Source: Ornithinimicrobium faecis (GTDB lineage Bacteria; Actinomycetota; Actinomycetes; Actinomycetales; Dermatophilaceae). From it: DNA of 64,000 nucleotides. The notes under the pieces are model-generated. The model was not told where the DNA came from. It made no database searches and saw only the letters and a program-made list of their open reading frames with translations. This document shows, piece by piece, positions 1 through 64,000 of this stretch. The translations under genes were made by a program, and so were the position numbers. The stretch is taken from contig NZ_CP099489.1 of assembly GCF_023923225.1 (NCBI RefSeq), forward strand, positions 3,472,001-3,536,000, given 5' to 3'. How positions within the stretch are numbered: the first letter of the stretch is position 1; each line of letters begins with the position of its first letter.

Positions 1-7
1 CCGCGTC

Positions 8-874
8 GTGCTGCACAGCCGTGACTCCGGCCGCGCGCAGCGGACCGCGCTCTCCACCGCGGTCGAGATGGTCATGCCGATGGTCGCCGCGCGCCTCCTG
101 ATCGACGAGGTCGAGGCTGTCAGCGAGGTCTCCCGATCCTCCGGTCTGCTCGGAGACTTCCTAGAGGCTGGCGGCGCGAGCGACGCAGAGACCGAGCGCA
201 GGATGCGCGTCCGGGGGTGGCGGACCAACGGACATCACATCGGGTTCCGGGTGCTGGGTCGCGGTCGCCTGGACCCCTTCGCGCTCTTGCAGGTCGTCAA
301 CGCCCACCTGGCCACGATTCGACTCGACTCGCACGCCACCACCCGCGGCGGCGGTGTCATGGGATGGGTCAGCTTCAACGAGGCCCCCTCCCCGCAGCAG
401 GTCTCGGGGGTCGCGCAGGACCTGCTCGATCTGCACCAGAGCGCGCTGGCAAGTTTCCGTGTGGCGACGGGCGTGGGTTCGCTCCAGTCCGGGGCGACGG
501 GCCTGACCGTCACCCTGGGTGAGGCACGCGACGCCGCACGCTTGGCCAGCGACCGTGAGCGCTCCGGATGGTTCGTCCACGTTGATCGCCTCGGTCTCGG
601 CCAGTTGCTGCTGGCCGGGACCACCGGTGACTCCCTGACCCGCGCGGCCGTTGCCCTCCTGTCACCCCTGAGCGAGCGCGAGCGCGAGACGCTGGCGGTC
701 TATCTGGACGAGGAGTCCTCAATCGTCGCGACGGGCAAACGTCTCGGGCTCCACCGCAACACCGTGACGTCGCGTGTGCAGCGGATCCAGACGTTGCTCG
801 GCTCCGACCTGAGCGACCCAGAGACCCGATTGGCCCTCCAGCTCGCAGCCCGCGCGGCCCACGGATCCTCCTAG
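8..874 (+). CDS. PucR-type transcriptional regulator (5' end uncertain, probably partial)
   Basis: The C-terminal third carries the PucR-family helix-turn-helix: a segment reading ERETLAVYLDEE, then GKRLGLHRNTVTSRVQRI, the usual pattern in which a divergent HTH follows a GGDEF-like ligand-sensing region. Such proteins regulate purine, amino-acid or aromatic catabolic genes. The first available start is a GTG at base 8, right at the window edge. No ribosome-binding site can be seen, so the true N terminus probably lies outside the window. The gene ends with TAG and converges on the carboxypeptidase 24 bases away. No target can be assigned. Confidence is high for the family and low for the start. 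Confidence 0.8.
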   Translation: MLHSRDSGRAQRTALSTAVEMVMPMVAARLLIDEVEAVSEVSRSSGLLGDFLEAGGASDAETERRMRVRGWRTNGHHIGFRVLGRGRLDPFALLQVVNAHLATIRLDSHATTRGGGVMGWVSFNEAPSPQQVSGVAQDLLDLHQSALASFRVATGVGSLQSGATGLTVTLGEARDAARLASDRERSGWFVHVDRLGLGQLLLAGTTGDSLTRAAVALLSPLSERERETLAVYLDEESSIVATGKRLGLHRNTVTSRVQRIQTLLGSDLSDPETRLALQLAARAAHGSS

Positions 875-898
875 TCGCGCGAGCCGCGCTCTGGGCAG

Positions 899-2035
899 TC
901 AGCCGACCGGCGGATACATCGGCCAGCCCGGCACGACACCGTCGTCGGTGATGTACCCGGTGTAGTCAACGCGGGGCATGTTGTGCCAGACCATGGGGTC
1001 GGTGTTCCACACGTCTCCTGAGGCGAGGCCGTCGAGCAGTTCGGCGGTTCCGAGCACGTTCTGCTTGATCGCCTTGCCGCGGGATTTCTGCCCGATGGGA
1101 CCACCGTAGGTCTCGAAGAACACCATCGGGTGTGAGTGACCGGTGGGGTTGAGGTTGTTCCAGTTCAGCCCGAGCATCGTGGCTGACGAGACGCCACCGT
1201 GGATGTCGAGCTCCAGTTCCCCACTGACGCTGTAGCGGTCCATGGCGATGTAGCCATAGCCCTTGAGCTCGTTGTAGACCAGGCCCTGCATCTGGCGGGT
1301 TTGGATGTCGAAGAGGCCGTCCTTGATGAACGGCAGGGTCGGGCCGCTGGGCGAGAGCGAGATGCCCAGCGACATGGTGATCGCGTCGCCGGACTCGTCG
1401 GTCTTCAAACCCTGGTGGTGGATGTCCAGTCCGAAGGCAGGCTTGACCTGCGCCCAGTAGGCATACCAGGACTGCGACTCCTTGGCGGCGAAGGCGTCGA
1501 GGGCCCAGTCACGGTTCAGGTCGATGCGACGCTCAGTGCCGTCCTGCAGGATGGTGTGCCGGATGTAGAGCTCGGACCCGTCGGGGTTGTACATCGGGAT
1601 GATGTGCAGCGTGAGTTCCTCGCGGATTCGGGAGTAGGCCGGAGACCCGCTGGAGGACACGGACTTCAAGATGGCCAGCAGGCTGTCGACGCCGTAGGGC
1701 TCGTTGCCGTGGATGCGACCCTGCAGCCAGACATGCTTCGGACCAGTCCCCACGGTCGCGACATACAGATCGCGTCCCGCCTCGGACACTCCAGGGGTGA
1801 TCCCGAGCTCGCGCAGCGTCGTCACCGTCACAGACCCCTGTGAGCTGTGCTCAATCTTGCGCAGTGCCGCGATCATGTCGTCATACGTGAGGATCGCGTC
1901 CCGCGGGATGACCGGTCCGGGACTTGGGAAGTTCCCCTTGGCGAAGGCCGGGGCAGCGACAGCGAGGGGCACAGCGGCCAAGCCAGCTGCGAGCACGGTG
2001 CGGCGGCTGAACGACTGACCGGTGGGACGGGGCAT
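899..2035 (-). CDS. TAT-exported M14-family zinc carboxypeptidase
   Basis: A 378-residue secreted metallopeptidase. The N terminus has a twin-arginine signal (SFSRRTVLAAG, then an Ala-rich hydrophobic stretch ending near AFAKG), so the folded enzyme is likely exported by Tat. M14 zinc ligands are visible: HGNE in RIHGNEPYG (His and Glu) and the third His in LDIHHQG. NPDG and the arginine-containing LNRDW are typical of the family, and FFETYGG near the C terminus fits the catalytic Glu. M14 enzymes hydrolyse C-terminal residues of peptides or amidated cell-wall peptides; the substrate cannot be told. The ATG is preceded by AAGGAG at 5-base spacing. The gene has its own promoter and appears monocistronic. 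Confidence 0.88.
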   Translation of the reverse strand: MPRPTGQSFSRRTVLAAGLAAVPLAVAAPAFAKGNFPSPGPVIPRDAILTYDDMIAALRKIEHSSQGSVTVTTLRELGITPGVSEAGRDLYVATVGTGPKHVWLQGRIHGNEPYGVDSLLAILKSVSSSGSPAYSRIREELTLHIIPMYNPDGSELYIRHTILQDGTERRIDLNRDWALDAFAAKESQSWYAYWAQVKPAFGLDIHHQGLKTDESGDAITMSLGISLSPSGPTLPFIKDGLFDIQTRQMQGLVYNELKGYGYIAMDRYSVSGELELDIHGGVSSATMLGLNWNNLNPTGHSHPMVFFETYGGPIGQKSRGKAIKQNVLGTAELLDGLASGDVWNTDPMVWHNMPRVDYTGYITDDGVVPGWPMYPPVG

Positions 2036-2103
2036 GGGAACTCCTTAGGAGATTCCGCAGTCACCCCCGTGCACTTCTGCGGACGTCGGTTGAGGTGACG
2101 CGC

Positions 2104-2132
2104 ACGCTAGCAGCGGATCGGGTGTCTGACAA
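2104..2132 (-). promoter_or_regulatory. Sigma-70-type promoter for the M14 peptidase gene
   Basis: On the minus strand TTGTCA (bases 2127-2132) and TAGCGT (2104-2109) are separated by exactly 17 bases. The -35 matches five of six consensus positions and the -10 has the TAnnnT form usual in actinobacteria. Transcription would start near base 2097, giving a leader of about 60 bases before the ATG at 2035. Assigned by eye only. Confidence 0.55.
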
Positions 2133-2213
2133 GGGTTTCCGTCATACCTGCCACCGGCGCGAACGTGCCTCAACCACAGACGCCTGGGCAGGTCAGAGAC
2201 GCCAGTGGCAGCG

Positions 2214-3227
2214 TTAGTCGGTCGGAAGGATCGCGCGCTCGTGCACGAGTCCCTCGGCTCTGATCTCGGCCCACAGATCCTCAGGAATGTCGACCTCAAA
2301 CATCTCCACGTTCTGTTCAATCTCGGCAACCGAACGCACTCCCGTGAGCACCGTTGTGATGGCCGGGTTGTGCAGCGGGAACTGGATCGCGGCGGCCATC
2401 AGCGGTACCCCATGACGTGCGCAGACCTCCGCGAGCGACTGTGCCCTCGCGACCAGTTCAGGTGTGGCCTCCTCGTAGTTGAACCGCGCGCCCGGTAGCG
2501 GTCGAGCCAGCAGCCCACTGTTGTAGACACCTCCGAGCATGATGGCCGTGTTGGAGGCTTGCGTGGCTTCGAACAGGCTCGTTCCGAGCGCTGTCTGGTC
2601 CAGCAACGAGTACCTGCCTGCCAGGAGAACCGTGTCGAGGTCGGCGTTGCGGACGAACTGCTCGAGCAACTCGGCCTGGTTAATGCCGATGCCAACGCTG
2701 CGAATGATGCCCTCGTCGCGCATCTGTGTAAGTGCGGGGAGAGCTCCCTCCATACTCTCGGCGTAGAACTCGTCGGGGTCATGAACACTGACGTGGTCGA
2801 TCCGATCGAGTCCTAGGCGTTCGAGGCTCTCCTCAACCGATCGTCGGACGCCTGCTGCCGAGTAGTCGTACTCGACGTTGAGGTCCGGCACGTCGTAGAA
2901 GAAGGGCTTGCCGCCTGGAAACTGCTCGTCCTTGGGCGTCGCGTCGGCGCGCAGCAACTTGCCGACCTTGGTGGTCAGTACAAACTCATCCCTTGGATGC
3001 TCGGCCAGCATCTCTCCGTAGCGACGCTCCGACGTGCCGAATCCGTAGAAGGGAGCTGTGTCGAAGAGTCGGATCCCAAGGTTCCAGGCCCGTTCGAGGG
3101 TGGCTCGCGCCTCACTCTCGGGGATCGGGGAAAACATGTTCCCGAGTGGACCACCACCCAGCCCCAACTGTGTGGCGTGCAGTCCAGAACTGCCCAGCAC
3201 AACCTGCTCCACCCTCTGATCAGACAT
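2214..3227 (-). CDS. Aldo/keto reductase, D-threo-aldose 1-dehydrogenase (fucose dehydrogenase)-like
   Basis: A 337-residue NAD(P)-dependent oxidoreductase of the aldo/keto reductase superfamily. The catalytic tetrad is visible: Asp and Tyr in FDTAPFYGFG, Lys in LTTKVGKLL, and His in SVHDPDE. The sequence resembles the D-threo-aldose/L-fucose dehydrogenase and pyridoxal dehydrogenase branch, which oxidises sugar hemiacetals to lactones. It is the last gene of the lsr-type operon, 63 bases after the SMP-30 lactonase. A dehydrogenase next to a lactonase is a common pair for turning an aldose into an aldonate. AAGGGG precedes the ATG. Its place in an AI-2 operon is unusual, and the substrate is unknown. 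Confidence 0.85.
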   Translation of the reverse strand: MSDQRVEQVVLGSSGLHATQLGLGGGPLGNMFSPIPESEARATLERAWNLGIRLFDTAPFYGFGTSERRYGEMLAEHPRDEFVLTTKVGKLLRADATPKDEQFPGGKPFFYDVPDLNVEYDYSAAGVRRSVEESLERLGLDRIDHVSVHDPDEFYAESMEGALPALTQMRDEGIIRSVGIGINQAELLEQFVRNADLDTVLLAGRYSLLDQTALGTSLFEATQASNTAIMLGGVYNSGLLARPLPGARFNYEEATPELVARAQSLAEVCARHGVPLMAAAIQFPLHNPAITTVLTGVRSVAEIEQNVEMFEVDIPEDLWAEIRAEGLVHERAILPTD

Positions 3228-3290
3228 CGTCGCGCCCCTTCATTCGTTGACTGTCCCAGCGGCCATGACTCCATGTGCGGACTTTGCTAC

Positions 3291-4202
3291 TCATGGGGTC
3301 TGGGCACCCCGCACGTTGAGATACAGCGCGTAGATGGAGCGCGTCGCAGTGATGAAGAGCCGGTTCGAGGTCTCTCCGCCAAAGACGCAGTTTGAGGCTC
3401 CCTCTGGCAGCTCGATCGCCCCGAGCGTTGTCCCGTCCGGGGTGGCGCACAACACGCCGGCTCCGGTGGCAACCCACAGATTGTCCTGTTCATCGATGCG
3501 CAACCCATCACCGAAGCGATCCTCGATGTCAAGAACGAGCCGTCCGCCAGTGAGAGTGCGCCCACCCACCACGTCGTAGGCCCTTACGTGCTTCGGACCA
3601 GCCGGGCTGTGGGTGATGCCGGAGTCTGTGATGTACAGGATGGTCTCGTCGGTGGAGAAAGCCAATCCGTTCGGCTGCACCATGTCGGTCACCACGGCGT
3701 CCAGCGCTGCGGTGGTCGGGTCCCAGCGGAATACGTAACTCCCGTCCTGTTCCTTCGGAGCGCGACGGCCCTCGTAGTCTCCCAGAATCCCGTAGTCGGG
3801 GTCGGTGAACCAGATCGAGCCGTCCGAGCGGACCACGACATCGTTGGGCGAGTTGAGCGCCCTTCCGTCGAACTGGTCTGCGATCACGGTAATGCGCCCG
3901 TCCAGCTCGGTACGGGTGACGCGTCGACCGCTGTGCTCGCAAGTGACCAGGCGCCCTTGCCGGTCGCGTGTGTTGCCGTTCGCGTGCTGGCTGCGCTCGC
4001 GAAAGACGTCACTGCTGCCAGCGTCGGTGAGCCGCATGATCCGTTGGCGTGGGATGTCGCTCCACAGCAGTTGCCGACTGTCCCGGAAATAGACGGGTCC
4101 TTCCAGCCAGAGCCCGCCCGTCCACACGCGCTCAACCTCGGCGATGCCGATGGTGAGACGGTCAAAGGCCCGGTCAATCCTGCGCACCGCCGTGGGATGC
4201 AT
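3291..4202 (-). CDS. SMP-30/gluconolaconase-type lactonase
   Basis: A 303-residue six-bladed beta-propeller hydrolase of the SMP-30/gluconolactonase/LRE family. The metal-site Glu is in LEGPVYF, the Asn-rich site in LNSPNDVVV, and the Asp in YITDSG; these are the divalent-cation ligands of the family. The expected reaction is opening of a sugar lactone to the acid. The chosen start is the ATG at 4202, preceded by GGGAGGAG. A longer reading back to 4289 would overlap the aldolase gene and add sequence unlike the family. It lies 19 bases after the class II aldolase and before the aldo/keto reductase, and is probably co-transcribed with both. Confidence 0.85.
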   Translation of the reverse strand: MHPTAVRRIDRAFDRLTIGIAEVERVWTGGLWLEGPVYFRDSRQLLWSDIPRQRIMRLTDAGSSDVFRERSQHANGNTRDRQGRLVTCEHSGRRVTRTELDGRITVIADQFDGRALNSPNDVVVRSDGSIWFTDPDYGILGDYEGRRAPKEQDGSYVFRWDPTTAALDAVVTDMVQPNGLAFSTDETILYITDSGITHSPAGPKHVRAYDVVGGRTLTGGRLVLDIEDRFGDGLRIDEQDNLWVATGAGVLCATPDGTTLGAIELPEGASNCVFGGETSNRLFITATRSIYALYLNVRGAQTP

Positions 4203-4221
4203 GCACGCTCCTCCCGTCTGG

Positions 4222-5385
4222 TCAGGACGCCGGCCGCAGCCGCCGCTGTTCCAATTCCCAGTACTCGATGTCGAACGCCCTGCCCTCATCGATCGTGCGG
4301 TAGCCGCCCAGCGCCTCAGTGGCGGTGATGATGCGCACCGTATGCCGGTAGATGTCCTGGACAGCCCGTGCAGCTTTCTGATCCAGGCCTGTGGTGACCA
4401 GCCCGAGGTCTGGGTCGAGAATCACGCGAGGCAGCGGATCGAGCATCTGCGTCTCCCCTACCGCCCGGTGCTTGCACCGTTCGTAGTAGTCGCGATAGCT
4501 ATCGATGTAGGCGCCGATGTCACCGTCGACCATGGGCAGTCGCTTGGTGCGGATGATGTGCTCGAGGGTCGTCGGTCCCTGCTGAGAGATAGTGCCAAAG
4601 TCATCGCGTGCGATGAAGGCGTCAACCTCGTGGTCCCGGTGGCTCACGACGCTGCACGGACCAGTGGCGTAATCGGTCAGAGCTTCGGACAAGAGATCCA
4701 ATCGACCTCCTACCGGAGCATGTGTCGGCGCTGGCAGATCCTGAACGAGGTCGATCCCGGTCTGGTTCTTCACGAAACTAACGGCTCGACCCACCATGTC
4801 GAGGTGCCGGTCGTAGGCCTCCCGCGGGCTGTCACCGCACGTGAAAAGCCCGTGGTGGGCCAGAACCAGCACAGTCGGCCGTTCTGACGAACGAGCTTCC
4901 CAGGCCGTGAGGATCTGCCTCGCAAGGTCGAAGCCCGGCATGACGTACGGCAGATAGATGACTTCCTCGCCCAGCGCTCGCTGAACCAGATTCTCTCCGT
5001 CGAGGGTGTCGGTCAGCGCCACGATCGCATCCGCATGGGAGTGCAGGACCGACGTGAATGGCAGGGCATGGTGCACCAGCGTCTCAATTGTGGGAGACGG
5101 GTCACCGGGCGTTACGAGTGCTTCTTGGTAGCCCTCCACCATCTGTGTGTCCGATAGCGTTGGCTGGCTCAGCAACTTGGTCAAGGCGCTGCGATCGACC
5201 CTGACCAGCCCCTCCTCCGACAAGTCCCCCAAGTCGAACCCCGAGGCCTTGACCCTGATCCGCTTTCCGAGCTTCACGGAGGTGTTGCCCCCGCCGTGAA
5301 GCACGAGGAACGGGTCCTGACCAAGGTCCCGGGAGACCCGGACCGTGTCGGCGACGAGCATTGCCTCGTCGTTCGTTGGCGTCAT
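4222..5385 (-). CDS. Class II aldolase/adducin-family protein (rhamnulose-1-phosphate aldolase domain type)
   Basis: A 387-residue zinc aldolase of the class II aldolase/adducin family. Visible elements are HGGGNTSVK (phosphate/substrate loop), HSHADAIVA (two zinc-ligand histidines) and LAHHGLFTCGD (further zinc ligands). It is much longer than FucA/AraD (about 215-230 aa) and resembles the aldolase half of bifunctional RhaD aldolase-dehydrogenases, here without the SDR half. The likely reaction is retro-aldol cleavage of a ketose or acid-sugar phosphate. The ATG at 5385 has GAGGAG ten bases upstream; longer starts would overlap lsrF. It follows lsrF by 34 bases. This gene is not part of the canonical E. 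coli lsr set, so its role in AI-2 metabolism is open. Confidence 0.8.
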   Translation of the reverse strand: MTPTNDEAMLVADTVRVSRDLGQDPFLVLHGGGNTSVKLGKRIRVKASGFDLGDLSEEGLVRVDRSALTKLLSQPTLSDTQMVEGYQEALVTPGDPSPTIETLVHHALPFTSVLHSHADAIVALTDTLDGENLVQRALGEEVIYLPYVMPGFDLARQILTAWEARSSERPTVLVLAHHGLFTCGDSPREAYDRHLDMVGRAVSFVKNQTGIDLVQDLPAPTHAPVGGRLDLLSEALTDYATGPCSVVSHRDHEVDAFIARDDFGTISQQGPTTLEHIIRTKRLPMVDGDIGAYIDSYRDYYERCKHRAVGETQMLDPLPRVILDPDLGLVTTGLDQKAARAVQDIYRHTVRIITATEALGGYRTIDEGRAFDIEYWELEQRRLRPAS

Positions 5386-5419
5386 CGTGCTCACACTCCT
5401 CTGCTGGCGGTGCCAGCGG

Positions 5420-6307
5420 TCAGTCGTCGGCACCGTTCGACAGGTCGGCGTAGAGCTCGGCAGCGGTCTCCGGCGTGGCATCGTCGTGGACAACGGCCCG
5501 CACCGCCTTGATCATGGCTATCGGGTTCTTGCGCTGGAAGATATTCCGGCCCATGTCCACGCCAGCAGCCCCCTCGTCGATAGCCTTGCGCGCCATCGTC
5601 AGGGCATCGATGACGGGCAACTTCTTGCCGCCAGCCATGATCACTGGGACGGGGCACGCTGCAGTGACAGATGAGAAGTCCTCCTCGCAGTAGTAGGTCT
5701 TCACCATCTGGGCACCCAACTCGGCAATGATGCGGGTAGCGAGACCCAGGTAGCGAGCATCCCTGGCGAGCTGCTTACCCACTGCGGTCACCCCCAAGAC
5801 CGGAATCCCGTACTGCAGACCAGCATCTACCTGTCGCGTCAGGTTGTGGACAGACTGTGTTTCCTGCTCCCCACCGATAAAGACTTGGACTGCCACTGCA
5901 CTGGCGTCAATCCTCGAGGCGTCCGCCATGTCCATCGCGATGCGCTCGTCGGACAGATCCTTCAGGATCGAGGCGCCTCCGGAGGCGCGAACCACCAAGG
6001 CCCCTGCGTCCGCCGGCGGAAGGACCGAACGGATGATCCCCCGCGTGCACATGAGGGCATCAGCGTCCGGCATCAGCGGCACGATGTTGAGGTCGACCCG
6101 CTCCAACCCACTCGTCGGGCCTTGGAAGTAGCCGTGGTCGAACGCCAGCATCACGGTGCGCCCGCTCTGCTTGTTAAAGATTCGGCCCAGCCTGTGTTGC
6201 ATCCCGAAATCGAGTCCAGACGCGCCCTTGACGAAGAACCCGTGTGATTCCTGGGGGACGTCCGCGTGAAATGCCTTCGCCGCAATGTTGCCGTCGAGGT
6301 CAGCCAT
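5420..6307 (-). CDS. lsrF: LsrF homologue, phospho-AI-2 product thiolase (DhnA/DeoC class I aldolase fold)
   Basis: A 295-residue TIM-barrel protein that aligns closely with E. coli LsrF along its length. It starts MADLD as LsrF does and keeps [43 protein letters not shown] and AGGKKLP. The Lys in VKTYY and the His in FDHGY match LsrF active-site positions. LsrF transfers an acetyl group from phosphorylated 3-hydroxy-2,4-pentanedione to CoA, giving DHAP and acetyl-CoA. The start at 6307 is chosen from this N-terminal match; AGAAAGAGAC lies upstream. It follows the cupin gene by 77 bases and precedes the class II aldolase. Presence with LsrK and LsrB argues for genuine AI-2 catabolism. Confidence 0.9.
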
Positions 6308-6384
6308 GATGTCTCTTTCTGGAGGAGTGTTAAAAGCCCGGTGGTCGGTTGTCACAAGGCGCTGATGGACAGGACAGTCGAGCC

Positions 6385-6768
6385 TCAGCGCCCCGGAGCC
6401 AGGTCCGGCACCGGCTCGCCAGGCACCCAGGGCACCTGGACACCGTCGTCGGGGTCGTACGGAGCCTTGATGAACAGAGCGCGGAAGTTCGCCTGCGACT
6501 CGTTGACGAAGTAATGCATTTCGCCTGGGTCACAACGGTGCACGTCGCCCGGCCGAAGAGTGAACTGACGGGTGCAGTCCAGCCACAGGGTCGCCTCCCC
6601 CTCCAGCACGACGAAGGTTTCCTCGAGCTCAGCGTGGTAGTGGTTTGAGGCGTCGTCCCCCGGACGCAGCCTCACGATCCCGATATCGGTGCGCGGGCCG
6701 CGCAGCAGATACCCGGGGCCGTACTCACCGAAGCGATATGGGGCGTCATCAACTTTGCTGGTTTCCAT
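6385..6768 (-). CDS. Small cupin protein in the lsr operon
   Basis: A 127-residue single-domain cupin. Motif 1 is present as [21 protein letters not shown] (His, His, Glu) and motif 2 as [16 protein letters not shown] (His), so all four usual metal ligands are kept. Cupins of this size include sugar isomerases, epimerases and small dioxygenases. It lies between lsrK and lsrF, where a P-AI-2 isomerase (LsrG in E. coli, an unrelated ABM-fold protein) would be expected. Non-orthologous replacement of LsrG is an attractive but unproven idea. The ATG at 6768 has GAAGGAAG upstream; the longer TTG start at 6798 lacks a good ribosome-binding site. Confidence 0.85.
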
Positions 6769-6808
6769 GTCTTCTTCCTTCTCGATGTAATGAGCCAAAT
6801 GTGAACTG

Positions 6809-8365
6809 CTACGTTCCCGGGGCCTGCCACATGGGGGTGGTCACACCCGCCTCCATAAGTTGACGTTGCGCGTCGTAGGCGAGGCGCCACCGCTCCTTGA
6901 CCGCGGCATACTCCTCGTGTCGCGCGAGTGACGGCTCCACCATCCGCCCCCAACGGACCCAGCTTCGAGCCGCTTCTGAAGGCGAGTCGAACTGACCCAC
7001 GCCACTGGCCGCACAGGCAGCTGTGCCGTGCGAGGTGGCCTCGACCACAGTGGGAATCTTCAGCGGCTTGCCGACGACGTCCGCAACGATCTGTGCCCAG
7101 ACCTTGCTGCGGGCACTTCCCCCGGCGAAGACAACCTCGGTGAGCGAGGAGCCGGTCGAGTTTGCGACGAGGCTGAGGTTCGCGTCTGCGACGATGGCGG
7201 CGTTCTCTAAGAGGGCCCGGAACATCGCTGCGCGAAGTCGCGGACCGCCATCGAGCGAGAGGTTGAGGAACGACGGGGCCGCGTGTTTCCAGCGGGCGTA
7301 GTTCATGACGTCAGAGAAAATGGGGATGATGCCGTCAGCCCCGATGGGCACGTCGGCAGCAGCCTGTGTGAGCAGGTCGAGCGGATCCACGCCCTCCTGC
7401 TCAGCGGCGCGGACCTCGGGGCCAGCGAAAGTGTCTCGGAACCAGCGCACAGCGGTCCCGGCGTGAAAGGCGATGGCTTCGGCCTGCCACAGACCGGGTA
7501 CGCCGGCAGCATTGATCCGCACCGTACGCTGCGCGCCTGTTGTCGGCGTGGCGATGTTCACTTCCTGCTGCCAGAATGTCCCAGCGATGATCATTGCCTG
7601 GCCTGCGGCCGTCAACCCTGTGCCGAGAGTTGCCATCTGGGCGTCCCCGCCACCGACAACGACAGTCGTGTCGGGCGACAGCCCGGTGTCTCGGGACGCG
7701 GTGGAGGTGACCGGTCCGAGGGCGGTGCCCGGCTCCACGATCTGCGGGACGAGACCGACGCGAAGCCCGCAGAGGGTGGCCAGACGGTCGTCGACGTCTC
7801 GGGACTCCAGCTCGAGCAGGCCAGAGGTCGATCCGTTGCTCGGCTCCATCACCTTGATACCGCTGAGGCGGTAGAGGACCCATTCGCTGAGCATCAGGAC
7901 CGTCTCAGCCCGCTCATATAGCTCCGGGCGGTGGCGCGCGAGCCACAGCAGACGCGGCTGTGCCGCCAGAGCAAAAGTCTGCCCGGACAAGGCGTAGACC
8001 TGCTCCTCGACATCTCCGGATGCGGCCAACTCGGCAACTTCTTGCCCGGCGCGGGCGTCGACGTTGGCACACCCCCAGATCTCGCGCCCAGCCGCATCAA
8101 GCACGACGATGCCCTCACGCATGGACGTGGCTGACACCGCTCGAATGTCTTGTGCGCCAACCCCACTGGTAGCCAAGACCTCCCTGAGCACTTCCACCAC
8201 CAGGGCGTAGTTGCGCTCCCAAGCAAACCCCATGGAGTCAGGGACTCCCGCCTCTGGATCATGGGTCCACGCCCTGGTCGCGCTGGCCACTTGGTGGCCA
8301 TCTGCATCGAACAGGATGGCTCGCACCGACCCAGTGCCGGCATCAATCGCAATCACATGACTCAT
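6809..8365 (-). CDS. lsrK: LsrK homologue, autoinducer-2 kinase (FGGY family)
   Basis: A 518-residue FGGY carbohydrate kinase, close to the 530 residues of E. coli LsrK. It shares LsrK-type segments: IDAGTGSVRA (phosphate loop), SMREGIVV, CANVDARA, GGTFWQQ-like AGTFWQQEVN, HAAPSFLNLS, VFAGGSARSKVWAQI, and the C-terminal TTPMWQAPG. LsrK phosphorylates the open form of AI-2 (DPD) in the cytoplasm, trapping it and producing the inducer that releases LsrR. The ATG at 8365 follows the lsrR stop by only 4 bases, with GAGGTG upstream, so translation of the two genes is probably coupled. In E. coli lsrK and lsrR diverge from the transporter genes; here they lie inside the same operon. Confidence 0.92.
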   Translation of the reverse strand: MSHVIAIDAGTGSVRAILFDADGHQVASATRAWTHDPEAGVPDSMGFAWERNYALVVEVLREVLATSGVGAQDIRAVSATSMREGIVVLDAAGREIWGCANVDARAGQEVAELAASGDVEEQVYALSGQTFALAAQPRLLWLARHRPELYERAETVLMLSEWVLYRLSGIKVMEPSNGSTSGLLELESRDVDDRLATLCGLRVGLVPQIVEPGTALGPVTSTASRDTGLSPDTTVVVGGGDAQMATLGTGLTAAGQAMIIAGTFWQQEVNIATPTTGAQRTVRINAAGVPGLWQAEAIAFHAGTAVRWFRDTFAGPEVRAAEQEGVDPLDLLTQAAADVPIGADGIIPIFSDVMNYARWKHAAPSFLNLSLDGGPRLRAAMFRALLENAAIVADANLSLVANSTGSSLTEVVFAGGSARSKVWAQIVADVVGKPLKIPTVVEATSHGTAACAASGVGQFDSPSEAARSWVRWGRMVEPSLARHEEYAAVKERWRLAYDAQRQLMEAGVTTPMWQAPGT

Positions 8366-8369
8366 GACG

Positions 8370-9356
8370 TCACACCTCACCCTCTGTTGCTCCGGCGTCG
8401 GTGTCGCCCAGCAGACTCCGGGCCGCTTCCTCTGTCGTGATCAGCACGTCGACGTAGCCACCGGCCAGTGCCCCACGGATTGCCTCGATCTTGTCGTTAC
8501 CTCCAGCCACGCCAACTACGTTGGGGATGGCCTTCAACTCATCGATCCCGATGCCGATGCGGCGGTGGTGTATGGGCAGTTCGAGGAGCTTCCCGTCCTT
8601 GTCAAAGAAGAGTCCGAGAACGTCGCCCACGGCCCCCTCTGCGGCATATCGCTCAAGCTCCTCCGCGCTGGCATATCCCGACAGAGCGAGGGTGGGCTCT
8701 CCAGTGAGACCGCCAATGCCGATCACGGCGTGATCGGCATTGTGACTCCGATCGATCACGGTTCGCACGCCGTCCTCCGCACGCAGTTGCATCGCCAACT
8801 TTGCAGAAGACACCAGGATCGGGGTAGGGATGACCCAGTCACGAGTAACGCCGGCTGTCGTGCCGCGGAGCCTGCGAAGATTCTTGACGTAAGCGTCAAC
8901 GCCGCCAGTAAGCGTCACCGTGCTGACATTGGACATGAGCTCTGGCGGGAGGAGCTCGAACGTCGCCCCGACCGTGTAGCCCCACCCCATGGCGAGGGTG
9001 TTCCCAAACTGGAGATGGTTCTTCAGGTACTGGGCCGCTCCGTGGGCCAGACGCTGGACGGTCTGCGCCTGGGTGCTCTGCCCGTCGGCGGCGGGAATCA
9101 CCACGGTGTCTCGCAGCCCGTAAACCTCCATGAGTCGTCGGCCAACCTCGAAGACCGGAAGGTAGTCCGAGTTGATGGTGAAGGAGACAACCCCGCTGCG
9201 GCGGCTCTTCTCCAGCAACCGACCGGCCGAGGCCCTGGACACGGACAACCGCCGGGCGATCTGATCCTGCGTCAGTTGCTCGACGTAGTAGTACCAGGCA
9301 GCTCTGACCAGCTGCTCCTCACTCGCCCACTCTGTGAGCTCGCGGCGATTGGCCAT
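8370..9356 (-). CDS. lsrR: LsrR-like transcriptional repressor (SorC/DeoR-type sugar-binding family)
   Basis: A 328-residue SorC-family regulator. The N-terminal HTH is seen in LTQDQIARRLSVSRASAGRLL. The rest is the SorC sugar-phosphate-binding domain, with GWGYTVGATFELLP and a C-terminal GGNDKIEAIRGAL. E. coli LsrR represses the lsr operon and is released by phospho-AI-2, and this gene's position between lsrB and lsrK fits the same job. The ATG at 9356 has AGGGAGG upstream; longer starts have none. Likely targets are the TGAGC/GCTCA palindromes at 14178-14249. Being inside the operon it represses would make expression autoregulated. Confidence 0.85.
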   Translation of the reverse strand: MANRRELTEWASEEQLVRAAWYYYVEQLTQDQIARRLSVSRASAGRLLEKSRRSGVVSFTINSDYLPVFEVGRRLMEVYGLRDTVVIPAADGQSTQAQTVQRLAHGAAQYLKNHLQFGNTLAMGWGYTVGATFELLPPELMSNVSTVTLTGGVDAYVKNLRRLRGTTAGVTRDWVIPTPILVSSAKLAMQLRAEDGVRTVIDRSHNADHAVIGIGGLTGEPTLALSGYASAEELERYAAEGAVGDVLGLFFDKDGKLLELPIHHRRIGIGIDELKAIPNVVGVAGGNDKIEAIRGALAGGYVDVLITTEEAARSLLGDTDAGATEGEV

Positions 9357-9398
9357 GCCCACCCTCCCTGATCTCATGTTCGGTCGACGTCCGTGCAA

Positions 9399-9431
9399 CG
9401 TGGGTGGGACGCTTGGAGCGTCCCACCCACG
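9399..9431 (-). terminator. Perfect 15-bp hairpin between lsrB and lsrR
   Basis: The stem arms 9399-9413 and 9417-9431 are perfectly complementary, with a 3-base loop. It starts 8 bases after the lsrB stop codon and ends 43 bases before the lsrR ATG. No U-run follows on the minus-strand transcript, so it is not a classical terminator. In transport operons such intercistronic stems often protect the binding-protein mRNA or partly stop transcription, raising LsrB over downstream genes. That role is inference. Confidence 0.7.
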
Positions 9432-9438
9432 TCACCGC

Positions 9439-10500
9439 TCAGAAGTCGAAGTCACCAATGTTGTCGGCTGTGAAGACGGTCCGCTCGGGCATCACGATGA
9501 TGCCGTTGCCATCCGCTTCATAGTCATACCCCTGGACGGAGTTCGGCGAGACCTCCAGCGTGCCGAAGCCCTCGGCTTCGAAGGTGTCGCCGACGTTCAA
9601 GGTGTTCCCGTCGAGCAGGTGTGCGGCCACCGCCACGGACATAGCGCCCTGCTGCTGGACGTCCCACAGGGCGAACCTGTCGAGCACGTCGTTCTCGATG
9701 TATTCCCTCATGACGTTCGGGGTCGAGAAGCCGACGAGTTCAATGCCGTCAGCGCTCAGGTTCTCCAGTGCCTGCGCACTGCCCGGCAGAGCGTTTGCGT
9801 CCGGGGCGATGATCGCCTTGAGATCCGGGTTGGCGTTGACCAGCGCCTCTGTCTGCTGCACCGCGAGTTCGGTCTGGTTCTCCGAGAAGACTGTGTCGAC
9901 GATCTCCCACTCCGTGTCCGACTCGATAATGCCCTTGGCAACCTCGGCCCACTGGTTCTGGTCCGTCACAGTGGGGCTGGAGTAGTGGAAAGCAACCTCG
10001 GCAGCCTCATCTGTGGGGACATTCTCGGCGGCCATCTCGACGAGCAGCGAACCCAACTGATCCGGCGTGCCCTGGCTGATGTAGAACTGCCGGCATTCCG
10101 GGTTGGTGTCAGAGTCCCAGGTGAGGACGACGACGCCTTGGTCCATTGCCTTCTTCAGCGCGGAGCACAGGCCGTCCGGCGACACCGAGGAGACGATCAG
10201 AGCGTCGTATCCCTGGGAGGTGTAGGTGTTGATCAGTTCTACCTGCTTCGCCACCGAGGCCTCGGCAGAACCGCGATACTGAACGTCGAGGCCAAAGTCG
10301 CCGCCAGCGGCCTCGGCGCCGGCACCGCCCGCCTCGAAGAATCCAACGCCAGTGAGCTTTGGAATGAATGCCACTTGGGGGAGGTCTCCACCGTCCCCAC
10401 CGTCGCTGCTTCCGCCATTGTCTCCGTCACCAGAGCCACATGCGGCGAGCATCAGGCAAGCTGCTGCGATGCCGATGGCACCCGTCAAGCGATTCCTCAT
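9439..10500 (-). CDS. lsrB: LsrB homologue, autoinducer-2 binding lipoprotein
   Basis: A 353-residue ABC-transporter binding protein with a lipoprotein signal: basic start, hydrophobic core and lipobox LAAC at Cys21, followed by a Gly/Asp-rich linker. The mature part aligns very closely with enteric LsrB. The residues that contact R-THMF in Salmonella LsrB (K35, D116, D166, Q167, P220, A222) correspond to K48 (IPKLTGVGFF), D129 (LTWDSDT), D180 and Q181 (TVTDQNQW), P233 and A235 (IAPDANALP); all are identical. The C-terminal SPNSVQGYDYEADGNGI is also near-identical. This is strong evidence for AI-2 as ligand. The ATG at 10500 has AAGGAGAGG upstream; longer starts lack a signal peptide. Confidence 0.95.
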   Translation of the reverse strand: MRNRLTGAIGIAAACLMLAACGSGDGDNGGSSDGGDGGDLPQVAFIPKLTGVGFFEAGGAGAEAAGGDFGLDVQYRGSAEASVAKQVELINTYTSQGYDALIVSSVSPDGLCSALKKAMDQGVVVLTWDSDTNPECRQFYISQGTPDQLGSLLVEMAAENVPTDEAAEVAFHYSSPTVTDQNQWAEVAKGIIESDTEWEIVDTVFSENQTELAVQQTEALVNANPDLKAIIAPDANALPGSAQALENLSADGIELVGFSTPNVMREYIENDVLDRFALWDVQQQGAMSVAVAAHLLDGNTLNVGDTFEAEGFGTLEVSPNSVQGYDYEADGNGIIVMPERTVFTADNIGDFDF

Positions 10501-10586
10501 TGAACCTCTCCTTCGTCTCACGATCCGGTTGCGGATCCCTGTTGATCTGCTTGCCGGCCTTTCCGGGTCGCAGGGTGCTCCGTCCG

Positions 10587-11627
10587 TCAGGCGACAGGCT
10601 GAGCGGATTTTCCTTCGGCTTTGAGAGCTGCGCGTTGGACGCGCCGGTTCTTCACGCGCTCCCTGAAGTGTCCGGACCACCACCGCAGGCTCGCAACGAC
10701 GACTAGTGCAGATCCCGTCACCACAGCCACCTGGTTCTCGGTCATCCCCATGAACCGCAGGCCCTGTTGAAGAAAGCCGATCACGAACGTTGCGATGAGC
10801 ACTCCACCGATGCTCCCCTCACCGCCATACATCGAAACGCCGCCGATGACGACGAGGGTCAGTGTCGGCATGAGCAGTGCGTCCCCTATGTCGGCTCGTG
10901 CCGACGACAGATAGGAGGTGAGCAGGATCCCGACGAAACCTGCGCAGAGCGCGGTCAGCACGTAGGAGACCGTGATCACCTTGCCGATGGACAACCCGGC
11001 GTATGCCGCAGCCTTCGGGTTCGCGCCGATCAGTCTCGCCTGGCGGCCGTAGGAGCTCTTACCGAGCAGCACCGCGAATACAACGGCGACCACGAGGAAG
11101 ATGACCAACATGTTGGGGACGCCGAGCGTTTTTCCACTGGCGAGCGCCACGAATGACGGCGGCAGTCCTGAGATCCCCTCGAAGGAGGAGACACCGCCCA
11201 AGCCAGAGGCTCCGAGAGCCAGGCCCGCGAAGAGGAAGAGCGTGCCGAGAGTGATCACCATGGGTTGCGCTCCGGTGCTGACGATGAGGGCGGCGTTGAC
11301 CAGCCCGGCCACGAACGCTGCGGCGAGTCCCACCAGCACAGCAAGCCAGATGTTCAGGCCCGCCTGGAAGGTGACACCCGTAATGATCGCCGAGAGCGAG
11401 GCGACCGATCCGAAACTGATGTCGATGCCGCCTGTGATCATGACGAGAGCCAGGGGCATGGCGATGATGCCGAGATACACGAAGTCGGACGTGGAGTTAA
11501 GCATCCGCAGGGGGTCGAGGAACCGTGGGTTTGTCGAGGCGAAGAAGGCGATCTCTAGCAGGAGAACACCGATCAGAGCCGTCTCCCATCGCACAGAGCG
11601 CTGCAGCACGGTCTTCAGAGCGTTCAC
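10587..11627 (-). CDS. lsrD: LsrD homologue, AI-2 ABC transporter permease
   Basis: A 346-residue integral membrane protein of the RbsC/LsrD permease family, with roughly ten hydrophobic segments. GGIDISFGSVASL near the N terminus and ITLGTLFLFAGLAL are characteristic; the segment order TSDFVYLGI, GGIDISFGS, VITLGTL matches E. coli LsrD. With LsrC it forms the membrane channel energised by LsrA. Its ATG overlaps the lsrC stop by 4 bases (ATGA). It is followed by an 86-base gap and lsrB, whose own strong ribosome-binding site suggests higher translation. The C-terminal tail is basic and cytoplasmic. Confidence 0.9.
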   Translation of the reverse strand: MNALKTVLQRSVRWETALIGVLLLEIAFFASTNPRFLDPLRMLNSTSDFVYLGIIAMPLALVMITGGIDISFGSVASLSAIITGVTFQAGLNIWLAVLVGLAAAFVAGLVNAALIVSTGAQPMVITLGTLFLFAGLALGASGLGGVSSFEGISGLPPSFVALASGKTLGVPNMLVIFLVVAVVFAVLLGKSSYGRQARLIGANPKAAAYAGLSIGKVITVSYVLTALCAGFVGILLTSYLSSARADIGDALLMPTLTLVVIGGVSMYGGEGSIGGVLIATFVIGFLQQGLRFMGMTENQVAVVTGSALVVVASLRWWSGHFRERVKNRRVQRAALKAEGKSAQPVA

Positions 11628-12643
11628 TGGGCTACCTTCCTGTTTTCGGCAGCGTCTGGGGCTGCCTCGTGCACGGCTCGGTAGCGGTCGAGAACACGGC
11701 GGTGATCGAGGGCCTTGCGCACTCGGGCGTCGGCGAACAGCGCGACGAGCAGGATCGCACCGATGACGGTGTCTGCCCAGAACCCCGGGATGCCAAGAAA
11801 ACTCAGCGAGCTGACTGCTGCGGTAATGAAGACCGCACCGGCCGCTGCCCCGAAGACTGTGCCCACACCGCCGGAGAGCGCGACACCACCAATCACCGCG
11901 GCTGCGATCGCCCGCATCTCGATCCCCTGGCCCGCCTGGTTACTGATTGATCCGACCTGCGCCAGGAAGACCAGCGCCGCAGCAGCAGCGCACACTCCCG
12001 ACACGGCAAAGGCGAGAATGATGACACCGTTGGTCCGGACACCGATCAGGTGTGCTCCGTCGCGGTTATCTCCCGTGGCGTAGACGTGACGCCCCAAGCG
12101 CGTGCGGCCAAGGAACAGCCCAATACCAATGAGCGCCACGATGACAAGCCACACCAGGAGCGGAACGCCGAGGATGTCAGCGCGCCCAATCGCCTTGTAG
12201 CCCGCCGGGACGTTCTCGATGGAATGCCCTTCGGTGATGAGGAAGGACAGACCGCGATACGCGCCCAGGGTGCCGAGAGTCATGACGATGGACGGGACGT
12301 GACCGTAGGTCACACCGAGCCCGTTCACCACCCCTAGAGCAGCTCCGAGAGCAAGGACGACCACTACTGTGAGCACGGCCGGGACACCGTCGCGAAGCAT
12401 CAGGCCGCCGACGATTCCGGTCAAGGCGAGCATGGAACCGACAGAGACATCGATATTCCGAGTCATGATCACGACAGCACTACCGGCCGCGAGCAGCGCG
12501 AGTATCACGGTCGAGTTGGCAATGCGCAGGAGGTTACTCGGGGCTGCGAACGCCGGTTGCACAAGCATGACGAGCAGCACGAGGATGACGACGCCGCTGA
12601 CGGTCACCGCCTCGCGGTGTCTCAGCAATGAACGCAGGTTCAT
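11624..12643 (-). CDS. lsrC: LsrC homologue, AI-2 ABC transporter permease
   Basis: A 339-residue polytopic permease of the ribose/AI-2 type, with about ten membrane segments. The family motif RNIDVSVGSMLALTG is in the first third, followed by PSIVMTLGTLGAYRGL; both are typical of LsrC. It forms a heterodimer with LsrD. The start ATG overlaps the lsrA stop by 4 bases, and its stop overlaps the lsrD start in the same way, so lsrA, lsrC and lsrD form one translationally coupled block, in the same order as in E. coli lsrACDB. Confidence 0.9.
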   Translation of the reverse strand: MNLRSLLRHREAVTVSGVVILVLLVMLVQPAFAAPSNLLRIANSTVILALLAAGSAVVIMTRNIDVSVGSMLALTGIVGGLMLRDGVPAVLTVVVVLALGAALGVVNGLGVTYGHVPSIVMTLGTLGAYRGLSFLITEGHSIENVPAGYKAIGRADILGVPLLVWLVIVALIGIGLFLGRTRLGRHVYATGDNRDGAHLIGVRTNGVIILAFAVSGVCAAAAALVFLAQVGSISNQAGQGIEMRAIAAAVIGGVALSGGVGTVFGAAAGAVFITAAVSSLSFLGIPGFWADTVIGAILLVALFADARVRKALDHRRVLDRYRAVHEAAPDAAENRKVAQ

Positions 12644-14154
12644 ACAGACACACCGTCCGCCCGGGTGCCAAACGCACCGTCCCGGATGGCCGAGAACGTG
12701 ATCTGCTCTGCCTCCAGCTCTTCGCCGATGCGACCGTCTCGCATGATGACCACCCGAGTGGCGAGCTCGACGATCTCCTCGAAGTCCGACGAGATCAACA
12801 GCACCGCCAAGCCCTGCTCGGCCAGTTCCCGGATCATCTTGTACAGGTCGGCCCGGGCCCCCACGTCAACTCCGCGCGACGGCTCGTCGAGGATGATGAC
12901 GCGGGGCTCGGGTGCCAGCGACTTGGCCAGCGACACCTTCTGCTGATTGCCGCCGGAGAGGTTCCCGACTCGACGTTCAGCGCTGCCCTTCTGCACCGCT
13001 AGCTGCGTGGTGAGCCTGCTGGCCACTTGGCGCTCACGCTTGCTGTTCAGCAGCCCCAGGCTCGTAACGCGGCTCAGGACAGTTGAACTGCAGTTCTCGG
13101 TGATGGTTCCCAGCAAAAAGACCCCGTGGGCGTGACGGTCCTCGGCAACGTAGGAGAGTCCCCTCGTCAGAGATCGCTTCGGGCTGCGGTGCTGGTAGCG
13201 CTCTCCGAGCAAAGTCACGTCGCCGGTGCCCGGACGCAGACCGAACACCGTCTCCGCTAGCTCAGTGCGGCCAGCGCCGACCACCCCAGCGATGCCGAGG
13301 ACCTCACCTGGGAAGACATCGAGAGTCACGTCGGTGAAGCCCTGACCTGTGAAGCCCTGCAGAGATAGAGCAGGAGGTCCATCGACCGCTCGCGCGACCT
13401 GCCCCTGCTCCTCGCGCGAGACCTGCTCGGACTCCGGCACCATAGTGGAGACCAGTTCCTCGACAGAGGTGTCGGCTGTGGCCTTCTGTAGCACCATGGC
13501 ACCGTCTCGGAGGACTGTGACCCGGTCACAAAGAGCGAAGATCTCGGACATGCGGTGGGTCACATAAAAGATGCCCACGCCACTGGCCGCGAGGGCCCGG
13601 AGCCGCTCAAACAACTGGTCTGCCTCACGAGCCGTTAGTGCGCCAGTGGGTTCGTCGACGATCAGGAGGCGGGCCTTGCGCAACACCCCACGCACAATCT
13701 CGATGAGCTGCTGGTCGGAAATGCTCAGCTCGTGGGCACGCGCGTCGAGGTCAATGGCGTGTCCGAGAGCCTGGATCGCTGCCTTAACCTCGGCGCGGGA
13801 GAGCGGCACAGCCAACGACAGCGTGACGTTCTCGAACACGGTGAGATTTGGAAAGAGCTGCGGTTCCTGCGGGACCATGTACACCGCGTTCGCATGGGCA
13901 GTGCGTGGATTGAGATTGCGTACTTCGCTGCCACCAATGACAATTCGGCCAGCATCGGGGGTGACCACACCCGTCAGAGCCTTCATCAACGTGGATTTGC
14001 CAGCACCGTTCCCTCCGACGAGCGCGTGGATCTCACCGGCTTGGACATCGATGTCGACCCCCTTGAGCACGGGAATGCCGCCGTAGGACTTCCACAGCCT
14101 CTCTACCGCTGCAACGACCCCGTTCGCCGGGGGCTGGCTTGCGTCGTGCTCCAC
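12640..14154 (-). CDS. lsrA: LsrA homologue, AI-2 ABC transporter ATPase with two NBDs
   Basis: A 504-residue double nucleotide-binding protein of the sugar ABC family (E. coli LsrA is about 511). NBD1 has an intact Walker A (GGNGAGKSTL) and Walker B (LLIVDEPTGAL), with a weak signature (LSISDQQLIEI). NBD2 has a degenerate Walker A (GVVGAGRTEL) but a full LSGGNQQKV signature and ILDEPSRGVD. Such asymmetry is normal for the family. The GTG at 14154 is preferred because AAAGGAG lies 5 bases before it. An ATG at 14193 would put the start inside the operator cluster and lacks a ribosome-binding site. First gene of the operon. Confidence 0.92.
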   Translation of the reverse strand: MEHDASQPPANGVVAAVERLWKSYGGIPVLKGVDIDVQAGEIHALVGGNGAGKSTLMKALTGVVTPDAGRIVIGGSEVRNLNPRTAHANAVYMVPQEPQLFPNLTVFENVTLSLAVPLSRAEVKAAIQALGHAIDLDARAHELSISDQQLIEIVRGVLRKARLLIVDEPTGALTAREADQLFERLRALAASGVGIFYVTHRMSEIFALCDRVTVLRDGAMVLQKATADTSVEELVSTMVPESEQVSREEQGQVARAVDGPPALSLQGFTGQGFTDVTLDVFPGEVLGIAGVVGAGRTELAETVFGLRPGTGDVTLLGERYQHRSPKRSLTRGLSYVAEDRHAHGVFLLGTITENCSSTVLSRVTSLGLLNSKRERQVASRLTTQLAVQKGSAERRVGNLSGGNQQKVSLAKSLAPEPRVIILDEPSRGVDVGARADLYKMIRELAEQGLAVLLISSDFEEIVELATRVVIMRDGRIGEELEAEQITFSAIRDGAFGTRADGVSV

Positions 14155-14177
14155 CAGGGCTCCTTTGCCTTTGCGGG

Positions 14178-14249
14178 ATGAGCAGTTGCTCATGATGCGC
14201 TCAACTGCTCACACCATAGACCTCCGCTCAGCCAGTGAGCAACCGCTCA
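14178..14249. promoter_or_regulatory. Operator cluster upstream of lsrA (candidate LsrR sites)
   Basis: Two palindromes bracket the segment: ATGAGCAGTTGCTCAT (14178-14193, perfect) and TGAGCAACCGCTCA (14236-14249, perfect apart from its four central bases). Between them, extra GCTCA half-sites start at 14199, 14207 and 14226. The half-sites starting at 14207, 14226 and 14245 are exactly 19 bases apart. A minus-strand -10-like TATGGT (14213-14218) lies in the middle, with a weak TTGCTC -35 inside the outer palindrome, so binding would block the promoter. No other regulator gene lies between here and lsrA, which makes LsrR the natural candidate. Confidence 0.65.
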
Positions 14250-14324
14250 TGTCATATTCGTGCTTCGTCCTGGTGCAGCTGATGTCGTTACGCCTGCGGC
14301 CAGCCTGCCTAGCGCACAAGGCAA

Positions 14325-14360
14325 GGCCGGTGATCCCGCCGCATGCGGGCATCACCGGCC
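14325..14360 (-). terminator. Hairpin downstream of the DeoR-family gene
   Basis: Arms 14325-14334 and 14351-14360 (GGCCGGTGAT and its complement) are perfect, with further pairing of CCGC and GCGG inside. It lies about 90 bases after the DeoR stop at 14453 and before the lsrA operator region. It therefore probably ends the leftward RuBisCO-like/kinase/DeoR transcript and insulates the lsr promoter. A strong U-run is missing. Confidence 0.55.
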
Positions 14361-14452
14361 ACCAATACAAACCCCGAGTTGGGCACCCAGTCGCCAGAAC
14401 GGCCACAGGCAAGTACGCCCCCACGACTAGGGAACGGCCGCTGCCGTCTGAC

Positions 14453-15220
14453 TCAGTTCGACGTAGAAGCCCCGACCGACACGACGTCGACCTGCACGCC
14501 AGCCTCGGCCAGACTGTCAGCAAGGGCGCGGTCGGGCTCGCGCGTGGTGACGAGCTTGTCAATGAGGGCGAGCCGCCCGAGCGAGAAGCTGGACTCGCGC
14601 CCCAGCTTGGTGTGGTCCGCGACGAGGATCACCTCCGAGGCGCGCTCAATGAGGGCACGCCGGAAGAAGGTCTCCTTGACCTCGTGATAGGTCACCCCGC
14701 GTGCCGCGCTGACGCCGCCGCAGCCCAGGATCACCTTGTCCAGGGCATAGGGCTCGAGCGCGGACGACACGTCGTGCGGGATGATCGAACCCTCCCCATT
14801 GATCTGTCCCGCGACACACAACCGCTCCACGGCAGTGCTTCGCAGCACGTGCAGGGCCTCCAGGGAGTTGGAGAGCACGGTCACATTGCCCCGGACGTTC
14901 AGTTCCTCAGCGATGGCGGTGCAGGTGCTCCCGACATCCAACGCCAGGAACTGGTCGTCGACGAGGCCCCCGACGACCCAGCGCGCCATCGCCAGCTTCT
15001 CGGCACGCATCACCTCGGCGCGCAGCGCCGGCTCCTGCCTGCTAGTGGCGCCCCCGTGCACGCGATTGATCAGCCCGCGGTTGCTGAGTTCGGCCATGTC
15101 GCGCCGGATGGTCATCGCAGAGACATCCAGACTCACGGCCAGGCCGCTGACGTCGACCCGCCCCTCCTGGCTGATCGCCTGAAAGATCGCTTCCTGCCGT
15201 GTGCGTTTACCGGTCGCCAT
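14453..15220 (-). CDS. DeoR-family transcriptional repressor of the acid-sugar locus
   Basis: A 255-residue DeoR/GlpR-type regulator. The N-terminal winged HTH includes DVSGLAVSLDVSAMTIRRDMAEL, the RRD signature of the family, followed by RVHGGA. The C-terminal DeoR sensor domain shows ALDVGSTCTAIAEEL, TVLSNSLEAL, GQINGEG, and ILVADHTKLG. Such proteins bind phosphorylated sugar intermediates. The ATG at 15220 is chosen: it overlaps the kinase stop by 14 bases and has GGGGAAGAGAG upstream. As the third gene of the RuBisCO-like operon it probably controls the divergent promoter region at 17.75-17.90 kb, which carries GAAC/GTTC repeats. Confidence 0.88.
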   Translation of the reverse strand: MATGKRTRQEAIFQAISQEGRVDVSGLAVSLDVSAMTIRRDMAELSNRGLINRVHGGATSRQEPALRAEVMRAEKLAMARWVVGGLVDDQFLALDVGSTCTAIAEELNVRGNVTVLSNSLEALHVLRSTAVERLCVAGQINGEGSIIPHDVSSALEPYALDKVILGCGGVSAARGVTYHEVKETFFRRALIERASEVILVADHTKLGRESSFSLGRLALIDKLVTTREPDRALADSLAEAGVQVDVVSVGASTSN

Positions 15221-16487
15221 TCCCGTTGCTCTCTTCCCCGAGGGCCGCGTGCACAAAGAAGTCCACGCTGCCGATCTGGCCGCCCTTGAGGACGACCTCC
15301 TGAGTGCTTCCTCCAATGCCATCAACCAGGCACAGACACGTGTCCCGATCCAGCACCGCAACAGTGGTGAGCTTCGTTGCGCCCAAGAGTGTCAGAACAT
15401 CACCGGAGGTATCGCCACCAGCCACAACGAGTCTCGCGAACTGGCCGAGGTTGTGGCTGACGATGTGGGCCAGCCCTGTTGGCACCAGGGTCCCGAGCCC
15501 TGCCGATGCTTCCACCCGAGCAGGCGAGGCTCCGCCGCTGTGGACCAGCACATGCTGTCCGCTTGCAAGGAGCTGGTTGGCCTCGGTGGCCACGGTCTCT
15601 GGCGCGCCTGCGGCGGGATCCCACGCCAACACGGACCAGTCCGATCGTTCTTCCACGCGAGCGATCTGAGCCGCGGTCAACTCCGAGCAGGAGCCAGCGA
15701 CGACGAGCACCGGCCCTGAGGCAGCCTGGGTCGACACCTGGTGAGCGGGGTCCTCGCGCCAGCCCAGTCCGGCGCCCAGCCCGAGGGTGGCGCCACCCGA
15801 ACCGATGACGTATGCCGGGGCCTCCCCTGCGAGGAAGGTCCCGTGAGTGGTGAGGTCATCGGGGTGGACAGCGTCCAACACCACCAGTCGGTGTCCGGCC
15901 GCGGCCTCGCGTTCCCAGGCCAACGACAGTCGCTCCTGTTGGCGCAGGTCCTCCAGAGTGATGCTGCCGACCGCCTCCCCAATCTGCTCGGCAAAGTGCA
16001 GCCGCAGGTCTGACTCGCGCATCGGAGTGCTCGGGTGGTTGGCCATCGTCGGTTGCCGATCCAAGCGATAGACGGTGCCGCGATCGTTGGCGAAGTGATG
16101 AGCGAAGGCCGTGAAGCGTCGCAGTCCGGGCTGCGCGGCCCACAGGGCAATCCGCTCTGCTCCGCGCTCCAGGAACTGCGCGAACGGTGGTCGTATCGAT
16201 CCACGAGTGGGTGATGAGTCGGCAGTGCTGCAAATCTTGTACTGCACCACCCGCGGTTCCTGCGTCAACGCGTGGTCGAGGATGCGGCGCAGGCTGTCGC
16301 TGACCTCCTCTGGCGCTGAGCGCCGGAAGGTGGTGGCCACTCCCGTGCAGGTCCGCAACTCACTGGCGTCAGCGGCCAGGAATGACTCCTCGGACAGGAA
16401 CATGGTGGCGGGCTCGCCGCACCGGGCAGCCTGCAGCAGCACGTCCACTCCCCCAGTGAAGTCGTCGGCGACGAAAAAGACGTCCAT
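15207..16487 (-). CDS. Four-carbon acid sugar kinase family protein (DUF1537), first copy
   Basis: A 426-residue ATP-dependent acid-sugar kinase of the DUF1537 family. The N-terminal substrate domain begins with the hallmark VADDFTGGVD, and the C-terminal nucleotide domain has LVVAGGDTSGDVL and VLKGGQIG. Characterised members phosphorylate 3-oxo-tetronates, D-threonate, L-threonate or, for OiaK, 3-oxo-isoapionate. Pairing with a RuBisCO-like protein, as here, is what is known for OiaK in D-apionate catabolism. Start is the ATG at 16487, which shares its A with the RuBisCO-like stop (TGATG). It is clearly diverged from the second DUF1537 kinase at 21.7 kb, so the two likely have different substrates. 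Confidence 0.85.
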   Translation of the reverse strand: MDVFFVADDFTGGVDVLLQAARCGEPATMFLSEESFLAADASELRTCTGVATTFRRSAPEEVSDSLRRILDHALTQEPRVVQYKICSTADSSPTRGSIRPPFAQFLERGAERIALWAAQPGLRRFTAFAHHFANDRGTVYRLDRQPTMANHPSTPMRESDLRLHFAEQIGEAVGSITLEDLRQQERLSLAWEREAAAGHRLVVLDAVHPDDLTTHGTFLAGEAPAYVIGSGGATLGLGAGLGWREDPAHQVSTQAASGPVLVVAGSCSELTAAQIARVEERSDWSVLAWDPAAGAPETVATEANQLLASGQHVLVHSGGASPARVEASAGLGTLVPTGLAHIVSHNLGQFARLVVAGGDTSGDVLTLLGATKLTTVAVLDRDTCLCLVDGIGGSTQEVVLKGGQIGSVDFFVHAALGEESNGNGDR

Positions 16488-17740
16488 CAACTGCGCTCCG
16501 AGAAGTGCTCGATGGCAGCAGCCAGTTCCGGCTCCTCGGCTGCGACCTGATCCAGTGGTGTCCCCGCCACCGCCGCGTCCCAGGCCAGGCGCAGGCTGCG
16601 CACCCCCGCCTCAGGTCCGCCCGGATGGCCGTGGATCCCACCTCCGGCCAGGACCAGCAGGTCCTCGGTGTTGAACGTCGCAAACGACTCGGCTGCAGTG
16701 AGCACTGTCTGCGCAGAGGACAGCACGGGCAGCGATGCCGGTGCCACATCGTCCGCGCAGGAGAGTGCCTCCACCGATCCGCTGATGCTCTCGGCGTGTT
16801 CCCAGAACTTGCTGCGCAGTCCTCCGACGTGCACTTGGTCAGCCCCGAGCATGCGCAGCACTCTGGCATAGACCCGGAAGGAGATGCCAACATCTGCCGA
16901 CCGATCCAGCGCCCCCCACCCGGCGCGGTGCGCCTGCAGCACCAAGGAGGTGTGACGGCGCAACTCAGCGAAGGCCTCGAGCCCGACCCACGGGACCACC
17001 ACCATCGCCGTGGTCCCGCCCCTGGACTCGATGTGGTCCGCGGCGCGCTTCATCTGCTCCAGCGTGCCGGTGATGTTGTAGGCGTATTGCGTCCCAGGAT
17101 TTCCCTGCGCCTCGAGGACTGCCTGCACCCGGTCGACCCGGTCCAGGAGCGGGGCGTGTGGCAGGTCGCCGTTGAGCTCGTCATCCTTGACCAGGTCCAG
17201 ACCAGCCCCCGCCAGCACGCCGGTCAAGTCGGCGATCTGCCCATTGTCCAGCCCGATCGAGGGCTTGACGATCGTGCCGAGCATCGGCCCTGTTGTCCGC
17301 CGCATAGCCTCTCGGCTGCCGCCAACACCGTGCGGCATCCGCTGGTGGAAGGACCGGGCAGTCACAGCCGGGATCTCGACATCCTCAAGCCGCACGCCGG
17401 CCAGGGTCCGCAGCTCAAAGAGGTTGCCGGCAATCACGGTCATCAGGTGGCTCGCTGAGGCACCCACGTTGCCGATCGGGAAGGCGATGCGCACGTCGTA
17501 TTCGGGGACTGACGGCGCGGATCCTTCCCTGCCATAGTCACGCGCGGCCACTCGGGAACGACCGGTCGCCGCGACACTCTCAACTCGCGCACCAAAGACG
17601 TGCTGCAGCTCCGGACTGTCTCCGGCCACCTGGGTGAAGGTGCCTGCCGATTGCTCGCCGGCCAGCACCGACGCAGCCTCGTCAGGGTTCCCATCCACCG
17701 CCACGCTGTATCTGGCGACAACATGTTCCTGCTGACTCAC
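16487..17740 (-). CDS. RuBisCO-like protein (form IV), candidate 3-oxo-isoapionate-4-phosphate-acting enzyme
   Basis: A 417-residue protein with the RuBisCO large-subunit fold. GTIVKPSIGL holds K159, equal to RuBisCO K175, but the second lysine (K177) is Ser161. LVKDDELNG keeps the carbamylated lysine and the metal-ligand acids (K185, D187, E188). AGGGIHGHPGG replaces the loop that grips the P1 phosphate. It is therefore unlikely to fix CO2. RuBisCO-like proteins beside DUF1537 kinases include OiaX (decarboxylase) and OiaT (transcarboxylase/hydrolase) of D-apionate breakdown; which reaction applies cannot be read here. The GTG start has AAGGA nine bases upstream. First gene of the leftward operon, divergent from the dehydrogenase. 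Confidence 0.88.
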   Translation of the reverse strand: MSQQEHVVARYSVAVDGNPDEAASVLAGEQSAGTFTQVAGDSPELQHVFGARVESVAATGRSRVAARDYGREGSAPSVPEYDVRIAFPIGNVGASASHLMTVIAGNLFELRTLAGVRLEDVEIPAVTARSFHQRMPHGVGGSREAMRRTTGPMLGTIVKPSIGLDNGQIADLTGVLAGAGLDLVKDDELNGDLPHAPLLDRVDRVQAVLEAQGNPGTQYAYNITGTLEQMKRAADHIESRGGTTAMVVVPWVGLEAFAELRRHTSLVLQAHRAGWGALDRSADVGISFRVYARVLRMLGADQVHVGGLRSKFWEHAESISGSVEALSCADDVAPASLPVLSSAQTVLTAAESFATFNTEDLLVLAGGGIHGHPGGPEAGVRSLRLAWDAAVAGTPLDQVAAEEPELAAAIEHFSERS

Positions 17741-17801
17741 AGCCTCACATCCTTGTGTGCGATCGAACGTTATTGAACCGTAATCTTACACACATGAAGG
17801 C

Positions 17802-17831
17802 TTGACCGATCAGGAACTGTGTTGCTATGGT
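17802..17831 (+). promoter_or_regulatory. Promoter of the rightward dehydrogenase-TRAP-otn operon
   Basis: TTGACC (17802-17807) and TATGGT (17826-17831) are 18 bases apart on the plus strand. The start would fall near 17838, about 70 bases before the TTG start codon at 17908. The -10 box covers the ATG at 17827, which argues against translation from that ATG. Confidence 0.55.
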
Positions 17832-17843
17832 CCCGCACAATGT

Positions 17844-17860
17844 TCGTTCGCACAGAACGA
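17844..17860. promoter_or_regulatory. Operator-like inverted repeat in the divergent region
   Basis: TCGTTC (17844-17849) and GAACGA (17855-17860) form a perfect 6-bp inverted repeat with a 5-base spacer, just downstream of the expected transcription start. Further GAAC tetrads at 17765, 17775 (one helical turn apart, by the RuBisCO-like start) and 17814, plus GTTC at 17842, lie in the same 100 bases. A DeoR-type repressor could control both directions from here. Confidence 0.5.
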
Positions 17861-17907
17861 GTCACTACCCATACACCGTTGTAGCCGGAGTAGATAGCGA
17901 GGACACG

Positions 17908-18924
17908 TTGCAGGCCATCGAGTTCGCCCAGGACGGCACTGCCAGTGTGCGGGAGATCCCCAAACCCACCGCCGGTCCCGGCGAGGCAGTCATCCGGGTC
18001 ACGTCGGCAGGAGTGTGCGGATCCGACATCTCCGCCCTCCAGGGCACCCACCCGTTCCGCAAGCCGCCACTCATCAGCGGCCACGAGGTCGGCGGGGTCA
18101 TCGACGACATCGGCCCCGACGCCCCAGATGGCCTGCGAGCCGGGACGCGGGTCGTCATCGACCCCCAGTGGCCGTGCCAAACCTGCGACCTCTGCACCCG
18201 CGGTGACTATCACCTGTGCACCAGCAAGACCATGCTCGGCGTCGCAACCTGGCCCGGTGGTCTCGCCGATTACGTCAAGGTGCCCGTCTTCACTCTGGTG
18301 CCCGCCCCAGAGGAGCTCGACACGAGCCTGCTCTCCTTCGCTGAGCCAGTGGCCGTCGCCGTCCACGCAGTTCGCCGCGCGGGCGCTCTGGACAGGGTCC
18401 GCAACGTCCTCGTGCTCGGCGGAGGAACCATCGGCACGTTGATCACTGCCGTGCTCTCCACCCAGGCCCCCGAGCTCGAGATCACCGTGGCCGAGCCCCG
18501 CGAGCAGATGCACGAGATGCTCAACCTGGCAGGCGCGACCTCCACCGCGGCGGACTCAGGTGAGCTGCCCGGCAAGGCGTTCGACCTCGTCTTCCTCGCT
18601 GCCGGCGTGCCAAGCCTTCTGGAGACGGCCGTGTCCAGCGCCGCCACGGGCGGGACCGTCGTCCAGGTCGCCGTCTTCAAGGGTTTACACCCCACGCCAG
18701 TCGGGGACCTGCAGATCCGGGAGATCACCATGGTCGGCACCGCGACCTACACCAAGGACGACATCGCTGAGGCGCTCGACGTCATCGTGGCCAAGCCGGA
18801 GTTGGTCCAGCGCATGGTCACCTTCACCGAGGACTGGACGGATGCTGCTGAGCGCATCACGTCGATTGCCAGCGACGGTCCGGGCGAGGTCATGAAACTG
18901 ATGGTCCGCAGGGGCGGTGAGTGA
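17908..18924 (+). CDS. Zinc-dependent medium-chain dehydrogenase (polyol/threonine dehydrogenase type)
   Basis: A 338-residue MDR-family NAD(P)-dependent dehydrogenase. Catalytic zinc ligands are in VCGSDISAL and SGHEVGG; the structural zinc site is the four-Cys segment CQTCDLCTRGDYHLC. The Rossmann motif is VLVLGGGTIGTL. In this operon it probably oxidises a sugar acid or polyol to the 2- or 3-oxo form that the kinase needs, replacing the HIBADH-type LtnD/DenD dehydrogenases usually found with OtnK. The start is placed at the TTG at 17908, which has GCGAGG upstream and where family similarity begins; the upstream ATG falls in the promoter. Its stop overlaps the TRAP small-permease start (TGATG). 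Confidence 0.85.
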   Translation: MQAIEFAQDGTASVREIPKPTAGPGEAVIRVTSAGVCGSDISALQGTHPFRKPPLISGHEVGGVIDDIGPDAPDGLRAGTRVVIDPQWPCQTCDLCTRGDYHLCTSKTMLGVATWPGGLADYVKVPVFTLVPAPEELDTSLLSFAEPVAVAVHAVRRAGALDRVRNVLVLGGGTIGTLITAVLSTQAPELEITVAEPREQMHEMLNLAGATSTAADSGELPGKAFDLVFLAAGVPSLLETAVSSAATGGTVVQVAVFKGLHPTPVGDLQIREITMVGTATYTKDDIAEALDVIVAKPELVQRMVTFTEDWTDAAERITSIASDGPGEVMKLMVRRGGE

Positions 18925-19448
18925 TGAAGCGCATCAGCAACCTCGTCGCCAACACCTTGCTGTTCGTCGCCGGCGTGCTCATCACGATCTCCACCGTGTC
19001 GCTGCTCATCCAGGTGGTCAGCCGCTATTTCTTCAACGCCCCCACTGTGTGGTCGGAGGAGCTGGCCATCTTCTGCTTCGTGTGGTCGACCATGTTGGCC
19101 GTTCCAGTCGCGTTCCTGCGTCGCGAGCACATCGTCATCGACTTCGCCGTGAACGCACTCCCTAAGGGACTGCAGCGCCTGGTGAATCCACTGACGGACC
19201 TGATCTGTGCCGTGACCTTGGGCGTGATCGGCTTCTTCGCAGTGCGCCTTCTCGAGGCCGCCGATCGACAGTCACTCTCAGGCCTCACGATGCTGTTCAA
19301 ATCCACGATCCCCCTCAGTTCCCTCTACCTCGCCATCCCGGTCGGCTGCGCCCTGAGCGTCGTGTTGATCCTGTATCGCATTGTCGCGCCCATCCCGGCT
19401 CCCGACCCGGTGGCCGAGGCCATCACTAGCGCAGAGACGGAGGTCTGA
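18924..19448 (+). CDS. TRAP transporter small permease (DctQ-like)
   Basis: A 174-residue membrane protein with four hydrophobic segments and the DctQ signature region FNAPTVWSEELAIFCFVW and FLRREHIVID. It partners the large permease encoded 3 bases downstream. TRAP transporters use the sodium or proton gradient to take up acidic substrates, which suits a sugar-acid pathway. The ATG at 18924 shares a base with the dehydrogenase stop; a GTG one codon earlier is possible. Confidence 0.9.
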   Translation: MKRISNLVANTLLFVAGVLITISTVSLLIQVVSRYFFNAPTVWSEELAIFCFVWSTMLAVPVAFLRREHIVIDFAVNALPKGLQRLVNPLTDLICAVTLGVIGFFAVRLLEAADRQSLSGLTMLFKSTIPLSSLYLAIPVGCALSVVLILYRIVAPIPAPDPVAEAITSAETEV

Positions 19449-19451
19449 GCC

Positions 19452-20702
19452 ATGCCCGCAATCCTTGGCGTCGGTTTCGCAGTCCTGCTCCTCATCGGCA
19501 CCCCGGTCGCGATCGCGATCGGTGGCGCCAGCCTGCTCTCGATGGTCCTCTCCGAGGGCATCCCCCTGGAGGTCGGCGCCCAGCGCCTCGTGGCGGGATT
19601 GCGCAGCTTCCCCCTGATGGCCATCCCGCTGTTCATCCTGGCCGGTTCCCTCATGAACGACGGCGGCATCACCCGCCGTCTGATCGACTTCGCCTACGCC
19701 GCCGTCGGCAGCATCCGTGGCGGCCTCGCCGCCGTGAACATCCTGACCAACATGATCTTTGGCGGCATCTCCGGCTCCTCCGTGGCCGACGCCTCGGCCA
19801 CCGGCAAGATCCTCATCCCGCAGATGGTCAAGCGCGGCTACACCGCCGGTTTCGCCGCTGCGCTGACTGCCCTGGCCTCGACCATCGCGGTCGTCATCCC
19901 GCCCAGCATCAACCTGATCATCTACGGCGTCACCGCCGAGGTCTCCATCGGATCGTTGTTCTTCTGGGGCCTCTACATCGGTGTGGCCTTCGGTTTCGTC
20001 TACATCCTGACGGCTTATGTGCTGGCCCGCATCAAGGGCTACCCGGCCGAGGACCGCGTCAGCCGGCGCGAGCTTCTGCGCACGTCCAAGGACGCCGTGT
20101 TGGCCCTGATGATCCCCGTCGTCGTCCTCGGCGGCATCCGCTTCGGCGTCTTCACCGCGACCGAGGGCGGCGCGGTCGCAGTGCTCACCGCGGTGATCCT
20201 CGGTGGCCTCGTCTATCGCGAGCTCACCTGGGCGAAGGTCAAGAAGTCGATGAACGAGGCCCTCATGCTGATCGCGGCCATCATGCTGATCATCGCGATG
20301 GCTCAGCTCTATGCCTGGGCGTTGGTCACCGGTGGCATCCCCAGCATGGTCGCCGACTTCGTGCTCGGCATCAGCGACAACCCCGTCGTGATCCTGCTCG
20401 TGATCAACGTGCTGTTCCTGCTGATCGGGATGGTGCTGGAGGGCAACGCCGCGATCATCATCTTCACGCCGATCCTGCTCCCGGTGGCCCTCGCGGTCGG
20501 CATCGACCCGGTCCACCTCGGCCTGATCATCGTGATCAACCTGGCCATCGGCCTGCTCACACCCCCAGTCGGCATCTCGCTGCTGATCACCACCCGCATC
20601 GCCGGGATCCCGCTTCAGGAATCCGTCCGCGAGGCCATCCCCTGGCTGGGGGTCGCCATCGCCCTGCTGTTCGCCGTCACCTATATCCCGCTCCTGCTCT
20701 AG
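19452..20702 (+). CDS. TRAP transporter large permease (DctM-like)
   Basis: A 416-residue polytopic protein of the DctM family with about twelve membrane segments. FGGISGSSVADASATGKILIP and PPSINLIIYG in the first half, and VLEGNAAIIIFTPILLPV and TPPVGISLLIT in the second, are standard DctM motifs around the translocation path. It forms the carrier with the DctQ-like protein and receives substrate from the DctP-like lipoprotein downstream. The genes are close-packed and clearly co-transcribed. Confidence 0.93.
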   Translation: MPAILGVGFAVLLLIGTPVAIAIGGASLLSMVLSEGIPLEVGAQRLVAGLRSFPLMAIPLFILAGSLMNDGGITRRLIDFAYAAVGSIRGGLAAVNILTNMIFGGISGSSVADASATGKILIPQMVKRGYTAGFAAALTALASTIAVVIPPSINLIIYGVTAEVSIGSLFFWGLYIGVAFGFVYILTAYVLARIKGYPAEDRVSRRELLRTSKDAVLALMIPVVVLGGIRFGVFTATEGGAVAVLTAVILGGLVYRELTWAKVKKSMNEALMLIAAIMLIIAMAQLYAWALVTGGIPSMVADFVLGISDNPVVILLVINVLFLLIGMVLEGNAAIIIFTPILLPVALAVGIDPVHLGLIIVINLAIGLLTPPVGISLLITTRIAGIPLQESVREAIPWLGVAIALLFAVTYIPLLL

Positions 20703-20724
20703 AGCACCACCGAAAGGACCCACC

Positions 20725-21720
20725 ATGAAAAACAAGATCGCCCTGGTCAGCGCCCTGGCCGCTGGCACCCTGGTCATGACCGCCTGCTCCGGAGATGGAG
20801 AGGACGGCGGCGCAGCCGGCGAGGAGATTCACTGGCGCCTGGGCCACTCCTATGGCCCCGAGAGCCTGGAGAACCGCTCCGCCGAGCGGCTCGCCGACAA
20901 CCTCGAGAAGGCGTCCGACGGCAAGATCACCGTTGAGATCTTCCCCTCCTCACAGCTGGGCAGCTGGGAGGAGATGCAGGAGCAGATGGAGGTCGGCTCC
21001 GTCGACATCGTGATCGAGTCCATTGGATCCGTGGAGCGCTACACCGACCTGGCCGGCATCGAGGGCGTGCCGTTCCTCTATGAAGACGCAGACCACTACT
21101 TCGAGACCTGGGACAGTGACCTGGGCGACGAGATCATGCAGGCCATCAAGGAGGACTCCGGCTTCCTCCTCACCGGTGCCATCTATCGCGGCCCGCGCAT
21201 CCTCAACTCCACGATGCCGATCAACAACCTCGCCGACGCCGAGGGCCTGAAGATCCGCGTGCCCAACCAGGAGACCTACATCCAAACCTGGCAGGCGCTG
21301 GGCACCGCCCCGACGCCGCTCTCCTTCAATGAGGTCTTCTCCGGCCTGGAGCAGGGCGCCATCGAGGCCCAGGAAAACCCTGTCAACGTGGCCCGGTTCA
21401 ACTCCTTCTATGAGGTGGCGCCCTACATCGCCAACACCAACCACCTCTATGGCAGCAACCACTTCCAGCTGTGGGGCGAGACCTATGACGGCTGGGACGA
21501 GGAGACCCGCGCAATGTATGACGAGGCCGTCGACGAGGTGTCCACCTGGTCTCGTGAGGTCGCCTTGGAGGAGCTGGATGACAACGTCGCGTTCCTGGAG
21601 GAAAACGGCGTGACCTTCGCCGACGTGGACCGCACAGAGTGGGTTGAGGCCACCCTGGACATCGTCGACTCCGCTGACCCGAAGGTCCAGGAGTGGGTCG
21701 CGCAGATTCGCGAGGGCTGA
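20725..21720 (+). CDS. TRAP transporter substrate-binding lipoprotein (DctP-like)
   Basis: A 331-residue extracytoplasmic binding protein. The signal peptide ends in a lipobox (VMTACSG, Cys near residue 21), so it is anchored to the outer face of the membrane. Typical DctP features are FPSSQLGSWEEMQEQME, the carboxylate-binding arginine region LKIRVPNQ, and GLEQGAIEAQENPV. It probably binds a C4-C5 aldonate such as threonate, erythronate or apionate. AAAGGA precedes the ATG. The stop shares a base with the kinase start, so binding protein and kinase are translationally coupled. Confidence 0.92.
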   Translation: MKNKIALVSALAAGTLVMTACSGDGEDGGAAGEEIHWRLGHSYGPESLENRSAERLADNLEKASDGKITVEIFPSSQLGSWEEMQEQMEVGSVDIVIESIGSVERYTDLAGIEGVPFLYEDADHYFETWDSDLGDEIMQAIKEDSGFLLTGAIYRGPRILNSTMPINNLADAEGLKIRVPNQETYIQTWQALGTAPTPLSFNEVFSGLEQGAIEAQENPVNVARFNSFYEVAPYIANTNHLYGSNHFQLWGETYDGWDEETRAMYDEAVDEVSTWSREVALEELDDNVAFLEENGVTFADVDRTEWVEATLDIVDSADPKVQEWVAQIREG

Positions 21721-22985
21721 TGTCCGCTCACGTGAGACGGGGAGCCGTCGCCGACGACTTCACCGGCGCCACCGACCTGGCGGGCAACTGGACGGCCCGA
21801 GGGCTGCGGACCTCGGTCCTGCTCGGTCTGCCAGATGACGCCTCCGCGGAGGACCTCACCGAAGACGACGCAGTCGTGGTCGCCCTGAAGACCAGGTCTG
21901 CGTCGACCGACCTCGCCCTGGACCAATCGGTCCGGGCGGGGCGGTTCCTCCGGGAGTGGGGGGCTGAGCAGCTCTATGACAAGTACTGCTCGACCTTTGA
22001 CTCGACTCCGGAGGGCAACATCGGGCCGGTCGCCGACGCGCTCCTGGAGTTGACCGGCGCCTCCCGTGCGGTGGTCGTCCCCTCGTTCCCGGACAACGGG
22101 CGCACGGTCTATCAGGGCCACCTGTTCGTCGGCGATGAGCCCCTGCACGAGAGCCCGATGAAGGATCACCCGCTCAACCCGATGTGGGACTCATCGGTGC
22201 CGCGCCTGTTGACCCCGCAGACGCAGCATCAGGTGGGTCTGGTCCCGCTGCAGGTCGTGCATCAGGGCCCGGACGCGGTCCGGGCTGCTCTGGCAGAGCA
22301 CGAGCAAGACGGCCGCCGGCTGATCGTGGTGGACGCGGTGACCAACGAGGACCTGGCGGTCATCTCGACCGCCACGCAGGACGAGCCGCTGGTCACCGGT
22401 GGCTCCGGCCTGGCTCTCGGTCTGCCCGCCCGGGACCGTGAGCCGCGCGTGCTGTCCCGGGTCCCTGGCCGCCGGGTCGTGTTGTCCGGCAGCGCATCCC
22501 GCGCCACCCAGCAGCAGGTGGCAAGCGCCCGCAAGGTGCTGCCACACGCCCAACTGGACGTGGCGGCATACACCGAGAACCCCGAGGCGGAGGTGAGCCG
22601 GCTGCTGGACCTGACGCAGGTTGCCTGGCAGTCGGATCCCGACCGTGCGGTGCTCATCTATTCGGTGGGCGCACCGGACGACGTCACCGCGGCGAGAGCC
22701 CTCGGCGACGACGTCTCGCAGCGCATCGAGACAGCCTTCGCCAGCCTTGCCACGGCACTGTCGTCGGCGGGAGCCAGCGAGTTCATCGTCGCCGGCGGTG
22801 AGACATCCGGCGCAGTGCTGGAGTCTCTCGGCGTCCGGCGTCTCGAGGTGGGCCAACAGCTGAGCCCCGGGGTGTCGTGGTTGGCAGGCACCACCGCGGA
22901 CGGCCGGCGCCACAACTTTGTCCTGAAATCTGGCAACTTCGGCACCGAGGACCTCTTCGTGGCCGGTTGGGAGGGGTTGACGTGA
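21720..22985 (+). CDS. otnK: OtnK-like four-carbon acid sugar kinase (DUF1537), second copy
   Basis: A 421-residue DUF1537 kinase. VADDFTGATDLAG opens the substrate domain; SGSASRATQQQV and FIVAGGETSGAVL are in the nucleotide domain, and NFVLKSGNFG is near the end. In known clusters a DUF1537 kinase followed by a class II aldolase-type decarboxylase (OtnC) and a Hyi-type isomerase (OtnI) is OtnK, which makes 3-oxo-tetronate 4-phosphate. That exact order occurs here, so the assignment rests on gene order as well as family. The ATG overlaps the DctP-like stop (TGATG) and its stop overlaps the next gene (GTGA). Confidence 0.85.
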   Translation: MSAHVRRGAVADDFTGATDLAGNWTARGLRTSVLLGLPDDASAEDLTEDDAVVVALKTRSASTDLALDQSVRAGRFLREWGAEQLYDKYCSTFDSTPEGNIGPVADALLELTGASRAVVVPSFPDNGRTVYQGHLFVGDEPLHESPMKDHPLNPMWDSSVPRLLTPQTQHQVGLVPLQVVHQGPDAVRAALAEHEQDGRRLIVVDAVTNEDLAVISTATQDEPLVTGGSGLALGLPARDREPRVLSRVPGRRVVLSGSASRATQQQVASARKVLPHAQLDVAAYTENPEAEVSRLLDLTQVAWQSDPDRAVLIYSVGAPDDVTAARALGDDVSQRIETAFASLATALSSAGASEFIVAGGETSGAVLESLGVRRLEVGQQLSPGVSWLAGTTADGRRHNFVLKSGNFGTEDLFVAGWEGLT

Positions 22986-23638
22986 GTGATCTGCTGACCG
23001 AGGCGTGCAGTGGTGGGCGCCACCTGGAGTCGCTGGGGCTCTCCCCCGGCTCCTCGGGCAACATCTCGGTGCGCGTGGGAGACCGGGTGCACATCAGCGC
23101 GACCGGTCAACCGCTGGGCAGCCTCAGCGCCGATCAGTTGTCCGTCATGGAGCTCACCGCGGACGGCCTGGCGCACGTGGATGGCCCCCGTCCCTCCAAG
23201 GAGCACGGGCTGCACGGTGCGCTGTATCACCGCGACCCGGACGCGGTGTGCGTGGTGCACCTGCACTCCACGCACGCGGTCGCTGCCTCGTGTCTGCCGC
23301 CGTGGAACGAGCACAGCGCGCTGCCGCCGCTGACGCCCTATCTGCTGATGCGAGTGGGCAACCTGCCGCTCATCCCCTATCACCCACCGGGTGACGCCGA
23401 CCAGGCCCAACTGCTGCGCGAGCTAGACATCCAGTGTCACGGCGCCCTGCTGCAGAACCACGGGCCGGTCGTCGCAGGACGCACCGTCTCCGAGGCTGTG
23501 GACCGGGCAATCGAGATCGAGCTGGCCTCGCAGACCAGGATGCTGGTGGGTCAGGCCCCGGGCGCACGACTGCTCACCGACAGCGAGACCGAGCACCTCA
23601 CCTCGGCCTACGGCCAGCCCTGGAAGATGGCGTTGTGA
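22982..23638 (+). CDS. otnC: OtnC-like class II aldolase-family decarboxylase
   Basis: A 218-residue class II aldolase/adducin-family enzyme. GSSGNISVRV and ISATGQPLG form the phosphate site; HLHSTHAVA and LQNHGPVV supply the zinc-ligand histidines; KEHGLHGALY carries the catalytic acid. OtnC decarboxylates 3-oxo-tetronate 4-phosphate to DHAP in OtnK pathways, and the gene lies directly between OtnK- and OtnI-like genes. The GTG start overlaps the kinase stop by 4 bases and GGGAGGGG lies upstream. A general aldolase role cannot be ruled out from sequence alone. Confidence 0.83.
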   Translation: MSDLLTEACSGGRHLESLGLSPGSSGNISVRVGDRVHISATGQPLGSLSADQLSVMELTADGLAHVDGPRPSKEHGLHGALYHRDPDAVCVVHLHSTHAVAASCLPPWNEHSALPPLTPYLLMRVGNLPLIPYHPPGDADQAQLLRELDIQCHGALLQNHGPVVAGRTVSEAVDRAIEIELASQTRMLVGQAPGARLLTDSETEHLTSAYGQPWKMAL

Positions 23639-24471
23639 GCACTCAGCGTCCGTTGGACCAGGTCAGGTGGGTGGCCAACCTGCACACCATGTTTGGCGAG
23701 TTCCCGCTGATGGAGCGACCTGCTGCGGCCCGAGCCGCCGGCTTCCGTGAGGTCGAATACTGGTGGCCCTTCGACGGTCAGCCCCGTCCCTCTCACGAGC
23801 AGATTGAGGACCTCGTGGCGGCGATCACCGCCGCAGAGGTGCGGTTGACCGCCATGAACCTCTATGCCGGGAACATGGCCAACGGGGATCGCGGCGTCAT
23901 CTCGCACCCTGATGCGGCAGAGGACTTCCGCGACAGTGTGGCGGTCGCCATGACCATCGGCGCCCGGCTGGGCACCCGCCTGTTCAACGTGCCCTACGGG
24001 CGTCGGCTCCCCGACGTTGCCGAGGAAGCCCAGGATGCCGCGGCGACAAAGGCACTGACGTATGCCGCACTGGCGGCTGCCGAGATCGGCGCCACTGTGC
24101 TGGTCGAGCCCCTGAGCGGCTTCCCGGACTATCCGGTCCGCACCAGTCGAGCCGCTCTCAAGGTCATCGACCGAGTGCGCGCACACAGCCCCGGTGCGAA
24201 CATCGGGCTGCTGATGGACCAGTACCACCTAGCGACAAACGGCGAGGACGTCCGCGCGGACCTTGAGTTCGTCGTCCCCTATCTGAGCCACATCCAGGTC
24301 GCTGATGTCCCAGGGCGGGGCGCGCCAGGCAGTGCCGACGGCGACGTCCGAGGCTTCGTCGAGGACCTGCTTGAGCGGGGCTACGACGGCGCAATCGCGC
24401 TCGAGTATGTCCCAGCAGGAAGCACCGAGGACTCGCTGGTCACCTGGCGAGAGAGTTTCGGTCTCTTGTAG
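23635..24471 (+). CDS. otnI: Hydroxypyruvate isomerase-family protein (OtnI-like)
   Basis: A 278-residue TIM-barrel sugar isomerase of the Hyi/xylose-isomerase-like family. ANLHTMFGEFPL, MNLYAGNMANGDRG, VLVEPLSG, LLMDQYHLA and HIQVADVPGRGAPG correspond to the Hyi segments bearing the metal-binding Glu, Asp and His residues. OtnI interconverts 2-oxo- and 3-oxo-tetronates; OiaC, a decarboxylase of 3-oxo-isoapionate, is a related fold and an alternative. The GTG at 23635 overlaps the OtnC-like stop (GTGA). It is the last gene of the operon, ending 4 bases from the convergent exonuclease gene. Confidence 0.82.
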   Translation: MSTQRPLDQVRWVANLHTMFGEFPLMERPAAARAAGFREVEYWWPFDGQPRPSHEQIEDLVAAITAAEVRLTAMNLYAGNMANGDRGVISHPDAAEDFRDSVAVAMTIGARLGTRLFNVPYGRRLPDVAEEAQDAAATKALTYAALAAAEIGATVLVEPLSGFPDYPVRTSRAALKVIDRVRAHSPGANIGLLMDQYHLATNGEDVRADLEFVVPYLSHIQVADVPGRGAPGSADGDVRGFVEDLLERGYDGAIALEYVPAGSTEDSLVTWRESFGLL

Positions 24472-24475
24472 GGCG

Positions 24476-25840
24476 CTACGCCTGACCCGAACCCTGCTTC
24501 TCCAAGAGCCGGGCAAAAGCACTTTCAGTCACGATGGGTATGCCGTAGGTGCGCGCCTTGGCGGCCTTCCCGCTCAGGCTGTTGGGATCCCCAGCCACGA
24601 CGATTTTGGTCGCCTTGGTCACGCCCCCGGTCTCCAGTCCGAAACGGCGGATATCCCGTTCCCATTCGTCTCGAGCGCGATTCATGTCGCCCGTGAAGAC
24701 CACGCGGTCACCAGCTTCAAGCTGAATCGCACTTGCGCTCAAGGCATACGCCCCTTCATGCGAACCTTCACGCACTGCCTCCAGCGCCTGCTTGACAGCA
24801 TCTGATGGCAGCCCGAGCAGGGCTGCCACCCCCTTCAAGTCGGCACGCTCGGACTCCGTCACAACCCCGTCCTCTAGAGCAACCTCGCCCATAGCCCTTA
24901 GGTATCTCTTATGCAGGTCCAGCACGGTGTCACGGTCCAGTCCGCTGTTCTGAGCGGTCTCGACGAGGGCTTCCTTCTCATGCTCGGCCAAGAACCCGTC
25001 CAAGAGAGCCATCTCAAGCACTGCGAGGTAGGAATCAACTTGAGCGTCTCCCGCTCGGGGCATGTGGGAGACCACACGTTCGAGCCACGCATGCTTCGGC
25101 TCACTCACAACCTGCGCCCGCGAGCGAGCGAGAGCCTCACCGAAACCAGCAGCAGTGGGCCAGCGGTATGCCACGGCTTGGTGCATCACATCCTGCCAGG
25201 GGGGTGGCGGAGGGGACGCACGCAGATAGTGACGCAACAGTTCTGCCGTTGCTCGAGCGTCGCCAGCTGCCGTGTGTGCGTTCGTCAGGTCCACTCCGGC
25301 GGCAGCGCAGCAGTCGATGAGCCGTCGGCTGCTGGATGAAACAAAAGCAGTCGACCAACGCATGGTGCACAACTGCGGCACACGAGTCGGGTCAGCAACT
25401 TCCTTGCCGGCCTGACGCAGCTCTGCAAGGAGGAAACGCACGTCAAAGTCGGCGTTGTGTGCGACCAGAACCCGCCCCTCCAATAACCCGAGGACGCGTC
25501 CCATCACGTCCTGAAAAGTGGGAGCAGCCAGGACATCTGTGGCTGTGATCCCATGGATACGTGTCGGTCCGACATCTCGCTGCGGGTTGACCAGCGTCGA
25601 CCACTCCTCCTCGATCCGTCCATCATCGGAGACCAGGACGATCGCGATCTCCACGATCCGATCCATGCGTGCAGGGTTGAGTCCAGTCGTCTCGACATCC
25701 AGCACCGCATATCCACGAGTAGCGCTCGGCGTAGGAGAAATAGGCGCACGATCCGCTGATGAAGCCTCCCGCTCCGGTGTCTCGTTCTTGAAAGACGTCA
25801 GCATGCGGATCGCTCGGTCAACTAATCGTGGTTTCCTCAT
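24476..25840 (-). CDS. DEDD-type 3'-5' exonuclease with TerB-like and BRCT domains
   Basis: A 454-residue protein. Residues ~43-205 form a DnaQ-like exonuclease: VLDVETTGL (ExoI, Asp-Glu), LVAHNADFDVRFL (ExoII, Asp) and HTAAGDARATAELL (ExoIII, His-Asp), the DEDDh set. The middle (~260-350) looks like a helical TerB-type domain (FLAEHEKEALVETAQ). The C-terminal ~85 residues are a BRCT domain (GDRVVFTGDM through GKAAKARTYGIPIV). The order exonuclease-TerB-BRCT recurs in actinobacteria and points to DNA repair or replication-linked degradation. The ATG has GAGGGAG upstream. It is convergent with, and unrelated to, the sugar operon. Confidence 0.87.
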   Translation of the reverse strand: MRKPRLVDRAIRMLTSFKNETPEREASSADRAPISPTPSATRGYAVLDVETTGLNPARMDRIVEIAIVLVSDDGRIEEEWSTLVNPQRDVGPTRIHGITATDVLAAPTFQDVMGRVLGLLEGRVLVAHNADFDVRFLLAELRQAGKEVADPTRVPQLCTMRWSTAFVSSSSRRLIDCCAAAGVDLTNAHTAAGDARATAELLRHYLRASPPPPPWQDVMHQAVAYRWPTAAGFGEALARSRAQVVSEPKHAWLERVVSHMPRAGDAQVDSYLAVLEMALLDGFLAEHEKEALVETAQNSGLDRDTVLDLHKRYLRAMGEVALEDGVVTESERADLKGVAALLGLPSDAVKQALEAVREGSHEGAYALSASAIQLEAGDRVVFTGDMNRARDEWERDIRRFGLETGGVTKATKIVVAGDPNSLSGKAAKARTYGIPIVTESAFARLLEKQGSGQA

Positions 25841-26003
25841 TGCGAAACTCCCTCGTCAGCGCTGGTCACGTTGACGTGATGCTAGGCCCTTGCCAGAAGT
25901 CCCCTCAAGGCCCCTGTGCAACTCGAGACACATCACTCCACCATGCTCAAGCTCACTCTGCACAAAGCTCTGCAACGGGGCCAGCGATGTGATCACCCGC
26001 GCC

Positions 26004-26195
26004 GTTCCTGGAGCGCTCTTCGCGGTGCCGCTGGCCGGCGGGGTGCCGGTGGCGATCAACTCGCGCCTGGCCCCGCCCGGAGGTCGAATACATCCAGAAC
26101 CACAGCGAGGCACGGGTGCTCTTCGCCGACTCCGAGCTGCTGGACAACCTGGACAGAATCGGTGAGTCCGCACCGGCCCTCAAGGTGTACGTCCA
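26004..26195 (+). pseudogene. N-terminal fragment of an acyl-CoA ligase gene
   Basis: About 190 bases copy the intact ligase gene at 29281. GTTCCTGGAGCGCTC matches 29323-29337 and is joined directly to sequence matching 29512 onward (CTTCGCGGTGCCGC), so about 175 bases are deleted at the junction. Similarity continues through the stretch encoding [26 protein letters not shown] and fades near 26195. A single-base insertion (CTGGCCCCGCCC) shifts the frame. It is not a functional gene. A C-terminal fragment of the same family lies at 38.1 kb. Confidence 0.8.
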
Positions 26196-26228
26196 GCGAT
26201 CACTCCGACGGCGAGCAGCGGGCAGGCC

Positions 26229-26363
26229 TCAGCGCTTCTTGGGGTGAACCGCCGTCTCGACCCCACTCGCCTCATGTTCCTTGGCGCGCTTCTCGGCCCG
26301 CTTCTCCTTGATGGACTTGCCGGTCTTCTTCGAGAGCGCTTGGCGTGGTGACTTATCGGACAT
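26229..26363 (-). CDS. Small highly basic hypothetical protein
   Basis: A 44-residue protein rich in Lys, Arg and Glu (SKKTGKSIKEKRAEKRAKE), predicted to be a charged helix and probably cytoplasmic. Short proteins of this kind are common in actinobacterial genomes without known function. The ATG at 26363 has AAAGGA 7 bases upstream, better than any longer start. It sits between two pseudogene remnants and is divergent from the LuxR-type regulator. No function is proposed. Confidence 0.65.
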   Translation of the reverse strand: MSDKSPRQALSKKTGKSIKEKRAEKRAKEHEASGVETAVHPKKR

Positions 26364-26484
26364 GTTGAGTCCTTTGATGGGGAGACCCGAAGGGTCCCGC
26401 TGCCCCTGACCATACGCTCCTGCGAGCCCTTCGGGGTCTCCCCGCATCAGGGCGGGATCGCGCCCCAAGTAGGTTTCGAGAGGA

Positions 26485-26527
26485 ACACCCAGGAACCTCT
26501 GGTGTCCTGGCCAGAGAGTTTCGGGGC
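26485..26527 (+). pseudogene. Remnant of an otnI/Hyi-type gene 3' end
   Basis: Bases 26485-26524 match the 3' end of the isomerase gene (24422-24461) at 32 of 40 positions without gaps. Read in the matching frame the remnant gives EPLVSWPESFG and then a stop, like DSLVTWRESFG in the intact protein. Nothing upstream extends the match. It marks a deleted second copy or a duplication scar just before the LuxR-type regulator. Confidence 0.5.
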
Positions 26528-26551
26528 TGCTTGAGGACGAAGGAGTCGAAC

Positions 26552-27412
26552 GTGGCGTTCCTGGCGGGAGCAGACCTCCCCACCGTGGTCAGAGACCGCA
26601 TCCGATCAGAGCTGCGCACCCTGCAGCGCAGCAAGTCTTTTGACGTGCTGTTCGCCGGTGGCGTGGCGGGCCCACAGTTGCACCTGTCCGACTTTGCCGG
26701 CACCCAGAGCAAGGTGCTGCGCGGGCTCGTGATCAAAGCCGAGCGCGGCGCCGGTGGTCGGGCCATCGTGGAGCGTCGGCCGGTGCGCGTCGAGCGCTAT
26801 CGCACCGCGCGGAGCATCACCCACGACTACGTCCGACAGATCACGGCAGAGGGCATCCAGTCGCTGGTGGCGGCTCCGATCATCGTCAAACGCGTCACGC
26901 GTGGCGTGGTCTATGGAGGCCTGCGCCAACAGACATCCCTGGGCGACAACCCGGCCGCGGAGCTGGAGAAGGTGGCCGGTGCTGCGGCCCACGACCTCGA
27001 GGTCCAGGACGAGGTGGACTTCCGCCTGCGTGCCCTCACCGAGACAGTCCAGGGGGCGGACAGCGGTGACCGCGCGCGGATGTCCGAGTCGATCACCGAG
27101 AGCTATCTGGCGCTAAAGGAGATCGCCCAGGCCGTCGAGACCCCGGAGTTGCGGGACCGGATCGTGGCGGTCGAAGAGGCGCTGCGGGCGCTGACCGCAC
27201 CACCGGGCGGCCCGACCGTCCACCTGACGCCGCGCGAGCTCGACGTGCTGTCCTATGTCAGCCTCGGCTGCAGCAACGCAGAGATCGGCGAGCGGCTCAG
27301 CCTGACCACGGACACCGTGAAGAGCTATATGCGCAACCTGATGGCCAAGTTGGGGGCGCGGACCCGGCACGCCGCCGTCGTCGAGGCGCGACGACAGGGC
27401 CTCATCCCCTGA
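26552..27412 (+). CDS. GAF-domain LuxR-type transcriptional regulator
   Basis: A 286-residue regulator. The N-terminal half (~20-150) resembles a GAF sensor domain (LVAAPIIVKRVTRGVVYGG). The C terminus is a LuxR/GerE HTH: LTPRELDVLSYVSLGCSNAEIGERL, then TVKSYMRNLMAKLGARTRHAAV. Proteins of this layout often regulate adjacent catabolic genes for small organic compounds; the neighbouring hydrolase, crotonase and acyl-CoA ligase are the obvious candidates. The GTG at 26552 is preferred because AGGAG (26541-26545) lies 6 bases before it; a TTG at 26531 is possible. The ligand is unknown. Confidence 0.8.
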   Translation: MAFLAGADLPTVVRDRIRSELRTLQRSKSFDVLFAGGVAGPQLHLSDFAGTQSKVLRGLVIKAERGAGGRAIVERRPVRVERYRTARSITHDYVRQITAEGIQSLVAAPIIVKRVTRGVVYGGLRQQTSLGDNPAAELEKVAGAAAHDLEVQDEVDFRLRALTETVQGADSGDRARMSESITESYLALKEIAQAVETPELRDRIVAVEEALRALTAPPGGPTVHLTPRELDVLSYVSLGCSNAEIGERLSLTTDTVKSYMRNLMAKLGARTRHAAVVEARRQGLIP

Positions 27413-27468
27413 GTCGGGCAAGCCCCTGAGCCGGTCAAGCCACCGCCAGCGCGGGAGACGCAGGATCC

Positions 27469-28329
27469 TCAGGCGCCAGCCAGGTGCCGGTCGAGCAGCG
27501 GCCCGACCACCTCGGGGCGCTCCTCCACCAGGAAGTGCCCGGCGGCAACGCCCTGGCCCGTCACGGCCGGGAACCACCGCCGCCACGTCGCCAGCGGGTC
27601 AAAGCGGGCCACCATGCCGCGGTCGCCCCACAACGCCAGGGCCGGGATGTCGAGGGTCCGACCGAGATCCGCCTCGTCATGCTCCAGGTCGGTCGTCGCG
27701 GCAGCCGCGTAGTCGCGGCACCAGGCGTCGACCACCGACTCCCGGTCTGCGGCCGAGAGATACTCCCCCAGCGCCGCAGGATCAAACATCTCAGCAGTGG
27801 CACCGAGCCCCGCCAGCGTGGAGCGCAGATAACCCTGGGGATCCGCACCGATCAGACGCTGCGGCAGACCGCCCGGCTGGGCCAGGAACGTCCAGTGGAA
27901 ATATTTCAGCGCCAACTCGCGGTCATCCATCTGCCGCCACACATCAAGCGTCGGCAGGATGTCGAGCAGCGCGACCGAGCGCACCCGATCGGGCGCGTCC
28001 AGGGCCAGCCGGTGCGCCACCCTCGCCCCACGGTCGTGCCCGATCACATGGAAGCGCTCGAGACCCAACTCATCCGCGAGCGCCACAACGTCCGCAGCCA
28101 TCGCCCGGAAGGTGAAGTCACCATCGAGGGCGAGCGAGGCGCCATAGCCCCTCAGGTCCGGCATCACGAGCCGGCGCCCACCACCGAGGTGGCCCACCAC
28201 CGCAGCCCACATCGCGTGCGTCTGCGGATAGCCGTGCAGCAGCAGGACCGGGTCACCGGCCCCGACGGTGCGCACCTGCAGCCGCGCGCCGGGCACGTCG
28301 ACCTGTCGGACCTCAGACTCCGCAAACAT
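27469..28329 (-). CDS. Alpha/beta hydrolase, haloacetate dehalogenase-like
   Basis: A 286-residue alpha/beta hydrolase most like fluoroacetate/haloacetate dehalogenases. The nucleophile is Asp99 in IGHDRGARVAHR. HGYPQTHAMW supplies the oxyanion-hole loop; LDILPT and YFHWTFLAQPG match the cap-domain region whose His-Trp pair forms the halide pocket; the catalytic His is in AAGHFLVEE. Epoxide hydrolase or another ester/halide hydrolase activity is possible. The ATG at 28329 is preferred: AGGTGAGG precedes it, whereas the upstream TTG has nothing. It follows the crotonase gene on the same strand, 81 bases away. Confidence 0.8.
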   Translation of the reverse strand: MFAESEVRQVDVPGARLQVRTVGAGDPVLLLHGYPQTHAMWAAVVGHLGGGRRLVMPDLRGYGASLALDGDFTFRAMAADVVALADELGLERFHVIGHDRGARVAHRLALDAPDRVRSVALLDILPTLDVWRQMDDRELALKYFHWTFLAQPGGLPQRLIGADPQGYLRSTLAGLGATAEMFDPAALGEYLSAADRESVVDAWCRDYAAAATTDLEHDEADLGRTLDIPALALWGDRGMVARFDPLATWRRWFPAVTGQGVAAGHFLVEERPEVVGPLLDRHLAGA

Positions 28330-28410
28330 CTCCACCTCACCTGCCAAAGACCAGTGCCGGGCAGGTCGGCCTCCGACCTGCCCGGCACCAGCATGTCCTA
28401 CAGAGGTGAC

Positions 28411-29190
28411 TCAGGACTCCTGGTAGCCGCCCTGCGAAGCCAGCATCGCGGCATACTCCTCTGCCTTCTTGGCAAAGTCCTCGGAGGAGAACACCATGCC
28501 CTCGGCATACAGGCTGCCCATGCCGGCGATGTTCATGTTCTGCCGCATGTATTGGTTGAGCCAGCGCTTGGTGAACTTCACGCCGACCTGGTCATAGGAC
28601 TGCAGCTTGGCGATGATGCCCTCGACCTCGGCGTCCACCTGGTCCACGGGCACGCAGCGCTCGATGAGGCCGATCTCCTTGGCCTCCGGCGCCGTGGCGA
28701 CCTTGTCCAGCATGAGGAACTCGCGGGACCGGGCCAGGCCGATGCGCGATGGCCACACGAGCGAGCCGCCGTCACCGGGCACGACGCCAAAGCCGGACAG
28801 GTGCGGGTCGCTGAAGGAGGCGTCCTCGGCGGCCACGACGAAGTCACAGGCCAGCGCGATCGAGGCGCCCAGGCTGTGCGCACCGGGGGCAAAGACCTTG
28901 GCGATGGTGGGCTTCTCGCAGTTGATGATGTCGCGGACGATGTCTTCAGCTTCCTTGAAGATCTTGAGCATGTCCTTGAAGATCGCCAGGTGCTTGACCC
29001 ACTCGATGTCATAGTTCATCGGGTTGAGGAAGCTGCGGTCCTTGCCGGTGAGGACGACCACGTCGGCGTCGGACTGGTGCGCAATGCGGAAGACCTTGGA
29101 CAGGCCCTCGTGGGTCGCGTCGTCCAGTCGGCCGACCTCGATCGTGAAGACGCCGTTCTCCTCGATGATGTCGATGTTGCCGTCACCCAC
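28411..29190 (-). CDS. Enoyl-CoA hydratase/isomerase (crotonase) family protein
   Basis: A 259-residue crotonase-superfamily protein. Family elements are VVLTGKDRSF, the CoA/oxyanion segment FAPGAHSLGASIALACDF and GFGVVPGDGGSLVWP. The GTG at 29190 is the best upstream start in frame, but the ribosome-binding site is weak. The gene is divergent from the acyl-CoA ligase across about 90 bases and upstream of the dehalogenase-like hydrolase, suggesting a module for a CoA-activated acid. The exact reaction (hydration, isomerisation or hydrolysis) cannot be determined. Confidence 0.85.
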   Translation of the reverse strand: MGDGNIDIIEENGVFTIEVGRLDDATHEGLSKVFRIAHQSDADVVVLTGKDRSFLNPMNYDIEWVKHLAIFKDMLKIFKEAEDIVRDIINCEKPTIAKVFAPGAHSLGASIALACDFVVAAEDASFSDPHLSGFGVVPGDGGSLVWPSRIGLARSREFLMLDKVATAPEAKEIGLIERCVPVDQVDAEVEGIIAKLQSYDQVGVKFTKRWLNQYMRQNMNIAGMGSLYAEGMVFSSEDFAKKAEEYAAMLASQGGYQES

Positions 29191-29280
29191 CTTGGTGGGT
29201 GGCGGTCCACCTCTGGTCCCGCCTAATCTGCGATGTGACCCAGCCCGCGAGTTGATCGCGCCAGCAGATGGAGGCCCCTC

Positions 29281-30873
29281 GTGTCCGACCTGTCCCCCAA
29301 CCGCAGCGAGCTGACTCCCCTGCGGTTCCTGGAGCGCTCAGCCGCGGTCTTCCCCGACCACGTCGCCATCGTCTATGGCGAGCGCCGGAGCACGTATGCC
29401 GAGTTTGCGGCTGAGGCGCAGCAGCTCGCCGCCTGGCTCACGGACCGGATCGACCCGGGCGATCGGGTGGCTTTCCTGGCGCCGAACGTCCCCGAGCCGC
29501 TGATCGCGCACTTCGCGGTGCCGCTGGCCGGCGGGGTGCTGGTGGCGATCAACTCCCGGCTGGCCCGCCCGGAGGTCGAATACATCCTGAACCACAGCGA
29601 GGCGCGGGTGTTCTTCGCCGACTCCGAGCTGCTGGACAACCTGGACGGCATCGCTGAGTCCGCGCCAGCGCTGGAGGTGGTCGTGCAGGTCGACGACCCG
29701 ACCGTGGCGCCGAGCCACGAGCGCCGCGCAGCGGCGGACCTGACGTATGCCGAGGTGCGGGCCACGGCAGTCGACGGCCAGTTGTTACCGTGGTCAGTGA
29801 GCGACGAGAACCAGCTGATCGCGATCGACTACACCTCCGGGACCACCGGCAGCCCCAAGGGCGTGATGTATTCGCACCGCGGCGCCTATCTCGGGGCGAT
29901 GGGGGCGATCGTGCACAACCAGCTGGACCGGTCGAGCACCTTCTTGTGGACGCTGCCGATGTTCCACTGCAACGGCTGGTGCGGCCCGTGGGGCGTCACC
30001 GGTGCCGCGGCCACGCAGGTCTGCCTGCGAGCGGTGCGCGGCGACGCCGTCTGGGAGGCGATCGACACCCGCGGGGTCACGCACCTGTGGGGTGCGCCGA
30101 CCGTGCTGTCGACGATCGCCGGAGCGCCCGAGGCACACCCGGTCGAGCAGGACCTGCGCATCACGACGGCCGGGTCACCGCCCTCCCCCACGATCATCGC
30201 CACCATGGAGGACCTCGGCATCACGGTGACGCACGTCTATGGGCTGACCGAGGTCTATGGGCCGTTCACGATCACCGAGGTGCAGGACGGGTGGTCCGAG
30301 CTGCCCGGTGAGGAGCGTGCCCGGCTCCTGGCGCGGCAGGGCGTGGGCATGATCCAGGCCGAGTCCGTGCGCGTCGTCGACACGCAGATGCAGGACGTGC
30401 CCGCCGATGGTGAGACCTTCGGCGAGTTGGTGCTGCGCGGCAACAACGTGATGGTCGGCTATTACAAGGACCCCGAGGCCACCGAGGCAGCCTTTGCCGG
30501 CGGCTGGTTCCACAGCGGCGACCTGGGCGTGATGCACCCCGACGGCTATGTCGAGATCAAGGACCGCGCCAAGGACGTCATCATCTCCGGCGGCGAGAAC
30601 ATCTCGTCCGTCGAGGTCGAGCAGGCGATCGTCTCCCACCCGGCCGTGGTCGAGGCCGCAGTCATCGGTGTTGCCGACGAGAAGTGGGGCGAGCGGCCGC
30701 GTGCGTTTGTCACCTTGCGGTCAGGCGCTTCGGTGACCGACGAGGAGCTCGTGGCGCACGTGCGGAGTCGGTTGGCGGGATACAAGGTGCCCCGCGAGTT
30801 CGTGCGGCTCGATGAGCTGCCGCACACGGCGACGGGCAAGATCGTCAAGTTCGAACTGCGTGAGAATGGGTAA
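29281..30873 (+). CDS. AMP-dependent fatty-acid/acyl-CoA ligase
   Basis: A 530-residue ANL-superfamily adenylate-forming enzyme. The P-loop is [17 protein letters not shown], the A5 region YGLTEVYGP, the hinge region [23 protein letters not shown] and the catalytic lysine lies in [12 protein letters not shown]. It ligates a carboxylic acid to CoA via an acyl-adenylate, and looks like medium-chain or aryl/alkyl acid ligases. GGAGG precedes the GTG start by 6 bases. Degenerate pieces of a close homologue lie at 26.0 and 38.1 kb, on the same strand, outside this gene. Probably acts with the adjacent crotonase. Confidence 0.92.
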
Positions 30874-31136
30874 CGCCTCATCACGGGACGGTTAGCGACG
30901 GAATCCACGACCGGTCGACTGGCGACGAAACACCCGCCACGGCGAGACCGATCGCCAACAGACACGGTAGTGGGCTGAAGCCCCTCGACTAGGCCGGAAT
31001 CAAGGCCCCGCTGAGGAAGGGCGGGATGGACCTGCGAGCCAGGCTCTGTAGTCGCTGATCACGCCCAAGTCCGGCGGTTTGATGCACGTAGCGGGGTTCC
31101 GCGTGCTCGGCGACGAGACGTTCGACGGCCTTCGGG
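30874..31136. other. Gene-free spacer after the acyl-CoA ligase
   Basis: No reading frame with family resemblance or a ribosome-binding site is seen. A short GGGCT/AGCCC hairpin near 30973 is too weak to call a terminator. The spacer leads into the first ISL3-type remnant. Confidence 0.5.
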
Positions 31137-31255
31137 ATCTTCACAATGCAGGGTGTAGCTGGGGTCGGCCTCCAGGAGCGCGCGGGCAATGTAGTTGGTC
31201 AGGTTGCGGAACCCGAGGGCTGAACCGCCGGGGGTGCTCCCAGAGACCATTCATG
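31137..31255 (-). pseudogene. ISL3-family transposase C-terminal remnant (first)
   Basis: On the minus strand the segment reads SALGFRNLTNYIARALLEAD and then ISL3-type C-terminal sequence. It shares TCTTCACAATGCAG and GTGTAG with the second remnant at 32.05 kb; this is the end of the element. Only about 35 codons survive. Orientation is the same as the second remnant. Confidence 0.75.
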
Positions 31256-31427
31256 GTTCTTCTTCCCTCCTCGAACAACACGAGTCAGCCATCAGTATGG
31301 AAGTTTGACCTCGGAGACGGCTGGACGGGGTCGGTTGGGTCATCTAAGGTGCCTTGTACGCAAACGGGTTGTGAAGTGGTCCAGTCGCGACAGCCCATCG
31401 CGACCAAGCGTTAGGGGTGAGAATGCA

Positions 31428-31772
31428 ATGGGAATCTGGAGGGAGTTACGAAAGTTCGTGACAGGGAGCCCAGAACCGACTAGCTACTGGAAGGGGCCCG
31501 GCCGGAACTGGTCGCACGACTGGTGTCGTTTCCGCCGAGACTCCCACTGCTGGCTGCCCACGGAACTCAACCGCAGAGCCTCAGACCTCGCTGGATACGC
31601 GGTCTGGGTACCTCAGGACCGAGGCCACTGCAGGCGCCAGACTTGGGAAGAACAACGGAAGTGCCCGGTGCCTTCCGAGCCTGGACCCAATGTGCCAGGA
31701 GGCTACACTGACGCAACGATCCCGTGGGATGAAGGGGGGCAGCGCGACGGAGTACCTGGCCCCAAATTATAG
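31428..31772 (+). CDS. Hypothetical protein between IS remnants
   Basis: A 114-residue protein, rich in Trp, Arg and Pro (NWSHDWCRF, WEEQRKCPVP), with four Cys and no signal peptide or membrane segment. No family is recognised. AGGGGTGAG precedes the ATG at 31428 at suitable spacing, which is the main argument for it being real. It is followed 31 bases later by a second small gene in the same direction, and both lie between ISL3 remnants, so they are likely cargo or relics of an imported segment. Confidence 0.45.
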   Translation: MGIWRELRKFVTGSPEPTSYWKGPGRNWSHDWCRFRRDSHCWLPTELNRRASDLAGYAVWVPQDRGHCRRQTWEEQRKCPVPSEPGPNVPGGYTDATIPWDEGGQRDGVPGPKL

Positions 31773-31803
31773 GCTGACTTGAAACTAGGAAAGTTGAGAA
31801 TCC

Positions 31804-32025
31804 ATGCAGACGTGCCAGACCACATTTTCCCAACGACCCGGTGGCAGCACAATTACTTGCCAAAGCCCGCTATTTTATTGCGATAAGTGCCGCGTGATCG
31901 GATGCGCTACCACATCCAGTAGCACAGCCTTCGTGCGAGAACTCAACTGCCCAAAAACTAATTTTTATATCCACGATAAGTCCTGCGATGTGTGCGGCAC
32001 GCTAGGCCGACCATACAATGGTTAA
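31804..32025 (+). CDS. Small cysteine-rich hypothetical protein
   Basis: A 73-residue protein with nine cysteines, including CDKC and CDVCG, a spacing that could bind a metal such as zinc. Its DNA is visibly less GC-rich than the surroundings (for example AACTAATTTTTATAT near 31957), suggesting recent transfer. AGGAAAG lies ten bases before the ATG. No family is recognised; without the pairing with the gene just upstream it could be dismissed as chance. Confidence 0.45.
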   Translation: MQTCQTTFSQRPGGSTITCQSPLFYCDKCRVIGCATTSSSTAFVRELNCPKTNFYIHDKSCDVCGTLGRPYNG

Positions 32026-32046
32026 GATATATCGGAGCAGGGGTTC

Positions 32047-32420
32047 AGGGCTCTTCACAATGCAGAGTGTAGTTGGGGTCTGAGTCCACCCGACCCAAGG
32101 GGCTCTTTGATGTAGTCGGTCAGGTTGCGAAACCCGAGGGCGGAGCCGCGGAGGTGCTCGAGGCGACCGTTGATCGCTTCCGTGGGTCCGCTCGCTGTGC
32201 GGGAGGGTCGAAGTAGGCCAGGGCCTCCCCTGCCCGGCGGGTCCGGGTCCGGGCGAGCCTGCGCAACTTGACCAGGGGCGTGGAACATCAGCTCGCAGAG
32301 GCTCGATGAGAGGACACATCAGGGCGATCGCCTTGGTGCTGTCCTCGTGTCGCTAGGCCGCGATCATCGCTTGGTAGGCGCCCCCGTTGGGCTCGACCTG
32401 CAGGTACGCCTCGTCGGCGT
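32047..32420 (-). pseudogene. ISL3-family transposase remnant (second, longer)
   Basis: Read leftward this gives HADEAYLQVE, YQAMIAA, then a stop, and later, in another frame, GPTEAINGRLEHLRGSALGF, the well-known C-terminal signature of ISL3 transposases, ending RPQLHSAL. GGCTCTTCACAATGCAG at 32047 resembles the terminal inverted repeat of this IS family. The in-frame stop and shifts show it is inactive. The N-terminal half is missing. It abuts the 3' end of the HelD-like helicase gene and marks the left border of the defence-type island. Confidence 0.8.
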
Positions 32421-32574
32421 GGGCCAGAGGTTCGGCGTGGCACGATTAGCTCCCGACACGCCAGCGTGGCACGAGCCGGGAGCGGGTTCCTGTGCAGCCG
32501 CTCGTGTGCGTCGACGCTGCGGCCGCCCTGCTCTCGCCGCCTGCCCGTGCCGCGGGAGCTGCTGTACTTCGGCG

Positions 32575-34629
32575 CTACCGTCGACCAGCCCGCCGGAGTT
32601 CGTCCGGCAGGGGCCCCTGATAGACGACCACAAGCTCCCGGTTGGCGCGGGTGAGGCTTGTATAAAGTTGCCCTGACCGGCCGAGATTTCGAGGAAACTC
32701 CCCCGGCTCCACAACGACCACTGCATCGAACTCGAGCCCTCTGGCCGACTCCGGCACATGCACGGAGAGCCGTTCTTCACCCTTCAGCCATTCGTGACTG
32801 ACTGCATCGCTCGCGGAGGTCCCACGACGCCATCCCCGACTGTGCAAGGCCGTGAAGATTCGAGCGGGATTCATCGCTATCACTGCGACCGTGCCGTGTG
32901 GATGCCTGGACAGGAGGAACTGCCCGTTGTCCACGGCCGCGTCTGCAAGGGCCTCGGGAGCATGCCGCTGGACGCGGACAAAGGCCGGTTCCTCTTCGTC
33001 GACTTGTAGGGAGCGGGCGCCGCGCAATTCTCTAGGCAGCAACCGGTCAGCAAGCCGAAGGATGGCTTGCGTCGATCGATAACCGCGGCGAATTACGGTC
33101 TCGCGCACCGTGCCTGCATCTTCCCCAAGACCCAGATGGTCCGCAATCTGTGTCCACGAGGAGTATGAGGAGTCCGAGCGACGCTGGTTCATATCGCCAA
33201 GGAGGGTCCAATGGCCATGCCGGCTGTAGTGGTCGATGACGTTCCATTCCACGGGTGACACGTCCTGCGCCTCATCAACAATGATGTGCTCGAAGCGTTC
33301 TGCCGGGGCAGGCTGGCGGATCGACAAACTACATTGTGCAAGCAGCGGAAGGAAGCGCCGTTGCTTCACTGCACTGTCATACGCAGGCAGTTTTCTCATC
33401 CACGAGATTTTCTCGGCGTCAGTCGACAGCGGCTGTTGTCGGAGGCCGTTTGCGCGGAGGAGCTCGTATACCGTCTTGCGGTTTTCGCGGACGGCTGCCT
33501 TGCCTGTGCTAAGCATTCTATGGGCAGTGGCTAACCTGACGGCGAGATCCGTGAGGGACCGCGCAGCGGCATCGACGTCGTCCGGGACGCCTTCGAGGGC
33601 ACCACCGACCGTGCCCTTCACTACAGCTGCTTCGAGCAACAGCCGTTCCATAGCTACGACTCTGACTCGGCCAGGTTCAACTAGCGGGCTAAGAAGCCCA
33701 CTGACGTGGTGTACGTACTCATCGGTCGGCCCGACGAGAAGAACCTTCATGAGTGCTCCGCCCGCCCGCTCGTCATCGACGAGGTGCGCAGCTCGGTACG
33801 CGGCCACGATTGTTTTACCTGTCCCGGGGTGCCCTTGGATGACAAGGGGTGCGTCGGAGGGCGCCGACGCCAGTCCGTGTTGGTCTGGCTGAAGGGTGGT
33901 GAGCACCGAGCTCAATCGGTTGGTCCGCGGTTCATGGAGACGGTCGAGAACGAGGTCTGGACTCCGCATGCCTTCGGTCATCTCCGCGACCTGCCCCGCT
34001 ACGACCTGAGATGGCATGTCATGCGTCGCCCCTGTCTCCTGTGGCTCAATTTCCTGCGAATCTGTGCCCGGCACTGGTGAGGACACGGGCTTCGCTGGCG
34101 GCTGTGGAGATGTACTTGGACTCAGCTGCGCGATGGCGGCGCGACGGCGGGGTGCACGAGGTGCTTCCGGCACGACGAGGTCGTCGGCGTCGAAAGGGCG
34201 TCCCACGTGGCTGCGCAGGGTCTCGTCCTGCACTGCGACGATCCGCTGAATTCGATGCGAGAAGGTGCGGCGTGCAACAAGTCCGTCGATCAGATGGTGC
34301 TCGGACTCGTCTGGCCTAAAGAATAGGTCGGCCACCGGTGCCGCCCAGCTAAAGCACTCCTTGTCGTCCCAGGTGTGATGACGTGGGCCGATGTAGAACG
34401 TCCGAGGGACAGCATCGTCTCCCGCTCGCAGGGCTAGCCGGGCAACAAGGGGGTGGATGCTCCCATCCTGCTGTGTGCCGAACGTCGGAAGGCCCTTGAG
34501 CCAGACCCCATTACGAGGCACCGGGGTGCCCACCGGCTGGTTGAGCCGGTCTTCAAGGGTCCTGAGGTAGGTACTGTTCGCCGCCTCTTCGTAGGCGATC
34601 TTTCCTCGCCGTTCGTTTGGTCCAATCAT
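32575..34629 (-). CDS. HelD/UvrD-like superfamily 1 helicase
   Basis: A 684-residue SF1 ATPase. The N-terminal part contains ECFSWAAPVADLFFRP followed by LVARRTFSHRI, like the 'DWRAP' region of HelD, the RNA-polymerase-recycling helicase. A Pro/Ala-rich linker (~170-210) leads to Walker A (GHPGTGKT, around residue 265), Walker B (IIVDEAQDVSP), a GYRSTQAILRLA motif and a final YTSLTRANRELVVVY. Its ATG overlaps the SNF2-gene stop by 4 bases (ATGA), so the two form one operon and may form one machine. The C terminus abuts an IS remnant and could be slightly altered. Role in phage defence is inferred from context. Confidence 0.82.
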   Translation of the reverse strand: MIGPNERRGKIAYEEAANSTYLRTLEDRLNQPVGTPVPRNGVWLKGLPTFGTQQDGSIHPLVARLALRAGDDAVPRTFYIGPRHHTWDDKECFSWAAPVADLFFRPDESEHHLIDGLVARRTFSHRIQRIVAVQDETLRSHVGRPFDADDLVVPEAPRAPRRRAAIAQLSPSTSPQPPAKPVSSPVPGTDSQEIEPQETGATHDMPSQVVAGQVAEMTEGMRSPDLVLDRLHEPRTNRLSSVLTTLQPDQHGLASAPSDAPLVIQGHPGTGKTIVAAYRAAHLVDDERAGGALMKVLLVGPTDEYVHHVSGLLSPLVEPGRVRVVAMERLLLEAAVVKGTVGGALEGVPDDVDAAARSLTDLAVRLATAHRMLSTGKAAVRENRKTVYELLRANGLRQQPLSTDAEKISWMRKLPAYDSAVKQRRFLPLLAQCSLSIRQPAPAERFEHIIVDEAQDVSPVEWNVIDHYSRHGHWTLLGDMNQRRSDSSYSSWTQIADHLGLGEDAGTVRETVIRRGYRSTQAILRLADRLLPRELRGARSLQVDEEEPAFVRVQRHAPEALADAAVDNGQFLLSRHPHGTVAVIAMNPARIFTALHSRGWRRGTSASDAVSHEWLKGEERLSVHVPESARGLEFDAVVVVEPGEFPRNLGRSGQLYTSLTRANRELVVVYQGPLPDELRRAGRR

Positions 34630-37600
34630 CCGGTCACCTCCACGAGGCAGACGACAAGGTCACTGGTGCCCAGCGTCGCTGCGGTGCTTTGGTCGAGGTC
34701 CGCTGATCGCTTGGCATACTTCTCGTCCTCCCTCTTCAGACGCCCGAGAGCGGCAGGCAGCATGCGTTCATGCCCCTTCGCTATCAGGCTCTGAACTTGT
34801 TTGTTCAATTTGGCGCGGCGGCGTTCATGCCCTTCTCGCAGCGACTCCTCTCGCGTAGCTGCGATCGCTCCGTTCTCCTCAAGGAGTTGCTCCTCACGCA
34901 CGATCCTGCGCCTCGCGATTTCGCGCACAGCGACTCGCACCGCGGTGTCCAGCCTGAACCCCGAACCGATACGAGCGGAGCTTAGAGATCCTGCCGCCAC
35001 GCCAGCCATAACGGCATCGCCAAGAGCCTGCGACGCTGGCCGCAGCCCCGCCAGGTCGACTGCTGCCGACCACACCTCGTGCAAGGGCCGGACCCCGTCC
35101 CAACGTGCGACGCTCAACAGGCACAGGTATGCACCGGCCGGAACACCGGCCTCGTCGGGATCCAGCCGGATCGCGCCCAATCGTGCCTGCCGATGCCCAG
35201 GCATCTTCTGTGCGGCAAGAACGAGCGGGTGGGTTGCCGTGAGCAGGGTGGTGCCCGTCGTCCGGGCGTGCTCCTGGTCGAGAGTGACGGTCACAGAGAT
35301 CGCGTTGCGGAGGTTGCTCGCGGTCGCCTCAACCTCGCTACCGGTTCTGATTCGGCTGCTCACCAGGCGTGTGACGTGCGAAGCCAGCTCCGCGTTCCCC
35401 TCGACCGTCAGCAGCGGGGCGCGCTCGGTCACCCGCCCGCCGTAGGCCTCGACCCAGTCCCGCACCAGGATCGCCAGCTCCCGCTGCCCTACGTAGCGGC
35501 CAGCCGCGACCAGATCGGCCTCCAGCCCTTCGATGTCCATCCCATCGCTCGAGATGAGGTACGGGGCCGCGGTCTCAACGTCCTGGAGGGCAAGCTTCTG
35601 CTCCTCGATCGCAGCGATGACCTCCCGGGACTTCTGCGCACGCTGCTCTTCAGTGAGATCGAAGTCCAGCAACTGCGACTCAAATCCTCGCCAGGCCGCC
35701 TCGATGATGGGCTCGAGCTCACCGATGGCTTGCTCGAAGACACCGATTCTCGCCATAACCCGCTCGATGATGTCCGTCTCGATTGTTCCTGGAGTGTGGA
35801 AATTGAGAATCACGATCTTGGACTCCCGCTGGCCCACCCGATCAATTCGCCCGATCCGCTGCTCGACCTCCATCGGGTTCCATGGCAGGTCATAGTTCAC
35901 CACCACCGAGCAGAACTCGAAGTCGAGGCCTTCGCTCGCCACCTTCGTTGCGAGAACGACGTCAAACTCTCCGGCCCGAAAGCCTTCCATGACACGGTGA
36001 CGCTCATCCTTGGGGACGTCACCGTGGAGCGTCGCGACTCGCACTCCTGCGTGCAGCAGCCTGGTGTGAAGGTAGTCGAGGGTCTTGCGCGAGAAGGTGA
36101 AGACCAGCATTTGGCGCTTCTGCTCCACCAGATCGAGGACCACCGGCTCGAATTGCTCGTACTTGGTATCGGATCCCAATCTGGATGCCAGCTCGATCAG
36201 CGCCCGGCTGGGTGGGACCATCGCCGATTCAGACCTGGATGCATCACCTGTAAAACTGCTCCTCCAGTCGAGGACATCCCTCGCAGCTGCAGGGAGGCAG
36301 CTACCGGCCAACCGGAGCGGCATCTGCATGGAGAAGTTCATCGGCTGCCCGGACACCTGCGCCCGGACCTTGCACCAGTCGAAGAAAGCCCCATAGAAGT
36401 CACGCTCCGCATCGGTCCACTCGACTTCGACCACGCGTGGCGATCGCACGGCTTTGTCGTCACGCACCTCGACCTTTCGAGTTCGCGTGATCTCCGCTGC
36501 CAAGCCGTGCAACTCGCTGCACAGGCGCTTGACGCGAGCGACGTCCCGAGGTGCCAGATGCGGGCCCCGGAGCAATTCGCGGAGCAATTTGGTGGCAGGA
36601 CGATGGAGCAGGACGTTCCCGAAGGGGTCAGCGGCGAGCGTCTCGAGCCAGCCCAACCGCTCCTTGTTGGTCACGTTTGGATCGAGCAGCGACGACGTGA
36701 TCCTGTGCAACGTCGCGTTGGGCGCGATGCGTCGCTCCAGCGAATGCACGTCGTCGAACTCTCCTGGCACCAGCAGCTCAAGAAGGTTGTATAGGTCGCC
36801 AGATCGGAGGTTCACCGGCGTAGCGGACAGGAATAAGAGCGCATCCGCCCATTGCGAGATCGCCTGCCCCAACTGATGACTCTTGGTCTCGCTGTTACGG
36901 AAGGCATGGGCCTCGTCAACGATGACGAGGTCAAAGTTCAGGCCCAGTTGCGAGGCACGCTCGAGGCCATCCCACTTCCGCAGGGACTCTATGCTCGCGA
37001 TGTACGCGACTCGTGGTCGTGACTTGCCGGTCTCAAGTCGCTCGAGGGTATCTACCCGCAACTTCGGCCCAAACTCGATCAGTTCGAAACCGAAGCGCTC
37101 ATCCATCTCACGCTGCCACTTGGTCACCAGGGACGATGGGCAAACCACCAGAACGCGGTCCGCCCTCATTCGTGCTTCTAGTTCTGTCCACGCGAGCCCA
37201 GCCTCAATGGTCTTTCCGAGTCCCACCTCGTCAGCGATTAACATGCGCATGCTTCCCGAGTTGAGGAGTTTAAGCACTGGTTTGAACTGGTAGGGGCGAA
37301 ACAGCGTCTTGGTTGCGCGGAAGCTAAAGACGGTGTCTGTGAAGTGGTCTTCCAACTTCGCGCGGGTCAAGGTGGCGGCGAACCGACGCGCGTCGGATGG
37401 GTCTCCCGTCACCCAAGCCAGCGGGTCGTCGGAGACCTCACGGGCCGCGATTGCCCGTTCACTCACCGTCCTTTGGCTCCCTGCCACCGATACGGTGTAC
37501 TGCCAGCGCCCCATGATGACCTCGCGACCGCGAACGGTGGCGTCCTCGCCGCTCGTCGCCACAATGACGCCCTCCCCGACCTTGAACGCCGGCCGTTCCA

Positions 37601-37961
37601 ACGGCTGCGCGCCTTCCCAGAGATGCTCGAGCCACCCCAATGCTGCGCCAAGGGGCGTCCCTGGCCCCGGTTCCGAGTCCGTCGTGGCGACGGGCTCGTG
37701 TGCCCGCGTGCCGACAGACACAATCATCGCGGCGCTCGGCGTGACGCCGGTAAACCAATACACCCCCTCCGGCAGCGAGACCTCTGGTTGCGGCACCATG
37801 CGCAGATCGTCGACGTCGTCGATAATGTCGGGAACATCGTCACCCAGGACGAGAACCTCACTAATGCGCCCTCCGCCGATGAGCTGCTCGGCGTCGACCG
37901 TGAGCGGGTCGTACCCGCTAACAGTCAGCGCAATGTCGCTACCGGGACTCGACAAGTCCAC
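34626..37961 (-). CDS. SNF2-family ATP-dependent helicase/translocase (1111 aa)
   Basis: A large SF2 ATPase of the SNF2/RapA type. After a ~220-residue N-terminal region without recognised domain come ADEVGLGKTIEAGLAW (motif I), VIVDEAHAFRN (DEAH), LFLSATPVNL (III), ATKVASEGLDF (V) and QRIGRIDRVGQRESK (VI). The C-terminal ~350 residues include a charged coiled-coil-like segment (near EGHERRRAKLNKQVQ). Such proteins translocate on duplex DNA and are frequent in defence loci. It is coupled to the HelD-like gene. The GTG at 37961 is very close to AGGAGG; a TTG at 37955 has better spacing. Separate from the SNF2 protein at 53.7 kb. Confidence 0.88.
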   Translation of the reverse strand: MDLSSPGSDIALTVSGYDPLTVDAEQLIGGGRISEVLVLGDDVPDIIDDVDDLRMVPQPEVSLPEGVYWFTGVTPSAAMIVSVGTRAHEPVATTDSEPGPGTPLGAALGWLEHLWEGAQPLERPAFKVGEGVIVATSGEDATVRGREVIMGRWQYTVSVAGSQRTVSERAIAAREVSDDPLAWVTGDPSDARRFAATLTRAKLEDHFTDTVFSFRATKTLFRPYQFKPVLKLLNSGSMRMLIADEVGLGKTIEAGLAWTELEARMRADRVLVVCPSSLVTKWQREMDERFGFELIEFGPKLRVDTLERLETGKSRPRVAYIASIESLRKWDGLERASQLGLNFDLVIVDEAHAFRNSETKSHQLGQAISQWADALLFLSATPVNLRSGDLYNLLELLVPGEFDDVHSLERRIAPNATLHRITSSLLDPNVTNKERLGWLETLAADPFGNVLLHRPATKLLRELLRGPHLAPRDVARVKRLCSELHGLAAEITRTRKVEVRDDKAVRSPRVVEVEWTDAERDFYGAFFDWCKVRAQVSGQPMNFSMQMPLRLAGSCLPAAARDVLDWRSSFTGDASRSESAMVPPSRALIELASRLGSDTKYEQFEPVVLDLVEQKRQMLVFTFSRKTLDYLHTRLLHAGVRVATLHGDVPKDERHRVMEGFRAGEFDVVLATKVASEGLDFEFCSVVVNYDLPWNPMEVEQRIGRIDRVGQRESKIVILNFHTPGTIETDIIERVMARIGVFEQAIGELEPIIEAAWRGFESQLLDFDLTEEQRAQKSREVIAAIEEQKLALQDVETAAPYLISSDGMDIEGLEADLVAAGRYVGQRELAILVRDWVEAYGGRVTERAPLLTVEGNAELASHVTRLVSSRIRTGSEVEATASNLRNAISVTVTLDQEHARTTGTTLLTATHPLVLAAQKMPGHRQARLGAIRLDPDEAGVPAGAYLCLLSVARWDGVRPLHEVWSAAVDLAGLRPASQALGDAVMAGVAAGSLSSARIGSGFRLDTAVRVAVREIARRRIVREEQLLEENGAIAATREESLREGHERRRAKLNKQVQSLIAKGHERMLPAALGRLKREDEKYAKRSADLDQSTAATLGTSDLVVCLVEVTG

Positions 37962-38138
37962 ACCTCCTCGTGATGCACCCGACGATATGACACGGACCCG
38001 ACACGCCCCTTGCCGGGCGCACCAAACCGTGGGAAGCGCTGCGCGTCCTCATCGCTCTCGTCAAACACGTGTGCGGCTAGGGCAGTGCCAGACCAGAGAC
38101 ACTGACGCTATCGCCGGCCGGCGCGTGGTCCTGGTCGG

Positions 38139-38708
38139 CCCACGATTATCACCATGGAGGACCTCGGCAGCACTGTGACGCACATCCATGAGCTGACCGA
38201 GGTCTATGGGCCGTTCACCATCACCGAGTGCATGAAGGCTGGCGCTGCCCAGCGAGGAGCGAGCACGGCTCCTGGCGCGATTGGCGTGGGCATGATCCAG
38301 GCCGAGTCAGTGCGGGTCGTCGAGGCGAAGATGCAGGACGTGCCGACGGCTGGTTCCACAGCGGCGACCTGGGCGTGATGCGCCACGACGGCTACGTCGA
38401 GGTCAAGGACCGCAGTAAGGACGTCATCACCTCCGGCGGAGAGAACATCTCCTCGGTCGAGGTCGAGCAGGCGATCGTGTCCCGCCCGGCCGTCGTCGAG
38501 TTGCGGTCGTCGGTGTGTCAGAGGAGAAGCGGGGCGGGCGGCCACGTGCGTTTGTCACCCTGAGGTCGGGCGTTTCCGTGACTAACGAGGATCTCGTGGC
38601 GCACGCGCGCAGCCGGCTAGCGGGATACAAAGTGCCCCGCGAGTTCATGCGGCTCGATGAACTGCCGCACACCGCGACAGGAAAAATCGGGAAGTTTGAG
38701 CTGCGCGG
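38139..38708 (+). pseudogene. C-terminal fragment of an acyl-CoA ligase gene
   Basis: This segment parallels the intact ligase from about residue 302 to its end: [20 protein letters not shown], then [59 protein letters not shown] and [14 protein letters not shown]. These pieces fall in different frames, and about 30 codons (the [11 protein letters not shown] region) are deleted. It is dead. Between 37962 and 39012 nothing else coding can be supported. Confidence 0.85.
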
Positions 38709-39012
38709 TCGCGACTCAGCGAAAGACCGAGTAGGACCAGGAACGGGAGCCACCCCGGTCGCAGGCCACGGGCAACATCCCCAATTGGTCAGGGCCGGAG
38801 TTTGGTGAGAGTGGCAGACAAGCCCGGGCCGATGAGGCCTAAGGCCATACCCGCTGAACGGCAGCAGATCCGCTCCGCCGCACAGAGGTTCGGTTCACCA
38901 GGCACGTTTCCCCCTGCGCTGCCCCCGTCGGCCATCAAGAATCCGGTGCCGTGAAGTTGCTGTTCGTCAGCGGCGCCTGCGCACCCAGCCGCCCTGGTGC
39001 AGACTGGTGGCT

Positions 39013-40110
39013 ATGGCAGTGGAGATGGGGATATGGCGAATCAACGGCTCACAACCTCAGCGGCTCGTGCCCAGCGCGATGCCACTTGAGTCCATGCTTG
39101 AGCAGTATCTGTCTCAGGACCCATCACTTCTCGGGGATAACCTCATGATCATCGGGCGGCAGGTACGCACGCCCTATAACACCTACGTCGATTTGCTGGC
39201 CATGGACGTCGATGGAGACGTGCACGTCCTTGAGTTGAAACGGGACAAGACCCCACGCGACGTCGTGGCTCAGGTGCTCGACTACGGATCCTGGATCTCG
39301 ACATTGGACCGGGACGCCATCATTGCTGTGGCCACGGAGTACCTCCGTGAGCCATTCGAGGCAGCGTTCGGACGCGCCTTCGATGATGCGCCTGTTCCGG
39401 ACGACATCAACACAGACCTCGAACTCACAGTCGTCGCGTCCTCACTAGACCCAAGTTCAGAACGCATCGTCACGTACCTGCGTGAGTTCGGCGTCCCGAT
39501 CAACGTGGTGTTCTTCTCATTCCTAGAGGACGAGGACCGTCAGTACCTCGCCCGATCGTGGTTGGCCCCTGCCGAGAGCGCGGACGCGGTCCCGTCCCCC
39601 GGGGGCACCAAGAAGGGAAAGCGCGCCCAATGGAACGGCCAAGACTGGTACGTCAACTTTGGCGACGGACTCGGCCGGTCCTGGGAAGACGGTAGAAAGT
39701 ATGGATTCATCTCGGCGGGTGGCGGCGAGTGGTACTCACGCACGCTACGCAATCTCCCGGAAGGAGCTCGAGTCAACGTGTACCTGCCTCAACGAGGGTA
39801 CGTAGCGGTCGGCACTACCCTGCGAACAGCGGTTACATTCGACAAGGCCGAGGTCTGGATCCAGGGGACGTGGCAATCACTGGCGAGCCTGCCACTTCAG
39901 GCTCGCTATCGTCACGACCGAGAGGACTCCTTCGGCGAAGACCTCGCGGAATATGCCATCCCGGTTGAATGGAGCGTGGCCGTGCCAGAGGAGGAGGCCT
40001 ATCGGGAGACAGGGATGTTTGCCAGCACGCACAGTGCGTGCAAACTACGCCAGGACTTCACGTTGCAGAAATTGGCTGACCATTTCGGACTCAACCGAGA
40101 GAATCCATGA
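39013..40110 (+). CDS. DUF91/NucS-like endonuclease-domain protein
   Basis: A 365-residue protein. Residues ~20-150 resemble the DUF91/NucS nuclease domain: VDLLAMD (Asp60), VLELKRD (Glu74, Lys76) and QVLDYGSWI, a PD-(D/E)XK-type active site. The C-terminal half, with a WNGQDWYVNFG repeat-like segment and RVNVYLPQRGYV, is predicted mostly beta and may bind DNA or partner. Proteins of this type are often found in restriction or defence neighbourhoods. Start is uncertain: ATG at 39013 or 39025, neither with a strong ribosome-binding site. It stands alone on the plus strand in the island. Confidence 0.78.
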   Translation: MAVEMGIWRINGSQPQRLVPSAMPLESMLEQYLSQDPSLLGDNLMIIGRQVRTPYNTYVDLLAMDVDGDVHVLELKRDKTPRDVVAQVLDYGSWISTLDRDAIIAVATEYLREPFEAAFGRAFDDAPVPDDINTDLELTVVASSLDPSSERIVTYLREFGVPINVVFFSFLEDEDRQYLARSWLAPAESADAVPSPGGTKKGKRAQWNGQDWYVNFGDGLGRSWEDGRKYGFISAGGGEWYSRTLRNLPEGARVNVYLPQRGYVAVGTTLRTAVTFDKAEVWIQGTWQSLASLPLQARYRHDREDSFGEDLAEYAIPVEWSVAVPEEEAYRETGMFASTHSACKLRQDFTLQKLADHFGLNRENP

Positions 40111-40344
40111 GGTCACCGTCGTCGACCTGAGCCAGGTAGCCCAGAGGACCCCCAGAGAGGCATGCCTTCTCGCGGCGAACACGTGCTGCACCGAATTGCG
40201 ATCTGGCGGAATGAGCCGGAGCACGAACGGGATCCCCGCATCGCCACGCTCCTTGCGCACTTCAGGCACAGGCTGGAACCCTTCATGCTCTCTTCGCGGC
40301 AGTCCTTGCACGGAGCGACGAGGCGTCTTCTTCGGCCTCGTCAT
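40045..40344 (-). CDS. Doubtful small hypothetical ORF after the RelE-UvrD gene
   Basis: A 99-residue frame starting MTRPKKTPRR whose ATG overlaps the stop of a small Cys-rich frame (ATGA). Its 3' end overlaps the convergent nuclease gene by 66 bases, which weakens the case. The sequence is basic at the N terminus with no recognised domain. Either a genuine downstream gene or a frame-shifted tail of the Cys-rich frame. Confidence 0.25.
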   Translation of the reverse strand: MTRPKKTPRRSVQGLPRREHEGFQPVPEVRKERGDAGIPFVLRLIPPDRNSVQHVFAARRHASLGVLWATWLRSTTVTSWILSVESEMVSQFLQREVLA

Positions 40345-40454
40345 CCGCGTACTGCCAACTCGCAGGCCGTGCACGCACCGGGCTTTTGGGGAAGGTCACA
40401 TAGCTCACAGTGGCCGTCACAGCACCCCGTGGCTCTGCTCAGAGCGGTCAACAT
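40341..40454 (-). CDS. Doubtful tiny Cys-rich ORF overlapping the helicase 3' end
   Basis: A 37-residue frame with CCDGHCELCD and ACTACELAVRG, spacing suggestive of a small zinc-binding unit. It begins inside the last 38 bases of the helicase gene and hands over to the next frame by an ATGA overlap. No ribosome-binding site is evident. Kept because the cysteine pattern is not expected by chance in a shadow frame. Confidence 0.25.
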   Translation of the reverse strand: MLTALSRATGCCDGHCELCDLPQKPGACTACELAVRG

Positions 40455-42693
40455 CGGAATATTGCTGCGCCGAATCCTGCAACAAGGACGACCGCTCTCC
40501 CGACCACGACACCGCCAACACATCCCTGGCCCGCGTCGCGGCCACATACAGCAGCGAGCGCTCGCGGAGCATCGCGTCGTCCCAGTCGGCCGCGCTGGTG
40601 TCGTACTCCTTCATCGACGAGGGGATCGAGCCCTCCCGCACGCCAAACAACAGCACTCGCGCGAACTCAGTCCCCTTCGCCCGGTGCATCGTCATAACGA
40701 CCGGTGCACCCGACTTCACGGACTCCGCATCGACCGCCCGGACCTCGACGCCGCGCTCAGCCAATCCGGCAACCACCCGGTCTCGTTGGAACCGGTCCCG
40801 CACGAGGATCGCCACGGTCTCCGGCGCGGGCGGCTCCTCCTCGGACGACCACGAGCGCACCAACTCCGCGGCCTGGTCCAACTCACCGGACAGCGAGTCA
40901 CAGGGCAGCACCCGCGGCACGGGCCCAGACCGTGCGGAGCGATACTCGTCGTGCTGCTCCGCCTCATCCTCGAGATCTCGATAGTCCGCACCATCCAGGA
41001 TTCCCATCGCCCACCGCAGGTTCTGTTGGGTGGTCCGATAGTTCAGTGTCAGCCGCCGTGAGCGCCCCCGCGTCTCGATCCCGAAGTGCGACAGCGTCAC
41101 CTTCTGCCCATAGATCCGCTGGTGCGAGTCCTCGGCGATGAACAGGTCATTTGGCCCCGGCGACACCAGCGCCCGCAGCAACTGCCAATGGGCGGGGGTG
41201 AGGTCCTGCCCCTCGTCGACCAGCACGTGGTCAAACGGGCGCCGCTTCGGCAGGTCCAGGTGGGCAGCAGCCAGGGTGGCCACCTCCGCGAAGTCGAGCG
41301 TCCCGTGGGCACGGGCCGACGCTCGGTAGCGCTCGATCACCGCCCACACAGCCGCTCGCTGACCACGATTCAGTGCAACGCCCCTTCCACGTCGGGGAAC
41401 CCGGAAGTACTTCTCCGCAGAAGTGATCCGGCGCGGCAGCACGATCATCGTGTACTCCGCAGCGAAGAATGCAGGACTCCGCAACTTCTCGGGCAGGTCG
41501 GCCCCGGCCGCGCTGATGGCCTCGCTCCACGCCTCGGGTCCCGTTCGGCGCGTGACGTCGGCAGTGGCGACACCGAGCACCGCTTCGGCAGCGGGAGCGA
41601 TGTCCCGCCCGGCATCCTTGAGCACCGAATGAGCCACCTGGTCGATGCCGGCGATCCGCAGTCCCCGCTCCCCCATCCCACCCGTGATCTCCACGTCCGG
41701 GTCGAGGACCCGCATGTCCCGCCGCAGAGCATCCGCCAGGTTGCGGGTGAAGGTCGTCAGCAGCACCCGAGGCGGGCCGGGCTGCAGTGCCAGCCGTCGG
41801 GCACGGTGCAGGACCACGACGGTCTTGCCGGTTCCGGCACCGCCGGTCACCTTGGCAGGTCCCCGATAGTCGCGGTCCACATACTTCTTCTGCAGCGGGT
41901 GCAGGAAGATCCGCCACGCGGCGAAGTCGGTGTCCTCGATGACGCGGCGCAGCTCCTCGTTGTCCTCGATCCAGGCGAAGGAGAGCTGGCCGGCCGGGTG
42001 CTGCAGCCCCCGGATGAGCTGTTCCTCCTCGCTTCCGGTGGTGTCCACCTCCTGCCCGAGGCTGAGTCGCTCGGTGACCTCCTCCAGCGACATGCCGGTG
42101 CTGAGGTCGATCAGCGCCAGCCCTTGCCAGTCCGCCGGGGCATCACCAGCGAGCGCCAGGACCGCCTCCTCATCAGCGACCTCCATCGCCCCCTGGGCGA
42201 AGTCCTCGTCCAGCCCGAGACCGGTCAGGTCCGCGACGCCGAGTCCGTATGCCGTGAGCAGGGAGTCCTGCATGGATGCCTTGGCAATAGGGCTGGGTGT
42301 GGATGACGTCTCAGCAGGCGCGGAGAACCCACCGGTGGCCTCAACAGCCTCGGCAGCGGCGGGCACCTCGACGCGTCGGATCTCGGCGATGCCCGAGACG
42401 GGGTTGACCCGCAGCGTAGTGCGCTCTGCCTCCCGGATGGCGTCGTCGTGCGCCCAGATCCCGTGGAACACATAGGTGACCGCGTCCTTGTTGACGATCT
42501 TGAACAGCACGGCGCGATATCCGTCATCGACCCGTCCGGTCCGCACCCGAGGGTCGGCGGAGTTGACGATCGGCTCGATGTGCAGACCCGGGAGCGAGTC
42601 ATCGCTGGAGAGCTTCTCCAGGAACGCGAAGGCCTTCTTCTTCAGGACCGGCTCAACAGTCCGTTCCTGCTTGGCCATGACGATGGTCGGCAT
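40417..42693 (-). CDS. RelE-like domain fused to UvrD-type SF1 helicase
   Basis: A 758-residue protein. Residues ~1-105 resemble the RelE/ParE toxin fold: FLEKLSSDD, PGLHIEPI, ADPRVRTGRVDDGYRAVLFK, YVFHGIWAHDDAI. The rest is an SF1 helicase: GGAGTGKTVV (Walker A, ~residue 284), LVDEGQDLTP (Walker B), LNYRTTQQNLRWA, and VMTMHRAKGTEF with LLYVAATRARDVL near the end. The ATG at 42693 shares a base with the stop of the giant helicase (TGATG), so it is the last gene of that operon; a longer start at 42756 would overlap it. Similar fusions occur in other bacteria. The catalytic state of the RelE-like part cannot be judged. Confidence 0.85.
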   Translation of the reverse strand: MPTIVMAKQERTVEPVLKKKAFAFLEKLSSDDSLPGLHIEPIVNSADPRVRTGRVDDGYRAVLFKIVNKDAVTYVFHGIWAHDDAIREAERTTLRVNPVSGIAEIRRVEVPAAAEAVEATGGFSAPAETSSTPSPIAKASMQDSLLTAYGLGVADLTGLGLDEDFAQGAMEVADEEAVLALAGDAPADWQGLALIDLSTGMSLEEVTERLSLGQEVDTTGSEEEQLIRGLQHPAGQLSFAWIEDNEELRRVIEDTDFAAWRIFLHPLQKKYVDRDYRGPAKVTGGAGTGKTVVVLHRARRLALQPGPPRVLLTTFTRNLADALRRDMRVLDPDVEITGGMGERGLRIAGIDQVAHSVLKDAGRDIAPAAEAVLGVATADVTRRTGPEAWSEAISAAGADLPEKLRSPAFFAAEYTMIVLPRRITSAEKYFRVPRRGRGVALNRGQRAAVWAVIERYRASARAHGTLDFAEVATLAAAHLDLPKRRPFDHVLVDEGQDLTPAHWQLLRALVSPGPNDLFIAEDSHQRIYGQKVTLSHFGIETRGRSRRLTLNYRTTQQNLRWAMGILDGADYRDLEDEAEQHDEYRSARSGPVPRVLPCDSLSGELDQAAELVRSWSSEEEPPAPETVAILVRDRFQRDRVVAGLAERGVEVRAVDAESVKSGAPVVMTMHRAKGTEFARVLLFGVREGSIPSSMKEYDTSAADWDDAMLRERSLLYVAATRARDVLAVSWSGERSSLLQDSAQQYSDVDRSEQSHGVL

Positions 42694-45600
42694 CAGCGTC
42701 CTTCCGTCCTGAGGGCAGCGGCAATGAGGTCCGCGTCGGGGTCGACGACCATCCATCCACCGTCGCGGAGCTCGTCGGCGAAGTCCTCGTCCGCTTCGAG
42801 CAACACGGCCACCTTGTGCTCGGGCCAGGCGATGTCGATCGGCAGGCCGTCGACCTCCACACCAACCTCGGGGACGGGCACACCCTGTGACGCGAGCTGT
42901 GCCAATAGGGCCTTCTCTGCCTCGGTGAGCTCCATCTCGCCGAGCGCGATCCAGGCTCCTGTCAACGATTCCAGCTGTTCCTCGAGCGGCGATGGGGTCA
43001 CGACCGCATCAGCCCTCAGGCCAAGCGATCGCGCGGTGACGTGCACGAAGCCCGCGGGAGTCACAGCGTTGCTGATGCGCAGCCACTCCTGCCAAGCCGC
43101 CTTGTGCGTGGGCTGCTCCAACGCCTCGCGCCGGTCATCCAGCATGACGACGGTCTCAATGTTCTGTGGCCCGGTCAGCCGGCTGACCACCACCAGGTGG
43201 TCCCGTTGCCACAGGGCTCCAAGGGAACTCCCGGCCAGCGGCTCCCCGTCGAGCACCGCGGCAGCGACCTCGGTCAGCGGACGGTCGGCGGGGACGCCGA
43301 GGGAGGTCGAGTTGACCAGGAACAGCCAGCCCAGGTTGCGGCTCAGTGCACGCCGGGGCTCCTTGTCGACCACGCGTTGCATCCTGCCGAGCAGCACCGA
43401 CAATGGCCCGTCCCGCAGGTCGTCGACCACACCCTGAGTGATGCCTCCGGCGCTGTCGCCCATTGACGCGAAGAGCTGCTCAACCGCCGCCGGGTTCAAC
43501 CACTGGGGACCAGCCTCGCCCGGCTCCTGCACCAGGTCGTCATAGGTGACGGACAGCACGGCCTTGCCGGCGTCGCGCAGGTTGGCCCGCTTCTGGGCGT
43601 CATCAGCAATCCGGTTGGTTTTCCAGTGCGCATGGAACTGCCACCCGTCGGTGAAGATGGCCACCTCGGGCACATTCGGGTCATCGGTGCGCAGCACAAA
43701 GTCTGGCTTGGCCCCATGCATGTTTTCTTGCGGCACCAGTCGCCAGACCCGGCCCTTGCCCAGCCCGGTGATCTGCAACTGGTTGCCGTTGGGACCGGGG
43801 ATCTCGTGGACCGTCGCTCCGCCAGCGGCCAGTCGCTCGGTGAAGACAGCGCGGAAGCGCAACTCGAGAGCGGACTCGCCGGACGCCGAAGCGGCCTGCC
43901 CCTGCTCGATGGTCCAGCGCATCTGCTCGGCGTCGAGGTCGTCCCAGGTCTCATCCTCACCCAGGCGGAGCAGGGACCGCAGGTGTCGCTCGGCCGAGAC
44001 GTTCGAGAGCAGCTCAACGCTCCCACCGCGGGAGAACGGCAGGATGCACCGGTGGCAGGCCTGGCGTCCCTCGTCCCGGCACTCGCACTGCGCGATGACG
44101 TCATAGGCCTTGACGAGCAGGCGCCACACCCTCTCCGCGGACGCCAGGTCGGCGAGATAGCCGGTCCCACCGGGCACCAGGTCGTGCAGCAGCAGGGCCT
44201 CCCGCACCCGTTCGCCCTCACCACCGACGACCGGCACCGGCACCGTCTCGACCTGCAGGTGGTCCGGTGCCCCACCGATCTCCTGACGCAGACCCAGCAG
44301 GAGGGACGCGGCCACGCTCGGCACGGCATACCGGTCCCCCAGCGTCACGCTGATCGGCAGGGTGATGACCACTCCCTGGGTGCGCAGCTCCCGGCTCAAC
44401 GCCACCGAGCGGGTGTCCTCGTCCTTGCTGTCGCGATAGCGGCACCACGGCCGGTGCTCGTCTCGCTGGTTGAGGTTTGCGGTGCTGTCGAGCTTGCCGC
44501 AGCCGGCGCACACCCGAAAGAGCGCGGCGGCCACCGACTGCCCGGCGATCTCCACATTCGTCACGCCCGATCGCGAACGCGGCCCGAGGTTCAGCCAGCG
44601 GATGTTGACCTTGCGATAGTGGCTGACGCCGAAGTCACCATCGGTGACATGCCACTGGTCGGCCACCTGCGCCGGGTCCAGGTCTGCTGCCGTGGCGATC
44701 GAGAAGCCGGTCCGCTTGCGCTGCTCATCCCGGTCATCGATCAGGTCGCGGTCGCGCCGCACCTCGGAATAGACGTGCTCCAGCCGCACGACATCGAACC
44801 TCTGGCCCGTGTCCTTGAGCTGGCTGCTCTCGCACCGCGGGCAGAAGGCCGGACCAGCACTCTGTTGGACGTCCAGGGCATAGCCACACTCGGCGCACCA
44901 CACCCAGCTCCGGACGTTGCTGGCGTCCTGGCCCATGTCCAGGCCGTCGATGCGCATCGCCAGGCCCCTGGCATAGAAGGTCGCGCCGGGAGCCAGCTCC
45001 CGCAGAGCCTGCGACGAGGCCCGCTGCACGGTCTCTGCCTCGGACTCATAGGTGCCGGTCTCGGGGTCGACCCAGGTGACCCGCGCTTCGAGCGTCACCA
45101 TGTCGTCGAGCAGTGTGTAGTTCGGCAGGATGCCCCGCTCCTCCAGCGCCGACACCCAGTGCTGGGTCCGCAGCTCAGCCAGCTCCCGCTTGGTCAGTTT
45201 GTATGCCGCCTCGGCCGACCGCCAGGCCCTCTTGTCGTCGTCTGATGCGGCCGGGCTCTCCGCCGCGGCCTGCAGCGACGGCAGGGCGTCCTCGATCTCT
45301 TGCCGACGACGCTCCAGTGACTCCTCGCCGCGCTGCCACTCCGTGCTGGCTCGGTGCACCAGCGCACCGAGCGATTCCTCCACATCCCAGTCAGGATCGG
45401 GCACAGCCCATCGCTTCAGCCCGTCGACGACCGCAGGGTCGAGGCCGTCGAAAGCGCCCAGGAATTTGCCGAGATAGTCCTCCGCGTGAGCCGCTGCAAC
45501 CTCAAGGACCCTGCCCAGGAAGGACTCGGGTGCCGAGCTCCGCAGCGCGTCACCGGCCTTCGTCGGCAGGGTCATCTCGCCGCTGCGGGCCAGGGAGTCG

Positions 45601-48600
45601 ATGATCGACGCAAGGTATTGCCGGCGCAGGATCTCCTCGGCATCGAGGTAGGTCGCGGGCGGGCGCACCTCCCCGTTGATGACGGACAGCGGGTTCCCGA
45701 GCTTCGGCAGCTGGTCACCGCGACCGGTCACGAACGCCAGGTTGAGGGCGTTGCCGGTGAGCCGTCCGGCGCGGCCGACCCGCTGGACATACTTCGCGAC
45801 CGAGTCGGGCAGCGAGGACAGCATGACCGTGGACAGGTCACCGATGTCGATGCCCATCTCCAGGGTGGGAGTCGCGACGAGCACGTTCGGCGCATCCGGC
45901 GAGGGGTTGGAGGCCTTGAAGCCCTCCTCGACCTCACGCCGGACCGTGTCGTGCAGCAGGCTCGTGTGCTCGTGGGCGATCACCCGACGCATGTCGGCCG
46001 AGTCATATAACCGCCGATAGAAGTTGTCGCTCCGGCTGGCGCGCTCCAGCGTGCCCCGGCACCGCACCACCAGGCAGGGGGCGCCAGCCAGCTGCCCCAC
46101 GACCTCCGGGGCGGCAGGCTGCTGGTCCTGGCAGGTGTCACAGACCAGCAGGGTGCGCCCTTCCTCCAGGTCGCTCGCCTCGGTCGCCTGGAGCCGCACT
46201 GACCCAGACGGTATGCCGTAGGCCTTCCCCTGGCTCTGTGTCTCGGTCACGGCCAGCAGGTCAGCGGCAGCCAGCGCGGCGAGCAGCCGCTCGGCAAGCT
46301 TGGCACCGTGCTGGGCGTTGACGCCCAGGCACTTGACGGCCCAGCGGGCATACCAACTCTGCGGAGAGCGCACCGTGTCCAGCCCGCTCTCCGACTGCCG
46401 AGCCAGCGGTGCCCCGACCCGGGGAAAGGCCGGCGCGGCCCGACCGGCAGGGAAGGCGGGCATGCCGGTCTTGGGGCGGCCACCCCAGATCCGATAACGC
46501 CGTCCGTCCTCGTGCAGATAGGTCCGCAGCCACTCGTGCTCAATGCCGCCATTGCGGCGCATCCGCTCGAGCAGCCCGCGCACCCAGGCCACAAGCAACC
46601 GGTCGTCGACCCGGGCGATGTCGAGCAGCTCGACCTCGTCCGAGGTGAGCACCCTGCGGGCGATGCCCAGCAGGGTGCTGCCCGGACCGGCGTCAACGGA
46701 AGCAACGATCGACCCGGTCGACTCCAGAGTCCGCCCGAAGCCGGACTGCAACCCGACCTCCAGCGCGGCGTCGAACAGCAGCCGGCGCTTGACCCAGGAG
46801 CGGTCCCTCCCGGACACGTCCCGGAGCCGGTCCGCCTTCCAGAAGCGGTCGAACGGTTCCAACAGCAGACAGTCCGGCGGCACCAGGCGATAGCGGTGGA
46901 ACTGATCGTCACCGGCCTGAGACATCACGTCCTCGACCAGAGTGTCCAGGGTCGTCGGCACCGTGCCGATCGCGTCCTTCAGCGTGGCGCGCAGCGTCAT
47001 CACGTGGGATCGCGACTGGACGAACCCGGCCCGGTGCGCCGCGTCCTGCACCGAGTCGGTGAAGACCAGGGACTTCTTCTCCGCGCTGTCCAGCGCGGCG
47101 TTGCCAAACAGGATCGACAGCGAGACGGACAGCTTGGTGGCGATCGCCGTGCCCAGGAAACGGATGCCGTCCGCCTGCTGGCACGAGGGGCAGTCGTCCT
47201 TGCGCGCCCGCTCATCGACGTCCTGCCCGGTGCGGGTGAGCACCGGCAGAATTCGCCCGGCCTTGAGCTCCTCGTCGTCCTCATCCGGTCGTCGGTCGAG
47301 CAGCGTGCGCCCCCCGACCGAGAGCCAGCGCAGCCCCTCGATGTGGTCCTCCGGTCCCTCCGCCGCGAGTGCTTTCTCGTCCTCGATCGGTGCGTGCAGC
47401 AGGGCCCGGAAGCGCCCTTCGTGGATCAGGTGGTTGCGCCGGATGTCGTGGTCCTCCGCGGCCAGGTCCTGGCCCACGGCAGCCAGGCCAACGCCCCACC
47501 CTGACCGGCCACAGTGACGGCAATAGATCGCCGGGAACGTCGCGCCAACCGTGTCCGCGTCCTCGCTGCCTGCCCATGAGCCGTCGTCGCTCCAGTGATA
47601 GGCAGGCACGGCCGAGGCGACCCGGTCGATCCGCGTCAGCTCGCGCACCCAGAAGTTGAGCTCTACACCGAGGGCCCGCCGCCCCTCGTCGGCACGGACG
47701 TGGCTGAGTGCCGCCACCAGACCCTCTAGGGCATGCAGCCGCAGGCTTTGCACGGTCTCGTCGGCCGTTCCGCGGGGGAAGAGGGCATCCACCAGGTCTG
47801 GGTATGCCGTGGCTCGCCCGGCCTCGTCCACGAGGGCCCGGACGTCGGGATGGGCTGCGATCAGTGTGAGTGCAGGGACATCTCGGACATCACCGCCGTG
47901 GAGGCATCCCAGCAGTTCCGCAGTCAACGCCTCCGGGTCGTCGACCAGGGCCTCGACCTGCGCGACGAACTCCTCGAGCTCGGGCTGCGTCAAGTCATCC
48001 AGCCGCCGGGCCTCGACCCCGACAGGACGGGCCGCATCCCCGCTCCACTCCTCCCATGACAGCAGGCTCTCGGTGACGACAGCGTCCGACTCGAAGTCCT
48101 CACCGAAGACGGTCCTTGCAAAGGACAGCATCACGCTCGGATCGCCCTCATCACCCAAAGTCGCCGAGGTCGCCACCGGGGTGATCCGTCCGAGCGGCCG
48201 CTTCCGATCCGCATCTGTGATCTCGGGGTGATCGTCGGGCCAGTGGTGCTTGAGTGCGAGACCGAGGCGTCGCAGCAGCATCGCCACATCCGTGCCCTGG
48301 GCCCCGTCGTAGGTGTGGAACTCATCCAGCACCAGGTATTGCAACGACAGCGCGCTCTGCTGCCACAGCGGCTGGTCGGCCTCGCGCAACAGGAGCTGGT
48401 CGAGCATCTTGTAGTTCGTCAGCAGGATGTCGGGTGCGCTGTCTCGGATGACCGCCCGGTCGGTGATGAGACCGGCCTCAGACACGGTGGTGCGGGTGCC
48501 GGCCTGGTTGCCGGTGTAGACCGCAGCGGTCACCGACGAGAGCGCCGGGTTCTCCGTGAGAGTGGTGGTGAGCCGCCGTGCCTGGTCGTCAGCGAGGGCG

Positions 48601-49037
48601 TTCATCGGATAGAGGATGATCGCCTTGGTGCCGGTCACACCCTCGCGCTTGGCCCGCAGGACGTGGTCGATGATCGGGTGCAGGAATGCCTCGGTCTTGC
48701 CCGAACCGGTGCCGGTGGTGATCAACGTCGGCTTCGGCCGCGTCCCTGGGCCATTCAGGCCCAACGTCGTCAGCCGTTCGTAGGCCTGCGCTTGGTGCCG
48801 GTAGGGCGTCCACGTCGGCCGCCACTCCAGGCTGCGTTCCCATCCCTCATCGGCGGGCCGGAACGGCAGCCGCAACCGCAGGTACGGCCCCTTGAAGATG
48901 CCATCATCCGGGTCCTCGAGGAACTCCTGCAGCGCCCGGCGCGGCTCCGCGTCCGCGAGAGCAAAGGTCGTCGTCAAGTAGTCGACGAGCCCGTTCGCGA
49001 GTTCACGTGCCTGCAGGGTCGGGAGGAGCTCCGCCAT
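42693..49037 (-). CDS. Giant DEAD/DEAH helicase with DUF1998 and nuclease-like tail (DruE / DrmA-DrmB-like)
   Basis: A 2114-residue protein. Helicase core: ITTGTGSGKTEAFLHP (Walker A, ~110), ILYPMNALADDQ, LVLDEFHTYDG (~245), and ATPTLEMGIDIGDLSTV with YVQRVGRAGR (~1050-1085). Several CxxC zinc knuckles follow or interrupt it (CRHCG ~507, CPSCQ ~612, CAECG...CPRCE ~1375, CAGCGK ~1507). The DUF1998 signature CRDEGRQACHRCILPF lies near 1650. The tail at ~1780-1830 (KPDFVLR, VAIFTDGWQFHAHW, DDAQKRANLRDAGK) resembles Vsr/DUF559-type nuclease domains. Size matches Druantia DruE; the domains also equal DISARM DrmA plus DrmB in one chain. Start ATG 49037 overlaps the methylase stop. Confidence 0.88.
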   Translation of the reverse strand: MAELLPTLQARELANGLVDYLTTTFALADAEPRRALQEFLEDPDDGIFKGPYLRLRLPFRPADEGWERSLEWRPTWTPYRHQAQAYERLTTLGLNGPGTRPKPTLITTGTGSGKTEAFLHPIIDHVLRAKREGVTGTKAIILYPMNALADDQARRLTTTLTENPALSSVTAAVYTGNQAGTRTTVSEAGLITDRAVIRDSAPDILLTNYKMLDQLLLREADQPLWQQSALSLQYLVLDEFHTYDGAQGTDVAMLLRRLGLALKHHWPDDHPEITDADRKRPLGRITPVATSATLGDEGDPSVMLSFARTVFGEDFESDAVVTESLLSWEEWSGDAARPVGVEARRLDDLTQPELEEFVAQVEALVDDPEALTAELLGCLHGGDVRDVPALTLIAAHPDVRALVDEAGRATAYPDLVDALFPRGTADETVQSLRLHALEGLVAALSHVRADEGRRALGVELNFWVRELTRIDRVASAVPAYHWSDDGSWAGSEDADTVGATFPAIYCRHCGRSGWGVGLAAVGQDLAAEDHDIRRNHLIHEGRFRALLHAPIEDEKALAAEGPEDHIEGLRWLSVGGRTLLDRRPDEDDEELKAGRILPVLTRTGQDVDERARKDDCPSCQQADGIRFLGTAIATKLSVSLSILFGNAALDSAEKKSLVFTDSVQDAAHRAGFVQSRSHVMTLRATLKDAIGTVPTTLDTLVEDVMSQAGDDQFHRYRLVPPDCLLLEPFDRFWKADRLRDVSGRDRSWVKRRLLFDAALEVGLQSGFGRTLESTGSIVASVDAGPGSTLLGIARRVLTSDEVELLDIARVDDRLLVAWVRGLLERMRRNGGIEHEWLRTYLHEDGRRYRIWGGRPKTGMPAFPAGRAAPAFPRVGAPLARQSESGLDTVRSPQSWYARWAVKCLGVNAQHGAKLAERLLAALAAADLLAVTETQSQGKAYGIPSGSVRLQATEASDLEEGRTLLVCDTCQDQQPAAPEVVGQLAGAPCLVVRCRGTLERASRSDNFYRRLYDSADMRRVIAHEHTSLLHDTVRREVEEGFKASNPSPDAPNVLVATPTLEMGIDIGDLSTVMLSSLPDSVAKYVQRVGRAGRLTGNALNLAFVTGRGDQLPKLGNPLSVINGEVRPPATYLDAEEILRRQYLASIIDSLARSGEMTLPTKAGDALRSSAPESFLGRVLEVAAAHAEDYLGKFLGAFDGLDPAVVDGLKRWAVPDPDWDVEESLGALVHRASTEWQRGEESLERRRQEIEDALPSLQAAAESPAASDDDKRAWRSAEAAYKLTKRELAELRTQHWVSALEERGILPNYTLLDDMVTLEARVTWVDPETGTYESEAETVQRASSQALRELAPGATFYARGLAMRIDGLDMGQDASNVRSWVWCAECGYALDVQQSAGPAFCPRCESSQLKDTGQRFDVVRLEHVYSEVRRDRDLIDDRDEQRKRTGFSIATAADLDPAQVADQWHVTDGDFGVSHYRKVNIRWLNLGPRSRSGVTNVEIAGQSVAAALFRVCAGCGKLDSTANLNQRDEHRPWCRYRDSKDEDTRSVALSRELRTQGVVITLPISVTLGDRYAVPSVAASLLLGLRQEIGGAPDHLQVETVPVPVVGGEGERVREALLLHDLVPGGTGYLADLASAERVWRLLVKAYDVIAQCECRDEGRQACHRCILPFSRGGSVELLSNVSAERHLRSLLRLGEDETWDDLDAEQMRWTIEQGQAASASGESALELRFRAVFTERLAAGGATVHEIPGPNGNQLQITGLGKGRVWRLVPQENMHGAKPDFVLRTDDPNVPEVAIFTDGWQFHAHWKTNRIADDAQKRANLRDAGKAVLSVTYDDLVQEPGEAGPQWLNPAAVEQLFASMGDSAGGITQGVVDDLRDGPLSVLLGRMQRVVDKEPRRALSRNLGWLFLVNSTSLGVPADRPLTEVAAAVLDGEPLAGSSLGALWQRDHLVVVSRLTGPQNIETVVMLDDRREALEQPTHKAAWQEWLRISNAVTPAGFVHVTARSLGLRADAVVTPSPLEEQLESLTGAWIALGEMELTEAEKALLAQLASQGVPVPEVGVEVDGLPIDIAWPEHKVAVLLEADEDFADELRDGGWMVVDPDADLIAAALRTEGR

Positions 49038-52000
49038 CACGTGCTCCGCTCGGCAAGGCGACGCTCAAACTCCGCGTAAGCCGTCCGCATGTCCGCCTCA
49101 CGATCGAGCGTGCCGAAGGGGAGCTCATAGGTGTACGCGATGCCGCTCTCCGGATGCTCTTCCGTCCGCTCCTCCTCACTGATCGCGTCGCCCTTCTTGC
49201 GCCAGACGGAGAGCACACTGTTCGGCACAAGTCGACCGTTGGCGTCGTAGGTGTAGTCCCGCTGGTCGTACCCGTGCAGCACGGCGAACTGGGTGCGGTA
49301 GATCGTGCAGAGATCGTCGACTGGCACGTCCAACATCAAGGCGACAAGGGCGTCGATCTCCACCTGCGCATTGCGCCGGTCAGCTGCTCGTCGCAGTGGT
49401 ACATTCGGCGTCCAATTCCGTGTCAGATCCCCGGACTTGTGTCGCTGCAGGACTGGTTTGTCGTCGGCGAAGGAGTCCTCCCAGCCTTCAGCCCACAAGT
49501 CGGCGTAGACGTCGGTGAGGCAGTTGAGGCGCAGTGATCGCAGCGCCAATGAGGGCACCAACCGATGGTTTAAGTCCACCATGGCAAGACGGTTGACGGT
49601 GCTCGCACTGATGCCAGACTTCGGCGCAGACCGGACTGAGAAATCAGCCAAGAGGGAACTCAAAATCCCCGCCACGATGAGCAATCTTCGTCCCTCGGGC
49701 TCCAGATCGCCAGCAGCCATCACTCCATGCACGTGTGCGGCACCGGGCGGAATGATCGCCGAGATGAGGGTGCGCTCCCCCGTGTTGGCCGCCATCGCGC
49801 GCCAGGCGACGCGGTAGTGGTCACGCGCCGAGATATCGCCCTCATCGCCCCAGTGTGTGTACCGCGCATCGTACTCCGCCCGGGACCCGGCCGGCTTGTA
49901 CGACGTCACTGGCAACGCATCGGGTGCGAGGTCCTCCAAGTCAACCGCCGACCAGTCCTGGTTATTCTTCATCGTAGGGTTCGGCGTCTTGAAGAAGGGA
50001 GCGGCGACATGCAGGTTGGGTCCCTGCAGAATGACGTCGCGCCACTCCGCTTCTCCCCACCGACTGACGAATCGGCCGGCGCGCCGGTCGCTGCGTTCGT
50101 GCCACCCTGGCGAATACGACAGGCCCAAACGGCCGATTCGCGGCGCCTTTGCCAGCCGCTCCAGAACCGAGTTGGCGACGGAGTTAACGGTATAAACCAT
50201 CCGGGTCTGGCTATGCGGCGTCCCTTCAACCTCCACGATGTCCGCCCACACCGAAAGCTCTGCTTCATCCACGTGCTGGATCCGACCACGATGAGGTCGC
50301 AAGTCCCAGAATCCATCGTGCTTGAAGCCAGGCTCCAGACCAGACCCGTCATGGCCCAACGATCGAGTCACGGTGTCGGGGTGATAAAGGTGGGCGGCAT
50401 GCAAGAAACGAATTGGACGGACGCACCCGTACACGTTCACACCAAAAGTCTTGTGATGTTCGATATCATCGAATAGCAATAATTCATTGATGAACTGCCA
50501 GTGTCTGCGCAAGCGCGCATACGTGGAAGCGCGCAACTGGCCAGCTCGGTTATCCGTGAAATGCGACTCCAAGTGGATCAGTGCGCTGACGCCGCGACGC
50601 GATGCATGACTCCAAACGTGTGACATAAAGCACCGGTACAGATCAGGCTGCAAACCCGCGAGGTAGGGGTAGTTCACACTGTCGCCAACAAATTCGCGCG
50701 TCGCAATTACATCCGCGGTCGCCTCTAAGACAACATCTTGGACGCCCGGCCGGGCGAGCGTCACCTCCATCATCACTTCACGCTCGGTCTCGCTGGGTCT
50801 TTGTGCAAGTTGCCACCAGGGGTCCCCCTCGGCCAGCAACGCATCCACATCCGCAGCGGGACGGACCCACGGTGGGTTCCCCACCTGCAGGTCAAACCCA
50901 ACCCCGGCGAACACGGTCGCGAAGTCGAGCTCCCAGTGGAAGAACCCCTGTTGCTGCGCGACGTCCTCACAGACCGCGAGCCACGGGTGACTTTCCAGCA
51001 CCTCCTCGACACGAACCGAACCGCTGTAAATGCGGTCCTGCTCCTCGGCCTCGCCCAGTTGGTCCCAGTCGGTGAGGTCCTGAAAGGTGCTCATCCAGGC
51101 GCGCTTCTTGTCGCGGGTGTCGGTGCCCAGCAGCATCGTTAAGGCGTCAAGCCATTCCTCGATGGTGGGCGGGTCGACCTCGGTCTCGGTGAGCGGCCAG
51201 AACCACAGCGCGCACCAGGCATCCATCACTCGGCGAAGACGGCGATAAGCACCATCTTCGTCGGCCAGTGACTCCTCGATCTGCTCGCGCGTGACCGCTT
51301 GTGCGTGCTCGGACTCTTCCCGGCCCCACAGGTCGAGGCGGCGACTCGACTCCTGCTCTGCGATCCGCAGACGGCGCAGGCTGATGTTCCACAGCTGCTC
51401 GACGCGCTGGGTCAGGCTCAGGAGGCGGTCGACCTGCTGCTTGGTGGGCTTGCGACGCACCGACGAACGCCACGTCTTGAGTGCCTTCACCTCGTCCGTG
51501 GCAAGGTCGCGCACCGACTTGGGCACTTCGACCGCGCTCCCCCACCCCTCTGCGGGGAGAAGGAAGTGGAAGACCTTGGCGGTCACCGAATTGCCGATAC
51601 CACCGTCTTCCATCTCCGTCGCAAGCTCGGCCAGGGGCAGGTCGTCGGGAGTGGATTTCAGCCATGCCTTGTTGCGTACGTCGGCAGCGGGATACGCTGC
51701 GCGGCGAGCGCCGACGAGGGAGTTGCCCCGGCGCAGGCGCAGACCGAACCACGGTGCCTGCAGCCCCTCCACCATGGTCGACAGCCAGAGCGACACCTCC
51801 GCCAGTTCAACGGCGGTGGCGTTGAGGTCCACGCCATAGACCTGGTGCAGCGCGATGTGGGCCTTGACCTTCTGCAGCTCCTTGGGGAACTCATCAGGGT
51901 CGATTCGGGTGCCGAGTTCGTCCTGCCGGCGAGCGAGATACTCCCGGGCCAACTGGTCGACGGCCTCGAGGGCGAATGCACCGGAGCCCAACGCCGGCTC

Positions 52001-53662
52001 GCACACCGTGAGGTCGAGGATCTCCGCAGCGCTGGTGCGCTGATCGTCCTGGTCGAGCAGTTCCTCGAGCGCCTGCTGCACGGTGAATCGGGTGAGCACC
52101 TCGGGCGTGTAGTAGGACGCGGACTGCTGCCGCTCCCGCCCGGCCAGACGGAAGACAAACGAGCCCCTGGCGTGACGGACCGCGCGGTCCTCACCAGTGA
52201 CTGGGTCCTCCTCGCGGACGAAGTCGTTCTCATCGAGGTGGTCTGCTCGATCGACCGGGACAACCCAGGAGCCCTTGGATGGGTCGCCGTTCTTGGCGAC
52301 CTCGAACAGGTCGTCCTCGGCAAAGAAGCCGGTGTAGGACATCAGGCCCTCATAAACGGCGCCCAACTGGTTGATGCCGAGCTCGACGTAGGAGATGAAC
52401 CCACGCTGGCGGCCCTTCTTCTCCTGGCTGAGGAGCAGGTGGCGCAGCACCCGCTGGACCGCCTCGTTGCCGAGTCCGACGGCGTCGATGTGGGTTGTCG
52501 CCTCGGGGCGGAACAGGTCGGCCCGCAAGGGGTTGAAATGCAGACCATCCGGCCCGTTGCTGTCCGGGTCGAGACTCGGTGTGTGCCCCCGGTCAACGAG
52601 TCCGGTCAGCAGGTGGACCGACTCATACAGGTGGGTGCCGTCGCGGCCCTGCTGGGTGTGCAGGTCGACCAGGGTGAGCTCACGCAGCCGGTCGATGCCA
52701 TAGCCCGCGTCATACTCCGAGGCACCGGTCGGGAGGACGCCCAGCTCGGGTGAGGCCTCGGCATACAGCAGGAAGAGGATCCGATAGAGGAAGCGCAACG
52801 ACTGCACCGCCAGCGGCTGCGCCTGGTCAGCAGGGAGCGGGTCGAGCCCCTTGGCACGGCGACGGTCGACGACCTCGTTGGCGATGATCTCGATGGATTT
52901 GCGGACACCCTCGCGCAAGTCCTCGGAGACCCCGACGGTGTGCTTGACGGACTCGCTCAGCACCTCGCTCCACCAGATCGACCCGTCCGCGTCGGGGCCG
53001 AGCGAGCGAGCCGCGATACAGGTCAGGGCACGGTCGATCTCACCGCCGCGCTTGGTGTCGTTGCGCTCAGCAACGAGTTGCAGGTCGATGGCGAGATAAC
53101 GCCCCTCAGGCCACCGCTCTCGCTCGGCGACCAGACACCAGCGGCCGGCCAGCGCGAGGGCGAAGTCCGGGCCGTCCTCCGCCACGAAGAGTGCCGACAA
53201 CTGGCGCGCGATCGAGGTGATCCGGGTGCCGTCCTCCAGCTCGGTCGGCTCCAGCAGCGTGTCGCCGTCCTTGGCGACCACGTCCTCGACCGCGTCGGCG
53301 GGACGCCCGGTGAGGATCGCCAGGGGCGCGGGCCCGGTCAGACCCGGTGAGGACACCCAGGTGACGGAACCCTCGGTGGCCAGCTCGAACTCCCCGGCGC
53401 GGTATCCCAGCACACCCAGCAGATCGGCATACAGCTCCCGGATCTCGGTCTCCCCCGGCCCCTCGACGAGGGCACCGAACCGACGCTCGAGGTCGCCACG
53501 CTGTTCGGTGAACCGGGACCGCGCGGTCTCGGCCTCCTCGGCGTCCCACTCCTTGCGCCGGGCGACCACCTGGGAGTGGAACGACTCGTTGCGCGCATCG
53601 GAGGTGAAGTAGTGCTCGCTGATCCACTCCTCACCGATGACGAAGGCGTCACTGGTGGCCAT
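49037..53662 (-). CDS. Large Eco57I/DrmMI/PglX-type N6-adenine DNA methyltransferase
   Basis: A 1541-residue class I SAM-dependent DNA methylase. Motif I is DLTVCEPALGSGAFALEAV (~550), with QSASYYTPEVLTRF before it, and motif IV is VGNPPWVRPA (~927), the NPPW form of adenine-N6 enzymes. About 375 residues, largely charged helix, separate the motifs. The C-terminal ~550 residues should hold target recognition; this part is encoded by less GC-rich DNA. No clear nuclease motif is seen in the N-terminal 500 residues. It lies between the SNF2 and giant helicase genes with 1-base spacing/overlap (TGACATG, TGATG), as drmMI does in class 1 DISARM. The likely job is marking self DNA. Confidence 0.87.
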   Translation of the reverse strand: MATSDAFVIGEEWISEHYFTSDARNESFHSQVVARRKEWDAEEAETARSRFTEQRGDLERRFGALVEGPGETEIRELYADLLGVLGYRAGEFELATEGSVTWVSSPGLTGPAPLAILTGRPADAVEDVVAKDGDTLLEPTELEDGTRITSIARQLSALFVAEDGPDFALALAGRWCLVAERERWPEGRYLAIDLQLVAERNDTKRGGEIDRALTCIAARSLGPDADGSIWWSEVLSESVKHTVGVSEDLREGVRKSIEIIANEVVDRRRAKGLDPLPADQAQPLAVQSLRFLYRILFLLYAEASPELGVLPTGASEYDAGYGIDRLRELTLVDLHTQQGRDGTHLYESVHLLTGLVDRGHTPSLDPDSNGPDGLHFNPLRADLFRPEATTHIDAVGLGNEAVQRVLRHLLLSQEKKGRQRGFISYVELGINQLGAVYEGLMSYTGFFAEDDLFEVAKNGDPSKGSWVVPVDRADHLDENDFVREEDPVTGEDRAVRHARGSFVFRLAGRERQQSASYYTPEVLTRFTVQQALEELLDQDDQRTSAAEILDLTVCEPALGSGAFALEAVDQLAREYLARRQDELGTRIDPDEFPKELQKVKAHIALHQVYGVDLNATAVELAEVSLWLSTMVEGLQAPWFGLRLRRGNSLVGARRAAYPAADVRNKAWLKSTPDDLPLAELATEMEDGGIGNSVTAKVFHFLLPAEGWGSAVEVPKSVRDLATDEVKALKTWRSSVRRKPTKQQVDRLLSLTQRVEQLWNISLRRLRIAEQESSRRLDLWGREESEHAQAVTREQIEESLADEDGAYRRLRRVMDAWCALWFWPLTETEVDPPTIEEWLDALTMLLGTDTRDKKRAWMSTFQDLTDWDQLGEAEEQDRIYSGSVRVEEVLESHPWLAVCEDVAQQQGFFHWELDFATVFAGVGFDLQVGNPPWVRPAADVDALLAEGDPWWQLAQRPSETEREVMMEVTLARPGVQDVVLEATADVIATREFVGDSVNYPYLAGLQPDLYRCFMSHVWSHASRRGVSALIHLESHFTDNRAGQLRASTYARLRRHWQFINELLLFDDIEHHKTFGVNVYGCVRPIRFLHAAHLYHPDTVTRSLGHDGSGLEPGFKHDGFWDLRPHRGRIQHVDEAELSVWADIVEVEGTPHSQTRMVYTVNSVANSVLERLAKAPRIGRLGLSYSPGWHERSDRRAGRFVSRWGEAEWRDVILQGPNLHVAAPFFKTPNPTMKNNQDWSAVDLEDLAPDALPVTSYKPAGSRAEYDARYTHWGDEGDISARDHYRVAWRAMAANTGERTLISAIIPPGAAHVHGVMAAGDLEPEGRRLLIVAGILSSLLADFSVRSAPKSGISASTVNRLAMVDLNHRLVPSLALRSLRLNCLTDVYADLWAEGWEDSFADDKPVLQRHKSGDLTRNWTPNVPLRRAADRRNAQVEIDALVALMLDVPVDDLCTIYRTQFAVLHGYDQRDYTYDANGRLVPNSVLSVWRKKGDAISEEERTEEHPESGIAYTYELPFGTLDREADMRTAYAEFERRLAERST

Positions 53663-53663
53663 G

Positions 53664-56531
53664 TCAGCCCTCCTGCACGGGGTGGTCGGCGGGGACGACC
53701 AGCAGCAGAGGTCGCACCAGTTGTCGGTCGGGCTTCTGCTCGCGGGCGAGGCGTTGCTCCTCGGCGACGCTCATCCGGCGGGACTTGATCTGGGATCGCT
53801 GGATGAGGGCGTCGGCCTCCTCGGTCCAGTGCTGGGCACGGTTGACCCACGCGTCGACGCGCGCCAGAGCGTCGGACTCCGCCTCGGTGAAGGCGTTGCG
53901 GAGGTGCTGCTCTGCCTCGCGCACGGCCACCGGGATGAAGCGGTTGAGGGCGCTCGCGTCGGCCACCGCGCCGGGGTTGCTCATCGCCCCGGTGATCCCG
54001 AGCGAGGCGAGCATGGACTCTGGCGAGGCATGGGGCTGGACCACTGCGAAGCCCGGCTGGCCGCTGGGGAACTCCACCTGCAGCCAGGCCGAGGTCACGG
54101 TGTGGCCGGCGCGGTTGGTGAGCGAGCCGAGGAGGAGGACCGATGGGGTGTCGACCTCGCCACGCACGGCGAAGACCTCGTTGCGGCCCAGGCTGGCCAG
54201 GGCACGGTCGCTGATCCAGTCGAGCACCGGGTGGAGCGGGCCGAGGAAGTGCGCCTCCGGCCAGGTGGAGTCGGACTCATCGCTGAGGGCGTTGGCCAGC
54301 AGCTCCTTGCCACGGGTCTTGGTCGTGACGAGCTTGAACCGGTCGGTGACCTTGCGGTCGGCGAGGTAGGACTGGGGGAGCACCTCAAGCCGCTTCTTCA
54401 GGTCCGTGGGCGGGCTGAGCTCGACGATCCGCTCGTGGGCATGCTCCCGCCAACCCACCCCGCCACCCTGGGCCGCCAGGGGCTCCTCTGGCTGGCTGTA
54501 GACCTGCACGAGTGCCTGCTTCAGGAAATCTGACGCCTCGGCATACAGGCCCCCGTGGTTCTCTGTGGTGACGGTCGTCTCGGCGGTCGGGGTCGTGCCG
54601 CTGCCCAGCAGCCGGGCCCACAGCCCGCTGAAGTCGTCGCGCTGGGCGACGTCACCCGCGTCGTCGACGACGTCCTCGAAGCTCTGGTTCCCGGCCAGGA
54701 CCTCACGGATGCGGCTCTCCTCGGCCTCGACCGTGTAGTCGCCCATCAGGCTGGCCGCGTCGCCGAGCGTGGTGTGCGCCTCGTGCTCCTTCTCGACCAG
54801 GCGAGTGAGGACGCGCAGGTCACCGGAGAACTTCGGGTGGGTCGGTTCCAGGAGCAGTGCGGTGATCTGCGGGCTCTTGCGCTGGCCGTAGCGGTCGATG
54901 CGGCCGTTGCGCTGCTCGAGCCGGATGAGGGACCAGGGGATGTCGTAGTGGACCAGCTGGTGGCACTGCAGGTGGAGGTTGACGCCCTCGGAGGCGACGT
55001 CGCCGGTGACGAGCACTCGAATGGGCGAGTTCTCCTGCTTGAAGCTCTCGACGATGGCCTGCTGGTCCTGGTCGGAGAGGCCACCGTGCAGGATCTCCAC
55101 GGCGTCGTGCGGGAGCTCGCGGTCCTTGCGGATCTTGTCGGCGAGCCAGTGCAGGGTGGCGATGCGCTCGGCGAAGATGACGATGCGTTCAGGGCTGTTC
55201 TTGGCGATGCCGATCGTGCCGAGGAGGTCCAGGAGCGCGGCATACTTGCCGCCGGTTTCCTGGCGGGCTGACTGGTTGAGTTGGCGGAGGCGTTGGAGGG
55301 CCTCGGTCTCGGTGGCCTCGGCGGGGAGCTTGTCGTTGAGGCGCTTGATCCGCTCCTTGATGGTCTCCTCCAGTGCTGCCGGGGAGGACAGGAATGCCTT
55401 GGCGAGGGTCCAGGAGAAGAGTCGGCTCCCCTTGGAGTGTGGGGTGCTGCCGCTCTGCGGGTGCAGCCAGGTGTCGGCGAGTTCGTGGGCGACGTCGTCC
55501 TCGGCGGGCGAGGCGGGGACCAGATTGTTGACCGGTTCCTTGCGCTCGGCCCACGCGGCACCGACGACGCGGGCGACCTCGGGGCTGTTGCGGTGGCGGC
55601 GCAGCACCAGTCGTTCGACCTCGTCCTCGTCGAGGGAACCGTCTGGGCGGACTGCCGTGGGCTCGAGCAGTCGGATGAGCTCGGCGAAGGACTCGGCCTT
55701 GCCGTTGTGCGGCGTCGCCGAGGCCAGGATGAGGGCGTCCGTCTGCGGCGCCAGGACGGAGGCGAGCCGGTTGTTCTGGGTCGCCGAGTTGGTGATGTTG
55801 TGCGACTCGTCGATGACCACGGCGTCCCAGCGGTGGTTGCGCAGGTGCGCAAGGTAGCGGTCGCTCTTGAGCGTGTCGATCGAGATGATGACGCGCTTGT
55901 AGAGGGAGAACGGGTTGCGCGTCGCGGGGAGCTGCTGGCGGACCCGCTGGATGCCCACCGAGTCGAGGCGGACGAACGGCAGAGCGAAGCGGGTCCACAT
56001 CTCGTGCTGCATCTGCTCAAGGACGTGGCGGGGTGTGACGATGAGGATCCGCTCACCGCGGCCCCTGCGGGCAAGTTCGGAGAGGATCATGCCCATCTCG
56101 AGAGTCTTGCCCAGGCCCACGGCGTCGGCGAGCAGGATGCGCGGTCGCAGGTTGGCCGGGTCGAGTGCGCGTCGGACGGCTTCGCGCTGATAGTCGAGCG
56201 GATCTGCCAGCGACTGCGCCGAGACCGTGATAGAGGTGTCGTTGACCGGCAGCGGGCTCTTGCGCAGCGTCGCCTCAAGCCAGAGGCGGGCCTTGCGGTT
56301 GCCCGGCGAGGCATCCCCGACGACCGTTGCCTCTGCTGGGTCGAGGACCTCGATCTTGTCGAGGCCCTGATAGAACATGGCGTTCGTGTCGCGGACCAGC
56401 TCTGTGAGGCCGCGGACTGACAGAAGGAGACCGTCCGTGGTCTGCTCGACCCCCGTGACGAGCCACTCTGCGTCGCGGACGACCACGACGGACCCTGGCG
56501 CCACTGCCAGGACGGAGCCGGTGCTAGCCAA
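53664..56531 (-). CDS. SNF2-family helicase (DrmD-like), first gene of the defence operon
   Basis: A 955-residue SF2 translocase. Motif I is ADAVGLGKTLEMGM (~131), followed by VVIDESHNITN (DESH variant), ILASATPHNGK, VTGDVASEGVNLHLQC and QRNGRIDRYGQRKSP. The C-terminal third is family-specific. Size and order match DrmD of class 1 DISARM. It starts with TTG at 56531, 5 bases after AGGAGG. It is followed by the methylase, giant helicase and RelE-UvrD genes without gaps, so the four are almost certainly one transcript. The N-terminal ~60 residues look like a small beta domain. A promoter was not clear. Confidence 0.88.
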   Translation of the reverse strand: MASTGSVLAVAPGSVVVVRDAEWLVTGVEQTTDGLLLSVRGLTELVRDTNAMFYQGLDKIEVLDPAEATVVGDASPGNRKARLWLEATLRKSPLPVNDTSITVSAQSLADPLDYQREAVRRALDPANLRPRILLADAVGLGKTLEMGMILSELARRGRGERILIVTPRHVLEQMQHEMWTRFALPFVRLDSVGIQRVRQQLPATRNPFSLYKRVIISIDTLKSDRYLAHLRNHRWDAVVIDESHNITNSATQNNRLASVLAPQTDALILASATPHNGKAESFAELIRLLEPTAVRPDGSLDEDEVERLVLRRHRNSPEVARVVGAAWAERKEPVNNLVPASPAEDDVAHELADTWLHPQSGSTPHSKGSRLFSWTLAKAFLSSPAALEETIKERIKRLNDKLPAEATETEALQRLRQLNQSARQETGGKYAALLDLLGTIGIAKNSPERIVIFAERIATLHWLADKIRKDRELPHDAVEILHGGLSDQDQQAIVESFKQENSPIRVLVTGDVASEGVNLHLQCHQLVHYDIPWSLIRLEQRNGRIDRYGQRKSPQITALLLEPTHPKFSGDLRVLTRLVEKEHEAHTTLGDAASLMGDYTVEAEESRIREVLAGNQSFEDVVDDAGDVAQRDDFSGLWARLLGSGTTPTAETTVTTENHGGLYAEASDFLKQALVQVYSQPEEPLAAQGGGVGWREHAHERIVELSPPTDLKKRLEVLPQSYLADRKVTDRFKLVTTKTRGKELLANALSDESDSTWPEAHFLGPLHPVLDWISDRALASLGRNEVFAVRGEVDTPSVLLLGSLTNRAGHTVTSAWLQVEFPSGQPGFAVVQPHASPESMLASLGITGAMSNPGAVADASALNRFIPVAVREAEQHLRNAFTEAESDALARVDAWVNRAQHWTEEADALIQRSQIKSRRMSVAEEQRLAREQKPDRQLVRPLLLVVPADHPVQEG

Positions 56532-57095
56532 CTCACCCTCCTCAGATTGGACTGCTTAGCGAAACCCTACAGAAGCAGGCGCCGCCTCAGTTGGCTGGCC
56601 ACGGGCACATCGCTCCCTTGACCTGCCAGAGCGACCGTTATGACGGGTTTAGGGTTCGCTCAACCTTCTGGTTCCTACAGACGCGAGCGTCACCGGACAG
56701 CCAGACGTCCCCATTGCGATGCGCACCAGAAGAGTCAAACTGCTTGCAGATACCGGCCCTTAGCCGCCTAGGGACCACGTATCAGTTGGTCAGCCAGTCC
56801 CGTGGAACAACGTTCTGGTTTTGCAGCGCCACTGTTGGCACCTCGCAAGCAGCAAGCCTGCCTTCCATACCGGCTCTGAGCGCGAGGCACCGCTTCTGTC
56901 GAACCCGTGGGTGTCACTGACGGTGGAGTACCACCCTCACGTCGGTCAATGGTCGCAGTTAACCACTCCCCCGAAGGCCCCTCGACTTACAGGCAGCGAC
57001 CAACCGGAAGTTCCATCACCAAGCTAGGCTAGGATACTCTAGAGTTCATAGCCATTAACTTGGGCACTACGACGCCCTTCATTTGCAGGAGAACC
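56532..57095. other. Intergenic region between the defence operon and small plus-strand genes
   Basis: About 560 bases hold divergent start signals for the leftward operon and the rightward small gene. GC content is visibly lower than in the flanking helicase. A TAGGGT -10-like element (minus strand, near 56570) has no convincing -35. No reading frame was supported. Confidence 0.5.
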
Positions 57096-57449
57096 ATGGG
57101 CCTCTTCGCCGACACACGCACCAAGACCAAGTTCGCGAGGGCGGTGCAGCCAATAGCTACAGCTTGGGAAATGCAAGAAATTGGCCACTTGGTCACAGCC
57201 TTTCGGACCGCCCTTCCAATCGCCAGAGAGATCCTTGCCGAACTCGAAGGAAAGCAGTCACTGAGTTCTGTTTATCAGCAAGCTCACGAAAACACGCGAC
57301 AAGCTGCCGAACTTCTGGAGGCATGTTGCGCAAACTTTCTAGCCAGCATCGTCACCGAAGGTGATCGACTGAAGTCATGGCATCCCGAAGTCGCCGAAAG
57401 CTGCGTCCGGGGGGCAGTGACTGCCTTTGCCGCCGCGACGTCGGACTGA
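57096..57449 (+). CDS. Small helical hypothetical protein in the island
   Basis: A 117-residue protein, predicted largely alpha-helical and cytoplasmic (AREILAELEGKQSLSSVYQQAHENTRQAAELLE). No signal peptide, membrane segment or known motif. The ATG at 57096 has AGGAG 5-6 bases upstream. It lies between the two halves of the island, in the opposite direction to them, and could be an independent accessory gene. No family is recognised. Confidence 0.55.
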   Translation: MGLFADTRTKTKFARAVQPIATAWEMQEIGHLVTAFRTALPIAREILAELEGKQSLSSVYQQAHENTRQAAELLEACCANFLASIVTEGDRLKSWHPEVAESCVRGAVTAFAAATSD

Positions 57450-57712
57450 GTTCGATTACGCCCTGCCACACTAGCGTTCCGGCCCTTGATAAGCAGGCAG
57501 GACTACAGCTCTGTCGTCACAGTCTGTAAGGCTCGGCGGCGGCAGCGATGCATCGTCACCTGGCGAACCCTGAACGCCTATCGACGGATGCTGCCTGAGC
57601 CCTTAGCTCACATGGGTCACCTATGCTCAGCCTTAAAGAGGGTGGGCACTCCCTGAGACATCAGTCAGACATATTTCAATGAGCTACGTTTAACGACCGA
57701 AGGAATAGAAAA

Positions 57713-58735
57713 ATGAAGACTATGCGATCAGACTTCACCAAGGCTGGGTCGACGCTAAACATGCCTCGGCAACGTGAGAACTATCGACAGTTGCACGACT
57801 GGCTGGTAAATGAACTGGCTCTCCCAGCCACGGAGCGGGTCCTTGCAGTAACCAACTATCAGCAAGGCAGGTTTGGTCGCATGCCAAGCCACGTGCTGCT
57901 CGTCACGAGTGCTCGCATCGCCTATACGCACGATGGCGGCCTCCGAGCGCTGCCGCTGTCAGACCTTGACCCGAACCGACTCGGACTAAAAACTGGAGTC
58001 GTGAATGGTGAGTTGGTGTTAGCTACCACTTCTGGCGAAGAACTGATATTTCGACGAGGGATGTCTCTCGCGATACAAGAAGTCAGCACTTCACTCGAGT
58101 TTGCGATGGCGACAAAGGGGGGATCGGCGGATACTGCAGTGATGACCTCCCCTTTCCCCAACAACAATTCGACAACTACCGAAGTCGCCCCGCCGGAAGA
58201 CAATGGGATCGGCGGAGTCGGCGACGAGGTAGTTTCGTTTCAGAAGCCGATCGATGGCGTTTCAGTCATCCGCATCGAGGGCAACACCAGCCGCGAACAC
58301 TTCGCCGTCTGGACACTGTCGCCGCAGTACGAGCACGTTGACCTACTCACGAACACGAGTGAGCCACATTCCGGATATCACGTCCTCGGCGCTAATGGCC
58401 CAGTTGCTGGGTTACAGATCACAGCTTCGGGACCCTGGCGAGTGACGCCGACTGACTGGGACGATATCCCCGATTGGAGAGGCCCCCTGAGCGGCGTGGG
58501 GCCAGCAGTCTGGCGAACAGACAATGACTTGACTCCAAGCACTATCGGGTGCCCCGCGCAACTCACCGTGGACGGCTCCGACGTGGTCGCGTTCTGGGCC
58601 TATGGATCCAACCCAAGTCTCCTCGTGAACGCGGTCGGACCGTATACGGGCACTGTACTCATTCCGGCAGGAACGCAGTTCACAACTCTGTCCTGCTCAG
58701 GACGCTGGAACTTCAGGCCTTTGGGTCAGAACTAG
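57713..58735 (+). CDS. PH-like domain protein with C-terminal beta domain
   Basis: A 340-residue protein. Residues ~40-135 resemble a bacterial PH-like domain: ERVLAVTNYQQG, SHVLLVTSARIAYT and ALPLSDLD, a pattern of strands with a final helix. A Ser/Thr/Pro-rich linker (~145-175) joins a beta-rich C-terminal domain (VIRIEGNTSREHFAVWTL, VLIPAGTQFTTLSC). No transmembrane segment or signal peptide. GAAGGAATAG lies before the ATG. Such proteins occur around defence and membrane-associated systems, but function is unknown; sensor or scaffold roles are guesses. Confidence 0.65.
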   Translation: MKTMRSDFTKAGSTLNMPRQRENYRQLHDWLVNELALPATERVLAVTNYQQGRFGRMPSHVLLVTSARIAYTHDGGLRALPLSDLDPNRLGLKTGVVNGELVLATTSGEELIFRRGMSLAIQEVSTSLEFAMATKGGSADTAVMTSPFPNNNSTTTEVAPPEDNGIGGVGDEVVSFQKPIDGVSVIRIEGNTSREHFAVWTLSPQYEHVDLLTNTSEPHSGYHVLGANGPVAGLQITASGPWRVTPTDWDDIPDWRGPLSGVGPAVWRTDNDLTPSTIGCPAQLTVDGSDVVAFWAYGSNPSLLVNAVGPYTGTVLIPAGTQFTTLSCSGRWNFRPLGQN

Positions 58736-59374
58736 CACCGGACTTCTTCCGCACCGGATGTGTCCTGCTTTGGCTCCACCACCTGGATCTGCCGCGACCT
58801 CCCCGGCTGAGGCCACGTGCAGCATCCGCGCCGTCCTCCTCGAGCGCAACGTGCGCGACCGCGACATCGACCACCCCCTGCAACCGAATCGCTCCGACAT
58901 CGACGTGCTGGACCTCAACCTGTAGGTGCACCCTGGGACATGCCCGTGACCTCACCTTCCTGACCATGGACTGCTCGACACAGCCACCATCGCCGAGGTC
59001 ACGGGCACTTCACGTCAAGCGAAGCCCCCGGCGTGCCCGGCCAAGTTAGAAGAGCCCCTTCAGTGCGTCGGCGACCAGCCGGGGCAGCCCCCCACGGAGA
59101 ACCCACGGCGCCCTTGCTCAGCCGTTGGGCCCTGACCACCGGCACGGCGTGGGTGGCGATCAGGGTTCGCCAGCAATGCGTTAAGGCCACGCACCCACTC
59201 AGTAGACCGCGCGAATGCTCCCCATCTAACGAGACAAGATGCCTCGACATCTGTGAAGGCCAGGCATTCAGCCGTGCCGACGGCGTATCTAGATGCCCGC
59301 CCATGAGGGCATACTCTCCTGCCGGGCCGAATCCTGACGTTCAGGACGCCACTTACCGGGTCAACCTCAATGCT
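58736..59374. other. Degenerate gene-free stretch before the HerA-type gene
   Basis: About 640 bases without a supportable gene; several frames of 60-180 codons lack ribosome-binding sites or recognisable domains. It contains the 13-bp inverted repeat at 58941-59007. Mobile-element debris is a reasonable guess. Confidence 0.45.
58941..59007. repeat. 13-bp inverted repeat
   Basis: TGCCCGTGACCTC (58941-58953) and GAGGTCACGGGCA (58995-59007) are perfectly complementary, separated by 41 bases. The spacing is long for a terminator loop. It could be the ends of a small deleted element or a binding site. Confidence 0.5.
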
Positions 59375-62300
59375 TCAACCCTCCGACATGTAGGTCCTGC
59401 GAGCTTGTGGGTGGTCGGGTGTCGCCACGTATGCGACGCCTACGCCGAGCTTCTCGATCTCCACGCTGAGGTCGGCACCACTTCTCCCGCGCAAATACCC
59501 GGCCACGCCCCGAGAGGCGGGGTAGTTCGTGCGGAAGACTATTTTGGTGCCAGCGTTCGCTAGGACATCCTTGTGGAAGTCGTCGGCGTTCTGGCTCGCC
59601 ACGACGACGCTCATCCCGTACTTTCGCCCTTCCTTCATGAGCTTGGGCAGGGTCACGTCCCGCGCCATGCGGTGTGCCTCATCCAGGACTACGGCCAGTT
59701 TCATCGTCCGGTCCTGCGGCCACTTAAACATCTCCCGGTAGATCTTGCGAAGTATGAAGGAGGCCGCGAATAGCTGAACCTCCTCGAGGCCAAGATGGCT
59801 GAGGTCGACGACCACACCGCTGCGATAGGTCTTGAGGAGGTCGAAAGCCTCGTCTGCGTCATCCCGGAAGAGACCGAAGTCCGTCATAGGTCGCAACCTC
59901 TGGCGAGCGTTCTTTCCCCGAGCGTCCGCCTCGGCCGCCTCGACCGCAGGCCCAAACTCGCTGATCACCGGAAGACTGCCTCCCAGTGTGGTTCCGTCCC
60001 AGCCGTGAGAGGCGTACATGGATTGGAGCGCGTCGTACACGTGATTCCGTTGGATCTCCCCCAGGTTGGTGACGTAAGCAACGATCTCTGAGACTTCCCA
60101 TGCGGTCGTGTTGATTGGCCGCCCCATCCTCACCTCTGCCTCGAACGGACTGAAGGGAAGCCCTTCCGCAGCATTGAGGACTGTCGCGCCCGCCGGAGGG
60201 TCCTCAGCCATGTCGCCATGGAAGTCGAAGACGAGTGATGGCAGTCCCTGTGCAGCAAACCTCCGGATGATGTGACGCGTGGTGACCGACTTCCCCTGCC
60301 CCGGTATACCGAGGATGAAGGCGTGCGGGCTTCCCTGAGTGCTGACTCGCCACAGGACGTCTGAGGAGTGCGCATCAACGCCCAACACCGTCTCTACCTC
60401 AAGGGGATAGTCCGACTCCGACTCGTTCGCCTCACCATCTCCATTGTTGGTGCTATCCGGTGACGTCTCGCTTTTGCTGGCAGCCTCCAAGATCTGACTC
60501 TTCGTCCCAGGGCCGCCCGCCGACACGGGTACCACCGCATCCTCGGTAACCTCGGCGTTCTTCTCCGCGGCGGGGCCAGACTCATCACCCAGTTTCTGGC
60601 TAGATCTCCCCTCGTCTTGGCGCTCGGGCTGAGCAGGCCCTGACGCGGGGCGGGGAGGTTGTTGAGGCTGCTGGGTGGTCGTGGAAGCCCTCAGTTCGCC
60701 ACCTGCCGATTGGGGCAGCACGGTGGTGAAACCAAGCTGGCCTAAATCCGCCGCAGTCAGTACGGTGAGCGGGACCTCGCCGTACTTCTTCTTGAAGCCC
60801 TCGTCGCCATCCAGACTGATGACATACCCCCGCAACGAGATCTCCGGTGAGATCTGGCCCTCTGTCACTCGGTCGATGTGGCGGTGAATGTCAGCCGCCT
60901 TCTCCTCGGGGATCAGACCGTTTCTAACGGAGCGATCTGCGTAGTAGTGAAGCACGCTCGCCAAGCGGGCAAGCTGCAGCTTGGTATCGATGCGAGGCGG
61001 GTCGTTAGCGAAGAACCGTGCCTCCAACGCCCGCTTGGTGTCCTGGACCTGGTTCACGATGTGGTCAGCCAGCATCTGCGGGAGTCGGGCCTCCTTTCGC
61101 GACTTGACCTCAACACACTCGATCTTGAACGAACGCTGGTTGACCCGCACGAGGAGCAGGTCACAGCGTCGCGCGGGACCCGCATCTCGTGCTGCAGCAC
61201 CGAAAATCTCTGGGTGCGCGTCCACGGGAACGACGATCAGCCCATCTAGCTCACCACGCGCTCGCAGATGGGTCACGACTGCTGCCAGGGAGACTGCCTC
61301 TCTCGCCCTGTTGTTGCTCTCGAGCAAGCGCAACGCAAGTCTTCCGGAGACGACAGCCAAGGTGGACAAGACGGCACCCACGCTGTGTTGAACGGTCGCC
61401 AGACCAAGCTCGCGCATGGCACCTTCTAGGAGAACTTCTACCTCGCGCCGGTTTCCCGTCGTGACGGTCAGCCGCTCCCCGATTCCCTCCACAAAGTCCG
61501 GGGCATAGTCGAGGATGTAGGCCTCGCCGAAGGAGCCCTCTCCCCCGGACTCGAAGAGGTCGACGCCGACGAAACGGTCGACGCCGATCACCCAGTCAGC
61601 TCGAGAGTGAGCAGCAGAGATGCGGGCCTGCCCCTCGCCATCCAGGATCACGCGAACCGAGGGGACGGCCCCGTCTGGCCCTGAATAGTACCGTGCCACA
61701 GCGCGCTGATGTGCCCGGTGCACAGCAGGAAGCCCGCCATCCCCACCTCCCACAGCCGCCGCACTCTCCCAGACGAGATCGCCGGCGTCGTTGAAGGAGC
61801 GCGTCACGAGAGGAACCAACAGGTCCTCGAATGCAGGCTGGCGTTCAGGGGCCGAGGCAAAGCCGACGGTCGGAGTCCCAATGTCCTGCATCAGGGCTAG
61901 GTGAGCATCCTGAGGGTCCGACTTCAGCTCGTTCACAGAGCGGAGGGCTAGCGACACGGGGGGAACCAGGTGGGTCGTCCTGCGAGCCAGATCCTTGCGG
62001 CGGAGTGCACGTTGCAGGTCGGCCAACGCCGACACCGGTCTCGTGAAAGACGGATTGTCCGAGTAGGCCAACAGCTCAAGCCTACGAGGATCATCCTCGT
62101 CCTCCAGGTCGGCCCGGACGGGCTGGCGAAGCGCTCCGGCGAGGAGCTCCCCGGAGCCCGGATTGACTGCGAGAATCCGCAGTGTCCCGCCCGGGTTGTG
62201 TGCGCCCTCGTACGCCCGGATCCGTTCGGCGACCATCTGCGAGGACGCTCGCATCGTCGATCCTGCCCGTTGGAGGCCGAGGACCGAGGCCACCGACTCG

Positions 62301-64000
62301 GCCGCCGCCTCACTCTCGACGTTCCCAGGAACGAGATAGAGTCCAGCACCGAACGTCAGCTCTTCGGCGTAGACAGCTACCTGCCCCTCACAAGGGACGG
62401 TGAACGGCAGATTAGCCGGCACAACCTGGCTGATCAGCACTGGATCGGCCATCCGTGCCCGCGCTCCCCGGGGGGCGATGTCCGTCAGCTGTCGGGCCCA
62501 GTCCCGCAGGACACGGTCGTGGTTCGCTGCCCAAGCGGCCCGCAGCGGATGCGTGGGCAGCACAATCACTGCACTCACCACGGTGTTACTGCGCAACACG
62601 TCCAGTTGGAGGGTGTCCATCTGCAGCAAGCTCTCCAGATGCTGGCCTGACTGCTGCTCTAGCGCACGCTTGTATGACGCTGCGTACACCGCGGCCAGAT
62701 CTTGCAGATCGCCGTCCCAGGCCGTCGCCTCCATCGTGTCGCGATGCGTCGTCGCTGCGAGTGCCGCGAGGAATTCTGAGCGAGCTTTGCCGAGAGCAGG
62801 GGGGAGGGTCAACTCGACCTCCTGAATACTCAACGGGTCCAAGGGAGTCCCGTGCGACGTCCGCGCCCAGAAGTGCAGGGCGCGCTCTGGGTGAGCGGTC
62901 GCAACTCGTTGGCAGCTAATCAAAGGGGCACAGATGCGCACCTGGACGGCTCGTCTGTTCCCCAGCCTTAGGGAGAAGACCTGCCCCTCCAGGTCCCATG
63001 ACGGAAGATCCTCGGACAAGTCATCGAGCCCATCGTGGGCCGCCCTGAGGACAGCCTCGGGAATGCTCGCAGCCGCCGTTCGTCTCGGCTTGGATTCCGA
63101 TTCCGGCCCGCCAACGACTTGAAACTCCTGACTATCCGCTTCAGCAGGCTCTCCGGCGGTTAGATTGATCGACTCACCGTGCTCCCCCAACGCCTTGACA
63201 CTCACCACGAAGCGTGTGCCCTCGGTTAGGGAGTCCTCTTCCAGCTCGACCTTGATGGTCCCTTGCCTCCGACTTCCCGGGAGAACCGTCGAGGCGAGCG
63301 GAATCGTGTCCTCGGTCCGCAGGTCGTCCGGCGGCACAACCAACAGTTCCCACCTCGCGACCCCCGCAACCTTCGGGGGGCCCGTCTTCCACTTGACTGT
63401 GACCAGTCCAGGACGGTCCTCTGGGACCTCCAGGACGAGTTGTCCATCGGCTCCCTGCTTGAGCTTGCTCCACTTCTCCAGGGCGCCACCCGTGCGGGTA
63501 AAGGAGACGACTTCCAGCTCCACGAGGTCGTCAGCCACATCCTCCGCCAGCGCCCACCGGTCGAAGGCGAGGCCCGGCAGGCTCTCAGCGATCGTCCGCG
63601 TCCACAGCCGTGGGTTCGCCAACTGAGCACCCCGCTGCTCACAGAACTGACGGAGCGGCGCTCGCCATGGCCCCTCCTGCAGGCCGGCGACAGTGAACCT
63701 CTCGTCCATGGCTGCCGCCGGTCGTGCAGGCCGGCTGATCGCATTCACGGCCAGGCGGTTCCGCTCCACCCTCGAGCCCGGGTCAGGCCCGTGGTCCGGC
63801 ACCAGTCCGACCATCCAGAGGTTCTCCCCAAATGACCTGACCGTCGAGTCAAGGCACAGCTGCGCCAAGAAGAGGCTCCACGCTTCCCTGCCTTGAGTCC
63901 GCAGCCACCGCCTATTCCGTGAGACGAGATCACGGACACCTTCGTCCTCAATGCGGTTCATCAGCAGACGCTCGACCTGTGTGAAGGTGTCGAGGACTGG
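59375..64000 (-). CDS. Giant HerA-type ATPase with PD-(D/E)XK-like motif (5' end outside the window)
   Basis: At least 1541 codons. The C-terminal third is a HerA/FtsK-like ATPase: FILGIPGQGKSVTTRHI (Walker A, ~residue 310 from the C terminus), VFDFHGDMAE, VVLDEAHRMARD (Walker B), and VVASQNADDF. Some 280 residues earlier CDLLLVRV and CVEVKSRKEA give an Asp...Glu-X-Lys nuclease-like pattern. The layout recalls DptH of phosphorothioation-dependent restriction. An ATG at 63961 exists, but the frame stays open and protein-like to the window edge (VLDTFTQVERLLMNRIED), so the gene is cut. A linker of ~80 residues rich in Pro, Gln and Ser precedes the ATPase. Probably DNA-translocating defence effector. 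Confidence 0.83.
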   Translation of the reverse strand, partial: PVLDTFTQVERLLMNRIEDEGVRDLVSRNRRWLRTQGREAWSLFLAQLCLDSTVRSFGENLWMVGLVPDHGPDPGSRVERNRLAVNAISRPARPAAAMDERFTVAGLQEGPWRAPLRQFCEQRGAQLANPRLWTRTIAESLPGLAFDRWALAEDVADDLVELEVVSFTRTGGALEKWSKLKQGADGQLVLEVPEDRPGLVTVKWKTGPPKVAGVARWELLVVPPDDLRTEDTIPLASTVLPGSRRQGTIKVELEEDSLTEGTRFVVSVKALGEHGESINLTAGEPAEADSQEFQVVGGPESESKPRRTAAASIPEAVLRAAHDGLDDLSEDLPSWDLEGQVFSLRLGNRRAVQVRICAPLISCQRVATAHPERALHFWARTSHGTPLDPLSIQEVELTLPPALGKARSEFLAALAATTHRDTMEATAWDGDLQDLAAVYAASYKRALEQQSGQHLESLLQMDTLQLDVLRSNTVVSAVIVLPTHPLRAAWAANHDRVLRDWARQLTDIAPRGARARMADPVLISQVVPANLPFTVPCEGQVAVYAEELTFGAGLYLVPGNVESEAAAESVASVLGLQRAGSTMRASSQMVAERIRAYEGAHNPGGTLRILAVNPGSGELLAGALRQPVRADLEDEDDPRRLELLAYSDNPSFTRPVSALADLQRALRRKDLARRTTHLVPPVSLALRSVNELKSDPQDAHLALMQDIGTPTVGFASAPERQPAFEDLLVPLVTRSFNDAGDLVWESAAAVGGGDGGLPAVHRAHQRAVARYYSGPDGAVPSVRVILDGEGQARISAAHSRADWVIGVDRFVGVDLFESGGEGSFGEAYILDYAPDFVEGIGERLTVTTGNRREVEVLLEGAMRELGLATVQHSVGAVLSTLAVVSGRLALRLLESNNRAREAVSLAAVVTHLRARGELDGLIVVPVDAHPEIFGAAARDAGPARRCDLLLVRVNQRSFKIECVEVKSRKEARLPQMLADHIVNQVQDTKRALEARFFANDPPRIDTKLQLARLASVLHYYADRSVRNGLIPEEKAADIHRHIDRVTEGQISPEISLRGYVISLDGDEGFKKKYGEVPLTVLTAADLGQLGFTTVLPQSAGGELRASTTTQQPQQPPRPASGPAQPERQDEGRSSQKLGDESGPAAEKNAEVTEDAVVPVSAGGPGTKSQILEAASKSETSPDSTNNGDGEANESESDYPLEVETVLGVDAHSSDVLWRVSTQGSPHAFILGIPGQGKSVTTRHIIRRFAAQGLPSLVFDFHGDMAEDPPAGATVLNAAEGLPFSPFEAEVRMGRPINTTAWEVSEIVAYVTNLGEIQRNHVYDALQSMYASHGWDGTTLGGSLPVISEFGPAVEAAEADARGKNARQRLRPMTDFGLFRDDADEAFDLLKTYRSGVVVDLSHLGLEEVQLFAASFILRKIYREMFKWPQDRTMKLAVVLDEAHRMARDVTLPKLMKEGRKYGMSVVVASQNADDFHKDVLANAGTKIVFRTNYPASRGVAGYLRGRSGADLSVEIEKLGVGVAYVATPDHPQARRTYMSEG

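Follow-up and report, generated by a model that had tools for sequence, protein, structure and literature searches.

ARMADA type II is an anti-phage system that was tested in E. coli and is described, in a September 2025 preprint, as a strict order of four genes coding for a BrxHII/RapA-like helicase, a PglX-like methylase, a YprA helicase and a RelE-GajB-like helicase (Bell et al., PMC12458937). According to the same source, all four genes are required in E. coli, the protection is non-abortive, and the residues mutated were K136 and D236 in ArmA, G605 and N971 in ArmB, K110 and D234 in ArmC, and K266 and D454 in ArmD. ARMADA type I usually opens with the YprA gene, while a RelE-GajB-like gene belongs to the description of type II (PMC12458937).

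We have analyzed a window of 64,000 nucleotides from the actinobacterium Ornithinimicrobium faecis (contig NZ_CP099489.1) in which four large ORFs stand in tandem on the minus strand (window positions 56531 to 40417, Table 1). They match the ARMADA type II locus of E. coli (armA-armB-armC-armD) in both gene content and gene order, the locus compared being the one that carries the preprint's reference ArmC. Judged from its sequence, the locus in this actinobacterium is almost certainly an ARMADA type II operon, intact and chromosomal. A previous sequence-only reading had proposed here a distinct new anti-phage system or subtype, a claim that fails by its own standard because the preprint already describes exactly this gene set and order (PMC12458937). 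Its account of the architecture holds, with four giant genes separated by a 1-base gap once (TGA-c-ATG, between armA and armB) and by TGATG overlaps twice, and Pfam agrees with its SNF2 helicase, methylase, 2114-aa DUF1998 helicase and UvrD domains.

Table 1 Features of the ARMADA type II locus and its surroundings (window positions)
Feature	Position	Strand	Evidence
armA: RapA/BrxHII-like SNF2 helicase, 955 aa, TTG start	53664..56531	-	ORF, Pfam, PADLOC, BLAST
armA SNF2 domain	56192-55656	-	Pfam
armA Helicase_C	55247-54885	-	Pfam
armB: PglX/YeeA-like class I DNA methyltransferase, 1541 aa	49037..53662	-	Pfam, PADLOC, BLAST
armB SAM motif G559	51988-51986	-	
armB Eco57I-type methylase domain	51847-50858	-	Pfam
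armB NPPW motif N929	50878-50876	-	
armB-armC stop/start overlap TGATG	49035..49039	-	read in sequence
armC: YprA-family DEAD helicase with DUF1998 (MZB), 2114 aa from ATG	42693..49037	-	Pfam, BLAST, trees
armC DEAD domain	48794-48252	-	Pfam
armC Helicase_C	45968-45759	-	Pfam
armC MZB (DUF1998)	44309-44043	-	Pfam
ArmC C-terminal stretch with putative Vsr-like PD-(D/E)xK nuclease domain	43434..43943	-	profile/motif level only
armC-armD stop/start overlap TGATG	42691..42695	-	read in sequence
armD: UvrD/GajB-like SF1 helicase with a putative RelE-like domain at its N-terminus, 758 aa from likely start	40417..42693	-	ORF context, Pfam, PADLOC, BLAST
Putative RelE/YoeB-like N-terminal domain of ArmD	42367..42693	-	weak profile matches
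armD UvrD domain	41898-41107	-	Pfam
armD UvrD_C	40698-40501	-	Pfam
SNF2 (RapA/DrmD-like) and HelD-like gene pair	37961-32575		
Hypothetical ORF	57713-58735	+	

Two of the genes have alternative starts. For armC there is a GTG at 49040 beside the ATG at 49037. The long ORF of armD opens at an ATG at 42756, and its residue 22 is a methionine, invariant across 52 aligned sequences (51 used among 120 listed relatives), that provides a shorter candidate start at 42693. Because of this invariance, and because the shorter start overlaps the armC stop, 42693 is the more likely start of armD.

All four proteins are related to, and far from, their E. coli counterparts, with global identities of 32-37% and BLAST alignments at 28-40% identity. 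By BLASTP, ArmA matched WP_001041505.1 at 35% (479 bits), ArmB matched WP_001229642.1 at 34% (720 bits) and ArmD matched WP_000218177.1 at 32% (301 bits), while ArmC aligned to WP_000937974.1 in two pieces at 28% and 40% (411+224 bits). In the alignments the positions mutated in the E. coli Arm proteins are all identical in the window proteins (8/8), the motif residues here being the Walker A K142 and Walker B D241 of ArmA, those given for ArmB in Table 1, K115 and D239 of ArmC (numbered from the GTG at 49040) and K311 and D514 of ArmD (numbered from the ATG at 42756). Furthermore, two quick trees, one with 21 rows and one with 12, place the window ArmC together with that of E. coli (SH-aLRT supports of 100 and 99) and leave DruE and the rows with type I order outside. 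The smaller tree omits a decayed row and agrees with the larger; both consist of our own rows under a quick search, separate from the preprint's YprA tree.

Given identities this low, the operon may differ from the tested E. coli operon in its trigger, in the site it methylates and in the range of phages it acts on. One could go further and propose an ARMADA type II with changed function here, for example a subgroup that has diverged in actinobacteria and responds to another trigger. The actinobacterial ArmCs, the window's included, do form their own clade (support 100 for 12 rows in the 21-row tree and 99 for 6 rows in the 12-row tree), which excludes those of E. coli, Nostoc, Microvirga and, in the 21-row tree only, Martelella. 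However, domains, order and catalytic motifs are the same as in E. coli and we see no sign of a different mechanism, so that a change of function appears quite unlikely.

The models of PADLOC-DB 2.0.0 (2023), whose use the sequence-only reading had proposed as a check, name no single system here; they assign ArmB to the type IIG enzymes (PDLC03611) and match DrmD and DruE in part, and this mixture explains the impression of a DISARM/Druantia composite. In other words, ARMADA genes appear in a 2023 defence library under the labels type IIG, DISARM and Druantia, the last two as fragments. Taken at face value, each label suggests a different identity for the operon. A variant class 1 DISARM made of DrmD, DrmMI, a fused DrmAB and an added helicase would fit the matches of ArmA to the DrmD models (310 bits with PADLOC, 337 with NCBIfam) and of ArmB to DrmMI (171 bits), but the NCBIfam score is below the cut-off of 610 and the match is split into two stretches, the operon has no separate drmB, Pfam found no phospholipase D family in the four operon and seven flank proteins, and ArmC reaches at best 56 bits with DrmA, a weak match next to the 282 bits for DruE3. 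As the direct homologues of the operon proteins are ARMADA proteins, we regard DISARM as very improbable. That same DruE3 score would favor a Druantia type III that acquired neighbors. Nevertheless, the window ArmC reaches only 121+84 bits with WP_000383117.1, taken as the DruE of E. coli because of where it lies in the array described in PMC12458937, against the much higher bits with the E. coli ArmC, the E. coli DruE falls outside the window's ArmC clade, though on a long branch, and no DruH or other Druantia partner for the operon and flank proteins appears among the PADLOC matches listed, leaving Druantia with hardly any credibility. For 15 flank proteins, likewise, the PADLOC matches listed include no Zorya or Druantia partner that convinces.

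The third label would make ArmB a type IIG restriction-modification enzyme standing beside unrelated helicases, and PDLC03611 (REase_MTase_IIG) indeed covers the whole of ArmB with 1485 bits. This full-length match suggests that the model was probably derived from ArmB-like proteins, while the Pfam scan of ArmB found methylase families and no other family. Moreover, armB keeps the company of armA, armC and armD in taxa far apart from each other, and the need for all four genes in E. coli, reported in PMC12458937, also speaks against it, making an isolated type IIG enzyme highly improbable. The earlier description of a defence operon related to DISARM and Druantia yet distinct from them is upheld, as the operon qualifies as neither of the two.

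The preprint describes in ArmC a BrxA-like insert, a beta-barrel zinc module and inactive EEP/Vsr domains (PMC12458937); in the window ArmC, Pfam marks MZB and the translation shows CxxC motifs. The sequence-only reading had taken the nuclease to be absent, which must be corrected, since the DUF1998 helicase is predicted to carry a nuclease at its C-terminal end, fused to it as a Vsr-like PD-(D/E)xK domain. Of the residues of this stretch, E1726 is nearly invariant and D1780, D1798, H1803, D1814 and R1818 are invariant in 21 rows (the window and 20 of the 29 loci found). The family PF18741 was matched by 13 of the 21 members (best E 1.7e-5), the window's own stretch giving E 0.009 and 16.5 bits, under the Pfam curated cut-off of 38.2 bits, and the Vsr family PF03852 by one of the 21 (E 0.095). 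Against the PDB the profile gave six matches, none significant (E 0.39 to 0.76); one of them, 3r3p 'Mobile intron protein', which we take to be a Vsr-fold nuclease, is no evidence at E 0.6.

The SF1 helicase with a toxin-like domain stands as regards UvrD, found by Pfam, and its RelE-like part depends on weak profile matches. The window's own fragment matched no toxin family in Pfam or the PDB. A profile of 31 sequences (the window and 30 of 48 fragments) had five PDB matches up to E 10, all of them weak and to toxin-type chains, two at E about 0.006 (best 0.0058) and three at 0.33-0.75; one relative matched a toxin-like PDB chain at E 0.072. Pfam ParE_like was weakly matched by 3/31 members (best E 0.0014) and ParE_toxin by 1/31, and two of the 31 matched the inactive-nuclease family NA-iREase3 about as well as ParE_like (0.0016). 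These matches speak in favor of a RelE-like domain but are no proof of it; with so weak a match, this N-terminal domain may be a binding module instead.

Loci with the same four genes, whose collection had been suggested before, showed the linkage outside this genome in plasmid, class and E. coli loci. All six plasmid loci inspected among 194 matching records had the four genes in order. Since the arrangement is seen again in other taxa, it is not due to chance. Among 37 loci read in the class, armC was directly before armD in 17 (14 with all four genes and three cut by contig ends) and a directly adjacent armC was absent in 20, namely 18 solo RelE-UvrD genes (33-36% identity), another solo gene (43%) and a decayed locus. 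Locus L011 has armA-armB and then no match to armC or armD in the following 8.4 kb. The linkage of the four genes is not absolute. A candidate methylase-free ARMADA in genome G282 (L057) was rejected; its 336-aa gene joins a part like the tail of armC and a part matching elsewhere in G290, and for this reason it looks like a decayed locus. The YprA-like gene of L057 has relatives in two of 60 other genomes.

The island also contains a pair of SNF2 (RapA/DrmD-like) and HelD-like genes, adjacent in 7 of 394 class genomes, and a MADS-like operon. Among the open-licence titles listed, none names an SNF2-UvrD or RapA-HelD two-gene defence system, and a term search of PMC12839542 gave neither UvrD nor HelD. 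The pair may be more novel than the ARMADA locus and a better lead for new biology. A broader proposal, in which the actinobacterial ARMADA type II would be a functionally separate subgroup whose operon works with its island neighbors, the pair possibly being an independent, undescribed defence module that targets RNA polymerase and the transcription of phages alongside ARMADA, seems unlikely to us. The hypothetical ORF at 57713-58735 (Table 1) had no family match in Pfam or PADLOC and no relative in 53 loci compared. At the left flank stands an AMP-binding gene that was matched in 6 of 28 genomes, counting this one. The gene at the right flank codes for a gyrase-A/ParC-type protein, for which all 28 have between one and three matches; due to these patterns no empty site was defined.

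By analogy with the E. coli system, the predicted function of the operon is anti-phage defence. Following the E. coli work, ArmB would methylate bases of the host's DNA as a mark, probably as N6-adenine. Like the YprA/DruE helicases, ArmC would load where single strand is exposed or where incoming DNA lacks the mark, then translocate and cut through its Vsr-like nuclease. The roles of the other two are the least certain: ArmA might remodel or displace bound proteins and keep the track open, and ArmD, with its UvrD motor and RelE-like domain, might process phage RNA or RNA-DNA intermediates.

Among the known systems, class 1 DISARM (drmD, drmMI, drmA, drmB, drmC) shares with the locus an SNF2 helicase and a PglX-like methylase related to DrmD and DrmMI, but in the window the functions of drmA and drmB lie in one protein closer to DruE/ArmC, drmC was not found and there is an extra UvrD helicase with a putative RelE-like domain. 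Druantia type III (druH, druE) shares the giant helicase of the YprA family, whereas the window adds methylase, SNF2 and UvrD genes and DruH was not found. ARMADA type I has YprA, BrxHII-like and PglX-like genes as well, although the class loci with type I order lie outside the window's ArmC clade. A complete, chromosomal, high-GC ARMADA type II whose sequence is so distant from those of the systems tested in E. coli would be useful for sorting the essential features of the type. It differs from ARMADA type II of E. coli (NCTC 12900 / ATCC 8739) in its island partners, here the SNF2/HelD-like pair and the MADS-like operon, and resembles it in the four genes, their order and main domains, the Vsr-like nuclease predicted on ArmC, the UvrD helicase with its putative RelE-like domain, the eight mutated residues and the position in the tree.

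Four long open reading frames lie in tandem on the minus strand and fill the operon from end to end, as the sequence-only reading had it, with the junctions TGA-c-ATG, TGATG and TGATG in order. The start of the last one, armD, is probably at 42693, since residue 22 of the longer reading is a Met invariant across 52 aligned sequences. Pfam assigned SNF2/Helicase_C to the first product (ArmA), an Eco57I-type methylase to the second (ArmB), DEAD, Helicase_C and MZB (DUF1998) to the third (ArmC) and UvrD domains to the fourth (ArmD). No single named system for the operon came from the PADLOC 2023 library, which gave partial matches to DrmD (310 bits) and DruE3 (282 bits), a 'type IIG' model spanning the full methylase (1485 bits) and NERD-UvrD/GajB matches. 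With NCBIfam, the DISARM DrmD model scored 337 bits and did not reach its cut-off of 610.

Bell et al. (2025 preprint, PMC12458937) predict that the C-terminus of ArmC carries an active nuclease of Vsr type. In this region F1729, W1766, D1780, D1798, G1799, H1803, D1814 and R1818 were invariant in 21 sequences (the window sequence with 20 others, drawn from 29 loci). The restriction-nuclease family PF18741 was matched by 13 members of this set, the window stretch having an E value of 0.009, under the curated cut-off, and a PDB profile search with the stretch gave no significant match.

On its own, the N-terminus of the window ArmD matched no toxin family. A profile of 31 sequences (the window plus 30 of 48 fragments) hit five PDB chains at E ≤10, every one of toxin type: two YoeB (about 0.006), RelE3 (0.33), a 'toxin-like protein' (0.64) and a 'Killer protein' (0.75). 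Scanned singly, three of the 31 matched Pfam ParE_like (best 0.0014), one ParE_toxin (0.14) and two NA-iREase3 (0.0016). A relative on a Streptomyces plasmid carries the segment RHRKHVY, which we take to be RelE/YoeB-like, and its fragment alone matches a toxin-like chain (E 0.072); an HD motif replaces this segment in most ArmDs. A RelE-like fold is thus likely from these profiles, any RNase activity being putative.

Loci of the same four-gene order, whose collection the sequence-only reading had suggested, recur outside this genome in class loci, plasmids and E. coli. ArmD was matched at E ≤1e-60 in 72 of the 394 genomes of the class, including the window genome. From the 71 others we read 37 genomes, one neighbourhood per genome, working down from the highest-ranked matches and passing over genome G292 and a second G038 locus that fell within that range. 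In 17 of the 37, armC stands immediately ahead of armD, 14 with all four genes and three cut by contig ends. Another 19 lack an armC next to armD, 18 of them at 33-36% ArmD identity and one (G321) at 43%, so that RelE-UvrD proteins also occur as solo genes. G038 is linked yet has only 35% ArmD identity, and therefore identity alone does not separate linked from unlinked loci. The remaining one of the 37, in G282, is a decayed locus, with armB and most of armC missing. Among 38 relatives three carry armB: the window genome, G411 at 84% identity, and G402, a decayed relative in which stops break up the gene.

The solo genes at 33-36% identity without adjacent armC make up loci L075-L092. Four that were compared (L076, L081, L084, L085) are nearer to the ArmD of E. 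coli than to that of the window and have, in the same 20-kb stretch, SNF2-methylase sets of type I order (YprA gene usually first) or other kinds. In G321 a YprA-SNF2-methylase set of type I order is followed, ~4 kb further downstream on the same strand, by the ArmD homologue.

Of six named loci drawn from one genome-collection scan, four show every gene, with armA truncated at the contig end in one of them. Another has armA-armB, then ~4 kb and armC, and stops short of the armD position, and L011 has armA-armB only, the next 8.4 kb giving no armC or armD match. All six plasmid loci opened, from 194 matching records, hold the four genes in order; armC appears as two annotated genes in one (L016), and a small gene separates armB and armC in another (L094). 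Furthermore, 513 of 5426 E. coli genomes carry 80% or more of the L015 operon at a single site.

A defence island surrounds the operon. On the left side, beyond the NucS-C-like gene, the best PDB sequence matches of the SNF2/HelD-like pair were RapA (104 bits) and HelD (87 bits). NCBIfam ranked HelR/HelD first for the second gene (121 bits) and, in this order, DrmD (313), DpdE (190) and RapA (165 bits) for the first, all below cut-off. RapA likeness is reported as common to BrxHII helicases (PMC12839542), and therefore does not on its own point to RNA polymerase binding; of the two matches, that to HelD is the more telling. The pair is adjacent in the same order in seven of the 394 class genomes, both genes being split into pieces in G196; an eighth genome has only the SNF2 gene and a ninth only the HelD-like gene, at different E limits (1e-90 and 1e-30). 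Its neighbours vary among genomes, five of nine proteins matching defence families (HmaC, HEC-05, DruE, PDC-S68 and a type II restriction enzyme, the last weakly) and four none (PADLOC, E ≤1e-15). Among the titles listed by our searches of open-licence papers, none names a SNF2-HelD two-gene defence system, and the pair is possibly an undescribed defence module.

The MADS-like operon on the right includes a UvrD helicase, a MAD6-like NERD-kinase (353 bits, cut-off 460) and a MAD7-like protein (390 bits, cut-off 410). The window part of its HerA/MAD8-like ATPase scored 69 bits with mad8 and 88 with DndH in PADLOC, and matched no NCBIfam MADS model. Beyond it, residues 10-838 of a gyrase-A/ParC-type protein share 95% identity with a second copy at 1921756, followed by ~300 extra C-terminal residues; among 27 other genomes searched, only G394 gave a near-full-length match. 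Elsewhere, the RNase T/BRCT/TerB-domain protein may be an ordinary actinobacterial exonuclease.

Features of the operon and its surroundings (window coordinates; G000:C1, source genome; L052, locus numbering of the same region)
Feature	Position	Strand	Remarks
armA-armB-armC-armD	56531-40417	-	
ArmC C-terminal stretch, predicted Vsr-like nuclease	43943-43434	-	
NucS-C-like gene	39007-40110	+	PADLOC candidate PDC-S11, 467 bits; convergent with armD
SNF2 protein (DrmD/RapA-like), 1111 aa	37961-34626	-	overlaps next gene
HelD/HelR-like SF1 ATPase, 684 aa	34629-32575	-	overlaps SNF2 gene
MADS-like operon	59375-64000, on to ~G000:C1:3543317 (L052 3-8318)	-	begins beyond window
Extra gyrase-A/ParC-type gene, 1138 aa	G000:C1:3544005-3547418 (L052 9006-12422)	+	right of island
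RNase T/BRCT/TerB-domain protein	24476-25840	-	PADLOC candidate PDC-S48, 532 bits

Operon anatomy, conserved motifs and kinship with ARMADA type II are direct observations; the E. coli mutants, together with work on YprA/DruE in which DruE is described as a helicase-nuclease loading on 3' single strands (PMC13192584), allow a mode of action to be proposed. ArmB would supply the self mark, and exposed or unmarked incoming DNA would be found, tracked along and then cut by ArmC. As a guess, ArmA might clear or remodel, and ArmD, equally a guess, might act on RNA or RNA-DNA intermediates.

The sequence-only reading had seen a good candidate for a distinct DISARM/Druantia-like system or subtype, a claim that is not confirmed. 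The operon belongs to ARMADA type II of Bell et al. (PMC12458937), of which it is a new and well-formed example. According to that preprint, the E. coli system guarded against 13 of 80 phages, required all four genes and was not abortive. The type II representative ArmC given there, WP_000937974.1, was located in an E. coli chromosome (L072) within an array that comprises Zorya II genes, a pair of genes taken for Druantia III from the array description in the preprint, and the four arm genes. Two quick maximum-likelihood trees, one of 21 rows (its careful search being unfinished) and one of 12, put window ArmC in a group with its E. coli counterpart and further loci of type II order (support 100 and 99). 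Class loci of type I order lie outside that group, as does E. coli DruE, whose exact place is unsure because of its long branch. E. coli DruE gave only 121 and 84 bits against window ArmC. By BLASTP against E. coli, ArmA scored 479 bits (35% identity), ArmB 720 (34%), ArmC two pieces at 28% (411 bits) and 40% (224 bits) and ArmD 301 (32%). All eight positions mutated by Bell et al. are identical in the window proteins: K142 and D241 in ArmA, G559 and N929 in ArmB, K115 and D239 in ArmC, and K311 and D514 in ArmD.
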